DNA from: Acarospora socialis | Lineage: Eukaryota; Ascomycota; Lecanoromycetes; Acarosporales; Acarosporaceae | NCBI GenBank assembly: GCA_025617375.2 | Contig: JAMYGW020000008.1 | Span: forward strand, 558,001-622,000 | DNA length: 64,000 bases | Direction of reading: 5' to 3' | Shown: positions 1 through 64,000 of the stretch, in pieces | Layout: each line of letters begins with the position of its first letter | Numbering within the stretch: the first letter of the stretch is position 1 | Position numbers and translations under genes: made by a program | The notes under the pieces: model-generated | What the model saw: only the letters and a program-made list of their open reading frames with translations | What the model was told of the DNA's origin: nothing | Databases searched by the model: none

Positions 1-302
1 TCATTCTACAATCACGACACACAAAAGGTTCAACATGCTCACAGTAATGACTACCCACCATTGTACTAAACAAACGGCGGCAATCAACACAGGCTCATCA
101 CTGTTGACCTCATCTATTAAAACCAATAAATGAGTCTACAAGTAGTCTAACAGTCTATATATTCAGGCAGTCTAATCCAATACCATAACATTAGAAATAA
201 CGATAGCAAAGGGCATATATATACAATGCACTTCGTCAACATATACACATATACTCAGAAGGATCTTACATCCAACTCCTTAATAATATGATCACATCAT
301 CA
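1..302. other. Window edge, no gene seen
   Basis: AT-rich non-coding sequence downstream of the minus-strand gene that follows. I see no open frame or RNA gene. It is probably the 3' flank of that gene. Confidence 0.5.
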
Positions 303-982
303 TCAACCAGAGGGGATTGGAGCCTTCAGATCCGGCGAGTCCGAACAAGACAAAAGCTGCCCCATAGGATCCTTAGGCGTGTTCTGCACCGTGCAACTGG
401 CGTACTTCACGACAGCCTGATTGTCCTTGGCGGCATTCGTGATGATTACGGGGTAGCAGGCCGTAAAAGAACCTACTAGGCCGGGAGTGCCGCAACGAGG
501 GTTGACAGGCACATCCTGTTTGTTGCCTTTGACCTTCAGGAGCGTTTATTGCACAGTCATGCCGCATGTTAGACCTGCGGGGCAGACTTCGGTCACGGTC
601 ACGGCTTTGGCGATGCCCGTGGAGACAGCGACGTCCAAATTTAACATGCCTTTGACGAGGGGGCTGGTGAAAGAATTAGGAATGGTTCGTTGTTTGAGGA
701 TTGGGGAGGAGAAGGGAAGACGGTATGGATGTATGGATGGAACGAGACCGAAGCGGGTGGAAGAGCCCCAGGGTAGACTTACAAGTCTATGAAGGCGCCA
801 ACGCTGCAGGACGCAGTGACGGTGATAATGTGAGTTTGTGAATAGGCTTGGTTACAAGTCTACCTGAATGTTACAATGTCTTCTAATCAGTAAGAGACGT
901 TCAGAGGATTTGGTGGCTAGGATCTACCTTGATAAGATGTGCAGGTTGCACCGGATATGAGCTGAGGAGCACCCTCAATGAC
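303..982 (-). pseudogene. Small Cys-containing protein gene, apparently interrupted by a stop
   Basis: Minus-strand exons can be threaded at about 928-982, 783-846 and 303-663. The last junction is strong (GTAAGT donor at 782, CACCAG acceptor at 664). The first uses a weaker AAG acceptor. Translation gives several evenly spaced Cys (motifs TASCSVGAF, TEVCPAGLTCG, NPRCGTPG, YASCTVQN), as in small secreted fungal proteins. A TAA at 546-548 interrupts the frame, and a protein-like reading of about 80 residues continues beyond it to a stop at 303. Either the gene ends at the TAA, or it is a recent pseudogene (CAA to TAA is a single C-to-T change). The 5' exon with a start and signal peptide is not resolved; a further short intron ending at 983 (CTTCACAG) is likely. 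I do not recognise the family. Confidence 0.4.
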
Positions 983-1323
983 CTGTGAAGTGAGATTGCT
1001 GTAATGATCTTTGTGTGTGTACAAACAATCGAAACCGACGAAGCCGAAGTCTGGGTCTGGTATTGGTGTCGACCGGGTATGTTGAGTGTATAGGAAGAGA
1101 GATGCCAGCAAGATTTTTGAGAGCTTGACATGTTAATGCAATTGTCGTAGTCGTAGAGAAAGGGCAACCGACACAAGAGCAAGGAAAGGAGAAAGAGAGA
1201 AGGGGGCGAGAGGTGGCAAGCTTGCTCTCTTCTCCTCCGAGAGATAATAGCATTAGGGCGAATGGCTGAAGTGCGAGTAGGCGTTGTCGTTGGAAGGCAG
1301 CGACATGATGGAATTCTTATCAT

Positions 1324-2081
1324 TTAAGGCTATAAGTCTTAGTCTGACAAAGTAAGGTAATGAGAGGGTCTCGTAGCTCCCAATGTCGTTATAATCATAA
1401 CATCACAGACACCTCATGCAGTCACATCATCTGGCACGTAATTTCCACGACTTCATTTATGATGACACCGATCATAGAGAAAAGTCACCAACCCACTAAG
1501 GAGGATTCCTATAGCAAATGCTACGTTGTGCTTTGTAATTTGCGAGGTAATCAGTGAAGAATGGAGAGATGTGCAGATGGAGGAGAAATTTCAGAAGCAG
1601 TGATGTTATGTAATCAATGAGCTATACCTGAAATGGATAGAGCCTAAAAGTGTGTCAGGGTATGAGAATATGTTGCCTTTGTTTTCGTTATTTTTTTAAA
1701 AAAAATGGACACCGGGTACGCATCTCACTTCGTAGGGCAAGGGTATCATGACTTACAGTTGAAGCCCAAAGGTGGGCTCTAACTCAGCCCTTCTGACCCT
1801 TTCGAGGTCTTCCGATGGTGTTGTACAGTTGAATCTGGTTAAGCTGAACTGGAACTCGCATTGACCCAGATTGTGAGCAAAATCCACGTTGGGCAAAGAT
1901 TCATTGTCCAGCAGTCAAAGTCCCACGCAGCATGAGCTATAATCAACCATCAACTAGTCCTAGAGATTAACTAGATATCGTAAAGAAGTTATACGGATGA
2001 CTCAATGTGACTTCAGGTTGAAGGGACTCACACCTGATAGGTGCTAAGAGGATCTGTTGTGCTTCTGAAGACTTGCCCGGT
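1324..2081. other. Intergenic, no gene seen
   Basis: No convincing coding sequence. There is a short T/A homopolymer run near 1690-1705. It lies between the upstream side of one minus-strand gene and the 3' end of the next. Confidence 0.5.
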
Positions 2082-3422
2082 TCAAAGAACCTTTATACCG
2101 ACTGCAATCCCGAAGTGGTCGCTGACCCAGGTCTCGACTTTCGTGTGGACCAATTTCTTAGGGGAAATCCCCCAATGTCGCAGCCTCGCCACTTGGTCGT
2201 CGGAATAGTACTGCTTGTGGCGCTTTTCCACAAACTTCCCCCGTACGACTGAAACCTTCGTGGTATCCTCCTCCCAAACTTCGACCTCCGTTTTCAGACC
2301 TATACCAAGTCGCTCTACCCTCCCGCAGATATCTTCGGCCTCCATATTAAGGGCGATTGTTTCGATCGAACCAGTGTAGAAGAACTTGTCCATACGCTTT
2401 CGATCGCACTTGCTGCGCGACTGATAGCCCCATGTGTTTCCTCTGGCGCGGTCATAAGAGAAATCCTTTTGGAAAGGCTTCAGGACCGGCAGAGGTGGCG
2501 CAGGAGTGTCCTCCCAGACATCCTTCAGATCAACGTCGCTCGCCTTGTGGAACTCATGCTCTGACCGATCAATTGCATTCATGTCGCCCCCTACCAGGCC
2601 AGCGATAATCCTAGACTCCATAGCTGTTGCTCCTTTCAGCAACGCTGAGATCAGGGCTAGCTGACCGGGGCGGTAGACCTTTCCTTCCCAGAGTGACTCT
2701 AGGTGTGTTGTACAAAGACGAAGAATCTCTTTCTGTTGGGTCCGTCCTCCAGAGTTGAATACCGGAATGTCAACCACAAGGGCGTCTCTTCCCATACCAG
2801 TGACGAAGGGGACACGGAAACATTCCGTTATTGCCAGATGCCTCGAAACCATCATGAGGGTGAAATACGGTGTTGCCTTCCAGTTGAGGCGTCTCATGAT
2901 GAACGATTTCCCTGGAATGTCCGTGTAAAGAGATTCAGGAGGGTTCACATTGGAGAGAATGAAGTTCCGTTGCACCCAGGTATCCTCCAGGATGACGTGA
3001 AGCGATTTGAAACATATTTCTTGGAGCATTACAACGAGAGGTCCTGATACTTCGCCAAATAGTTCCTTGAGATGTCTCAGCGCTGCGGAAGCGCGGGCTG
3101 CTGGATCGGGCTTGGACCAATCGATGTTCCATGATACGACCTTGAGGACGCTGCCGCGCTCTAGCCCTTCTTGCATACTATTCTCAAGTGCAACCCAGGT
3201 CGACGACTGTGGATCATGGATTTGCGGCCGAAGAAACTGTGGTGCAGGCAGCCTCTGTGGGATAGGCACGGGCGATGGGGGAGTCTTAGCTTCCAGCCAT
3301 TCGGCGTAGAGTCGGAATTCCGCACCTGTGAAGTGGCTGACAGATCTGATGCAGGGAGCCAATCTTGTGAAGCCAAGCAGGGCCGATGCCAACCTTGACT
3401 GATGAACCAAGATGGATGACAT
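2082..3422 (-). CDS. TDP2-like endonuclease/exonuclease/phosphatase (EEP) protein
   Basis: Single-exon gene of 446 residues. The EEP fold motifs occur in order: SWNID with Asn99, LQE with metal-ligand Glu135, a THLES segment near 240, GGDMN with Asp280 and Asn282, an RMDKFF motif, and the C-terminal SDH with His436. This order matches tyrosyl-DNA phosphodiesterase 2, which releases stalled topoisomerase II adducts from 5' DNA ends using Mg2+. Many fungal EEP proteins are annotated this way without proof, so another phosphodiester substrate is possible. The first 35 residues are Ser/Leu/Arg-rich and almost free of acids, which could be a mitochondrial presequence. The frame is intact from start to stop, with no sign of introns. 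Confidence 0.85.
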   Translation of the reverse strand: MSSILVHQSRLASALLGFTRLAPCIRSVSHFTGAEFRLYAEWLEAKTPPSPVPIPQRLPAPQFLRPQIHDPQSSTWVALENSMQEGLERGSVLKVVSWNIDWSKPDPAARASAALRHLKELFGEVSGPLVVMLQEICFKSLHVILEDTWVQRNFILSNVNPPESLYTDIPGKSFIMRRLNWKATPYFTLMMVSRHLAITECFRVPFVTGMGRDALVVDIPVFNSGGRTQQKEILRLCTTHLESLWEGKVYRPGQLALISALLKGATAMESRIIAGLVGGDMNAIDRSEHEFHKASDVDLKDVWEDTPAPPLPVLKPFQKDFSYDRARGNTWGYQSRSKCDRKRMDKFFYTGSIETIALNMEAEDICGRVERLGIGLKTEVEVWEEDTTKVSVVRGKFVEKRHKQYYSDDQVARLRHWGISPKKLVHTKVETWVSDHFGIAVGIKVL

Positions 3423-4405
3423 TCTAGCTACAAAGTCCTAGATCTCAGCTGCTTTGATAGTAGTCTTGAAGGGTCGGAATCAGACATAGCCTTAACTACT
3501 GGAGAAAGTGTGGCTTGTGTGCTTGGAAGACTTGTGTAGTCTTGGGGCTCTGGGGCTCCAAACACATATCTTAGAATCGGACCTTTCTGGATTTCAATAC
3601 AAAGACTATGATGAAGGAGACACTCAAGGATTGGGAGAAGAAAGCTGCAATCAACTTCTTCCAGCTTTTATAGAAAAGAAGGCTCAGAGAAGCGCTGAGC
3701 AGCTTATTCACTGGAACGGGGTGTTAGCAGAATGCTGAAACCTTTAGTTCCAAGAGTTTGACATTGTCCTGATATCAAAAGCCTAACAGTGAATGTTGGC
3801 AGCTCTAAAGGTAAAGTAAAAAGTGCATAAGACAAAAGATATTGGAAGCAGTCACATTTAGCGACGGGACGTAGCATATGCGGTATTTTACAGGACAACC
3901 ACAACAAGAACTGAAACAAAGGCGGGTTCTACGAAATCTCTGTAGATATACACTGAGTACAGATGGCTTGTTATCTGACGTTCCATTTCTTTTAGATCTT
4001 TGGCACTGATGAGGTGTTCGGCCTGGATATGAGGTGCGCTGCCGCCGTTTATACATACTGTCGAAAAGGAGCATAAACCAGTATTAGGGATCTCTTGCCA
4101 ACAAACTTTAGGGGCAAATGCGAAAAACGGGTTCCATAAAGAGGGCTAAGGACAAGTATACGCATCATCCTTTCTTTTTCGTTATATCATTGATAGTCGT
4201 ACGAGATCTTGTCCTAATCCCTACCGCATGAGATTGGAGTGTAGGCATTGTATAGCGCCCTTCCGAAACCTACCGGTCCCAGCTGCCAACAAATACAAAG
4301 CGCCGCCGAAGGACTCCCATCGTGGTAATCCGTACCACTTGATGCGTCTACCACGCCAAAGTAACAGGCCCCCGCCGTCAAAGCCAACGAACGATCAAAA
4401 ACCCC
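3423..4405. other. Intergenic, no gene seen
   Basis: About 1 kb between the start of the EEP gene and the 3' end of the next minus-strand gene. Short open frames here lack coding character. It probably holds the EEP promoter. Confidence 0.5.
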
Positions 4406-6196
4406 CTAAACCTCTCCCCAAAACCCCATGCCTCCAGTCGAAGCAATCGCAGACCCACTTCCAACGCTACCTCCAATGTCCCAGTAGTTGCGTGATGAAC
4501 CACTAGCACGCTTAGCCGATTTCTTCGTACTTGCGCTGGCGCAGCTGCTTCCTGGTCTCTTCAGCTGCGGGTGATGACTGCCACTGTTGTGAAGAGCGTG
4601 ATGGTTGTGATGGTGGTGCAGCAAGCTCATGCGTCGTGTCTGTCGGTCGTGACTTCTGGAAACAAGAGGGTGGTGCTGGCGGATGATAGCTGCTCGTCTG
4701 GCGGTCTCTTGGTTACTACTCATAGCGAGGTTGCTACCTGCACTGCTCTCAACGCCAGATGAAGATTCGTGCTCGGTACTGGTAAAGCGGTTGCGGAGGA
4801 AGCGAAAGACTGTCCTGACGTTAGGTTCCCGCTCCCAGTACTCACGTTCGCGTTTCAGCCGGATGTCCTCGGTGGGGAGATGTTCCTCTTCAATACCCCA
4901 GAGAGCGGCATGCGTGGCGGGTGAGGTATTCGCGTCTTGAAGGGTAGGGCTGAATTGAGGAAGATCTACTGGGTCGAGGTTCCCAGAGTCGTACGGGGCT
5001 GAATTCTGAGCCGGTAAACGGGGTGTAGATGTACGAGTGACAGGTATGCCTGCATATTCGGAAGACGGTTGTGGTGTATGTAAATAAGTGCTGAACGCAC
5101 CAGGGTGCTCCGAAAGATGATGAACGAGAAGATCTAGCTCACGGGCTATCCGCTCGAAGAGGCGGTCTTCCCAAGACCGACTTGTTGTTGACGCTCTTGG
5201 CTCGGTAGGCAATTCCGAGAATTGAGATGAAAGAGTAGTCAAAGGGCGAGGCGCGGCTGGTGTATCTTCCGGAGGCAGTGATTCTCCAAATATAACCGAG
5301 AGGATCGACTCATCAATGCCGATAAGGTCTCGGATAACGCGACGAGTGATGCGCTGCCAGAGGGATTCTGTTTCCTCTGGCTCTGGGGGCCGTGTGTGCG
5401 GCATGCGCCGCACATCTATTGCTTCGGGGATCATCGTATTGCTTGCGTCATTCACCGCCTTCTCTCCCTCAACAATGTCTATAGCCTTCAAACTTTCGCC
5501 CGATCGACTGAACCTTCTCCTCCTTGTCTCTTTCTCGATCTCATCCAGAAGTACTCGACTTTGCTCCAGTCTCCACATCTCGATCCGCTGTACCCTGTCG
5601 TTCTCTACGTCTCCGTCGAGTCCATCTTCAGCCGCATCCAGCCGTCTCTGTATGCTCGACCTCCTCCCGTGACCCTCCACTCTCCGCCTCGGGTTGAACT
5701 GTTCAAATTGCCATAGCTGCTCTTGTACTGGTGTACTTGACGCCGGAAATGTTCCTAAACCGTCATGTGTGGGTAATATCGATCCCCCACTTTGATCTAG
5801 CCGCCGTGATGGTGTGCGATAAACCGAGGGCTCGTGGAAGGCATGAAGGCCGTCGTCCAGACTGTCAAGCTCCTCATCCTCCCCGACATCGTCTGCTAGC
5901 CTATCAGATGCCGCAGCCTCATCGCCCTCTGAATCCCTTGATCTCGCAGCTGTATCGAAGGATCCGATGTCACTAACTCGTGACAAGCCAGCTGTCTGAG
6001 GTGTACGTTCCGTGGATGTGGTGTGGGTTCGGGCTGTTGAAGGTGCCAGCGAAGGTGAGAAGAGAACCCATTCCTGGGAATCTTCGATGGCGCGCTGTTG
6101 TTGCTCAGCGGAGATGGTGATATTGATGGATTCTGGTACGACGGCGACGGAAAGCTGGCGCTGAGGGGGTAGATGGGTTGATTGTCGGAACGCCAT
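4406..6196 (-). CDS. Conserved disordered fungal protein of unknown function
   Basis: A single open frame of 596 residues from the preferred start (MAFRQS). The frame also has an upstream Met at 6259, but the resulting N-terminal extension looks less natural. The protein is mostly low-complexity and charged. More ordered stretches are an N-terminal EWVLFSP motif near residue 43, an acidic region, a Glu/Arg-rich likely coiled coil near 200-230, and a helical block around ESLWQRITRRVIRDLIG and WEDRLFERIARELDLLVHH that looks like the core domain. A His-rich run (HHHHNHH) lies near the C-terminus. No enzyme motif, signal peptide or membrane span is visible. I do not recognise the family; the WVLFSP motif suggests conservation among ascomycetes. 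Confidence 0.75.
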   Translation of the reverse strand: MAFRQSTHLPPQRQLSVAVVPESINITISAEQQQRAIEDSQEWVLFSPSLAPSTARTHTTSTERTPQTAGLSRVSDIGSFDTAARSRDSEGDEAAASDRLADDVGEDEELDSLDDGLHAFHEPSVYRTPSRRLDQSGGSILPTHDGLGTFPASSTPVQEQLWQFEQFNPRRRVEGHGRRSSIQRRLDAAEDGLDGDVENDRVQRIEMWRLEQSRVLLDEIEKETRRRRFSRSGESLKAIDIVEGEKAVNDASNTMIPEAIDVRRMPHTRPPEPEETESLWQRITRRVIRDLIGIDESILSVIFGESLPPEDTPAAPRPLTTLSSQFSELPTEPRASTTSRSWEDRLFERIARELDLLVHHLSEHPGAFSTYLHTPQPSSEYAGIPVTRTSTPRLPAQNSAPYDSGNLDPVDLPQFSPTLQDANTSPATHAALWGIEEEHLPTEDIRLKREREYWEREPNVRTVFRFLRNRFTSTEHESSSGVESSAGSNLAMSSNQETARRAAIIRQHHPLVSRSHDRQTRRMSLLHHHHNHHALHNSGSHHPQLKRPGSSCASASTKKSAKRASGSSRNYWDIGGSVGSGSAIASTGGMGFWGEV

Positions 6197-7152
6197 GATA
6201 GACGTGTCGCACAGGAATACAGCCAGCGGAGATCTCCAAGGTATGATAACTGCGCGCAAGCGTTGCAGAGCAATAGGAAAGACCGACGGGTAGTGTAGGA
6301 CTCCTCAGCTGACTCCAGACCTAGCCCCAGTTCCTTTCAATAATCTTCCGCTTCCTGGTACACTTAGATCTTGGTGTCCTCAGAACAGCAGGTGAATAGC
6401 TGGGCGAATACTAGGTAGCCTTACAAGCCAAAGCGCTGGACAGCCGCAGGAATTGATGGTTATGTCACTGTGGCTGTTGATGACGCGAACGACTTAGGTT
6501 TGTTGTTGAATGTGGCGAGGATTGCAGAGGACGGCGCTCTTGTGTCCTCAACGGCTCAAGGCAGTCGTTTGGTAGTATGATCAGATGGCAAATAAACCCA
6601 GAAGGAGGTTAGTGATTGTTAGGGATCACAGGAACGTACGGATAAGAAGGTGATGACAGCTGTGAACAACCGGGGTTGAGGGAGCGTGCAGATAAGCGCG
6701 ATAAGATTAGCGCCCTGTCAGCCACAAGACCTTGGAAGTTGGGATCATGAAACACGTCGACAAAGAGAACTCGCCCGCTACGTTTGGAGTAGTTGCGTCA
6801 CAGGATTCAAGCTCTAGCTGAACAAGTCAATATCAGGGAGATGCAATATTCATGGACTTGAGCGATAATGTATCTATTCCAGCATGCCATGAACAAGCCA
6901 CAGACCATCCGGTGGTGGGTCCGAGGTATGCCCGTAACAGACTTCCCTTCTTGGCCAAAGAGGGGCGTTTGCGCGCTCCACTACCTTATCAGGATAGCCT
7001 TCCATTTAAATACCCACTTCATATCAACAGTTCATAGACAATTTATAACACATCGCGATCTTGAACCACGGGTGAACCCTTTAGAGTGTGGACCGCATGT
7101 GTCGGACCGCCTATTGTGGGTTCTGCTCATAACATCTACAACCGATATTGAC
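6197..7152. other. Intergenic, no gene seen
   Basis: Contains the likely promoter and leader of the upstream minus-strand gene and the 3' end region of the complex I gene. Open frames near 6850-7220 on the plus strand are short and lack a protein-like pattern. Confidence 0.5.
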
Positions 7153-8197
7153 CTACAGCGCACCATCCGTCCGCAGCTTCTCCTTCCCCCATGGCTCGCT
7201 GGTCAGACAAGTCAGCCCTGAAAGAGGCTCGCATGTCCTCCTCTTGCTCATCGGCCCTGGACTGGGCAGTTGCACTCCTTTGGCACTGTAGCCCCTGCTC
7301 GCATGCTCTCCCACCTTCGTTGTGTCCTGTGCTCGATCTTTCCCCTGCGTGCTCCCCATGCCGGCGGTAGAATCTCCTTCAAGTCCAGCGGAACCCCCAG
7401 CGGCACCAGTAGCCTCCGCAGACGCTTGCAGTGCTTTGAGGAGTGTAACGATACTTTCAGGGGTGAGGTCTTCGTAATAATCGTCATTGATCTGCACCAT
7501 GGGTCCATTGACGCACGCGCCCAAGCACTCCACTTCTGAAAAGGTGAATAAACCATCTTCCGTCGTCTGGCCTGGATGGATTCCTAGATGGCCTTCTATC
7601 GCCGCCATGATCTTATCCGAACCAACACCGTTGAGCTGGCACGGCGTCTTCCGTGTAGAGAAGTCAGCGCCGGCAGTCCAGGGAGTCGGAGTGACAGGAA
7701 GAGTATCATACCGTCGTGCAAGCTTGCAAGTGGAATCTCCCGACGGGCGCCCGGTTGTACATCGTGTAAAACGTAGCAACCTCGTAGACTCGCATGGGGG
7801 GCATTTCTAATATCCTAGCCACCTCGTTCATAACACTGATACTCGTGAAACCATGTTGCCGTTGCCCAAGATCAAGGAGTGGCATCACGGCGGCTTTCTT
7901 ATATTGAGGCGGGTAGCGTTTGAGGATCTCATCAACAAGCTTTTGGCTGGTGGCGGAGAACTTGAATGGTATTTGAGGATTGTTATCGGGGGCATCTCGG
8001 TGCTAAGGCACAGTAAGCTCATAGTTCCAGCTACCAACCGACAGCAGCCCGGAATGGCGACAACATACTACGAAGAGAGCCGAGCTTCCTGCGCGTGCTG
8101 AGGATGTGAGGGTCCGACATTGAAGTCGTAGAGTAGCCCTTGACGAGGACTGTATACTCCTGCAAACCAGTGGTAGGACTTTAGACGCCATTGTCAT
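7153..8197 (-). CDS. nuo-24: NADH:ubiquinone oxidoreductase 24-kDa subunit (NDUFV2/NuoE), mitochondrial
   Basis: Three exons at 8072-8197, 7712-8002 and 7153-7647 give about 303 residues. Introns are 69 and 64 bp with GT..AG ends. The protein carries the thioredoxin-like [2Fe-2S] ferredoxin domain with Cys in ACTTTPC and later in [10 protein letters not shown]. Strong family blocks are [31 protein letters not shown] and [12 protein letters not shown]. The Ser/Arg-rich N-terminus is a mitochondrial targeting sequence. The subunit sits in the matrix N-module of complex I and carries cluster N1a. The C-terminal tail ([21 protein letters not shown]) is typical of fungal orthologues. It is transcribed divergently from the nitrate reductase gene. 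The start could be Met1 or Met3. Confidence 0.96.
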
Positions 8198-8874
8198 GCA
8201 CCGGCCAGGCGAGCAGACGTTGGTATTTCTTGCGAGTCAAGGATACCAGATTCGGCTACAATTATGTAAGCAATCGAGCCACAACCCGTGTTGATGCAAT
8301 GATATTGATCTTCAGTTTGTCAAACTTACGGAGTACTATACGCTTGAATGAAACTCCTTGGGTGAAGTGCTCCATTCTGTAAATACGCACAACACGCATG
8401 GCCCTAGATGCTCTATCTACACCTGCAAGATTTTGTGTTAATCAATGTCAGACGCCTCTACGAGTAGGGCGCAGCGTAAATATCAGAATGGGGCCGTCCC
8501 GTTACAGGCTTGCAGCATCGATCATCAGGGGCTAAGAGTTCAATCTTTGGCTATCGGCATCTATCGACTCACGGTCGGTTACTTCAGGGGAAAGTTTGAG
8601 TCGTTCTTGATTCGCCTTTCCCTTGTTACAGCAGCATCGTAGTTAACTTACGATAGAGAGCTCTCTGCCGCAATTGGGTGTGGCGGCATAGCCCAAGCAG
8701 AGTCTCTAGCTCCCGCTCATGTGCTAATTCTTGTCGTTTCTGTTCAAGCGTGAGGAGAAGCATTGCATTGGTGGCTACAAAATGGACATCTGTACCTAGC
8801 ATCGCATGAATAAAATCCCTCTCCATCAGCTGCGCCATTTCGAGTATCAGAAATACTGACAGCACACATCCCTG
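8198..8874. promoter_or_regulatory. Divergent promoter region between nuo-24 and nitrate reductase, with GATA boxes
   Basis: This 677-bp gap lies between two divergent start codons. GATA cores fitting the HGATAR consensus of AreA/NIT2 nitrogen regulators occur at about 8481 (TATCAG), 8552 and 8562 (TATCGG, TATCGA in opposite orientation) and 8652 (GATAGA). The four sit in the half nearer nitrate reductase, as expected for a nitrogen-regulated gene. I could not identify a pathway-specific NirA/NIT4 site with confidence. Functional use is inferred from the family. Confidence 0.45.
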
Positions 8875-11800
8875 ATGGCCCCAATTCCCCACCGTGTCCG
8901 GGTCCGCCGGCATCCCGGGTCTTCAAAGAGCGACGTTGACAACGAGCCTGACTGGGGTACGGGCTATCTGAATCGCATCGGGTACCGTAACCAGCAGGGT
9001 CGTTTTCCGGGTCTGACCCACGCTGGTGATGAACGGGCAGACCAGACGGAGTTTGAGCAGAGAGCATCGAAGGAACGAGAAGAGCTCAAGTCGAGGATCC
9101 AGAAGGGCGACTTGGTCAATTTTCGGGATGTCATTACACAGCAGGAGGTAAAAATACCATATGTTTTGTACCGTTGTTTGACGTTTGAGAAGAGTAACAA
9201 AGGCCGGGTTCGTTAGGACTACCACCTGCGCCGGCCCGATGTCCATTCGGCAGGTTGGCGATACGTGCTTGACACCACCGAGGACTGGATCAAATTCACC
9301 GAGGACTGGCCTGCCAATGTAGAGAAAAGGAAGCGTGAAGAGGAGGTGAAGAGAAAAGAGCAGAGTGAGAGGAGTAAGAAAAACGAAGAGGAGCCGCAGT
9401 CAGAAAACGACTGGAAGCGACAGAATGCTCCGGAAGACAACACGAAGCACAATGACGCATATGCTACAGGCGACGCGGAAGGAGAGAAGCAGGGAGATGA
9501 TCACTCGAGCGACGACAAGAAATCAAAGTACGAGAAGCTACGGGAGAGGTACTCTGCACAAGAGATCGCACTCCTCCGTACCCTCCAGCACGAGAAAGAC
9601 TACGTTAAGAACTTGCAGCAGAATGATGGCTTAAGATCGTCGCCCGTGGCGCATAACAAGCAGCTCATATCCATCGACGAAGCTGATCAATTTTCACCGG
9701 ATAACTGGATCCCACGCTCTGAGAGCCTGATACGTCTTACTGGTAAACATCCCCTCAACGGAGAGCCGAAACTTACACCTCTCTTCGAGGCCGGTCTAAT
9801 CACCCCAAATGAGCTGCACTACGTTCGCAACCATGGCGCTGTCCCGCATCTGCTGTGGGAAACGCACACGTTGGATGTAGAAGATGGTGCATTAACCCTC
9901 ACCATGGACGACCTGAGAGACAAATTCGGCTCCATCAACATCGCCGTCGCTCTCGCTTGTGACGGAAATAGACGGAAAGAATTAAACATGATCAAGCGGT
10001 CTAAAGGCTTTAATTGGGGCTCCGGTGCTGTCAGCTGTGCATATTGGAAAGGTGCTCTTCTCCGAGACGTCCTGCTCGCTGCTGGTGTATCTGCGAAAAT
10101 ATCTGAGACAAGGGGAAAAAGATATTGGGTCAACTTCGAAGGCGCAGATAATCCGAGCGAGGGGAAGTATGCAACATGTATCCCTTTCGAGTACGCGATT
10201 GATCCTACGAACGATGTGATATTGGCTTATGAAATGAACGATGTGCCGCTACCACCAGATCATGGATATCCAGTCAGATTGATGATTCCCGGATATGTGG
10301 GCGGAAGATGTGTGAAGTGGTTAAGTAAGATATGGACCAGCGACAAAGAGAACGATTCCTATTATCACATATGGGATAATAGGGTGCTGCCAAGTTTCAT
10401 AACTGAGAAGGATGGCGAGTTTGCGACCACAATGTTTGCTCATCCAGACACTGCATGCAATGAGCAAAATCTAAACTCCGTTATCGTGAAGCCAGCGCAA
10501 GGCGAGAGGATCGAGTTGACAAGGGCGAGGAGAGGGGGAACATACAGAGTGCAAGGATACGCGTATGATGGTGGTGGGCACGAGGTGCAGAGAGTAGAAA
10601 TATCTCTCGATGGTGGAGACAATTGGCTCTACTGCATACGGAAGGTTAGCTCCCACGAATCCGCTGGACTGCCTCCTAGTCCGCTTGGCGCTGATGACTA
10701 TATGGTCAGTTTCCTGAAGCGCCCATCCGTCATGGCTCGAAATTCTGGACTTGGCTACATTGGCACGTCGATGTTGAGATAGCGCACATACTTCGCGCCA
10801 AGAGCATCACCGTCCGCTGCTTTAATGTGTTCAAAAACACTCAACCGGAGCGGCCGTCGTGGAATACAATGGGCATGATGAACAACTGCTGGTACGTTGT
10901 GCGTCCGGAGGTTGTTGAGGATTCCAAGTCTGGCATTGCCGAGATCCTTTTCCGCCATCCAACGGAACCCGGGACGGGAAAGGAAGGCTGGATGCAACCC
11001 TCAGTTGAATCGCAAATTGCAGATGCCAAGCAAAACGCGGGTGCGCCAGAGAAGCAGTTCACAAGACAGGAAATTGAAAAGCACGACTCAGAGAAGGACT
11101 GTTGGATGGTGGTCGATGGCAAGGTTTACGATGCGACGAGCGTGTTGGAGTGGCACCCTGGCGGAAAAGCTGCGATATTAGGTCACGCAGGGAAGGTCCA
11201 TCAGGAAGCGAGCGATGAATTCGCCAGCATTCACGATGGTTATGCTTACCAGAAGCTCAATGGTCTGTGCCGTCGTAATCACTAGACCACTCAGTACTGG
11301 ATCTCACGCTGATATTGACAGAATGCATCCTTGGTGTGATTACCGAAAAGGCTAAAACCTTTATCAAGAAAAACGCTGAAGCCGCAGCGGAGGAGAATAC
11401 CAAGTCACAAGGAAACGAGGACGTGGCGCTGCAGAAACACAGATGGGTCCCCGTACGCCTCAAAGCACGCAAAGAGGTATCACAAGACACCAGATCCTAC
11501 ACTTTCACTCTCCCGGACTCGAAGACCACTCTCGGCTTGCATACATGTCAGCATATCCAACTCGGTTTCCACTTCGCTGACAAGATGGTCATCCGATCCT
11601 ACACGCCCACCAGGCCAATCCTTAGCGGCGAAGAGGACGGTACCTTCGAGCTCGTCGTTAAGACATACTTCCCGACCGACGACCAGCCCGGCGGCGCGCT
11701 GAGCAACATCCTTGACTGCATGCCCATCGGTGAGGAGATCGAGATCCGCGGCCCGACCGGCGATATCGCATACAAAGGCATGGGAAGATTCGAGATCGAA

Positions 11801-12264
11801 GGCAAAGAGATGACGTTCCACAATGTCACGCTCATTTTGGGAGGGTCCGGCATCACCCCGGGTTATCAGCTTATTGCGCGGGTACTGAAGACCGAAGGCG
11901 ATGGGACGAAACTCTGCGTCATTGATGCCAATAAGTCTGAGGATGATATCTTGCTCCGAGAGCAGATGGATGAATTAGAGAAGGGACATCAAAAGCAGAT
12001 TAAGATTACGCATGTTTTAAGCCATCCGAGCGATGGCTGGAAGGGAATAAAGGGCCATGTTAACGCCGATATCATCAGGGAGCATGCGTTTGAGCCGAAG
12101 GAGGGTAATGTGGTGTTTTTGTGCGGACCGCCGACGATGATTCAGAAGGCTGCGTTGCCGGCATTGAAGGGTGAGAAGGTCTAACTCTGTTTTTGGGAAA
12201 CTGGCGCTGACTGCTTTAACTAGACTGGGGGTACAAGGAAGAGGAAAACTGTTTTGGGTTTTAG
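8875..12264 (+). CDS. niaD: Assimilatory nitrate reductase [NAD(P)H]
   Basis: Five exons (8875-9147, 9217-10644, 10710-11262, 11322-12170, 12224-12264) give about 1,047 residues. In order they encode a charged N-terminal extension, the molybdopterin domain with the Mo-ligand Cys339 in ALACDGNRRKELN, a dimerisation domain (FPEAPIRHG, MGMMNN), a cytochrome b5 haem domain with axial His716 in WHPGG and a second His in SIHDGY, a FAD domain (RSYTPT), and an NAD(P)H domain (GGSGITPGYQ, CGPPTMIQ) ending in ENCFGF. It reduces nitrate to nitrite in the cytosol. All cofactor residues I can check are present. The N-terminal part (about residues 115-200) holds a long Lys/Glu/Asp-rich insertion that makes it longer than the roughly 870-920 residues usual for fungal enzymes. 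The last exon is only 41 bp. No nitrite reductase or nitrate transporter gene is in this window, so it is not in a compact nitrate cluster here. Confidence 0.97.
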
Positions 12265-13085
12265 GAATATGCAACGATGGGTGATTTGTGTGAATAATAA
12301 CATCTCGAGACCGTCGAATACTTCGTTCGGGCCATGACCGGACTGCCATGGCCTGACCCCTGTGTTCCTAATGCGACCACACATAAGCTTAGCCACCTTA
12401 CAAGTGTTGAAAAACTACACCAGCAGTCAGACAGTAAAGGCACAGGGTCGCGGCCACCCTGTACAACACGGCATACACACATGGTCTTAAGCCACACCAT
12501 CGTCACCTGTTTATTATCCATTTCAAGTTAAAGTTTATGGGAGAATATTATTAGTATGGCTCTTTTCTTTTAACAAACAGGTGAGAGACAGTACTTCGTA
12601 CTACAATACTCCTGGCAGGTAGTGATGAGTGCCCGTAATTGGACTAGTCGGGAGATAGGTTTCTATAATCCGTGACTTTAAACTTCTACGAGATGGAGGA
12701 GCCAATCCAACCCGCTTGACTGGGAGCCACTGGCTGTCCTTTTGGGTCGTTGGGCTCTAACATGACCAGCGATGAATGATATCAGAGGCCAGTCTGTACG
12801 CGAGTTACCGTACCAAGCCAACCACCGTGAGACACATGCATCAGCAAGATCTTGTGTGCTGAGCGACTGTCATCGACGTTTGTGAGATACAATCAGGCTC
12901 TGCTGTCATACCTTGATCTTGTGTGATTTGGTGTTTGCTTTGGTACTGTTTCCCTGTTCAACTTCTCTTCTTGAAAGAGCCCCAAATGGTAGCCTTCTTC
13001 AACATGTCAATTCTATTCGGAAACGTTGTGGTGGGACACGACAAGTTCTTGCGTCGGCTTTTGCATTCTTTCTCTGGGATGAGTT
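12265..13085. other. Intergenic, no gene seen
   Basis: Between nitrate reductase and the next plus-strand gene. Open frames near 12913-13242 overlap the start of that gene and look hydrophobic and unconvincing. Confidence 0.5.
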
Positions 13086-15137
13086 ATGGACTATTCTCAA
13101 CATGCAGCTTGGTCTCGTCGCCGTCAAGGTGAATTCCAAGTACCTACGGCGGATCTATGTCATGAGCGTCTCGGAACATATGGGATTACAAGTCCAGGTA
13201 CATACGGGCAACGGTATCCAACGGTCCACTCTCATATCGTAGGCGGCCTCGAAGACTACAGACAGAAACCGCGATTCTCTAGTCACTACAACTATTGGGC
13301 ACAGGTGCCTGTGGGTTCTACTTACAGCGGTCACCATCAAGAAAGACCAGGGCGTGGATTATGTCATCCAAATCAATCAGGACGACCTTGGGTCGGTGTT
13401 GGAACTGAGAACTCCGGACAATTCGCCCAGCCAGCATATTGGCGACCACGGACGCAATATCACCCTCGGCCTAGAAGTGCGAGATTCCGGCTTTCAGACC
13501 CTTACGTGTCTGGGCATGGAGTTCCGAATCTCTGGACCAACGTCTACGGGCATGACAAGCACGCAGAGCCCGGTTCAGGAGGCGTACCTCAAGCGCAAAA
13601 GGGTATATTTATTGGCAATCCAATATCCAGAGGCCAATGCGACGAGGATTACGGTGCTTATGTAGATCGAGGAGCAAAGGAACTTTTCGCGTCTCGGCAA
13701 GATTCTATGCCGCAAGCAGATCATCGGCGGGGCTGGTCGCCGGGAGATTACGATAGCAGATGGTCCTACGGCCAGCCTTCTCCTGCACATCCTCGTATGG
13801 GAAATCGGGCTTACCGTAGCGTTCCGGATCCGGCCTTCATCTCTCAAGCAGATGCCACTGGACAAGATTGTGGTCATAGAAATCGTGGGGTGTCGGACAA
13901 GGCCCATAGGAACACAAGTCCGGAACAGCGGAGGCCTTACCTCGGACCAAACCCTAACCCGCGTCTCAACAGGAACTTCGCCACAGAGACTGCTCCTTAC
14001 GGTTGGCAGAGAGTTGCGGTAGCTTCTGACGAGAACATTCCTCCCCAGGCACAGCCAATCCATCAGCTACATTCTCGGTCTGAGCGCGTCAAACGAAGCC
14101 ATCCAAAGATACCCCCAGGCCCTTCAAACACAGCTGCGGCACCACCTCCGCCAGGTAATGCATCGTCTCCTCCTGAATCAAGCGGATTTGAGTCGTTCTA
14201 CCCCGCATACCCTTCTGAGCAACGTAGGCGACAAACCGAGTCATCCACCGACTCTGACACTGTAGACGGCTGCTTTGCTACTCACAATTCACGTCACAAG
14301 GGAGAGTCGACTTATCACAGCTTACCCCACAGAACAAGGAGCATCAACAAACAAGCTCATCAAGAACTTCGCCGCTGCGCGCTGGCAGCCGCAGCTCTTC
14401 AGCTCGAAAGATCTAAGCTTCGAAGGGAGTGGAAGAAGCTGCGTAGAGAACAAGAGACGCTTCTCCATGGCCAACGTCGGCTGCGTCACGATTGGCAAAA
14501 CTGGAAGGAAAAGCAACGACAGCATCCACATCTCAACAACGACTCCGAGTCGACGGATCCATGCAACGAGACCGAGAGTTCTTCCGAAAACGATTACGTC
14601 GAGGAGCCACCTCATAAATCTCAACATCGTCGCACGGAGGACTTGGGTGCTGGACGCTACAGACCTTCAAGGGTCTTCGAACAAACGAATCATGACCCTA
14701 GGGGACTGCTCGATAAATACAACCGACAGTGGAACACCCTCCTAAACGGCAGCAGCACCGACATCCCCTGGCCAACAGCCGACCTCAAAGCAGCAACACT
14801 CTCCAAGCCCCATTTCTACACCCCTCAGGTGTTGCTCAACAGCGCCAACCCCCAAGACCTCCTGAAATGGAACGCCTTCAACTTCTTCACATGCGCGTTC
14901 GGCAGCCGTGCGACTCTCAAGCAGACGGCCAATGGTATCGTCATGAACATCAGCGCCACGTCTGTGGAAGTGGTCAAAGCGATTCGGAACCAAGCCAGGG
15001 AGGATATCAAGCGGTGGCATCAGGATAAACTGGCGTGCCGCGACGGCGAGCTAGCGAGCGATGAGAGGGCGAAAGCGGTCTTTGCGGCCGTGTTTGAGTT
15101 GTACGGGATTTGTACGGAGAGGATCAGAACGTCTTGA
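13086..15137 (+). CDS. Uncharacterised fungal protein with C-terminal degenerate J-like module
   Basis: Single-exon frame of 683 residues. The first 400 residues are Gly/Pro/Arg/Tyr-rich and disordered. A basic Arg/Glu-rich coiled coil follows (about 430-480: LERSKLRREWKKLRREQETL). The C-terminal 110 residues look folded: YNRQWNTLLNG, DIPWPTADL, then NAFNFFTCAFG, IKRWHQDKL and a final helix AVFAAVFELYG. This order (aromatic, IPWP, helix, RWHxDK) resembles fungal proteins and NFKBIL1-type proteins that end in a J-like RWHPDK helix. Here Gln replaces the Pro of HPD, so Hsp70 stimulation in the classical way is doubtful. I cannot name a function. The start may lie slightly downstream. Confidence 0.7.
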   Translation: MDYSQHAAWSRRRQGEFQVPTADLCHERLGTYGITSPGTYGQRYPTVHSHIVGGLEDYRQKPRFSSHYNYWAQVPVGSTYSGHHQERPGRGLCHPNQSGRPWVGVGTENSGQFAQPAYWRPRTQYHPRPRSARFRLSDPYVSGHGVPNLWTNVYGHDKHAEPGSGGVPQAQKGIFIGNPISRGQCDEDYGAYVDRGAKELFASRQDSMPQADHRRGWSPGDYDSRWSYGQPSPAHPRMGNRAYRSVPDPAFISQADATGQDCGHRNRGVSDKAHRNTSPEQRRPYLGPNPNPRLNRNFATETAPYGWQRVAVASDENIPPQAQPIHQLHSRSERVKRSHPKIPPGPSNTAAAPPPPGNASSPPESSGFESFYPAYPSEQRRRQTESSTDSDTVDGCFATHNSRHKGESTYHSLPHRTRSINKQAHQELRRCALAAAALQLERSKLRREWKKLRREQETLLHGQRRLRHDWQNWKEKQRQHPHLNNDSESTDPCNETESSSENDYVEEPPHKSQHRRTEDLGAGRYRPSRVFEQTNHDPRGLLDKYNRQWNTLLNGSSTDIPWPTADLKAATLSKPHFYTPQVLLNSANPQDLLKWNAFNFFTCAFGSRATLKQTANGIVMNISATSVEVVKAIRNQAREDIKRWHQDKLACRDGELASDERAKAVFAAVFELYGICTERIRTS

Positions 15138-16135
15138 TGGGGTTTGATGACTTTTTCCGTAAAGGCTAGTTGTGCGGCGGGGCTTAAGGTGCAAATTACT
15201 ATGTTCCTTTATCATTTCAGGCGAGGCACTCCATTCCTGGCGTTGTTGTTCGAATAGACTATACTTTGATCTGCTGTTGCCAACGCCCTGGTGTCTGCCC
15301 GTCCACTGACCAGAGAGTTATATACCTCTCTCACCTTGTCGTTCCTTGTAAGCTTCTCTGGTTCTCACCGGACATTCGAGCCTCAAATGATCACTTCCTC
15401 CAGCCAAAACCTCCCCGTGTCCCAGATCATCATATCAGCGTGCTCATTCGTCTTCGCCCTCAGGAATACCAGCCACGTGAATGCCGAGTATCAGCGAAAT
15501 AGCATCATCATCAAGGACAAACACCATATTCCACAACAGTCGCGAACCAATACCCATTGACACGGCCGCGGCTTCCCTCCCTGCACCCTCATCCCATCAC
15601 CATCCGGCCCTGACAACGACGGTTTTTTCGCAGCCTGACTATCCCAGCTATCCTTTTAGCTATCCACGGAACACCATTTCTAGACCCCACAGGAATTTTA
15701 GCAACCAAGCCTGACGATAGAATCACCACCAATGTCACCCTCTCCTGCATCTCATCTATGCCCCCTCCTCCTATCTGCGCTGCTTTTCGCCCTTTCCATC
15801 CTTCCTCACTCCCTCCGCTCCATCCTCGCCCTCAGCTCGGGCCCCCCGTAGAAGTGGGCGGGACAGAAAGCTTACCCCACTCCGCGTGTCTCCCTGATCG
15901 CCGGCCAAAAGCGTCCCCGCCACCGTCGCGGTCGCTGTCACTGTCGCCGACTCGGACGCAGACGCAGACGCAGACAGAGCGTCCCCGTCTGGGGAATCCT
16001 CCCAGGCCTCGCCTCCTTTTCCCGCTCATCTTGAGGGTTCTCGAAATCAGCTCTTCCAATAGCAGCGACAATCTTCACAATAACAACAACAGTCCTCGCA
16101 ACACTCATGACGATGATACTCGTACCGCGGCTGAA
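15138..16135. other. Intergenic, low-complexity C/T-rich sequence
   Basis: Short plus-strand frames are present (about 15388-15560, 15481-15714, 15758-16147), but they are Pro/Ser-rich translations of C/T-rich DNA without domain character. A short GACGCA tandem run lies near 15955-15975. A small gene here cannot be excluded. Confidence 0.4.
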
Positions 16136-16928
16136 TTAAAGTGTTGAATTTGGAACATTGGCATGCGATCCATCTTTCATCTCCAAATTGTTCTGATACT
16201 GGCCCGGCGCGAGATAGATTCTCGCAGGTGGTGCTCTGATATCTCGGTGAGTGTTTGGGCTTGTCGGACCGTCGAAGCGGACTCGGCAATCGCAATCACT
16301 TACCTTGCTGGAGCATTTCGTGCTGGGAAACGCTGAGGCAGCATGATGTCCGGCGGTCGTCGGTACGGGGTGGAGGAGGCATCCGCTGCAGGGCAGGAGG
16401 CATTCGCTGCATAGGCCAGGAGGCAGCTAGTCTTGTACCCCTTAGTCTCAGATGCTGCGTGGACGCGAGGGATATCGTGCACTCGGATACCCTCCACATT
16501 GCCCGGCTCTGCGGCTCCATTGAGGAGGACCCCGGTGGCCGGGCGACAGGCCTGGGCCTTTGGAAGACGCCTAGTCGCTATTGGTTCGCCACAGACACAG
16601 GACAGTGTTCCAATTCAATTTGTCGTCCCTTCAGGCGTCTAACATCGCCCTTAATCTCTCAAATATCTCTTTTCAAGTCACTGTGGACTTCCCCACTGAA
16701 ATCCCGCAGCTCCTGTTTCAACTCGCTGTTGTCCCACTTCATCTCCTTCTTCGTTTCCTGTCCGATCTCACCTATCGGCCCACATAGATAGTATGTGTTT
16801 TCTGCAGCAAGAACTGCAGAATAGAGATATCTGAAGCGCACTACTGGAGCAAAGCATAACGGGAACGATGCATTGTTATTGACTATGATGAGTTCTTCTT
16901 CATAAACAAAATACTGCTCATATCGCAT
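16136..16928 (-). pseudogene. Possible decayed minus-strand gene
   Basis: A good GTAAGT donor at 16303 and a TATCAG acceptor at 16236 join a long open stretch (about 16304-16625) to a 100-bp terminal exon (16136-16235) that reads APPARIYLAPGQYQNN and stops at 16136. The upstream stretch reads CVCGEPIATRRLPKAQ. Further upstream, an Arg/Lys/Glu-rich coiled-coil-like frame (KKEMKWDNSELKQELRDF, about 16659-16800) ends in a stop in a different frame. The pieces look protein-like but do not join into one intact frame that I can see, so the gene is either degraded or has splicing I have not resolved. Family unknown. Confidence 0.3.
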
Positions 16929-17566
16929 TTCAAGATTTTAATTCTTGACCTAGCAAATTGTTCCTTGCAGTGTACAAAGTAAGCACTATATGGATCTGTT
17001 CTCGTCCGCATCTGCGGATTCAGGAGGTATTACGAGTACACTGAAAAACACACGGTCAATCTGCAACACTCTTGTTGCTGTCCAGTCCAGAACCCAAGTA
17101 TCTGAGCGGACATTGTATGAATTACAATGTTGAGACAAAAGGAGGGGGTGGACAGTAGGAATACAGAAGTCGAATATCACTTGGGGAACTTGGTCGATTC
17201 TCTCCTAGGCCACATGTAGTGTGGAACCAGGCTTTTCTTCGATAATGCGGTCCGTTCATTTCGTGTTGACGTCTCTGTAGGCAGCCGGGCAGTCAAGGAG
17301 ACCGCTCGTATCGTCTCCTGGTGTCTCATCAGAATCCATCACAGGCAGTGTGCTTGTATTTTTGCCTGCTCGTTGTGAACAAGTTCAAGCTTACAGCGAA
17401 CAGAGTCTTAAGTCACAGCAAGAAAGGCTCATTCATGTCGCATTGATAATGAAACTAAAGTAATTGTTCGTTGTATTAGATGACACGCCAAGTTAGATCG
17501 TAAAGAAACACATTTATCTTGATCATAGCAGAAAGAAAGAAGTCATCACGTCGTAATCATATCATA
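16929..17566. other. Intergenic, no gene seen
   Basis: About 640 bp with only short frames. It includes the 3' flank of the DUF3824 gene on the minus strand. Confidence 0.5.
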
Positions 17567-20505
17567 TCATCGTCTTCTCCTCCTATCTTCCCTACTTCCA
17601 CTGCCACCACTACCAATCAACCCATCCGTCATAGACAAAAACATTTTTCCAATAGAACCTTTGCCGCCCAGAAGGTCTTGGATTGATTCGGCCAGATGGT
17701 TCTCGCCCGTGTCCGGCTTCGGCCGACCTTGTTCGTCAAAGCGTTCAGGCAAGTCTATCGTTTCATCAGAAGGTGCCGGGGATGGAGTGCGAGAATCTTG
17801 GCGGGGAGGTCGTGGGCGATGATCCGATTTATGACGAGAGGAACGGTGGCCGTCGTAAGAAGAATCAGTATCGCTGTCATAGCCACGACGATCGTATCGA
17901 GAACGATGAGACCGGTCAGAAGGAGAATGCTTCGGGTCATCCAGGGCGAATTGCACACTTTTACCGGTCGCCGGCGGTTGGCTTGTTGAGCGGGCTGGTG
18001 TACGTGCCACTGGCGAAGACGCTCTTGGCGTTCTTAGACCTGCTGAATCACAATATCAGCAAACTGTAGAGTAACAACTGAGTCAATTCCAGACCCACCC
18101 TCCTCTGGAGTAGCGGCCGCCACGGCAGCAACGGGAACAGCAGCAGTGTTGACGGTGTTGTTGAGAGACGGCTCAGCACTCACATTGTCATCGCTCCTCC
18201 TGCCTCTGCCTTGCCCAGCGTATGGATCTTCCCTAGGCTGTTCGTACCCACCCGGTGGTGGATATCCGTACGGATCAGGGTGGATACTTTGAGGACCTGG
18301 AGGTGGAGGGTAGTCTGCTGGGTTGTAGGCTGGATTAGGTGCATAGCCGGCGTTGGGGGGCGGCGGAAAGTTATTGGTTGCAGGATAGTAATTTTCTGGT
18401 GTATACGCAGCAGCTGCAGAGCTAGGAGGAGGTGGTGGAGACGGGGTATAGCGTTGTTGGTTGGGATCGTCATAGCGAGCCTGTTCAGCCTCGTAACCTG
18501 TTGTTGTTTGTTAGCCCTGACAACAGTGGCACATAGTGCGTTTTGACGGAAGAGTAGGTATAGACTCACGTCTCCTCTCTTTCTCCGCCCTCTTCCTCTC
18601 CTTCCTCTGGGTCAACTCATGAGCTGCAAGACCAGCGGCCCCGGCGGCGAGACCGGCTGTGGTTAGATCGCGACTACGGCTCCGGTGCTCCCGCTTGTGT
18701 CTATGCTTTCTTCTCCCTCCGTCATCACTGGACGAGCTTGAGCCCCTCCTTCTATCCCTGCTCCTGCTTCGGCTCCTGCTCCTCTCCCTCTGCGGAAAGG
18801 TCTGAGCCCTTGCTGCGCCATACGCTGCTCCAGCAGCAGCGGCGGGGATGAAATCATTAGGAGCAGGCTGCCCATAAAACCCTGCCTGACTCGCTGGACG
18901 CCCGTATATGGCTCCAGCCGCACCGTTGCTGTAAACGGGTTCGTCACCATACTCTATAAGACCAGGGTCACTCGCTGATGCCTCACGCGGCCCACCATCG
19001 GAATAAGCTACGGACCTGGACCTAGATCTAGATCTTGATCTCCTCCGCTCCGCGCGTTCTTCGCGCTTGGCTTCCTTTTCCTCATTCTTGGCTTTGTTTT
19101 TCTCGTAAAGGCCCGCGATGGCCGCGCTACCCAAACCAGCGGCAACGACAGGGACTCCTTTACGGACCCTGCTGCGAGACCGAGAGCGTCCGCCGCGGGA
19201 CTTGCTGCGGGCATGATCGACTAGGGCTGCGACAGCAGCACCACCCGCAGCAGCTTCTGCTATGCGCTTGTTGCGATGAGCAGGATCCCGAGCACTTTCA
19301 GATGCTCCTGACACAGAATGACGCCGCGTCCTCGATCGGCTACGTCTATCGTCCTTGTCGTTGTTATTGTTGTTGTTTCTTTGCTTAGCAGCGTATCCGA
19401 CAGCCGCAGCGATAGCGGCAGCACCGAGACCGAGACCAGCGAGCTGTTTGACCCGAGAGTGTGATCTGGATCTGCTGCGGTGACCGTGGCGGTGTTTGCG
19501 ACGGCCTTCACGTTCTCTGGAGCCATTTCGACTTTTGCTTTCACGATGATGGCTTTTGGCTCGGGAGATGACTTCTGCGCCCACGGCACCAACAGCAGCA
19601 GCGCCAAGATCTCTGCCAACGCGGCCGACCCCGGCGGAAGTCTCTTCACCTTCCTTCTTTCGATGATGACGGATGATCTCTGCCGCTCCAAGGCCGGCGA
19701 TGGCTCCTTCGGCGAGATGTCTTCGATGGTGGGGGCTTTCATCACGCTCATACTCGTCTCGAACTTCTCTTCTCACGTAGACCATATCGTCGTCACTGCT
19801 GTAACCTCGATCGCGACCGTACTGAGAGACGGAATCATGAGGACTAACTTCCCGACGTCGTCGGTACTCACGCTCGTCCTCGTAATAGTCGTCGTCCCGG
19901 CGCCCTCCCTCTACTTCGCGGACTCTGCGCTCGTAGTAATAATCATCTTCTCTTTGCGGCTCTCGCCGGGCGATTTGACGATCCTCAACTTCGGTACGCT
20001 GGATGAGCTGGTACTCGGGTTCCTCTCTCGCCGGAATGATGATGGGAGCCCTGGGAGCTTCCTGGATGATGATCTGCTGGGGTTCTTGACGGATGATGAT
20101 CGGTTGAGGTGCCTCGGGACGCGAAAAGTACTCGGTGGATCGAGAGTAGCGCTCCTCGTAAGGATCACGTCTCGGCACCTCACGCTCGACATCTCTTTCG
20201 TACCGAAACTCTCGCTCGTACCGACGAGGTTCAGGTTCGGATTCTCTTTCGATGCGTTCGATGCGGATATTGCGCTCGACGCGAGGCTCGGGTTCTGGCT
20301 CACTTCGTCTGACGATGCGAGTTTCTTGAATGCGAGGCTCAGCGCGCCGCTCACGTTCGTAGATGTTCAGTCGATCTTCTTCTTCGTCGCGAGTAGGTAT
20401 GCGGTATCGCTTTACGGTGGTGTAGGATTTTGGCTGCGAAGAACGATATGATGAGCTCTCATCATAGTCTCGCTCACGCTCCCGCTCTCTGATTATGACC
20501 GACAT
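17567..20505 (-). CDS. DUF3824 family RS-rich protein
   Basis: Three exons at 18570-20505, 18099-18497 and 17567-18042 give about 936 residues. The N-terminal 240 residues are extremely Arg/Glu/Tyr-rich with repeated RERERER and EPEPR motifs. A middle part alternates Ala/Gly-rich hydrophobic segments (EGAIAGLGAAEIIRHHR, AGLGLGAAAIAAAVGYAAK, AAAGGAAVAALVDHARS) with RS dipeptide runs. This alternation is the hallmark of DUF3824 proteins. The C-terminus has a Pro/Tyr-rich part and the block LPERFDEQGRPKP..LAESIQDLLGGKG..GKMFLSM typical of the family. The function of the family is unknown; the RS runs hint at nuclear or RNA-associated roles. The second intron has a NAGNAG acceptor (CAGCAG at 18038-18045), so two isoforms differing by one residue are possible. 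Confidence 0.88.
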
Positions 20506-22400
20506 CCCGACGGATGAGTTTCGGGTAGCCGGTAGACTAAGGATGGTGGATATCGACAGTAGGATAGCAGCAGTTGGTTTATTGGGTGGTGCCTTTGGGT
20601 TGGTAGGTAGTTATGTTACTCAACCTGTTGTGCGATGAGTGACGAGGCCTTGCCCCTCGCAAGCTGCCTTGTCGCTAATAAGCTGTTGGGTTCGACGAGG
20701 TGGCTGGGTGATCCACTACCTAGCCTGATCGGAGTTAGAAGCTGGTTAAGAGTCAGAAACCCTATACACTTTGGATGTTGAACACCTAAGCAAATAGTCG
20801 GTCAAGATGACAGGATGCAAGTGAGTAAAGTGAGGATAGATGGAAATAGTAGGAGGGGGAAGGCGACACAGCACAGTGTGGGTGTGAGTAATAAGGTAGG
20901 TATTACACTCGTGTTCCTAGGATGTTCGTAATAATGGCACAGGCAGTGAATATGACGTCGTCACCATTCCTGTAATCATGCCATATCAATATACTACTTT
21001 GTTATTGGTAACCCGGTGTGATATCTTACTCCACTCCGATATTATTATTGCCCGCAGCCAGCGTAGGCGTATCGTTTGATATCTGTCCGGCAATACAAGT
21101 TACAGACGCCCATTTGTTGGCACCGAGAGACACTCGGACTCAAGAGCAGCCTGACCTGCGAGGTTAAAGCACTCCATGTGGCGTTGGCCGCATAACACAG
21201 TGGCCTCTAGGCTGGCCGGAACGAGGATTGTGTGCATGAGACAACTGGTGGATCTTAGCCTACCGAATGCTAATGAACAGTGCATAGTTACGGTAATCCT
21301 TCTAAAAACTAATAATCATCCAACCGATGACCCTCGAGCGCCATGTCACTGGGTGACGATTGCATACTTACACATTATAGGGTGCCCTCATTTCTGAGAC
21401 TCGCTGAAACGTTCATCTACTCAGTCCCTCTGCCAAGATACTTGTACAATACTCTATAGGTGCACCGGTATCATCACATGTCTCAAACGTCGCCTCCTCC
21501 CACCTCAGTTATGCTATGAATTTTACGACCATGCCGATGAATCCAAAATCAATACTTTACCTAAGCTGAAGCCAAGTCCTCGAAGTACTCGTACCTATAG
21601 CGAGGCTTGAAACGGCTCACGTCGAGCCGCGTGACTGTTTAGAAATCCATCCGAAGGAGGCTTGGATGATCAGCTGACGGCTGTGAAACCCAGGCGGTGA
21701 GAGCCGCTCCTCCGTCTCAGAGTGGTCAAGGGTCCTCTCTGTGACGCCCTGAATGTGACCGCTTCTCAGCGAAATGGCAGGTGGCGCGGTTCCGCTAACT
21801 CTGCGCCTGAGGTAAGTAGTGGTTCGGTGGAGGGTGTTAGGAGAGCAGCGTTCTTAGGTAGTTCTTAGGTAACGACCCCAAGGCTTCAATGTCTTGCGCA
21901 CTCTTCATTCGTCAGGGTAAAAATGGCCCGGAGGCTGAGAGGCTTATCAAATTCACTCGAAGGCTGAGATGATACCTTGAACATGGTCTGAATGCTTTGA
22001 TGGATGGTATACAAATACTTCTACTCAAAGAAGTCAGAGGGTATCTTGTCTGCCATGCTTCCTTGAGTGCTATCGGATACAATGTTGAATACCAAACCCA
22101 TCCCATGAGAATACAATTACTCCTCGTCGTCTGTGCAATGTCTGCTAGGTAAGGGAGTGACGAAAGATGAACCATGACATCGAAACACCGCGCAACGATC
22201 CGTCCCAAGAAGAGATATCCGTCGCTATGCTCTACCCCCAGAATCATGAATGCAAACCAGAACACACAATCCCATACACCTTCCCGCCTGCGTAAAACCC
22301 TACCAAAGAACCGCCCTGAACCCCTTACCGGAGACCATCTCAAGTATACCGTCATCTCCATCTTGTCTTAAGCCCGCTTCTATCCCCTTGATACGCCGAC
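20506..22400. other. Long intergenic region, no gene supported
   Basis: Nearly 1.9 kb between the DUF3824 start and the 3' flank of VAC7. A minus-strand open frame of 149 codons at 21912-22361 has no recognisable domain and I do not accept it. A short perfect hairpin (CGGCTC..GAGCCG) lies near 21614-21630. Confidence 0.4.
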
Positions 22401-22401
22401 T

Positions 22402-22585
22402 TAAGAGAGTCGTGCTGATCGTGAGGCTGAGTCGCAGAGATCGAGAATGAAGCAACGAAACCGAGCACTACCTTGTGCTAGTCTTGTTCCCATCCGCTTT
22501 ACACACCGACACCAGTACAGTAGAGAGGTCTGTACTAATCGTGAAGGCGAGTCGCAGAGATGAAGGAATCAAGCAACGAAACCGA
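22402..22585. repeat. Pair of imperfect direct repeats, 120 bp apart
   Basis: A unit of about 62 bp occurs twice, at about 22402-22463 and 22522-22585. Both copies contain GTCGCAGAGAT and AAGCAACGAAACCGA, and the first halves (GTGCTGATCGTGAGGC and GTACTAATCGTGAAGG) match with a few changes. The second copy overlaps the last codons of VAC7. This is probably a small local tandem duplication or a remnant of a longer repeat. Confidence 0.7.
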
Positions 22586-25015
22586 CCGCCCTAACACTAT
22601 GCCAACCACCTCGTAGGACAACCATATCGCTCCCGATCGGATACGGGGTATGTGTGTCTGAGGTTCTCATGACTCTCGTCGTGTCCACTCCTTCGTCCGG
22701 ATGCACGATGACGCTAGCCCGAATAGACGCGGTTCTGATCCTCGAACTCAATGGGAGCTGATACTTCAACACGCCTCTGACGATGAGTTCGAACGGATGT
22801 TTGATAACCTTCTCCCACCTCTCTGTACCGCCTTCTTCGGTCTCGTTGCCGGGGTTCGAAAGGCGGAGCTCGCCGACGGAGGACTGTGAGCGATGTCGCA
22901 AGGGAGAAGCTTCGAAGATGAGAGGCGAGTCGAACTCGAAGATGCGGCCTAGGAGCATGATCTGCGAATCTCCTTCTGGGTCCTCGATTGGATCGTTGCC
23001 TTCGTCGACGCCATTGGACGACGCGTGTTCCCTCCACCACTTGTTCGTCCCCACGTGCTTGCTCTTGGCAAAGATGTTGACGTCCAGGTCGCTAACCTGC
23101 ATGATCATCAGCTTTGGTCAACGATAGGGACGTGAAAGAGCATGCTCGGGATACTGACCTGGATGGTCATCAGGTTTGAATTGACCGCGTGGACGCGGAG
23201 ATCCAGCATGATCTCCGGTTCCGAAGCCAGGACGTTCCGGATGTCTTTGACGTAGACATCCCGTAGTGGGTTGCTGAAACCCACGAGTCCTCCCGCAATT
23301 GCCGAGAGCAGGCAAATTGCAAACACGGTGAGCACGATCCAGCCAACAACACGCGTCCACCACCCACGTGTTGCCGGCTGGACCGCGCTCACCGCGTACG
23401 GCCGCCGGCCGCCCCGGCTTCGGAACCGGACCGAGGTGAGGAGTGGGGTCCTCTCGTCGTCCGCCGCGTCGTCGTCCCGGGCAGCGAGGGGGAAAGGGGA
23501 CTCGCTGCCCAAAAGTGAAGGGTGGGCCCCTCCCCCACGTCCGCGTCCGTATCGCCCGATGTGGCGACGTGAGTCCGCCGGATTGGACTCGTACATGAAC
23601 GACTCGGCCGAGTCCGTAGACTCGGCCTCGTCGACCGCGCTCGCAACCTTTGCTTCGAAGATGTCTGCCTTCGATGATACTGGTTCCGTCGAACGGATTG
23701 TCAGCATAGATGGTTGTGGTGGAGGGGTAGGTAAAGACTCCAGGTCTTCGTTAGTAAGATAAAGAGAAGAAACACGTGCATGAGGGGGAGTAAGTCTTGT
23801 GACAAATAAATAGCTATGAGTAGATAATAACCCACATGTACCCGAAATAAATGACGGTGTCTTCCGTACACCCTTCTTCTTCTCTTTCTTCGGCCTTATA
23901 GTCTCTGTGCTTGGTTTTAGACGTAGACTGCTGCCGCTCTCGATTCTCCCTGATAGACCACGCTCACAGGCTCCTCCGCCGACAGCGACTTGTGGTATGG
24001 AGCTAACAGTTTCAGTTTCGACGATCATGTTCCGGAGAGATCCTTCACTTGCGGCTTTGCTTCGAGGTGACTTGAGATGTGTAAGAGACTTCCTTGGAAG
24101 GACTGCAGTGGTTCGTATGGAGTCGTTGGTGTTTCCTGGTTTTCGGCCGCGCTTGCTGCTGTGCGCCTTCGCATTTCCGCTCCTCTGGCCGCCACTTTCG
24201 CTACCGCTTTCAATATTAGTCCTTGTGGATTTTGTAAACGCGTCCTCCATGGGGTTATCGGTGCTTCGTTCTGGTCCAGTGTCGTTAGATGTCGTGATAG
24301 TTGGTGGTTCTTTGATCGTTCCAATTGCCGGTGTCGCGGGAAGACTGCTCTCTTGTACGGTTTCCAGTGTAGATCCTGTGCCGCTGACTCCTCGCCCGGG
24401 AGTCCGCATACCGGAACGTGGTGTTGTGTCGTCGCTATCTACGTCGGTTGTACTGGCTGAAACATCGGTGAAGGTAGTGGACGACGGCGAAGCGCGTTCG
24501 ATGACAAGTTTAGGCGTTTTGGCTCCTTGGTCTGACTTGCGCGGCGAGAAGACGGATGGTTTCATGGAGGTTGCTGAGGGTGGCGGCGACTTCAGTCTCG
24601 GTGATGTAGGCCAACGCGGCGGTTTATCTCCTGATACTCCTCTTCTATGGTTTTTCGCTCCTGGTGTATCGGTGGATGGTTCTGTTGCCGTAGGGGTCGG
24701 AATCTGAGGTTTACCCAACGCGGATAGAGCTCGTTGCACGGCGGCAGCTGAAGGAACCGATGGTACGTTAGACGACGAAGACCCACTTGGAGCTCTGTTG
24801 GGGCTATGATCTTGACTGTTTTTACGTGACGCCATGCCGGTTGAGGTCGACGAGATTCCTGTTTTCAATGACTTCTGTACAGGAGATGTGTCACGTGAAG
24901 GCTTGGGAGAGTTGATAGCGGAAGTAGGTTTTGATGATGAGTTTTGAGAGGCGGTCATCGACCTGTTCGTAGTAGACTGGCTCGAGGACGAGGGTTGCGT
25001 GAATGCGTCAGTCAT
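22569..25015 (-). CDS. VAC7: Vac7-family vacuolar protein, PtdIns(3,5)P2 regulator
   Basis: Exons at 23842-25015, 23159-23745 and 22569-23096 give about 762 residues. The N-terminal half is Ser/Thr/Pro-rich and disordered. Vac7 signatures follow: RNMIVETETVSSIPQVAVG, LKPSTETIRPKKEKKK, SSKADIFEAKVASAVDEA and HIGRYGR. One membrane span lies at about 525-548 (GWIVLTVFAICLLSAIAGG). Next comes the luminal domain with DVYVKDIRNVLASEPEIML, VSDLDVNIFAKSKHVG, EDPEGDSQIMLLGRIF and HPFELIVRGVLKYQLPLSSR. In yeast Vac7 sits on the vacuole membrane and activates the Fab1-Vac14-Fig4 complex. The first intron (96 bp, 23746-23841) is a multiple of three without a stop and has a TACTAAC branch site close to its acceptor, so retention would only insert 32 residues. 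I chose the Met at 25015 because the frame upstream enters a tandem minisatellite; a Met at 25174 in that repeat is the alternative. Confidence 0.93.
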
Positions 25016-25024
25016 GTTTGATTC

Positions 25025-25500
25025 TTGGCTGTCTGGTTGACTGGTAACGGATCGAGAGTGTTGATCGTTGGAGAAAGACAGTATATATGAAGAACGTCCG
25101 ACACTTCGCGGATGAGCTTGGCTCTCTGGTTGGCTGGAAACGGATTGAGAGTGTTGATCGTTAGAGAAAGACAATGATTACGAAGAACGTCCGACGCTCC
25201 GCAGGATGAGGCTTGACTTTCTGGTTTGGCTGGTAACGGATCGAGGATGTTGATCGTTGGAGAAAGACAATATATGACGAACGTCCGACGCTTCGCAGGA
25301 TGAGGCTTGACTTTCTAGTTTGGCTGGTAACGGATCAAGAATGTTGATCGTTGGAGAGAGACAATGTATATATGAAGAACGTCCGACGCTTCGCAGGATG
25401 AGGCTTGGCTTTCTGGTTTGGCTGGTAACGGATCGAGAATGTTGATCGTTGGAGAAAGACAATATATATGAAGAACGTCCGACGCTTCGTGTAATGAGAC
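25025..25500. repeat. Five-copy minisatellite at the 5' end of VAC7
   Basis: Five head-to-tail copies start near 25025, 25118, 25213, 25307 and 25405, with unit lengths of 93, 95, 94, 98 and 96 bp. Each contains TTGGCTGGTAACGGAT, GTTGATCGTTGGAGAAAGAC and AACGTCCGACGCTTCG with small differences. Unit lengths are mostly not multiples of three, so the array does not encode a stable peptide repeat. It lies immediately upstream of the preferred VAC7 start, in the leader or promoter. Confidence 0.9.
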
Positions 25501-25886
25501 TTGTAGAGAGTGAAAAGAAGAAGAGAAGAAACAGAAGAGAAATGCACTGTTTATATTTTGACCATAACACGCTAGAGCTGGTTCAACTCGGTTTGAGGAG
25601 GAAGGGACATCCCATCACCCACTTGGGCCCGTATGTGTGCAGGTGCGAAGCCGAAGTCTGGAAGTGTCCAACGAGAGCAGGTTCGACAGACTGCTAAGTT
25701 CTTTCCGATCATAAACAAAGGAAAACTCACATTCTTCCCTCGGATACCTTATTGCGTCACACCTCGAATGTTGGATGTCAGTTGTTGGACCAACTTCACA
25801 TCTCACGAGCCTGTTGTGGCACCAGATTAGATAAGCGGCTCAGCTTGTGGCTAGTGCGATATGCAGCCCGTTGCATCTACCTAAGG
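25501..25886. other. Flank between minisatellite and transposon nest
   Basis: Ordinary-composition DNA between the VAC7 repeat array and the left end of the Tc1/mariner element. No gene is seen. Confidence 0.5.
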
Positions 25887-26943
25887 TACAAAGTGGGGGA
25901 CAAAGTCTTCGGTCACCCATGCAATTAAGCGACACAACAAGTATCCAAACCCTACTAAATTTATATGTAATTAGCAACAGATCATAAAATTCAGTTAATA
26001 AGTGTAAATATATTATAGATTAGAATCTAAACTATATGACTGCATACTTTTTGAAATAATTAAAAGTCAGTGACTAATTCATGTCACTTCTGAATCTGCT
26101 GTAGCCTCATAGATATATTATTCACATATTTTTTTCAATTCTTCAGTTTTAATTGATCTCATTTTTTCTTAATTGTCTGTATGAAATCTGCATGTGTCTG
26201 AGAAGAATGTCATTAATGATAGATTTACTGCTTAAGAAATCATTACACATTTTCAATAAAGAATAAGTCAGAAAAGCTTGATGATCAGTTAAAAAAATGA
26301 AGACTCAGTTCTTTCTTTCATTTTTAAAAACTCTTTACATGTTTTGTTTCATGAACTGAGACATTATTTTTCTGAAATAGTTCATCAATATTTTATTCAA
26401 GCTGTTCTGCAAATGCAGATCTCACAATAATTTTTAAAATCTGTGTTTTGTAATTTTTCATTGTAATTTCTTCTCTCTTTTCATGTTTTTTCAAAAACAT
26501 CAAAGAAGACTTTTAATTATAATCAATGACATCTCATATCAATATGAAGATTAAATTTGACTTAAATACTGATTTGCAGCATGCTGAATGATAACATTCT
26601 TTCTTTGTACAAATTATTCATTTAATGATGTCTCTTGACATATCAAAAGAACACTTATCTGATCATATTATCTTTCTTTAAAAGTCTGATTTAACTTTGT
26701 CATATATTTTAGTAAAATGTCTTTGAATTTGATGATTTTCAGTCAAAAGAAATGACTTTTGACATGTCTTGCACTTATGATAATTCTTCTTTTCATATAT
26801 TCACTTTATAGTCTTCTTAAACATCTTCAATTCAGTTAATTGACTCAATTTCTTTCATTTCAGTCTTTGATCTTCATATGAGATTGTTGCTATTCAAATT
26901 AAATGTTGTCAATCTCATTTGTTGAGTTTTTGTAACTGTTCAG

Positions 26944-27260
26944 TGTTACAACCATACTCTAAAGAAGAATAACAGAATGAGAAATATGCTCAGAAAGTGT
27001 AACCTCAAGCATGAAACAACAAAACATCAGACATTTTCTTGTGAGCATGTGTCAGAAAGTACATCAGAACACTGAAATGCTGAGTGTGTCAGTGTGTCTG
27101 TTTCTATATAGTAGGGTTGTTTCTCTGATGAAAATGATCATGTTTAACTCATCTAGTTATGCAATACAAAGCTACTGTTTATCTAGAATCTTTGAATCTT
27201 TATATCAAGAAGCACAAAACTCTAGCTCTATAACTGAGGAATCTCAGTTGAGATGTAACA
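26944..27260 (+). repeat. 5' LTR of the Ty3/Gypsy element
   Basis: 317 bp beginning TGTTACAACC and ending in TAACA, repeated at 32592-32908. A TATA-like TATATAG lies near 27110. Confidence 0.92.
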
Positions 27261-30200
27261 CTTTGAACACCCTCACAATATAAAGAAATGTCATTCAAAG
27301 AATCAACCTCAGACAGTGCATTGCAGAGTATTGAACCAACAAAGATAGTCAACATCAATCACAAAGTACTCAAAGTCAAGACTTCAGAGAACTTTATGAG
27401 AGATCAATGAAATCTGAGACAATTTCTTGCTCAAATCAACCTGTATGTCAACTTCAATCAGAAGAAGTTTGAAAGCAACATCAACAGAGTCTTGTTCACA
27501 ACATTCTATATGAAGAACACAGCATTTGACTGAATTGAACTGCAGCTCAACAAGTTCATGATTAAGAGCATCTCTGATCAAGAGCAGAATACATCTTGCA
27601 TAGAAAACTGAATGCAGTTCAAGAAAGAGCTGAGAAGAATCTTTGAGGTAATTGATGAGAAATGTGCAGCAAAACAAAGAATTCACACATTATGACAAGA
27701 AGAATTTGCAGTCAAGTATGTGGCAGAGTTTCAATGAATTGCAGCACTTATGCAATGAAACCCAGATCAGTTAGCATCAGCTTACTATTGAGACTTGAAG
27801 AAATCTATCAAAGACAAAATTGCACAAAGTGACAGATCAGATGATCTGCAAGAACTTATCAACAAGACAATCATGATAGACAGTCATCAGTGAGAGCAAC
27901 AGATGAAAAGAAAGAACTACTGACATCAAGAGTGAACAGACTGAACTAATAGAGAAAATCAAAGATGACATTATCTGAATTTCATGAATCTCAATATGAT
28001 GAAATGAGATCAATCTTCAACACAGAGATCAGAAGAAGCACTGTGAGAAAAGAGATAATTCTCAAAGAAAAAGTCTCTGAGCAACCAAGAAATGCAGAAA
28101 TGTTACAACTGTGATATTACTGAACATCTTACACAGAATTGCAAAAGACTCAGAAGAGAAAGAAAGAAAGCTGTGATCACAACTAAGAAAGTAGTGCACA
28201 ACAATCTTAGCTGAACAGCTTGCTATGATGACATGTGTTGAACACACATGAGCAGCAAGAACAAAGTCAAATATTATTCAAAGAAGTCATGTCAGAAGCA
28301 AGAAACTTACAATATCACAGAATGATCTAGATCAGACAACACTGTAAAAAAAGAACTATGTGTTCTAGAGATTAAGATCAAAGAAACTGATACTTGTGAT
28401 ACTCAGATAGAAGAAGACTACAGTGATAGCATCTGAACTGCCTTGAATTTGAATGCAGATCAAGAGAAAATCAATTAATAAAAAGTCAACATAAGACTGA
28501 AGACAGCATATCAGCACTCAGAGAATCAACAACAAGCATTAAAGAAAGAAAAGCTTCAGTTTGAGACACAGAAGCTTGAACAAGAAATATAAGCTTGAAA
28601 ATGAAAAGCAGAATGCAAGAGTGCAGAAGAATGAGAGACATATGATCAGCTAAAGAAGCTGATGACAGCTGTTAAAGATGAATGTCTCAGCAGTGACAAC
28701 ACAGCAATGTCAAAATCTCTTGTACAGAAGACAATGAGTCACAAAATTGAGATACACTTATCTGAAGAATATATCATGCAGAATGAAGACAGATGAATCT
28801 TCAGTGAAGAATATATATCACTTGAATTTCTGCAAAGAGTAAGAGTCTTTGAGAGTCAGTTGCAGATGAAATATGATCAATATGAATCTCAACTACACCT
28901 GAAAAGATGCATTGAGTGACACAATCTAGAGTATGCAAACCTTATGATCAAAAGAAAACCCAGATGATTTCAAGAACTTTGAAGACAAACTGAACAATCA
29001 AGTGAGTCAAAAAATGAAGAGCTTTCTTGACAAGACTAGAGAACAAGAAGCTAGCAGTGTCTCAAAGACAAGACAATGATTACCAAATATGAATCAAGAT
29101 AATGATCAATGAACATCAGATCAGTGCATTAGTGAATTTTGAAGTGAATGATAACATTATGAATCAACAAATAGTTGATATGTTAAAATTAGTGACACAG
29201 TGAGTGCACTGTTCATCCAACATATGCATGACAAACAAAGTCATTGAAAGGATTGACAAGAAAATCTGTGTGAAAACCTCAATTCTTGAAAACTCACAAG
29301 AGATAACATTTAATGTTATGAGACAAATCAGATATGATGTGGTACTAGAGATGCTCTGGTTATGTGAAAAGAATTTAAAGATTGATTGAGTTACAAAGAA
29401 AATATGTGCAGTCAAGAACACATATGAGATCTCAGAACAATCAGAAATGAGCTTATCAGAACATAAGTCATGAGATCATAAAATACTGCTATTGAACAGA
29501 AAGCAATCTAAGTGAATGTCATTATACTCAATGAGCAAAGATCAACTCAAGAAAGTAAGAACTTACCTTGACAAGAATCTAAAGAGAGAATTCATTAAAT
29601 CATTCAAGTCATTGACAGAATACTCAATTCTGTTCATATCAAAGAAGAATGACAGAAAGCAACTATGTGTTGACTACAGACAACTCAATGAGATAACTCA
29701 TTGAGATAGTTATTTTCTATCATTGATAGAAGAGTTGCAAGATCAATTAGATAAGACTAAGTGATTCATGAGCTTAGATCTGAAAGATGCCTACTACTGA
29801 GTTAGAATGAAAAAGAATGAAGAATGAAAAACAGCATTTCAAACACAATATGAACACTACAAGTATACTGTCATGCTGTTTGAGTTGAAAAATGCATCAG
29901 TCATCTTTCAGAGATTGATCAATGACATATTGAGAGAATATCTCAATGATTTTGTGATCACATACCTTGATGATATCCTGATATATTCAGAAGATCTTGA
30001 AAAGCACTGAGAACACATGCACAAGATATTAGCAAGACTCAATGAGAGAGCTTTGTACATGAAAAAATCAAAAAGCAGATTCAAGATCAAGAAAGTTAAA
30101 TTTCTAGACTATGTGATTTGATCTGAACAGATCAAGAAGAATTCAAAAAAGATGAAAGCAGTCAGAAACTGATCAACATCAAAAAGAATCAAGGAAGTAC

Positions 30201-32591
30201 AGGTCTTTCTAGGATTGATGAACTATTATTGAAAGTTCATATCAAACTATGCAAGAATTGTGAAACCACTAACATGTTTGACACACAAGAGCAAAGAATA
30301 ACATTGAAATAAGAAGCAGAAGAATGCATTTCATGTATTAAAGAGAAGTCTTAGTGAAATGACACACCTCAGAATACTTAATTCAGCATGTGAGAAGACA
30401 CTGAAAACTGATGCTTCAGATTTCACAGTAAAAGCATGCTTATATCAGATTGAGAAGAAACAACAGAGACTCATAGCATATCAATTTAGAAAGTTATCAG
30501 AACTCAAGAAAAGATACAGAGAAGTCAATTCAGATTTACATGAATCATAAGAATCTGAGAAACTTTGCAATGACAAAACAACTCAACTGATGACAGATTC
30601 ATTGGGTGAAGCAATTAGCAGATTACAAATTTCAAATTCATTACAAAAGAAGTAATAAGAACAGCAGAACAGATGTCTTAAGCAGACAATCTGATCACAA
30701 AGACATACAAACAATACATGCTGAAATTCTGAGCAAAGAAAATAACAGAATTCTCATGAAGAGCTTAACAGCAATGTGCAAGATGAAGTCAGTTCTCTTG
30801 ATAGATGCAGAACTCATTGAGATGTGTCACTATGACAGAACTGATGAACACTTAGAAGTAAAGTACACTGAGAATCTAGTGCAGAGAAGACACAATGTTA
30901 GTGATCTCAGAAATTGAGTCATTAAGATGATCACTGTGTGTGATTCATGCTGAAGAAACAAGATCAATCAAGATAAACAATATGATGAAGTAACACAACT
31001 GAATGCATCAGGTGCACCATGAAAGTCAATTATCATGAACTTCATTATGAAGCTATCATCATCAAAAGACTCAGCATGAAAAATAAGATTCAACAGTATA
31101 TTGATCATAGTGAACAGGTTGATCAAGTACACAATGTTCATTTCATTTAAAGAAACTGTGACAGCACCAGTATTGGTGTACACCATACTGCAAGAATTGA
31201 TTAGCAATCATGAACTATCAAAGAAATTTATCACCAATAGAGACAAGCTGTTTACAAGCAAGTTCTGAGAAACACTTACAGCAGAACTCAGAATAAAGCA
31301 CAAAATGTCAATGACATATCACTCACAGATAGACAGACAAAGCAAATGAATGAATCAGACAATAAAAACATACTTAAGACACTATGTCAACAAAAATCAG
31401 AACAACTGAGTACAGCTGTTGTCAACAGCACAGTTTGTGTACAACAACACAAGAAACAAGATCACAGAAGAAACATCTTTCTATGTGAACTATGATTACA
31501 ACTCAGAGATATGATGAGATTCAAAAAGACATGAATCACAGAGTCAGAAAGCAATTTTGAACATCACTCAAATAAAAAAACTGCACCAAAACCTAGCAGA
31601 ACAGATCAAACAGCAGATGAAACAAACAACAGAGACAAAATCATTCAGAGAAGAAGAAAGAGTATATTTAAGAACAAATAATATATGAACAAAGAAGAGA
31701 AGCAAGAAGCTAGAAAACAAGAGCATTGAACTGTTCAAGATCATATGAAACATCAAGAAATTAAGCTACAAGCTAGACTTACTCAGAGAAATGAGAATAC
31801 ACTCAGTATTTCATGTGTTCATGCTACAGCATTGCAATCAGTTCATACCACTTCAAATCAATGAAATGTCTGTTGAGCCCAACAAAGAATATGAAGTTGA
31901 GAACATTCTAGAGAAGAGAATGATTAGTGAGAAAGTTCACTATCTCATAAAATGAAAAGAATATGATACATCAGAAAATACCTGAAAACTCAAGAAGAAT
32001 CTCAAGAACTGTGTGAGAACACTTTGATGTTTTAAGAAAAGAGATTGAGATTAGTTCAGAAGAATGAAGACATCATATTAACAAGTTGTGACAACAGTTG
32101 AGAATTTTCATTCTCTGTCCCATCATTATCACTTGCAAGCTCTTCAGCAAGACACTTTGCTTTTGTATCAATCTGAGTTTCAGACTGTTTCAAGGTTTTC
32201 TGCAATCTAGCAATTTTTGTCAAAAGTGCAGAAAGTTGCTCATTGAGAGTTCAAGAAAGCTCATTTTCAATTTTTGAGCAGACAGACTCAAGAAAGTCAA
32301 GAGAGAGACTGATGCAGAAATGATCTTGATGCACACACTTGACACACTTTACAGACTTAAAAAAGTCAGACAATGCTGAAGAATCAGAAGACATTGTGAT
32401 ACAAGAAAGACTGATGTCTAGACAACAATCACAAGAAACAAGTGCAGGATTTTCTTTGCAGAAAATGGTATCAGCAAGACAAAGTCAGTTTTTGAATTTC
32501 AGGTGCATCATCAGGATGTGATGAGCAGATGTTGATATATACTCTTGCTTAAATAGATCTAGAGAACTAGTGCCTGAGAGAGAGAAAATGA

Positions 32592-32908
32592 TGTTACAAC
32601 CATACTCTAAAGAAGAATAACAGAACAAGAAATACACTCAGAAAACATAATTCTGAGCATGAAATGATGAAACACCAAACATTTTCTTGTGAGCATGTGT
32701 CAGAAAGCACACCAGAACACTGAAATGCTGAGTGTGCCAGTGTGTCTGTTTCTATATAGTAGGGTTGTTTTTCTGATGAAAATGATTGTGTTTAACTCAT
32801 CTAGTTATGCAATACAAAGCTACTGTTTACCTAGAACCTTTGAACCTTTATATCAAGAAGCACAAAACCCTAGCTCTATAACTGAGGAATCTCAGTTGAG
32901 ACATAACA
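32592..32908 (+). repeat. 3' LTR of the Ty3/Gypsy element
   Basis: 317 bp, equal in length to the 5' LTR, with about 30 differences, all transitions by my count. It is preceded by a GAGAGAGAGAAAATGA purine tract. Confidence 0.92.
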
Positions 32909-33169
32909 TTCAGTTCATAAGAAATGAGACTGTCAATCTGAGAATTTTTGCATTCAATATTGAATAATGCTGTACAGAACATCAAAACAATATGCAGCAT
33001 CTTTAATTGATAGAACATCTTCTTTTATTAAGATTTTAATTCTAGTCTTTGTAGAGATTATTCATTTGTCTGTTTCATGGTTTCTTTTGAGCTCAAAATT
33101 CATGATTGTATGATGATTTACTAATAAAAAGCTATGAAGTGATCAAGAACTTTTGAACCTCACTTTGTA

Positions 33170-33860
33170 TCTTATCAGGCAAAGCAGGTGCACATGAACA
33201 GTTATATGACTGTTATATAACTGAACTCAATTCAGAACCATGATATGACTGCTGTATAATCATCAAAATATATAATAGTTATATCATGATTATTAGCAAA
33301 TAACTTGAATCTGATAAACACAATTGTCATGAAGTAATTGTTTCTATTCATATAACAATAGAACATTGACAACAATAGTAAGATTGCAAAACATAGACAA
33401 TATCACAATGCTTGTGACTTTCAAATGATCATAAAATGTTAGTGAATTTCAAAAATGCCAAGATCTAGACTCAGATGCTGTGTCATGTCATGAGCATCAA
33501 CATCACACTTAAAAAAATTGCAAATTCAGTCAATTCAGACAAATTCACTCATAGATTGATGGCCTTGAAGATTGCATGTGATAGAATTGTTGATAATTGA
33601 CAACTCTACCCTACCCATCTCATGGCCCTTGATCCACAAAGCTTAGTATGTGTAATGTATTATTTCAGTAAATTACATGAATCATTACATAGTCACAATG
33701 ATTCTGGCCAATCAAAATCATTAGAAACTCATGATATTGTGGTGTAGTGACTGTTTTCATATGGTTGGAAGTTGATATTTAAATTTAGGGCGTTTTCATA
33801 TGAAAAGCGTTTTAAGACCGTGATAACACGATTAATTGGTACCTGCTTTGCCCGGTAAGG
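33170..33860. mobile_element. Short non-autonomous element with inverted repeats abutting the Tc1/mariner end
   Basis: The left end TCTTATCAGGCAAAGCAGGT and the reverse complement of the right end, CCTTACCGGGCAAAGCAGGT, match over about 55 bp (about 39 of 55 identical), with a perfect 12-bp core GGCAAAGCAGGT. TA dinucleotides flank both ends (33168-33169, 33861-33862). The 691-bp interior is AT-rich with repeated TTATATGACTG-like motifs and no open frame. It may be a MITE or an internally deleted transposon. The left TA is shared with the right end of the Tc1/mariner element. Left-end differences are mostly transitions, while CpG survives only near the right end. Confidence 0.55.
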
Positions 33861-33862
33861 TA

Positions 33863-34368
33863 GAGGATGAGTTCAACCTTTTAGGTTAATGTATGTAGAG
33901 ATCCCTTGCTACTACTGAAGTAATAGAATGCAGACCATATATCTAGTCTCCAGATAACTTCATCACTTTTCTCCGTTCAGTCGCAGCAACATTGACCTGA
34001 ACCCAGTTTTGAAGCCGAACCGGGCGGTCGAGTTGCCGGCTGCGACAGTTAATTATCGCACTTACCTAGGTAGATCAGTACGAGTACAGGCCCAGCGGAA
34101 GCCGGGAAGAACGCGCATATATCCTAGGATGCCCAAAATGGTTCTTGCTTCATCTAACTAAGATTTCTAGTACCCGTATGATATCGGATGTACATGTAAT
34201 GGACGCATCTGAGTTGGCCAACGATTGCCATTGCTAACGTTCGTGGCATTGTCTCGAAAACCACACTGTCCCTATTCGCAGCCCTGTACTCCCAGATCGC
34301 ACATATAATACCGCTCATTCACCCTGACGAAGCCCTCGCTCATCGTTGTCTGGTCTCGAAACCCTGAC
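33863..34368. other. Right flank of the repeat nest, no gene seen
   Basis: Base composition and CpG return to normal here. No coding sequence is visible before the 3' end of the next minus-strand gene. Confidence 0.5.
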
Positions 34369-36530
34369 CTAAGTCCTACTATTATACTGTGCCCACCTCT
34401 TACGGTAATCTCGTTCAATCTCCCACGTCGCCCTCGGTCCCAGATGAATCAAGGGCGTTCTTTCCTCATCGAAGATCCTATCTCCCTCTTCACCGTCCAG
34501 CTTTATGTGTTGCGGACGGCCGCCGCTACAAGGGTCGCCCTGGGTCTCGTAGTGCGTCTGATGTTCTCCGTTGAGGAGGACGTAACGAAGGTATCTGATC
34601 CCACGGCAGAATGAGCGTGGCTTGCTCAGTTGTTGTCGGTAGCGGAGTAGGTCTAGAGGGTCTTTGCCTGGGCAAGACAGGAAAGTGATCTTTCGGAGAC
34701 GCGGATGCATGGGTACGAAGACGTCATTGAAGTTAAGCAAGAGCTCCTAAGGTGAGTTTGGTTAGGGGCTGTACAAGTCTTCTCGGCTTCCGTAGAGGAG
34801 TAAGAGGTTAGACTTACTAAATCTCTATACTTCAATGCCAGTGCAATCCGTTCGAGATTAGGAAGGGCATTGCTCAGGTGATGCAGATCTTGGCGACCGA
34901 TGTCATACATGTCCGCCGGGAAATGGAGACTTCTGAGCTTGGGGAGATTGCTCAGGGCGACCTCAATCAGTCGTCTCAGGCCCTGATGCTGAGCCTCCCC
35001 GGAGTCGATGATTCCCGTTTGATACCACAGACTCATACCTTCACCTAGGCTCTGGACGCCGAGCAATTGCCGATCCGGAAGCGGCTTTGAGAAGGTCAAG
35101 GTTTCAAGATCCTTCTGGTCACTAAGGAACTCGACTAGCTGTGGAGTGAGGAGATCGTAGTCGATGTCTCTCAAGCCTCGAAGGCTGACGGAGCCCTTCA
35201 AGTCATCCCAAAGTTCTGCATGGGCCTTGCAATTGGGCAGGCGGAGATCCTTGATGTATTCCTTGCTAAAGATGACTTGGAAAGCATCGGACGGAATACC
35301 GAAATGGTGGAGCTCAAGAGATTCAAGCCGAAACACGGTGTCCCATTGCAGTGGATCGGTTGGATCCCTATAGGCAAGAGGAAGTCTCGCCCTACTGCAG
35401 CCCTCTTCCACAGGAGTCGGGAAGAGCGCCCTGAAGTATTTGTCCATCTCTTCTGGCTCTGGCGGAACGAAGTCATCCGTGTCCCAGCTGTAAGGGCGGC
35501 TATGGGCGGTCAGTTCGACCACCAGTGAGCGCAGACTTAGAGCGCGGGCTGCGAGCCCGTCAGCGAGCTGCGGGAAAGCTTCGACGAATTCGTCCAAGAT
35601 AGGCAGGCTTAGAATTGTGAGAGATGCCAGATTCTTATATCTCTTCAGCTCCACTGCGAGCATTCCGCAATCCTCCGGATATCTGACTGGAACGGTGAGC
35701 GAGCTTAGAGAGTATGGGAGCTTCATAAGCTGGTTCATGTCCGCAAGTCGCCAGTCAACATCGGCCCTGTATTCGTGCAGGTTGACCAGATCGCTGAGGC
35801 TGCCTAGCTGTAGTCTCCACGGATCTGGAGGCTGAACATCCTGATCCCAGAGCTGACCCCAAGCGGTGGAGGGGTAAGTCCCCGAGAATCGAAAGAGCGA
35901 CGTGTACCTGCTGTGCTTCTTCACTTGGCAACTGAGGTATTTGGCGCGTCCCACAAGCCGGTCGTCAAGCCAGCCTCTGGCCATAGCTTCTGCAGCATCC
36001 CAAGACATCCTTTCTAAGGGGACATCTCCGAGGGAGGGTGCCATACCATGGCGTCTTGACTTGATAGGGTCGTCGCTGAAAAATAGATGTATTGTCTGGT
36101 AGGCTTTCTTAATGAGCACGTCGTAATGGGCCTTGGAAGTGCAGGCTAGATTGACCAGATCACGGGTGTCGGTAATCTAAGTATGTCAGCCATTGTCAAT
36201 GTCGTCGTAGTTAAATGAAAAAGGTTAGGAATGAGTGATGGTGGTGTGACTTTGCGATGATAGCCGCAGGACCGTGAACATGACAATGAGGTAGAGAATA
36301 AAACGGTAAAGTTCGGATATGCTTACCTGATCTGCAATGAGCAGAGAGAACCATACTGTGCTCGACATGCTGGACAGCGAAGCTTTTCGGTCCTTTGAAA
36401 ACCATGCTCCTGGCTTCCATACTAGTGATCCGGGCTGCCTCGATTGGGTCATTGACAGGTTATCGTCTGACGTCTCAATACGCCAAGATGGCATATTTTC
36501 TCCGATTGTCTTTCCATCGGATCCAGCCAT
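34369..36530 (-). CDS. F-box/LRR-like protein of unknown substrate
   Basis: Three exons at 36327-36530, 34818-36176 and 34369-34746 give about 646 residues. Introns of 149 and 71 bp have GTAAGC/GTAAGT donors. The short stretch across the first junction, ITDTRDLVNLACTSKAHYDVL, resembles the second half of an F-box. The rest alternates leucine-rich strands and helices (LRSLVVELT, LESLELHHFGI, LRDIDYDLL, LETLTFSKPL, LRRLIEVAL, LRSLHFPADM), like degenerate leucine-rich repeats. If it is an F-box protein it would recruit a target to an SCF ubiquitin ligase. The first exon (MAGSDGKT) lacks the usual LPxEL start of an F-box, so the call is tentative. It is the first gene to the right of the transposon nest. 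Confidence 0.7.
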
Positions 36531-37849
36531 GGCGGACTTTGAGGGATACCTTAGTGTGGCAGTTACATCGATCGAATAATCTCTTAAAGGAAGCAGCGAA
36601 GAGCACACTGTAAGTCATCTGTAAGAGGACTGTTTGACATGGTAGATTATGATTGACTTTATATAGAAAGCGGAACAAGTATCGGTAAAAGTGAATGGTA
36701 AAGTCCTAATCCATGACAGTTGCCCGGAGGCTGTCGCAAAGTCGCAGCTCTGGCTTGTGATACTCGAGTGTTAAGGAATGTAGAAGGAAGCTCGTTGTGC
36801 AGGATCCGCTTGCTATATAAGTTTGCGACATGAGTATAATGTGATAATGATACCAACTGACCATTGCGAACGGACAAGTCTCTGGCTCAGACCGCAATGC
36901 TAACTCAGAACGAAAACATAGCAGATACCAAAGTCTGCGAAAAACATGCAGGACAGTTTAAAACTGTCCCTAAAGACGTGAAACAGTCTTGGCTCTGCAT
37001 TTTGCTCGTATTGACACATAAGATGGGCAGAGACAGGATTCAATAAAGAGTGGAAACTGATCTGAGTCGTAGCTACGTAGCTAAAGTCTTCCACCAAGAC
37101 TGAAAGACATGAATAGGACGGAGGTAGGTGAAAGCTGGGGAAAGCAGTCAAGTCAACCAGGAAGCTAAACCACATCGAGCGGCTGAACCAAAGGTCGAGA
37201 CTGTCATGAAAAACTAAAGTGCGGAGGATACGTCGAGAACGAACCATGGTACTGATAGCGACTGGTACATCATTTTCAAATCGAACAGGCGGAAGATCCG
37301 GCTAAACCGAGGCATCTGAGAACAGTCGTAATCGAGCCCGAGGGGCTTTTCAGCGCTAAGTCGATGAGCACTCAGCTATCGGTGCGAAGGCGAACCAAGG
37401 CGAAGCTCAGGTTCCTTTCGAGACGACCCCGCATAACTGGCATACACATACACTTTGAGCATTGACGGCCGTGTTTATCGTACAGAAGTAGCAGAGCGAA
37501 AAGGGGAGTTGAGTCGAGATTGAGGTTGAAGAGAAAAAGGTGATGCCCGCTTAGTCATGTCTCGCATCGTGGGCCGCTAGTCCAGCTATGGTCCAGGGCT
37601 TGACAGCATGAGTATCTTTCGGAAAGCACTTGATCGGCGGCTAAGGTAGATAAGGTAGGTAGGTAGGCTTCATATTCTTCGTAACGGTCTCTAGACTGAC
37701 ATCAAACTTGGCCACAGATACATCAAAACACCCTCACGTACTCCAACCTGCAATGCCGCAAAATAGTTGATCGTTGTAGAACGTTGAATCACAAGAATCT
37801 CCTCTTCGCCGAAGATATCTTCGGGTCGAACGAATGTCTTCACTGATTC
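36531..37849. other. Intergenic, no gene seen
   Basis: Promoter side of the F-box-like gene and 3' side of VPS62. A short GGTAGGTAGGTAGG run lies near 37655. A minus-strand frame at 36900-37247 is hydrophobic but has no family features. Confidence 0.45.
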
Positions 37850-39830
37850 CTAACTCATCTCTTCACCAGAACCCACACCCTGCCAGCGTTTAGCCCTTCG
37901 GTGTCCATCAAGCGATTTCCTGATCACGCAAGGGTCATCAGGGCCTCCTTGGCAGACCTTCTTCCTTCCTAGGTTCTTGAAGCGAGGTCCTAACGGCCCA
38001 GTAACATAGTGATACTGGCCGGCGAAACGGTATTGTCTGCTGTCGCTGAGGGGGTAGTATTTATCTCCCCACCGTCCACGAAAATAGAACCACTCCGTTG
38101 GTGCGTGAGGCGTTACATTTGAAGAACGGAGTGTATCGTTGAGATAGTCGTACGTGTAAGCGTGAGAATTCAGGAGCGGGTCCCAGAGTGGACCGCGGTC
38201 TGTCTCATCATGCAGCAAACCCAAGGGCAGCACGTAAGGGTGCCGGCCGGGGGTGGCGTACATGGCGTGTGTACCGGTAGCGGAGTAGATGACCGGCTAA
38301 AGCAGTTGATTTAGTACGGGATCAAGGAAAGAGCATACATCGATCAAGTCTTACACGTCTGCCAATCTTCTCCACAGCCTCATAGGTGTAAGCTGCTCCG
38401 AACGAGTGCTCGCTGAGAAATACGGCCTTGGGCTGGCCATGATGAAAACGCACCATCGAGTGTTCCCAATCTCCGACATGGTTGCCAAAGCGCACGTTGA
38501 GCACCACATTACCGAGGTTGTAGCTATAGAAGTAGAACCAGAAAGCGTCAACTACTCCGTGCCCTTTGTCCACAACCACAAGGACGGCGGGCGCATCACT
38601 TCGCCCACCCTTGACTGGCTCGTTCAAGGCATTATTGGTTGCTCTAGCATGTATCTGGTCTGGATTCGGGCGTTCTCCGCCCTGTTCTTGAAAGCTGCCT
38701 TGGCCAACGTCGGACCACTCTGTGCCTGCGTCCTCGATGTCTTCAGGTGGAAGGTCATTAGTTTCCGCATTCCATTCGATCCAAGGAACATCCGCCTCCT
38801 TCTCCCCCTCCGATACAGAAGGTGTTTTGGGAATATTTTTCTCCCCTCCGAGCCAGTCCGGTCTGTCTTCCACGTTGTCATCACTGGTCAAATATACAAA
38901 TCTTCCCCGGTTCCATTGATTTAGATCGTTCAGATTCGTGAGATTCGGGTGATCCGACCGTGCTTGTACAGGAGTGTAATTAAGGTGTGGTGTTGTATGA
39001 ATCAGATGATCTGCTATATCGCCTGGCCAAAACTGTTCACCAGAGTATAAATGTACGAGGGGCGCATAGTCAAAAACGTATCCAGGGATTTCGCGTAATA
39101 CGCGCTCGTCGTCGGACCAATCGTCCGGCTTGCTCTTGCCTTTCGTCCAGGCTGAACGCCATGACACGTCCGGGTTTAATGGTTCCTGCTCTTTGCGTTG
39201 CGTATGTCCGCCGATGCGGATGTGACTCCGGAGGTGGCTAGCACCGCAGATACTGAACCACTGACAAGTCTTGCGATCGAGCCATGAGTTTGAAGTAGCA
39301 ATCCAGTTTGCATCCTCCTGGCCTCCGAGACCGGAGTGATGGTAAAGTTCGTTCAAGGTAATGTAGCCCAGCAAGGACGAGATGGCAGCGATGAAAGCTC
39401 TCTTTTTGACCGCCATTTCCTCTTGCGCAACAGATAATCTGAAGTGAAGACTAGATCCACCGATGGGATCTGTTGAGAAGAGGGGTGCGCCATTATGGGA
39501 TACTTCTGTTTTTGTTGGTTGTTGTTGTTGTTGTTGTAGTTGGGTGTGATGGTGATTCCACGCTATCTGGCCTGTTGGTTGCTGAGACTCAGCCCCGAAC
39601 TCGAGGAAGTCGACGCTGGGCTGAGGGTCCGGTAAGGTTTCAACAACATCTGAAGCTGCAGCCACAGGGTCAAAAATAGAAGAAGCGGAAGACGCGCTCA
39701 ACAAGTAGGATTTAGTTGTAGAAGATAGCAGCGGTACCTGACCGCCATAATGTATAATGGCCAGCGCTTCATGAAACGCTAGGCCCACGACTAGTAAGAC
39801 TCTGGAGATCCATCCTCTCCTAATGATCAT
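37850..39830 (-). CDS. VPS62: Vps62-like vacuolar protein sorting protein
   Basis: Two exons (38355-39830 and 37850-38296, 58-bp intron) give about 640 residues. The N-terminus (RVLLVVGLAFHEALA) is a signal peptide or anchor. A poly-Gln tract lies near residue 100. The conserved Vps62 domain begins at YVFDYAPLVHLYSGEQFWPGDI and includes VDKGHGVVDAFWFYFYSYN, VRFGNHVGDWEHSMVRFH, AYTYEAVEKIGRRPVIYSA and GTHAMYATPG. Yeast Vps62 is needed for normal vacuolar protein sorting; its biochemical role is unknown. The C-terminal DPCVIRKSL region is complete and the frame is intact. Confidence 0.93.
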
Positions 39831-40569
39831 CGAAAGTTTGAGGATATTAGGGAGAATATGCCGTATATGTATATTTGACTTGTACCTTCTAACTCTCGTC
39901 CGTGTAAGATGCGTTCATTGTGATAGCGGGCGTGGGGCTTTCATAGATGGTGCGGGAGTCAGTTCAGATGTTGGTGGGGGCCGTGGGGGAAGCTTGGTAC
40001 GCTTCGTACCTATGCGGAGGTAAGGTTGAGGGCGGAGTGGAAAGCTTGACTCCACCTCGTCGATACCTTATGTATCGATCTAAACTTATCCGACTTACAG
40101 AACTCCGTGCGAACTCATCTTAAAGAAGTAAATTGTTGGCTTCGTGTCAATTAGCATCTAGTGAGTTGTCTCTGAATGTGTTCTATCCATCATCTCTTTG
40201 TATATGAATGTTTCGTAACTTTTTCATATCGTAACCCTTGAAAATCTTTTTGTACATTCTCTCGATTTGCTGGTGATCAGCTACACCTGTTACTAGGCAA
40301 CTATGCCAGAGACATTGAGTTTGTATAGTTTCTATTGCATACCTCGAGAGCGGTGGATACTTATTGATTTGATCTCGAAGTACGGAGGTACTTTACCTCT
40401 CAAGGATGTGGACGAGAAGCTTTTGGGGTTTCCATCGGAGATAAATATCGACTGAGCTGATGTCTTGAATGACCCTAGAAGATCCAGACCAGGCCATTCG
40501 CGTCATGTTGCAACTTAGCGGCATTGGTGAGACTTTGACTGTCCGATTATGCACGCCTGATTGGCCTTG
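39831..40569. other. Divergent intergenic region
   Basis: Separates VPS62 (minus) from the TFIIIC subunit gene (plus). No coding sequence is supported. Confidence 0.5.
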
Positions 40570-41821
40570 ATGTCGTTGAAGGGCCACGCTTTCGTCTCAG
40601 CAGAAGCTGGGGATGAATCGGATTGGGAATATGAATATCATGATACACAAACAGAGGTACTGCTACACCGTAGTATTCTCATCTGTTCTGGGCTAACCAC
40701 TCGTACATTTCCAGTCGTTCTATGTGACCGTCGACCTGTCTTCGACTATTGGCCCTATTAGGCCCAAGAACAAGCCCAAGGTGCAACCGACAAACGAAGG
40801 GACGCCAGCGACGCCAGCGACGCCAGCTCAATCCGCACAATCTCCCGTTGCTACACCAGACCCTTCGCAACCCGTCTCCACACCCCAGCTCAACGGAAAG
40901 ACTCCCGAACCTCCAGGCGAAGAAGACCAGGATGCACCAGAAGACAACCGCATTCAGATCCTCGACCTGCACACTCCGAACCCCATCATATCTTACCGGA
41001 ACCACATATATGACTGCCGATGGACCTCTACCATCGGCACTGACTTGTTGATCACAGCACCTGACCCAGACTTGGAGTTCCCAAAGCTTGTCGAAGAAGA
41101 CGGCTTCGACATACTTGCAGCCAGCTCCATTAAGATTGTCGGTCAGAGCGCACTGTTGGTGCCAAAGCCTGATGCCAGAGTTTCGCGGAATGCAGCCTCA
41201 GACGAACTCGTGAACCAAGAGGGGAATGAAGGCGGCGTCAGAATACCTGTCGGAATAGCTTCTTCGAAAGCTAGGCAAAACCAAGCCCGGTTCTTAGAAC
41301 GACTTATCAACGTCAAGCAAGCGAAGGGAGAACGAGACGCCGTGACAGTGCACAGCCAGAAGCGAATGACGAATTCAGGATGGCGAGTGCGTCAGAATCA
41401 GAGGAGGGCGGAAGAGCAGGCGGAAATGGAGAACTTGAGAAGACTAGCGGCTAATGGCGATGAAGGTGCGAGCAAGGCGTTGAAAGAGATGGAAGGTCAA
41501 GTCAACGAGAGCGACGAGGAAGCAGAGGCGGCTGCAAACATAGCAGAGAGCGGTAGAGGTGGGATAAGAGGTAGAGCTAGAGGGAGGTATAGGAAGCAAG
41601 GGCAAAAGAGAAGAGCACTTGGAGGTCTATTCAGAGACTACAGACCTGCGGATGGAGATGAAGAAGGCGCCGACATCAGGGCCATGTCGACCACGACACC
41701 GTCGACTTGGCCTGCGGTGGGCGATGTAGTAGCTCCGGATGATACAACTACGACGACGACAACCAAATCTAACGAGCCTGTCATTGGAGCAGACACGGAA
41801 ATGCCGGACGCTCCTCTATAG
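40570..41821 (+). CDS. sfc7: TFIIIC triple-barrel subunit (Sfc7/Tfc7 type)
   Basis: Two exons (40570-40656 and 40715-41821) give about 398 residues. The family motifs are DESDWEYEYHDTQTESFYVTVDL across the intron (here read in two parts, DWEYEYHDTQTE and SFYVTVDLS) and IQILDLHTPNPIISYRNH followed by YDCRWTSTIGTDLLI, matching the TFIIIC sub6 triple-barrel domain. An Ala/Thr/Pro-rich insertion splits the barrel near residues 45-95. The C-terminal half holds basic and coiled segments and an RGRGRYRK-like Arg/Gly patch. TFIIIC binds the A and B boxes of tRNA genes and recruits TFIIIB for Pol III. The start at 40570 is the first ATG in frame. Confidence 0.85.
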
Positions 41822-42188
41822 AAGATTGACTTGTCACAGCGTCCCAGCGACGCTGTGGGACACTAGCTTGCTATTAGAGACTGGCCCCAACTGATTTATG
41901 GCCTTGAAGTTTAAAAAAACAGTGGAAAACCTACATATCATAACAGTAACCTGCATCGCTATTCTTTTCTCAGCCAATCACCAACTGCACATCTCAGCTG
42001 ACATCAGCAACCCGTCGAACCTCGGCTCAACCCGCCCCCAAGCACTTCCCAAGCCCTCCCAAGCTCCCTCTACCCTCACCTTCGCTCTGACTCTCCACCC
42101 CCCAAACCGACCTCTCAACTCCCCTCCTTCCCGAACCCACGCCCGTTCGAACCCTCCTCCCCTCCACCCCATCACACCACCATCGGAA
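41822..42188. promoter_or_regulatory. Pyrimidine-rich leader upstream of cytochrome b5
   Basis: From about 42005 to 42180 the plus strand is dominated by C and T runs, as is common in leaders and core promoters of well-expressed fungal genes. The open frame that extends upstream of the cytochrome b5 ATG through this tract is Pro/Ser-rich and not conserved-looking. Confidence 0.4.
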
Positions 42189-42625
42189 ATGTCCGCCGAC
42201 AAGACGCTCTCCCCTTCCGAAGTCTCAGCGCACAACACGCCAGAAAAAGGCCTCTACATCATCATCGACGAGTCCGTGTACGACGTGACGGGCTTCGTGG
42301 ACGAACATCCGGGCGGGGCGAAGATATTGAAGAGGGTTGGGGGGAAGGATGCTAGTAAGCAGTTTTGGAAGGTATGTTGGTTCCTTGTTTCGATGTTGCG
42401 AGTAGAGGTGGGATAGAAGTGAGGGGTTGGAAAGGTCGTGCTAGACGGAGAGAGGTGGAAGGGAGGTCCAGGGGGGAGCGGAAAGGGAAAAATGGGAAAG
42501 GGCAAGGAGGCGGGGAGATGGAAGTGAAGCTGACTCGAGGGTTATAGTATCATAATGAGAGTGTACTGAAGAAGTATGAGGGGCGGTTGAAGATTGGGAA
42601 GGTGGGGGAGAAGGCGAAGTTGTGA
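42189..42625 (+). CDS. Small soluble cytochrome b5-like haem protein
   Basis: Two exons (42189-42371 and 42548-42625, 176-bp intron) give 86 residues. The haem domain shows YIIIDESVYDVTGFVDEHPGG with the first axial His in HPGG and the second in FWKYHNES, created exactly at the splice junction. There is no C-terminal membrane anchor, unlike the ER form, so it is probably soluble. It resembles the short fungal cytochrome b5-like group rather than a fused domain. Electron partners are unknown. It is convergent with SCJ1, whose stop lies 281 bp away. Confidence 0.88.
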
Positions 42626-42906
42626 TGTTTTGTTCGAGGGGCAAAGGGTTGGAATATGCTTTGCGCGGTAGAGGACATTTCTCGGAGGAGAGAGCGGTTT
42701 TAGATGGGACGAGGCGGTGTATATATTGGAGAAGGCTGCTTGGACAGTACTCTAGATGGGACTGAGTGTTCTACATGCGCGCAGAGTTGCGGCTGGCCGT
42801 GGTTGTGCGACCGGCTGATGCCCATGTCTATATTATCGCATCTAAAACCTTGATTGCAACCTTTATAAGAATGCCGCGGTGATGGTACAGTGCTTCAAGA
42901 ACAAAC

Positions 42907-44218
42907 TCAAAGCTCGTCGTGAGCTTTCGGCGCAGGTCTGCCGCTGTCCTTCCCTAAATCCACTCCCTTCTTCTTCCGCCACTTCTCCCAGACCGCCCAG
43001 AACTCCTTCTCCATCGACTTATCCATCTGATCTGGAAACACGACCGTGTACTCCACATGAAGTGCGCCAAACGCCCCGTCCGAAGCCGCATCGTCGTTTT
43101 GGTGATGCCATATCGGCATGCCCTCGCCTTTGACGATCTCCACGGCGTTGGGCTGGACCACCTCACCCCGTTTCCTTGACAGTTGCACCACATGTCCGTC
43201 AAGATGGGTGATGTTCCTGGTCCAGTCACCCAGCCACGCTTCTCGCACGCTCAGAACCTCTTTCCAGAACAGGTCATCGCCTTTCCTCCTAAAGAATGTC
43301 CCGTCCGTCCTCTCTTCGTCGTTGGCGCCCAGTTCCGGGGTGTGTTCCGCCAGCTGCACGACCAAGTCCCCAGCCACCCAGTCCGGACTCTCATCCGCCT
43401 CATTTTCATACACCAGTCTCTCCCCCTTTGGCATCCCCTTCTCCACACTCAACGAGTGAGTCGCAACCTTCCTCACAACCTTCGATCCCCCACAGACCTT
43501 GCAAGGGTGTTTAATCGACTGGCCCTTGCCTCCACAAACATCGCAACCCATCTGCACCTGCTGGAAGATGCCCGGCGCAAGCATATGCTTCTGCACCACC
43601 ATCCCGCGTCCCCCACACTTCCCACACGTCTCCACCTCCCCGTCCGCGCTCCCACTGCCCTCACACTCCTCGCAGATCTGCTGCTTCTCAACGCTGAACT
43701 CCGTTTCGCGCCCGTTGTAGAAATCCCTCAGCGGCAAGTGCACGCGCACCTCCATGTCCGGACCCCGGCGCTGGCCACCACCGTGTCCGAAGTGACCTCC
43801 GCCGCCGAAGAAGCGAGAGAAGAGATCGAAGGGGTCATGCTGGCGGGCCTGACCGCCTTGTTTGTGCTGATTGAGGCCCTCATGCCCGTACTGGTCGTAG
43901 ATGCGCCGCGTTTCTGCCGTGGAGAGGGCGTCGTAGGCTTCGGCTATTGCGACGAATTTGTGATGGGCGGAGTCATTCCCTCTGCGGAGTGGGACGTATT
44001 AGAACCATGGTAGCCAAAGCCGGGACGTGGGTCCTCAGCCAAGCTTTAATGACTTACGGATTCTTGTCCGGATGGTACTTCTTACTCAATGTCCGGTATG
44101 CGCGCTTGATATCTCTGTCAGACGCTGATCTATCGATGTCTAACAACTTGTAATAGTCTTCGGCACCCAAAGCTAGGGGGAGCACGCAGAGCAGCAGCAA
44201 CGCTGGCGAAAACCGCAT
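42907..44218 (-). CDS. SCJ1: ER-lumenal DnaJ co-chaperone (Scj1/ERdj3 type)
   Basis: Two exons (44058-44218 and 42907-43981) give 411 residues. A signal peptide ([19 protein letters not shown]) is followed by a J domain with HPD at 49-51, a Gly/Phe-rich linker ([13 protein letters not shown]), a zinc domain with four CxxCxGxG-type repeats ([32 protein letters not shown]), and the C-terminal substrate domains. The protein ends in HDEL, the ER retrieval signal. It would stimulate BiP/Kar2 in the ER lumen during folding and degradation. All key residues are present. I chose Met at 44218, just before the signal peptide, over an in-frame Met at 44272. Confidence 0.95.
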
Positions 44219-44711
44219 CTTTGCCCGTACTCGGTGGCGGTGACACCCCGGCGTCGAGCCGCCTACAGTCAATACTGATGACGGTCAATTAATAGGTGGG
44301 ATTTTTCAGTAAAGTAGAAAGAAGTAACGCCAAAAGGAAATCCCTATCGAGATGATCAAATTTAGCAGCCAGGTGGCCCTATCTTGACAGCTTACCTAGC
44401 AGCGCTTAAGGCTGGAACATCGAAAACCCGAACTCCGAATACAGTCGCGCGTCTATCTATGGTTCCCTGCTACCAAAGTAGAGTACAGTAGTAAGGGTAC
44501 AAAGTTAGTAGTGGAGTCTTACCACGGAGTAGCTTCGTACCAGTTATGGGTTATGCCCTAAGCTCTGAGTACATGGCTGCTGCCCCCACGCTTGAAGAGT
44601 GGGCTCAAAGACGCCTTCACATATCATCCACACATCCCTCAAGTTTGAGTCAAGTTCCATATCACCTTTGCAGAATATTACCATCGCGTACACAACATAC
44701 AGCGCGTCAAA
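44219..44711. other. Divergent intergenic region
   Basis: Separates SCJ1 (minus) from the F-box gene (plus). I could not identify an unfolded-protein-response element with confidence. Confidence 0.45.
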
Positions 44712-46541
44712 ATGGCGTCCATATCCCACCTGCCCCCTGAGATCCTTGATCGCATCGTCTTCTTCCTCCCCTCTCTTAAAGATTACGATTTTGATTCACG
44801 CACGCAGACTAGCGGTCCTCCGCTTGCCCGACTCGCTACCATTGACCGGCGCTGGCGTGAAGCTGTGGAACATGTATTGTTCCATCACCTGCGTGTCAGC
44901 AGCTTCGATGTGGACGACTTCGCGACATGCTTCAGTAGGCAGCGCCGCAGACGGCGTCACATACTACACGAGTTGCATTATATAGTACTCGATTGCAGGG
45001 CGGACGAAGAGTATCTTTTACCCGATCCTAGAGATCCTGCTTCCATGGGTCTGTTCCAGGCCAGTATGACTGCTGCCCTGAAGCGTTTGTTCAAGGAGTT
45101 GGGGAATTGGAGGAGGATGGATCTGGACGACGCTGTTCCTGTTCCGATCTACCTGGACAAGCTTCGCGTTACTTTCGATGGGACCCCATGGTATGGTGAT
45201 CATATAGATAAGTGGGCATCAAAGGAAATCCACGAACTAGCCCAACCCTACTTGAAGCTTTTATCTTCGCCGAGATTGACACTACTGGATACGCCGCCGG
45301 AAGACTTCAGTGAAACGTATGGGCTTGACGCGATCTGTCCGTCAAAGGAATTGTATATCGACAGTGACCTGTGCAAACTAGCGCCTGGGTCCATTATCAC
45401 TTTGGCGAGGTGTGTGCCAGCTGTGGACAGGTTAGAGATCCATATACATGGCGGGCAGCGCAATGATCCTCCCTATAGTGAGATCATAAGGGCTGTCAGA
45501 GATGGTCAGTTTTCTACCGATCCTTCATGTTATCCCTCGTTGCCCTGCGCATGTCTTCCACATCGCGCGGAGAGAACCTTTGTATGTCGCTTTCTTTTCA
45601 TTGCTTTCCTCACTTGTGAAATCCTAGAACGCAGGAACAGGGTCTTACTGCAACTACCTCTTTCGGATATTGTGAACGTCGATAGTAACTAACTCCGGCA
45701 AATAGATCTGGCGGCCAATGTTAATCTGCTTCCACCATCACTCCGATCAGTCGAAGTCGTGTTGGATACTATGTCCCCGAGCGAGCACACACAGTCAGTG
45801 CCAGATTATCGATCCGGGACAGGTCCACCAACAGACAAGCTGTCCGAGTCACTTCGAATCTTTTCTCAACGTCTCGAAAACTTCAAGATCTCCATATCCC
45901 ATTTATCTCCTGAACTGTTTTGGCCTCAGTTTTCCGAACTAGATAACAATATCGAAGTCAACCCATTCTGGGCAAGTCTTCGGGACCTCCAGATCAACAC
46001 CACGATAATGACCCCCGCCGGTGGCTGGTCTCTGCAAGAACCAGACCTGCGCTTTACGGCCAGAGACTGGTCTCATCCAGCGTATTGGCGGCGTGGCCAG
46101 CTCTATCGTCAAAGACCCATCAGGGCATTCTTCGATACGTTCGCCATCTCTGTCGCCAGTGCGATGATCCAGATGCCGCAACTCAGACGATTGTGGTACA
46201 GAGCCAGTGGGGCCTTTCTAGAACACAATGGCTGGGAGTTCGTGTACCGCTGCGGCGGTCTTTACGAAAACAATGCCTCTCTTGGAAAAACAGCGAACGG
46301 GATGCCGAAAGTCGAGTGGATCATTTACTCCCCCAAAGAACAAGTGCAATGGAAACCACCGCCAGAAGCCCGGCGGTTATGGTGGGAGAAGTGCGGAGGC
46401 AATCTCGAGGAGGATCTCATCACATTGGACGTTACCGATCAGGAATTGTCCAGTACCGGTTTCACGAGAACCCGTGACGGGGCGCAAGTTCCATTTCTCG
46501 AGGCGCCGTGGGATAAGAACACCGAGGCTATAAGTTTTTGA
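44712..46541 (+). CDS. F-box domain protein of unknown substrate
   Basis: Exons 44712-45504 and 45706-46541 give about 543 residues. The N-terminus has a clear F-box beginning (HLPPEILDRIVFFLPS) followed by LARLATIDRRWREAVEHVLFHHL. The middle has leucine-rich strands (LKLLSSPRLTLLD, VDRLEIHIHG, LRSVEVVLD). A terminal part with RLWYRASGAFLEHNGWEFVY and PEARRLWWEKCGG is typical of large fungal F-box expansions. The 201-bp intron is long for this genome; a small extra exon inside it (near 45630-45680, reading LLQLPLSDIVN) is possible. The presumed role is a substrate receptor of an SCF ubiquitin ligase. Confidence 0.75.
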
Positions 46542-47665
46542 TGCTTTAGCGCGTTTTCTAAGATCTGATCCTTCTTACTCATTTGCGTGGTCGCTCAGAA
46601 TTCCCTTTACTGAAACGACAATTGAAGCACGCTCTAAAGTCTACTCGAGGGTGCTGGCATAGGGGGTATGCTCTTATCTATCATACTAAGATACAATATA
46701 TTAGTGCAAAATACAACATAAGAACGGATACAATGATCAGCATAATGATAACAGAAGCTTTCATAGCAAGCATCAGATTCGAGGACATCGGGAAAGAATT
46801 CTACGTTCTTAAGGTAGTCCCATAGTAACATAAGTGTTTACGCATAAGTTGACAGATTTTCGAGCAATGACAGTACGCAAATACGGAGATTCTACTGAAA
46901 CTCATAACAGCAAGATGGCAAGATACGGCTAGAGTAGGTGTAGCATGACTGAGGAGGACGAGAAAGGTTTTCCAGATACACGCGGCCAGTATTCGATTGC
47001 AGACGAGAGGAATGGACATACAACTCACAGGAAAAGCATGCAGAAACCCGGGCCACAGAAAGAGCGAAGCGCCAAGCCAACGGAAGAGAAGATTAAAGGC
47101 AAAGGCGCAACAAGAACAAATAATGAGGTCAGAGTCCTCTGCAAAACCTTGTACTCGAGATGCCCAGCCGGAATCAAGTCTTCGAAGGGCGGAAGTCTTC
47201 AACCCACTTCTTTAATATGCTGTACGTCTCGATCCATTGGTATGTTCGGGCGTGACCCACAAGAGTTATATGTTGGCTAAGCACATTCATCAGCCATATA
47301 TACGAGCTTAAGTTCCACAGGGAGCAACGGATAGTCGTTGATAACCCCTGATGTTGCGTCAGCGTCCCATTCTAGCTTCGCTGTGCTCGTCTCCTGGGTC
47401 AACGGACCAGATCCCCTTGACATTCTGACTGGCACGCAGCGTCAGGAGCTTGCTATCATGCCAAATCTAGCCGACACCTAAAGTCTGCAAACAGGCAAGA
47501 GATCTGTCAGTTGCTTCTACTCCTCTCATCAGTATATGTTAAAGACTGGGAGGACCACACGTTCGGATAGAGACCACGCGCGTCTCAGCCACGAGCCTTA
47601 TGCCCTACAATACCGAACGCCAAAGGGAGGGCCTACGTATCTACCGTTGAAGTCAAGGCAACCCG
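46542..47665. other. Intergenic, no gene seen
   Basis: About 1.1 kb with only short frames and no domain-like translation. Confidence 0.45.
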
Positions 47666-48342
47666 TTGACCGTCCCAACAATCTCCCTTCCCTCCTCGCA
47701 ACCGCTCCTCGCCATTGACCATGCCATCCTCCACCTTCTCCCCAGCATCATCTGCCTCGCCTCCCTCGCCCTCCTCCCCCCTCTCCATCACAAGCTTTTC
47801 CCCCAAAGCCCCAACGCTACCCTTCATCAACGACCACTCCACATCCGGCTTCACCCTCGACATGTACGATCTCCACAAGCAACATCCTCTCAGCGACCTA
47901 CCTCTCCCCCTCTACATCCCCCCACCAAACTCGCCATCGCATCCGGTATCATCTCCACCCCCCTCAGCATCGCCGCCCTTCTCGCCTGGCCCGGCGGCAA
48001 ATGCGTAAAGTCTCCTTCCCCTTCCCTTCTCTTCCCTTTTCCCTTCACCTACCCACCCAAACCCAACCGCATCTCTTTCCCCGCCTCGCCCCGCCAAGAC
48101 AACACACAAAACCGCCCTCACGCACATGTACGGCACACAGACCTACCCCCTCCCGCCCACCTTTATCCTCTCCCCACTCCTCTGCCCCTCCATCACGCAC
48201 GCCACTCTCCGCCCACTTCGCCGCCACCTACTACAACCCCTCCGACGGCGGGTACGGGCTAGGCTCCACGTACGCCCAGGGGCGGCGCCGCCTTCGAGAC
48301 CTCGAGACCTGGGCCTGCGACTCGCCGCGTATCCGAGGTTAG
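47666..48342 (+). pseudogene. Decayed or frameshifted small membrane-protein gene
   Basis: Protein-like stretches occur in different frames of the plus strand: a hydrophobic AILHLLPSIICLASLALL (about 47715-47775), DMYDLHKQHPLSDLPLPLYI (about 47860-47925), a second hydrophobic span KLAIASGIISTPLSIAALLA (about 47930-47990), then YYNPSDGGYGLGSTYAQGR (about 48228-48285). The switch between the second and third pieces falls in a C-rich run at about 47917-47928, where one base would restore the frame, so it may be an indel or a sequencing error. A GTAAAG donor at 48005 may begin an intron. The pieces suggest a two-span membrane protein that I do not recognise. Confidence 0.35.
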
Positions 48343-48835
48343 TGCACATGTACGGACGTACGCGCCGCGTTGCGGGATCGAGGTTGCGGCGAGATGATTG
48401 TTGGTGTCGGTTGTTATAGTGGCGGGGCAAGTGGGTGCGGGTAATTGGTGGGCTTGTAGGGAGGCGGAGGGGAGGGTGGAGAAGGGGGGTGGAGAAGTGG
48501 AGGGTGAGGAGGGCGTTTTTAGGGCAGGGTGGAAGGGGAGGTCAGATGGAGATGGTCGAGTAAGAGAGGACGGGGCCTTCTGGGACGTGGCTCGGGGGAG
48601 GGCCCGGAGCGGTTGAGTGTTTCGTGTAGAGACCTTGGCCGGTTAGCGGATGAGGAGATCAAGAGTGCGTGAGAATGTCATTGAATTAAAGGGCACGCGT
48701 CAAAGTTGGGTAGGTGAGTATTAAAAGAGGAGCAAGAGGTATTCAGCTCCGAAGCTAGTATGATTTGTTAAGAGACTTGACGTATATATACAGAGTGAGC
48801 GACTTTTCTGATCGTCCATGAGCAAAGTCAAGCGA
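48343..48835. other. G-rich intergenic sequence
   Basis: Strongly purine/G-rich plus strand from about 48430 to 48600, then normal sequence to the 3' end of the MRJP-like gene. No gene is supported. Confidence 0.4.
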
Positions 48836-50219
48836 CTACTGCAAATTGACCTTGGTAGCGTTGTTCGGCAACGGAATGCGGTACAGCACGTACGGCTTGA
48901 CGCGCCTGTCCGTCCCGTTCCAGAAGCTCGGGTTTCTCCAGAGCTGGTTCTCGGTGACGTACAGATAGTTGCCGGCGACGGAGAAGGTGTCGGACCAATT
49001 GATACGCGGGTCCCTGACGAAGACGCTGACGGTTCCGTTGGCGGGATTGTAGATGTTGATCGCGTTCTGTTCTACGTTGCCCATGTAGATGAAGCCGTTG
49101 CTGTCGGTCTCCATGCCATCGGAGACGCCTTTCTGCGTGAGGCGGTTCACCGATGCTTGGGCCATGATCTCGGAGGTGGCGCTGCGATTCCGGAGCCGGG
49201 CTGTCGGGACGCTGTACAGGTATCTTGACGCGACTGCGGAGAAAAATAACGTTTCGCCGTCAGCCGACAACGCGATTCCGTCTGAACCGAAACTGATGAA
49301 CGAAATTGGCATTCCGTTGCCGGGATTCTGGTAAAGAGGTTCTCCCCACACAAAGGTGAGGAACTGCGGTTGAGGGTGCACTTCGGGCGTGTTGTCGAGA
49401 TGGCGCCAGGACTCGCCGGTGCCCAGATCGACGATAACTATCCCATTACGGCCTTCGGTAGAAGAGTCCGTAATGTAGGCAACGCCTCCACCAGACGCGG
49501 TAACGTTGGGGCGAAGATCGAAGCGGATATCGTTCAGATACTTTGTTTTGTCAGCATATCGGTTCTCAGCACGTTGAAGAACAGTCATCCTACAGAATCC
49601 GCATAAGCCACAGTAGGAGGAAACACTATGGTCTGAAAGATTGAGTTGTTCTGTAGGTTAACCCCGATGAGCTTTGGTCCACCAAATGATGCTGGTACGT
49701 TGACCCCCTCGGGCGTAGATCCTCGTCCGGTATCCAAAATCCAGAGTCTGTCTTTCGGGTCTATGACCACACTCTGTACTCCGATAAGGTAGTTCTTATA
49801 GTTGGCTCCTGTCTGAACGGGGTCAGCATAGACCAGTACAACAGGGCAAACTTCGCTACTTACCGGAGGCGTGGTCGTGTAGTTGATAGATCCACCAGGC
49901 GGTGAATTGATCTCAGCAGAAGGGTAGGGTCTCTCGGTATTGTTTCCCATGAGCTCCGCGACCGTATATTTGGTGTTCATTGGGTCAAGAGACGGAGGAT
50001 AGTTGGAGAACATGCGACCGGTAGAGGAGACGGCAATGCCTAATGAGTTAAAATCTGTCGGCCTGTGTGGAAAGCTTTAGACATACCTGTCACGAACTCA
50101 TCATTGTATAAGTGCACAGTTTCGAGGGCTGGGCCGTAAGTTCCAGGATCTTGAGCTATCTGCTGGGTCAATGTGACCGAGCCGAAGCTCAAGGTGAGCA
50201 GGACATGTTTATAGAACAT
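48836..50219 (-). CDS. Secreted MRJP/yellow-family protein
   Basis: Three exons (50087-50219, 49594-50039, 48836-49540) give about 427 residues, with introns of 47 and 53 bp. The first exon encodes a signal peptide (MFYKHVLLTLSFGSVTLTQQ). The family blocks are GIAVSSTGRMFSNYP, VIDPKDRLWILDTGR, YLNDIRFDLRPN (formed at a splice junction), AYITDSSTEGRNGIVIVDL, GSDGIALSADGETLFFSAV, KGVSDGMETDSNGFIYMGN and DTFSVAGNYLYVTENQL. These define the six-bladed propeller shared by insect yellow/major royal jelly proteins and their fungal relatives. There are several N-glycosylation sequons. The substrate in fungi is unknown. Confidence 0.9.
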
Positions 50220-51034
50220 ATTGAGAGCTTGTGAAGCTGAGTAGGCGTCCTGGTATAGAGCTGAAGAAGAGGAGATGCAGCGGACTCGAGGTCATACTTG
50301 AGAGCTAGCTTTAGGTCGTCCATGCTTCCTGCAAGTAGCAACGTCACTCCGAGCTAATTAATGGTTGGATGCAGCTTCCTACCTACCTCCTTACCTGACC
50401 TTCCATTGACTTTGTGCGGCCGTCGGTTCCTGAATGAAGCTTGGAAATGCCGTGCCGTGCCGGATCTTGCATGAAAAGTGGACCGTTGAGGAGGCTTAAG
50501 TCGCAGTTCAACGTCATAGACGATCTCCGCTACCCCGCGGTTCCTGGTATCCATAAGGTACGCCGAAGCTCAGAATAATGAGAATTCTATACAGTCATCA
50601 AATGAATCACGCTGTATAAGGTAGAGGGATTCAATTAGTATACCTAAGCTACCACTTTATGCAGTGGTCAATGGGTTGAGCGCAGAGTAACCTGCAGTAC
50701 TGTGTATATTGCAAGCTTTTGGTTTTGCATGGCCACGATTCTTCCCATGGGTCTCGGGCCAAGCATATCACTCGACAGCTTCAGTAGAGACACCAGCTAT
50801 GCGTTACCCAGGTGCTTGAATTTGGAGTTGAAGTCGCAAGTGATACCGAGTCAGAGGACATGATTTGTATCTTAGATGTTCCCTAGCACTTGATGCTTTG
50901 TGCTAAGAAAGCTGCGACAACGGATGGCAAGAAGGGCCTTGCAGTGCACACCTCTCCGAGCCAGAGTATTCATGCAGCATCATGCTACCTGCAGTACAAT
51001 AAGTTCTGAAGGTACAGGAAAGGTAAAGAAGCAT
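50220..51034. other. Intergenic, no gene seen
   Basis: Promoter side of the MRJP-like gene and 3' flank of RPL42. No coding sequence is visible. Confidence 0.5.
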
Positions 51035-51853
51035 CTAGAACACCAAAGCCGCCCCCTTCGTCTTCTTGTCCCCACTGTCAAAAGGCAGATCGGTCAGTAT
51101 GCGATCGTACATCAAACTCGGCCGAAATGCAGCGTTTTTTGAAGGGTATAAACTCACCCCAACTCGAAGTGCTTGCACCGCTTTAACGCCAGCTGTGCCT
51201 TTGTCTTGCAACTTGTGCACTCTAACCTCAGCACAACCTTCTTCGTTGTCTTTGCCTTCTTGTGGAAGACTGGCTTCGTCTGACCACCATAACCTGACTG
51301 CTTCCGGTCATACCGTCGCTTTCCTTGCGCGAAGAGAGAGGCCTAAGAGCATAGCAAACGGTCAGCTCGTGCACCAACGGCCGTGCGAAGGGCTGTAGCC
51401 AACCTTTCCAGCTTTGTATTGGGTGACTTTGTGTTGCGTATGCTTCTTGCAGTCCTTGCCTTTACAGTAAGTACGCCGTGTTTTCGGGACGTTAACCTGT
51501 AAGTAGGCAAAGTATCAGCATCTACCAAGGCAGGTGTACCAATTTCAATCTCCTTTCCCAACAGCCCAGCCCGACTTCAAGTTCTTCAAGATGTAGCTGA
51601 TGAGACCTCTCGAGTAGTTGGAGCATTATCGTAGTATCACCGAGGCATTCCCCTGGATTATGATTATATACCGGAGCCACGTCGACCTTCGAGGTGCGAC
51701 GGAGACTCCGAGTCTGTCGGGGTCCGCACGGTGGTCCAGCATCGCCAACACCTGGATCGTCGTCGGTTGCCGTCGCTCTTGCCCCCAACCAGCCTCTTTG
51801 CAGCGAAACGCGGATGCAATCCTTCTCAATACGAAACTAGGTATGCTTACCAT
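51035..51853 (-). CDS. RPL42: 60S ribosomal protein eL42 (L44e)
   Basis: Four coding exons at 51851-51853, 51404-51496, 51158-51342 and 51035-51074 give exactly 106 residues, the family length. The first coding exon is just the ATG, directly followed by GTAAGC, a layout common in ribosomal protein genes. The protein has the four zinc-ligand Cys ([16 protein letters not shown]), [14 protein letters not shown] and the C-terminus [13 protein letters not shown]. It lies near the E site of the large subunit. Pro56 (in TKPVF), whose change confers cycloheximide resistance in several fungi, is the sensitive-type residue. The first intron is 354 bp, much longer than others in this window. Confidence 0.97.
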
Positions 51854-52287
51854 GATGGCTGATTTGTCGTTGTTCTAGAGGGTGATTTTGCCGTTGTCGT
51901 CGTTGTCAGGTCCGAAGACTTGCTAGCTCGCAAATGTGGGATTTGGATCTCGCTTAACGTTGCGCCCTAATACCCGTACTCATGCGCGCTCAATCCGTGC
52001 AGAGACGAGTACACGACAATACTATTCTGTATCAGAACACACTCCAACAAGTCTAATGGAGAGCTTCAAGATAAGTTGGTATAGTAACCTTTTATAAGTG
52101 AGTCTGGGTACATCGTATTCTTGTGGTACTACAGGGATAACAAACTCAGCAAGAGCAACGGATGATAACTGTGGAGGACTGAGGTTGACCATAATTGCAT
52201 ATGGCCTAACCAGCTAATAAGCATTTCTTCGCGATCTTATGCCTTCTATTGTAAACGTCCAAGACCATTCCAGTTGAACGAGGCATA
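51854..52287. other. Intergenic, RPL42 promoter side
   Basis: No gene is seen. It contains the presumed RPL42 promoter and the 3' flank of the 2H phosphoesterase gene. Confidence 0.5.
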
Positions 52288-53378
52288 TTAGAACCCCCTC
52301 CCCAGTCGCACAGTCTCACCATCCCCGTACCACAGCGATCCCTTACGACAGTCCAGTCCTTTTTCTTTGCCAACAATCCACTCTCCACCACTTCTAATCG
52401 CGCCGCTACCTCTTGGCCAATATTCGTCCCGTAGCCACGAGTTTATGCCTTCGATCACTCCAATCCATTCCTTCCGTTTCCCCAGATCTAGTACAATAGA
52501 GCCTTCTTGATCTGTTGTGGAAAAGTCTGCTTGCGTTATAAAACGACCAATAGTGAGATGCGCCGAGGGTACAGTGTAGCGAGAAGCGATTGCTACATCG
52601 CTCTCTTTGCATAGGTTATATATATCACGCCGAAGATGATGATAGGTATAGCTGTCTTCCGCAAGCGTGCGGGCCCCATCGAGGCCTTCTCCGGCAGCGG
52701 GCAGAAAACTCAGAGCAATGGCTGCACTGTCGTAACTCAACCTGGGCTTGATGAGTTTTGCACGATGGTCGAATGTGTAGTTTGTAATCTCCGAGACCTT
52801 GGCCCTCAGGGGATCAAGTATATTCTCGATTTCTTCCTTTGTCAAGGAATGGGTGACTTCAAGAGCGGTCATATGCAGCTTGTCCGGTGGCATGAGCCAT
52901 AGATCTGAACTCGTAGATCAGTACAGGCATGTCAAACTCGGGAACGGGTCATACTTGGGGCCACCTTCCGGAGCTTTTGCTGGATGTTTGCAACCAACTC
53001 TCGAATGTGAGTGGTGGGCCGTGCCCAGAACACCAGACAATGTCTTGGGTCTACATATCCATGTTCCAACTTTGGGTCCTCAAGTTTCTGTAAAATTGGG
53101 TCCAGTATCAGTCCCGTAAAAGCTGGATCCAAGATCCTGGCTTTCTGCTGCTCGTTGCGGGTCAGGCGATGGGTATCATAGCGGGCTTGTATTCGAGTCT
53201 AGTATCATCAGATCAATTATTTTCCGAACGGATCGTGATGGTGAAATCGCCCTACCGGCTCGTTGTCAGACGCAAGGATAAGCGCATCGTAAGGATTACT
53301 TGAGGGTGATGATGAAATGCCGGACAAGTCTTGAAAAAAGTTTCCAGCATCTGCAGAATCTGATTGCGGACGGAGCAT
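52288..53378 (-). CDS. 2H-family phosphoesterase-like protein
   Basis: Three exons (53256-53378, 52955-53198, 52288-52904) give about 327 residues. Two HxT motifs, His133 in KLHMTAL and His238 in SAHLTIGRF, about 105 residues apart, form the catalytic signature of the 2H fold (RNA ligase/cyclic phosphodiesterase relatives). Before them come GLILDPILQKLEDP and PRHCLVFWARPTTHI, features I associate with a conserved ascomycete family. Such enzymes open 2',3'-cyclic phosphates or act on small nucleotides, but the substrate here is not predictable. All three introns/exons keep the frame and the start (MLRPQSD) is the first Met. Confidence 0.82.
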
Positions 53379-55516
53379 GTTGCAAGTCCTGCCGGGCTTT
53401 GACTTAAATGACTCCTTGGAGGGATTCTGAATTGTTTAGAAATCAAAAGAAAACTTTGTGAAAACGAAACAGTAATACCGATCTATAATTGACAATAAGC
53501 ACTGTGGAGAGAAGCGATAGCCTAAATTTGCAGACAACGAGCCCTATCTCTGCAGAGAGATGGAACTGCTGCAGATCATGTGGCTCTCGGGAGTTTAAGC
53601 CATCCATGCAGCGGCGTGTTGCACATTACCGTCGGTTGAATGTACCCTAGAATATGGACGAATAATGCCAGAAGCAAACCTGATAACCAAGAATCCAAAG
53701 TTGAAGAGATGGCATTCACCCTCTCGAGATCTGAGACTGACTTACTCCGTACCTAAATCCTACGGAAGAAGGGGGATTGTTTCGAGCTTACTTGACTCAA
53801 GAGAACCATGAAGCCAAGCTGGGATGGAGGCTCTCCCATCCGGATCGTCCACAAAGCACAATGCAACGGACCTTCACGAAGTCCGTACTGGATCTCCAGG
53901 TGGGATAACAGGCTCAAATCGGTTTTGGGCCCACAAATCTCGACATTCAACTAGGCATAGCCACCAATACTAACCTCAGTGCCATAGCATGATCGAAGCT
54001 TCTTGATTTCTGCATCGTACCAAGCCTCCAGCAACATGCCCTAACTCGTCCTCAGCCACGATCCACTGCTGCGTGACTACCATTGCGCAGTCAGTTCAAT
54101 ATTCGAATCTCCCTTCCCTTTCGCTGCCTATTCATTAACTAGGTGCTTCAGGTGGTCCTGTGGGCTGCCGTACTTAGCCGAGGACGGCTCGGAACAACCC
54201 TCGGGAGCTGGAACACGCTAGGGGACTGTGTCAAGGTAGAGTTTCCGAGTCGCGACTTCTGGTACACGTCAACCCCCCTCTGACTGACTGCCTCACGGAT
54301 CATTAGCCAGGTAGCTCTGGCTTGATGCTTGGGCTCTATATTAGCAGTTGGAATGTGCGCCCTCGGCCGTGGATTCTTTAATATCCTTTCGCTGCTCTTT
54401 GAGTATAACGCGGCTGTCAAGTCAATTGATATATTGCCCATGCGGTGATGGGTTAAATCTTGGCATTGGAGTTTAGAGGGTTGCTCTTTCTTTCCAGTGT
54501 GCGCCATGACTCGTTCTCTCCTCTTTGCTAAGTACGACGCTGACGGACTGATCTTAGGTATTTAGCACTTGCTGTCAAGTTCCTTTGCATTGTTCATCGG
54601 ACCTGCACTTTGGATGTATCTTATTGCTATTAGCCCTTCGAATCAGTATATCTGGCTTGGGCCACTGCTACATGCTCTCTCAGCTAATTCCCATGAAGCT
54701 CCACTTTGTTGGCACTCAAGAGTTATAGGAAAGCACAAATGGCACCTCGACGGGCCAAGGACCTTGCAAGGAGTCCCGCGCGAAAGCGCCAGGGGTCCCA
54801 GATAGGAAGATGGTTCGATCATGTCGCGAGTATGTCGAAAACCTTCCTAATGTTATGCCTCTCTTCGGATATCTGTTGTTGACCCTGTGCTGCATTCCTG
54901 TACCGCCTTTGTGGAAGCAATACTAGATCTAGGGTTCAGAGCAAAAGTCACCCAAGCAGCGGGCTGCACTTTGACCCTAGCTGACACTACCTGGTGTTAA
55001 GTTCTGTCGTGAGGAGTTGGTGGTCCCGGCTATTCTGTTTTTGTGCGCTTTCGATTTTACCAACCTCCCGATTATCGCTCAAAATTCTGCTCTAACTCAC
55101 CACAACACTTTCACCTCTCGCAATCTCCCACATTGCAGCAATACCACTGCTCTAACACCGCTTCCTTTACATGGGGATTTTGCTCAGCACAGTTCAAGCT
55201 TCTTTGCCCACCCCGTGCTTAGCTTAAGCTTTGATTCGCGTCTGGTGGACTAGATTTGTGGATCGTCGGTTCGTCTTCGCGTCAGCTAATTCAATCTTCA
55301 ACGGCAGTACCCCCCTCGCGCAGTGCGAAAGGACTATCGAACCGCCCACAGCCAGGCTCCCCCAGTTGCTTTCAGGCACGTCAGCGTTCTGCTCAGCCAC
55401 GTGGAGATTCAACCCCAACGACAAAGGTTGCATCTACAGCATCCCCAACCAGCTTTGACCTTACCCATGATACAATTCACGCAATCCCCAGCACACTCGG
55501 TTGTTTAACTAACACG
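53379..55516. other. Long intergenic region upstream of DNMT5
   Basis: About 2.1 kb between divergent genes. No coding sequence is convincing. The DNMT5 frame stays open upstream to 55256, but that part reads as untranslated leader (Ser/Pro/Gln-rich). Confidence 0.45.
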
Positions 55517-58500
55517 ATGCGATCTCAACGAAAGAGCCCCGAAGCTCTTCCCAAGTCGTCAAACCCGGATTCTTGCGGCCGTGTCACTCGTTCTCAAACT
55601 GCTACCTTGCATAGTAGCAACGCAATAAGTCGGCCAAGTCTCCGTGGACCATTTTCTCTTTCCAGCCAGCGAGCAAGAGAAACATCCACGGCGACTTCAT
55701 ATTCGGAAAACTCGGCTACTTCGGACGTTGCTAGTTTGTCGAGTCGCACGTCCACCCTCGGATATGTTGACGAGTCTGGCACTGCATCACCCGATGACAA
55801 AGACGCGGATATGCAGGTCGAAAGCTCTTCGGAGTACTCAGAAACAAGCTTGCATGCTCACCCAAAACCTTCAGCAGCCAAGCGTAGAAAAGTTTTGCCA
55901 CTACCCAAGCCGGAAATAGTGGCAGAAGAGCCAAAGCCGGAAATGATGCCAGCAGAGCCAAAGCGGCCGGCACCGCCTAATATGCAGATCAAAACCAAGG
56001 ACGCGTGGAATTTCAAGAGCGGCGTAAACGAGAAGCTTCCCCCTATCAGCAACATTGTCGAGATCTTCGATGACCTTACAGGCAAGGCCATGGATCTAGG
56101 TCTCGGAAAAGCCATTCAACATCTCGGTTCTCGGAAGCTCAAGCTTGCAACGATGTGCTCCGGGACCGAGAGCCCTCTCCTAGCCCTACAGCTCATTAGC
56201 GAGAGTAAGTACAAGCACCCCAACATCCAAGGCATCGGAGTATCTCACATTGGATAGGTCTTAAGACGTACCACGGAATCAAGTTTGAGGTAGAACATCT
56301 GTTTAGTGCAGAGATAGTTCCATTCAAGCAGGCCTACATCGAGCGCAACTTCCATCCCAGTATTATCTTCAGGGACATTCGAGAGCTGGCTGGCAATAAT
56401 AAAGCGCAAGTTACCAGATAAAGTTGAAGCGTAAATCAGTGCTAATAGCTCATAGCTCGACGGCTTACGGGGCGGAAGTCCAGATACCATCAGATGTCGA
56501 CATTCTCGTCGCCGGATTCTCATGTGTCGACTTTTCCCGGCTCAACTCGTCAAGGCAGGCGCTCAGCAAGAAAGGAGAATCGGGCGACACGTTCCGCGCG
56601 GTTCTAAATTACGCTATGGAAAAGAGGCCAGCCCTGGTGGTTTTAGAGAACGTTCTTAACGCACCCTGGGATGAGATCGCGGAGTACTGGAACGAAGCAG
56701 CTGGCTACACTGCCATGTACGTCAAGGTAGACACCAAGCAATACTACATACCTCATACGCGCCAACGGGGCTATATGCTTTGCATCGATAAGCAGAGACT
56801 TAAGAGAAGCTCAGACAGCGTTGCTAAATGGGGCAAACTGATGGAAACCTTCCAGCGACCCGCAAGTTCCCCTGTCGAGGCGTTCCTGTTGTCTGAAGAC
56901 GATACACGGATGCATCTTGCACGAGAGGAAATGATAAAGAGCGCTACCGGTGACGAGAAATCAGGCCGTGACGTTGATTGGACCTTGTGTCAAGGCCGGC
57001 ATCAGAATTATCGAGCGGAGCATCATCTGGGCACCAAGAAACCTCTGACCGGATGGCAGCAAGGCGGATCAAGCAGTTTCCCTGACTATGCATGGATCGA
57101 CTGGAACAAGGCACAGACAGACCGAGTCAAGGATACCTGCGATTTGTCTTATTTGCGAAGCGCCAAGAGAGGATATGATCTGGAGTTCAAGACGTAAGTC
57201 TGAGTAAATTCTATGGGTTGACCTTCAAAGGCGGTGCTGATCCGTGATTATTAGTCGTTCTATTGAGCTTTCTCAGAACATTGATCGTTATCTTGACACC
57301 ACTCCACCGGGAATAACGAGCTGCATCACACCAACGGGACAACCCTACATTACGACTCGCGGTCGACCTCTCATAGGCTTGGAGTCGTTGGCCCTGCAAG
57401 GACTTCCAATCGACAGCCTTCTTCTAACACGAGAAACCACGAACCAGCTTCAAGACCTGGCTGGCAACGCCATGACATCGACCGTTGTTGGTGCCGCCAT
57501 TTTAAGTGCGCTTATTGTCGGCCACCCAGCGCTCAAAGGTGCAAAGGTCCGAGAAGTCTCCACCCAGCAGCAGATATCGAAGGGCAGTGGTGATGTTAGT
57601 AAACTCAAAGAGCTGCCCCTTCCACTTACCACTTACGAACGAACCTCAATTGCAACGTTGCTGCGTGATACAGAGAGAAGTGCACGGCTTTGCTACTGCG
57701 AAGGTCAAACTTCTTTAACATCGAGGCGGCTGCAACGGTGTACCGAGTGTTCTCATACGACGTGCAGGAAGTGTGGCGGCATTCCTAGCCATGTTTATCA
57801 CGACCTCGACCCGGAAACTGTCAATCTACGTATAGCACCACAGCACTTTCAAGAGCAGGTGAAGAAAATGTTGCCCATGAGAATAACACTTTCTGGTTTA
57901 GGCGTTCAACAAATGGATGAGATCCGAACCAGAGCAGTCACGAAAGTTAAAGAGGAGACCTGGAAACAATACATGAAAGCTATCATTCCCGCTCTTGGGG
58001 AAGAGCTTCGCTTCCATTCATTAAGACGCAATCACAAATGGACGATTCACTACCACGGCCCTGGTTCCAGACTTGAGCTGTTGCTGCAACCGCACGGAGT
58101 CGAATGGCGGCTTTTCGCTCAGATCCCGAAGCAAGAACCGGTTGACAGCACTCTCCGCAAGTTACTCCAGCACCCGTTCGCCCGTATGACACCAGCGGCA
58201 ACTGACCCCTTCAATGGTCGCTGGCAATTCCGTGTTCCTTCTACTACTAGGATCCCACTAGTGATCGAAGGGAAGGGTAGGTTGACACGGTCGTGGGAAA
58301 CTCGTATAGGTCTTCAAGACCTAGAATTCGCAGATAAGCAGGTGTGGACGGAGCTGCGTATTCAGGTAGACCAGCCATCTGCTACTACACGGGAATTGGA
58401 CATTTCTGGAGACTACAGATGGCTTCCGGACTGTGGCACAGCTTCTCGCAGCTTGCACAAGAGAATATCAGGGCATGATTCCTTGCCGATCTTCCTTTTC

Positions 58501-61500
58501 CTTGACCCAGAGCGCACCGGTGACTCTTCTAAAGACCAGTTTGTGTTCTCAACGGACATAAACCGCTTGGCATATGGCGATGTCCGATCCACTATTGCTC
58601 GTTTGGAATCTACTTGGCGGCCATCAGCACGGATTGGTCCACAGCACGTCAATTGCAGTACATTCGGAGAGTGGATAGACTGTCGATCAGTAGCTTTGAG
58701 ACCGTTTGCGAGCAGTAAGGCGACATTTGCAGTACCTACCGACGCCTTTCACATCGCCATAGCTAAAGGCACGCCTGGGACAGCGTTCTTGGCGAACGTC
58801 GCTAACAACAACTGCGCGGCAGCCGTCAATACTCTACTCCGTTGCAAGGTGTCGCTGAATAGTGGCAACGAGATCGGTTGGAAAAAAGGTGACTGGGTCG
58901 CCGTGGACCAGACCAACGAGCGGGCTCTGCTCGCCTCCTTTGCGTGGCTTACGGAGAAAGCTCGTGATCTCAACGGCTTCCCTACAAAATGGAGACCGTT
59001 GTATCTTCCTGCAAAGTTCCATCAATGTCAAGAGTGTGCGCCTAATCGTCCGGCGATCGCATGGAGGCTGGACGAACAAACGAAGCCCGCCAAAATTGTA
59101 CCTTACGAAGATCCGCGTGAAGCTGGTTTCTACGAACGTGCTATCAAGGCTCGTCCAGGTCCGTTTGTGACTCGAGTACGGATCAATGACGACAACATGG
59201 GCCTTCTTACTATTGGCTTGAATGTCTGCACCTTGGTCCATCGTGCTGTGGCCAACTTGTGCGGAGGTACTCCTTCAGATGAAGTCAAAGTATCGTGGCG
59301 CCTAGACACGAAATTCACATGGCAGCCGCAAAACTCTCTACCCCAGTTTACTTTCCCTAACAATAAGAAAGATGCACAGTCTGCACAGCCTCCACACTGG
59401 AAAGGTAATCTTCGCTCGGAGCAGCTGCGATCATTGTCCTGGATGGTAAGCCGAGAGGCCGCTGACGTAGAGCCTTTCATTGAGGAAGAGATTGAAGAGG
59501 CGATCATCCCACAAATGGGTTGGCGCGCGGAAGGCCGAGCGAGACGTCCTCGACAAATCCGAGGAGGCGTTTTGGCTGACCATGTGGGGTATGGGAAGAC
59601 CGCTATTACCTTGGGGCTCATTGATATGCAGTTTGGTGCGAACAACCGAGTGCTCCCAGCCCCTGGAAATGGTAAAATACCGATCAAAGCAACCTTGATA
59701 GTGGTGCCAGCACAACTCATCCCACAGTGGAAACGTGAGATCAAGAAGTTCCTAGGCGAAACGTACACAGTACTAGCGATTCAAACCCAGCAAAAATTTA
59801 GTAATTCTACTATACACGACTTCATTGGGGCCGACATTGTCATTGCGGCCTGGTCCATGTTCGACAATGATGCATATCTTGAGAAGCTTGCAGCATTCGC
59901 AGCCCTGCCAGAAGCGCCTTCGAGTGGTGGTCGGGCCTTTCAAGCGTGGTATCAGCGCGCTCTCAACCGTATGAGCAAGCATCTTGACACGCTAATCGCG
60001 CATGGAGCAAGTAGCCTGAAGGATTTGCTCGAAACAGAGCTTGCTGCAGCAGAGGAGGATGAAGAGTTACTGAAGTTTGTTCCTTCTAAACGCCTTCGAG
60101 GTACTGCTTATGCCTTAGCGCAGCAACGTAGACTAGAGGGGACAGATCCAAGTACCGGGAAAGGGCGCAAGCGTAAAGCAGAAGCTCTCGACGTCGATGA
60201 TAACGAACCCTTTTACGCGAAGGATGAGCCGGAAGATGACGGCCAGACTGACCAAGAGAATGACCTAAAAGCCAAGCCGAAAGCTAAAGATCAAGATTTC
60301 TTTGCTCTTAAGTCGAGCGCAGCAAAGGCGAACTGGGTCAAAGTCCGCTGTCCCCTCTTTCAAATGTTCGAGTTCAATCGTCTCGTTGTTGATGAATACA
60401 CGTATCTTGACGATAAGGACTTCACTCTCGTTACAACCTTGCAAGCCGATCATCGTTGGGTCCTTTCTGGAACGCCGCCGACCGACGACTTTGCCGACAT
60501 CAAGGTTATGGCTGGTTTCTTACAAATCGCTCTAGGTGTTGATGATGACGCCGCTGGTATCATGAAAGGCCGGAACATAAAGTCTATCCGCAAAGATCGT
60601 ACCAGTAAGTTCAACCCTGATACTATATCAGACGCTGCTGAAACGTCTCTAGCGGTTGAGCAGTTTCAGTCTTTCCGCCAGGTTCACTCACCAGATTGGC
60701 ATCTTAATCGGCATAAGATAGCACAAGTATTCTTGAATCAGTTCGCTCGAAGGGTATGTACGTTTCCGAAAGTGAAGCTGGACATTGCTCATTGACTGCA
60801 GAACAAGCCAGAAATTGGCGAAATACCGTGTCAAGAGGGTCTCGTCCCTATAAAACTACCAGCTGCGGAGAGGGCCAGCTATATGGAACTCAATCAGCAA
60901 CTCATGTCCCAGGACATGAAGATCTCGAGAGGTGGCGGAGCCAAAATCGATAGTGATCGCGCGAAACGCCTGAGGGAAATCATGGGCAGCAGCAAGAGCC
61001 CCGAGGAAGCTCTACTGAAACGATGTTCGCACTTTACACTCGAAGACCTTGGCGAGAATCGGGAGAATGCATCCCAGGATTGCGACCTGATTGTTCAGAC
61101 GCGTATGAGCCAGTACAAAGCGACTGTTGCGGAGCTCAAGGAAAACCTTAAACATGCCACTTGGCTGAAAGGCGAGTGTACGAGTGAGCATGAACACTTC
61201 ACAAAGTGGAAGCGTAGTGTCTCTACGAATGCATTCGGAGATCTCGAGACTCGAGATGTACTGATGAAGATAATCGAGACAGCTGAAAAGGAATACTCAA
61301 AGAAGCACGAGGATATCTTCTATAGGCAGCCGCCATCCCCTGAAGAGCTTGAAGCGATGAAGAAAAAGAAGGAAGCTGAGGAAGAAGGTAAGGAGGAATG
61401 TAAGAAGAAAGCTGGGAAGGCCGGGAAAGCTAAGAAGGCTCCAAAACCCCCCAAGGTAACCTCGAAAAAGAAGTCTGGAAAGCGAGGCGCGGCCAAAGCA

Positions 61501-62653
61501 GATTCGGACGTCGATGGCGATGCCTCTAGTGTCTCTCATGCGAGTGCCGCTGAAGTCGAGACGAAAGATACTCGACCGATTCGTCTGAGAACAGAGAAAG
61601 AGAAGGTCCAGGCATTGCGAACCTTGACTGGTCACCTACGAAACCTTGCCAAAGAGCTAGTATCACGGACTAGAGCACTTCGATTCTTCAAGGTTGTCCG
61701 CGCAGTCCAGCTCTGGCAGTCCAAGCCGCTGAGTAAGAGTTGCTGCAAGAAGCCTAAACTTCCCGCAGGTCGGGTAGTTTCACAAGCTCCCACGTGCTCA
61801 AGGTGCAAGAGCGTTGCTCAAGACCCTTCAGCTATCGCAATTCTTGGGCTATGCGGGCATACAGCGTGTGTCAGCTGTCTTGCCGCTCCTGAGCGTGGTG
61901 GTGAATGCGTCACGGTCGGCTGCGACGCGCCAGCTCATAGTTACCATATTCACAAAGCCATCGAGCTCGGTCAAGAAGATCAGGAAGCTCGTGTTGGTCG
62001 CCATGACGGCAAGAAGATGGAAGATGTCATGGACCTGATCAAGAACAAAATTCCGAAACAGGATCAAGTACTTATTTTCGTTCAGTTCAACGACCTCATG
62101 GACAAGGTTTCTGCGGCGCTGGACTACCATGGCGTCAAGCACTGGGCTCTTATGGAAAATTCTCGGACACTTGCATATAAACGCATGGAAGACTTTCAGA
62201 TCAACGACGGGCAAGACCAGAAGAAAGTACTTGTCCTGAACCTGGCAGATGAGTCTGCTGCTGGAGCGTAAGTACATCCTAGATCTTGCCCAGAAAGCGG
62301 ACATGCGGCTTTTACTGACACTTCCGGATACTTGTAGGAACCTAACGAATGCCAACCACGTCATCTTCCTGTCTCCCTTACTCGCCGATTCGCGGCAACA
62401 CTACGAATCTGCCATGGAACAGGCCATTGGTAGAGTTCTACGTTATGGTCAACTGAAGCCCGTACGGATCTACCGTTACTTGGCTTTGAAAACTATCGAC
62501 GTCGATATCATCCAAGGTCGAGCGCAGAAAAAGCTGGGACTAGTGGGCGGAAAATGGGGGCTTCACCAAGAGCGTGCAATATCCGAAGGTGAAAAGCAGG
62601 ATTGGGGTGGAGGCACCGTTTTGAATGCTCAGTATCTGAGTGATGAGGATTGA
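55517..62653 (+). CDS. DNMT5: DNMT5-type cytosine-5 DNA methyltransferase with SNF2 ATPase
   Basis: Six exons (55517-56204, 56258-56405, 56456-57193, 57255-60753, 60802-62267, 62338-62653) give 2,284 residues. The N-terminal 200 residues are disordered. The methyltransferase domain (about 205-610) has motif I MCSGTESP (213-220), catalytic Cys302 in GFSCVDFS, ENV near 343, QRG near 382, and the C-terminal GRPLIGLESLALQG and LAGNAM motifs. A Cys cluster (CYCEG, RCTECSHTTCRKCGG) follows near 671-700. The SNF2 module has Walker A HVGYGKT at 1301, DEYT at 1571 and SGTPP near 1597. A RING-like Cys/His domain (CSRCKS..CGHTACVSC) lies at about 2024-2060. The second lobe ends in QAIGRVLRYGQ near 2208. 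This order matches DNMT5, shown in Cryptococcus to be an ATP-dependent maintenance methylase for CpG. No chromodomain is visible at the N-terminus. Intron 2 appears to use a GC donor. Confidence 0.95.
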
Positions 62654-63774
62654 CATCTGTTTGGATGGTTGCTACACCCAACCATCAGCGAGGTGTTGGC
62701 GTTTGGGCCATGAAGACGCCGGAACTTCCAAAAAGCCTTCTTGGTGTAAATTATCCTATCACACTTTGCGGTAACAGATACATTGGGTCGACTTCTTTTG
62801 CTCTTTGGGAGCGTGTCATTACTTTCGATAGTGTAGTTTACCAGATAATCAATTTAATATCTTCTGCAACCAGAGGGACAAACGTAGAGATCTCCAGGGC
62901 TATGTTCTAGGTGGCATTTCTCAGAGCAAAAGCCTGCTGTTAGCTGAGCGAGTTCAAGACTCACTATCGGCATGCTAGAAGAGGATTCGCTGGGACAGCT
63001 CGCATCCATATAACCTACAGGATACTACCTACATGTACAAAGTCGGTAGACATAAGTCTGCATCTTTGCCCAGCAAGATGTTAGGTGAGAAAGAAGCAGA
63101 CTTGTATTCCGACTTGTTACACAGCACCTTGAGTTGTGTTGAGGCTCGTTTAAGGTTCACACCGCTTTCGGGCACTAACACAAGCGAATGGCGCACCATG
63201 CAGAGCTCACTTTCTGCCACTTCAAACACAAGTCTGTTTACCACACAAACACCGCCAATCATCGGACACCAACTTGGAGAGCGTAGCTGCCATTGCATAA
63301 CGACCTTCATACTGCGGTGTATAACTGATCTTCGTCTTCTCAAATTCTCATAGCCAAGTTGTTTGCAGTATCGACCCAGCGGCGTGCACCCCTTTTCCGT
63401 TTCTGAGCAGTGTAACACTTGCACTCGAGCCACACAGCATCGAGATCCTTTCGGCAAGACTTTCAACGGATACTTCGTAGAGTTCAATGGGTGTTTTACA
63501 ACTGCCTTGGCTCGACTAATCACGCAGGCCATGATCAGGTACGTGGATTCTCCAGTTCCCCGTCGATAGCTCCCTCCAGCCACACCATTCGAGTCCCATG
63601 GCGACAACAGGACGAAACTACGTCTCAAAATCAGGTTGCCTAGAGCTCGCCTCTGCATCTTCTAATCGTAGTTACTCGCGTTGACTTGACTGATAGCAGC
63701 AATACAATTTGTTGACACCACGTGGACGCTCGAATCTCCTTTTACAAGTGTCGCTGGAACTGACGCGATCACAA
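62654..63774. other. Intergenic, no gene supported
   Basis: Opposing open frames at 63033-63353 (plus) and 63029-63658 (minus) overlap and have no recognisable domain. It is probably the DNMT5 3' flank and the promoter of the next gene. Confidence 0.4.
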
Positions 63775-64000
63775 ATGGAACCCCCTGCTGCTGACGGAGT
63801 GCGAGGGATAAGGACGAACTCGCACTCCTCAGATTCGCAGGTACCGCTTGTGACCAACCAGCTTCGAGCATCTCCAGAATCCAGTGCTGCCACACCGGTA
63901 GACGCCATGTGGCGTCCTTCGAACTACCCAACACCTGATAAACCAGAATTGTCAACCAAGAGAGGCAAGCGGCCTAATCGGCTTATGAGAGAGCTCGCCG
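63775..64000 (+). CDS. 5' end of a gene cut by the window edge
   Basis: An ATG at 63775, preceded by an in-frame stop, opens a frame of 75 codons running off the window without a stop. It reads as a Ser/Pro-rich N-terminus (MEPPAADGVRG..) ending in a basic stretch, KRGKRPNRLMREL. This resembles the disordered N-terminus of a nuclear protein, but the family cannot be told. Confidence 0.45.
   Translation, partial: MEPPAADGVRGIRTNSHSSDSQVPLVTNQLRASPESSAATPVDAMWRPSNYPTPDKPELSTKRGKRPNRLMRELA

Follow-up and report, generated by a model that had tools for sequence, protein, structure and literature searches.

Within the window (the whole stretch of 64,000 nucleotides that we analyzed) there is a zone with no CpG, and it is very likely a transposon nest that was inactivated by repeat-directed C-to-T hypermutation of the RIP type, with cytosines before G or C as the target. 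The zone consists of a dead Ty3/gypsy retrotransposon that sits inside an older element of Tc1/mariner-like type, and of a third repeat piece (Table 1); the first-pass annotation had spoken of two elements. The changes are nearly all C>T or G>A, occur on both strands, focus on CpG and CpC, struck the copies separately, and stop at the repeat edges. Every CpG on which the CpG-rich copies agree was removed, and in some copies every CC/GG was removed as well. In our reading, RIP-type hypermutation was actively at work on CpG and CpC, at a pace that passive decay of 5-methylcytosine would not reach.

Table 1. Features of the CpG-free zone and a methyltransferase gene in the same window.
Feature	Position	Strand	Remarks
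CpG-free zone; nest of three repeats, hypermutated (C to T) at CpG and CpC	25932..33790	.	0 CpG, 96 CC/GG; edges lie where repeat matches end
Tc1/mariner-like DNA transposon, first part	25932..26943	- (transposase strand)	Genome copies; CpG-rich copy L016
Target-site duplication TTCAG, left	26939..26943	.	
5' LTR of Ty3/gypsy element, 317 bp, TG...CA	26944..27260	+	
Ty3/gypsy internal part, many stops	27261..32591	+	RVT_1 and RT_RNaseH_2 matches
RVT_1 match in Ty3/gypsy internal part	29828-30010		
RT_RNaseH_2 match in Ty3/gypsy internal part	30308-30550		
Weak Tf2-1-like SH3 and chromodomain matches	31749-31955		Under their cut-offs
3' LTR of Ty3/gypsy element, 317 bp	32592..32908	+	
Target-site duplication TTCAG, right	32909..32913	.	
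Tc1/mariner-like element, second part	32909..33175	-	In the genome, copies L027-L029 lie next to L014-L016
Third repeat piece	33168..33790	.	0 CpG, CC/GG mildly lowered; matches to query 256-878 on C6, C10, C1, C9 and others
DNMT5-like gene (DNA methylase and SNF2 parts)	55235..62653	+	About 21 kb from the zone

The base composition of the zone predicts 207 CpGs, and the exact count is zero. (The first-pass annotation had seen the absence and had expected 150-200.) GpC, which has the same bases as CpG, occurs 206 times (observed/expected, o/e, 1.00). CC+GG, previously described as scarce, number 96 vs. 414 expected. CpA and TpG are indeed preserved, with o/e of 1.58 and 1.63, and TpA has an o/e of 0.54. 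TpA/ApT is not high (0.56 vs. 0.72-0.79 in the rest of the window) and (CpA+TpG)/(ApC+GpT) is not low (1.71 vs. 1.15-1.16), as the annotation had proposed for a pattern unlike classical RIP. RIP is usually scored by the loss of CpA and the gain of TpA. Because the composite RIP index is -1.15 despite heavy mutation, index scans would miss such repeats.

The zone has sharp edges. The nearest CpGs outside it start at 25930 and 33791, and the bordering DNA has a normal CpG o/e (1.06 for 25001-25931 and 1.01 for 33790-34700). The edges coincide with the ends of repeat matches: on the left, the copies begin at query base 1 or 3, and on the right they finish at 876-878. Within the window, the loss is thus confined to repeated DNA. 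Loss of CC/GG is uneven inside the zone, with 4 of 34 expected remaining in 25932-26943, 70 of 344 in 26944-32908, 2 of 10 in 32909-33175, and 21 of 31 in 33176-33790, even though none of 15 expected CpGs remains in this last part; the CC/GG kept there count against our explanation. The stop codons (279 TGA, 43 TAA, and 18 TAG) also support hypermutation.

The Tc1/mariner-like element is identified by the Tc1-type HTH and DDE_3 transposase of a CpG-rich copy, L016, whose minus-strand ORF of 347 aa contains HTH_Tnp_Tc3_2 and DDE_3, and not by the copy in the window. Three copies, 91-93% alike over 1 kb, are still CpG-rich, and the C/T differences among them lean to CpC and CpG. We compared the window copy to these three at the 890 sites where they agree. 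Most of the 187 substitutions are C>T (106) or G>A (63), which makes 169, and 18 are other changes. All 29 agreed CpGs are lost. C>T change affected 88/104 sites at CpC (CCA 35/37, CCT 38/39), 31/115 at CpT, and 22/115 at CpA, so the CpA preference of classical RIP is absent. The background is low (T>C or A>G at 5/505 and transversions at 13/890), and CpA (19%) and CpT (27%) changed well above T>C (1%), so these contexts are not fully spared. The base 5' of CpC has little effect (0.73-0.95 across the four bases). This bears out the proposal that deamination was focused on CpG and perhaps CpC.

In a younger, LINE-like family (three fetched pieces, with one stop-free copy compared to two broken ones), the bias is sharper than in Tc1. 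CpC changed at 23/74 sites, CpG at 5/12, CpT at 3/184, and CpA at 1/262; pooled, CpG+CpC changed at 28/86 vs. 4/446 for CpA+CpT (Fisher p = 2e-20). Neither the Tc1 nor the LINE-like copies show mostly CpA-to-TpA change, the outcome that the annotation had named as contrary to its view.

The Ty3/gypsy element has paired LTRs with TG...CA ends, a 5-bp target duplication, RT, and RNase H. Compared over their exact 317 bp, its LTRs are 30 transitions and no transversions apart, and its RT match contains five TGA stops. We also examined copies from elsewhere in the genome, with 40 of 386-387 candidates scored for a mutated query, a sampling that favors mutated copies. Among 30 RT fragments from this sample, transitions make up 59,854 of the 63,475 pairwise differences, a single CpG is left across all of them, CC+GG range from 33 down to 0 per copy, and the GC content is 28-35%. 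At 53 inferred CpG sites, the copies alternate between TG and CA. Counted from the least mutated copy, CpA changed at 1017/4833 sites, CpT at 1003/4429, and T>C at 1645/18960. At face value this count tells against the CpG/CpC target; we ascribe the CpA and CpT change in this count to the TG/CA alternation. (An effect of the 5' context at CpG, judged from strand choice, was dropped as confounded, as products such as TGG are targets too.) Of the longer copies, L077 (5.8 kb) has no CpG and two CC/GG, one at each margin, and L076 (6.3 kb) has 21 CpGs in an insert of about 390 bp and none in the remainder. At least 23 of the RT matches listed are stop-free, which indicates copies that were unhit or lightly hit. 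Together with the three Tc1 copies, these suggest that some copies escape mutation. Because spared, partly mutated, and saturated copies coexist in the genome, the target preference can be measured.

As in RIP, the C:G to T:A transitions lie on both strands and far exceed other changes (169/187 in Tc1, 30/30 in the LTR pair), and the genome encodes a putative homolog of RID/Masc1-type methyltransferases along with DIM-2-like and DNMT5-like ones. The RID-like gene, L075, has PF00145 across two exons, with PPCQ and other invariant columns common to eight homologs. We label it RID-like on account of its architecture and because DIM-2 and DNMT5 could be excluded. Repeats would be recognized as such, a cytosine-methyltransferase-type enzyme would attack C within them, and the attacked C would become T, probably in the sexual phase. 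The RID-like protein is our leading candidate for this enzyme, more likely than not. If it does set the bias, then a comparison with Neurospora RID would reveal what fixes the specificity of RIP. The DNMT5-like gene in the window (a 7r76 match over residues 10-1171 of its central ORF, 693 bits) is a possible contributor but probably a chance neighbor.

The annotation had left a choice between methylated CpG and a CpG-type variant of RIP. If DNMT5 and DIM-2 methylated CpG and some CpC in repeats, then spontaneous deamination of 5-methylcytosine could slowly erase these sites without a dedicated mutator. Both enzymes appear to be encoded, and methylation of repeats is found in many fungi (as described in part of PMC7862722). 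We also sought strand tracts, the trace of a processive event, at the 53 inferred CpG sites in the 30 gypsy copies and did not find them; the sites behave independently. But passive decay predicts a loss limited to CpG and of modest excess, which does not agree with the changes at CpC in both Tc1 and LINE-like copies or with the loss of 29/29 CpGs. Elsewhere, decay of methyl-CpG is raised about ten-fold. Here, the excess over transversions in Tc1 is about 130-fold at CpC and over 200-fold at CpG; in the LINE-like copies it is about 55-fold in L079 (11/43 vs. 4/750) and over 100-fold in L080 (17/43 vs. 0/750). Also, Cryptococcus Dnmt5 maintains CG, and CpC is not a DNMT5 target there (from the same part of PMC7862722). 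The strong CpC component, the coincidence of the edges with repeat edges, and the scarcity of other substitutions favor active RIP-like hypermutation, and we consider passive decay unlikely.

An AID/APOBEC-type cytidine deaminase acting on repeats, without involvement of a methyltransferase, might explain why C-to-T change reaches saturation in some copies. However, such deaminases read the 5' side of the cytosine. Here the 3' neighbor decides the target and the 5' base is minor at CpC, which fits a DNA methyltransferase better, so a deaminase is very improbable. Least credible of all is that the elements were CpG-poor from the outset and changed little: CpG is scarce even in the stop-free LINE-like RT copy (3 in 753 bases, o/e 0.13), but CpG-rich Tc1 copies align site by site with the window copy (we rejected a CpG-poor Tc1 ancestor for this reason), gypsy copies alternate between TG and CA, and the LTRs were identical upon insertion and now differ.

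RIP-type hypermutation with this target is of a kind already reported. In Coccidioides, RIP is biased to CpG and CpC (Neafsey et al. 2010, as summarized in the review PMC9409882), and according to that summary it is repeats, gypsy elements foremost, that are mutated; our genome is Lecanoromycete-like, from another fungal class, and the likeness is to the description of the bias, not to counts. We therefore have a new, near-saturated instance of CpG/CpC-biased RIP in a Lecanoromycete-like genome. RID-dependent RIP in Neurospora crassa shares the C>T/G>A change on both strands of repeats, and RID-like and DIM-2-like genes are present here too, but Neurospora RIP favors CpA and raises TpA (in the relevant passages of PMC12543289 and PMC2621366), whereas here CpA is the least hit. 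Section 9 of a 2025 survey (PMC12543289) states that RIP-like defenses share the CpA preference. In the passages of PMC2621366 and PMC4014442 on other fungi, CpG is a main target in Aspergillus nidulans MATE (where CpA is mutated as well), Microbotryum Ty1 (where TpCpG is preferred), and Rhizoctonia solani AG8 (where genes are mutated too); a CpC target equal to CpG is not described there for these three. The lichen fungus Cladonia rangiformis also has sharp edges between genes and mutated elements, homologs of RID and DIM-2, and some less mutated copies, but most of its mutated elements have 10-20% GC (PMC12542154), lower than our gypsy fragments. The words "CpG" and "dinucleotide" do not appear in the main text on RIP in that species (PMC12542154).

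Finally, a tentative reading, which we hold less probable than its opposite, is that a lichen-type fungus has a RIP-type defense whose methyltransferase-type mutator was respecified to CpG/CpC and is able to push repeats so far that every C stands before A or T, and that a LINE lineage survives beside it because its coding sequence has been purged of those target steps that could be avoided (target avoidance). If the CpG-poor LINE is upheld in more copies, it would represent adaptation of a transposon to the mutator of its host. In the one fragment examined, CpGs number 3 vs. 21.5 expected and avoidable CC/GG 16 vs. 30.8, and the 22 CC/GG that are required by Pro, Gly, and Trp codons are retained.

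Positions 25932 to 33790 are a strongly mutated instance of CpG/CpC-type RIP in a Lecanoromycete-like genome (31.1 Mb in 38 contigs), with a precedent in Coccidioides. RPB2 places the genome in the Lecanoromycetes or near them, with identities of 94% to Pleopsidium flavum and 93% to Lobaria immixta, two members of this class. There are no CpGs, where base composition predicts 207 (the closest begin at 25930 and 33791), and GpC equals its expectation at 206. CC and GG together number 96 versus 414 expected, with CpA and TpG elevated and TpA depressed. These counts bear out the first-pass annotation, which had reported an absence of CpG with CpA and TpG preserved and had suspected a scarcity of CC and GG. 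Across the remaining 1-kb bins of the window, the observed/expected ratio of CpG is about 0.6-1.3 (most are near 0.9), and the DNA directly beyond both edges has normal composition.

The zone is a nest of repeats, with a gypsy element inside a Tc1/mariner-like element. (The latter was named from a CpG-rich copy, whose 347-aa open reading frame contains HTH_Tnp_Tc3_2 and DDE_3.) Every part of the nest has zero CpG. CC and GG are strongly reduced in the gypsy and Tc1 parts and mildly in the third repeat (21 versus 31 expected). Other gypsy copies seem to have about 60-70 bp that are missing from the one in the window, between two match blocks close to query base 1017 (within 29500-31500).

Parts of the repeat nest (window positions) and methyltransferase genes of the genome
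Feature	Location	Details
Ty3/gypsy LTRs, 317 bp each	26944-27260, 32592-32908	TG...CA ends, TTCAG target duplication
Ty3/gypsy interior	between the LTRs	RVT_1 and RNase H fragments
Tc1/mariner-like element	25932-26943 and 32909 to ~33175	flanks the inserted gypsy element
Third repeat piece	~33168-33790	repeat without a family name
DNMT5-like gene	window 55235-62653	7r76 match, 693 bits
DIM-2-like gene	contig C3	9bap match, 670 bits; BAH slightly under cut-off
RID-like gene	contig C2	PF00145

We read the window's Tc1 copy site by site against the triplet agreement of three CpG-rich copies (L014/L028, L015/L029, and L016/L027, each a pair of adjoining parts). Of the 187 substitutions across 890 sites, 169 are C>T or G>A, and the remaining 18 are of other kinds. 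Tabulating the C>T context from aligned copies, a check that had been suggested along with the original claim, gave the pattern it implied: all 29 agreed CpGs are lost (16 became TG, 10 CA, and 3 TA), and C>T changes affect 88/104 CpC and just 22/115 CpA, with CpT at 31/115. At CpG cytosines the count is 28/51; changing about half of them is saturation, because a single hit abolishes the CpG. Background change is low (5/505 sites for T>C or A>G, 13/890 for transversions). Since the rates at CpA and CpT surpass it, these are weak targets and are not spared. The base 5' of CpC has little effect (C>T of 0.73-0.95). By triplet, CCA changed at 35/37, CCT at 38/39, CCG at 7/9, and CCC at 14/26; a low rate at CCC would be expected if the middle C often mutated first. 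L014, L015, and L016 (on contigs C4, C29, and C26) are 91-93% alike over more than 1 kb. The three CpG-rich copies differ mostly by transitions, and they seem to be lightly mutated too, as their C/T differences lean to CpC and CpG.

Gypsy copies across the genome were compared over a 1-kb RT fragment (the window's and the 29 best-scoring for this mutated query; 40 of 387 candidates were scored). Transitions make up 59,854 of the 63,475 pairwise differences. One CpG remains in all 30 fragments together, and four fragments lack any CC or GG. At 53 sites the copies alternate between TG and CA, the trace left when a CpG mutates on one strand or the other; we found no correlation between neighbouring sites of this kind among the 30 copies. 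Classical CpA-type RIP should yield TAA and TAG stops, not TGA (as described in PMC3828140), and the RT-frame stops are 279 TGA, 43 TAA, and 18 TAG (in the window's frame, with indels ignored). Another mutated copy (L077; 5,801 bases) has 0 CpG and 136 GpC, with its sole CC at 130 and its sole GG at 5728. In a third (L076; G000:C10:328500-334800), all 21 CpGs of the 6.3 kb lie in an insert of ~390 bp at locus bases ~2570-2960, which may have been spared or may have arrived later. Among the roughly 150 RVT_1 profile matches listed (150 of 435 candidates were scored), 23 are stop-free, spanning 687-753 bp, and each shorter gypsy-class match has at least one stop.

Three RT pieces, 96-97% alike and drawn from twenty chosen stretches of a longer RT class, show an early stage of the mutation; the class is probably LINE-like, judging from match length and sequence. 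L078 has no stops; L079 and L080 do. Measured against L078, the C>T changes in L079 and L080 number 23/74 at CpC, 5/12 at CpG, 3/184 at CpT, and 1/262 at CpA, or 28/86 for CpG and CpC versus 4/446 for CpA and CpT (Fisher p ~2e-20, for two comparisons that share a reference and are not independent). L078 serves as the reference and does not represent the ancestor. Sites where L078 has T and the copy with stops has C number 4/30 and 2/24 at CpC, 0/2 and none at CpG, 3/96 and 3/93 at CpT, and 0/133 and 0/134 at CpA. Transversions relative to L078 are 4/750 in L079 and 0/750 in L080.

L078 itself (G000:C1:2716587-2717339; 753 bp) has 3 CpGs and 16 avoidable CC/GG. Redrawing its synonymous codons 2000 times at its own third-position composition gives expectations of 21.5 and 30.8 (sd 4.8 for the latter). 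The lowest redraws had 10 and 15, respectively. The 22 CC/GG imposed by Pro, Gly, and Trp codons persist. In three host ORFs, CpG reaches 0.86-1.00 of its expectation and avoidable CC/GG 0.77-0.92. This single 753-bp fragment might come from a LINE lineage that persists through an absence of target steps, which would be escape by target avoidance; a loss of CpG driven by nothing but mutation, with the protein sequence constrained, would give much the same picture. Stop-free LINE-like RT matches cluster at C1:2.65-2.80 Mb, C14:11-85 kb, and C10:187-250 kb of this genome, with open frames of up to 1329 codons, which suggests recent LINE activity.

The first-pass annotation had proposed either methylated CpG or a CpG-type RIP variant as the cause. 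The LTRs of one element are identical at insertion, and the two in the window differ by 30 transitions and 0 transversions over 317 bp. Decay of methyl-CpG is raised about ten-fold in other systems. The computed excess of CpG/CpC change over transversions is ~55-fold (in L079) to over 200-fold (for CpG in the Tc1 element), so we favour an active mutator. Thus the focus on CpG and CpC and the RIP-type variant stand, and methyl-CpG decay is disfavoured.

RIP-like defences are described as having a CpA preference in common (PMC12543289, section 9). CpG and then CpA are reported for A. nidulans and CpG for Microbotryum (PMC2621366); CpG-biased hypermutation is reported for R. solani in a paper that also notes a CpG bias for Coccidioides (PMC4014442). 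In Coccidioides, repeat-induced mutation affects CpG and CpC especially (PMC9409882, citing Neafsey et al. 2010), so this target type is already in print, and the likeness is one of description. The lichen Cladonia has strong RIP, in a report whose main text gives no dinucleotide analysis (PMC12542154). Methyltransferase classes and a CA/TG increase in Uncinocarpus are covered in PMC7862722, and further background is in PMC5872316, PMC6141143, PMC2432034, PMC3828140, and PMC5555474. In the literature searched, in which subscription papers were sparsely covered, CpG/CpC-biased RIP was not found described for any Lecanoromycete. The usual RIP indices miss the type seen here.

Whether a C mutates is set by its 3' neighbour, with little effect of the 5' base at CpC, and such targeting suits a cytosine methyltransferase-type enzyme. 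Three genes account for the four PF00145 matches in this genome. The PDB titles are "DNA repair protein Rad8" for 7r76, which we take to be DNMT5, and "DNA (cytosine-5-)-methyltransferase" for 9bap, presumably DIM-2. Among named matches of the RID-like protein, the best is again from Pleopsidium flavum, at 70% across a 221-residue portion. On balance, we lean towards this protein as the likeliest agent, because the RIP k-mer shift is reported to be absent from Neurospora crosses that lack rid1 (PMC12543289, section 9). The DNMT5-like methyltransferase/SNF2 gene lies ~21 kb from the CpG-free nest, and this closeness is probably due to chance.
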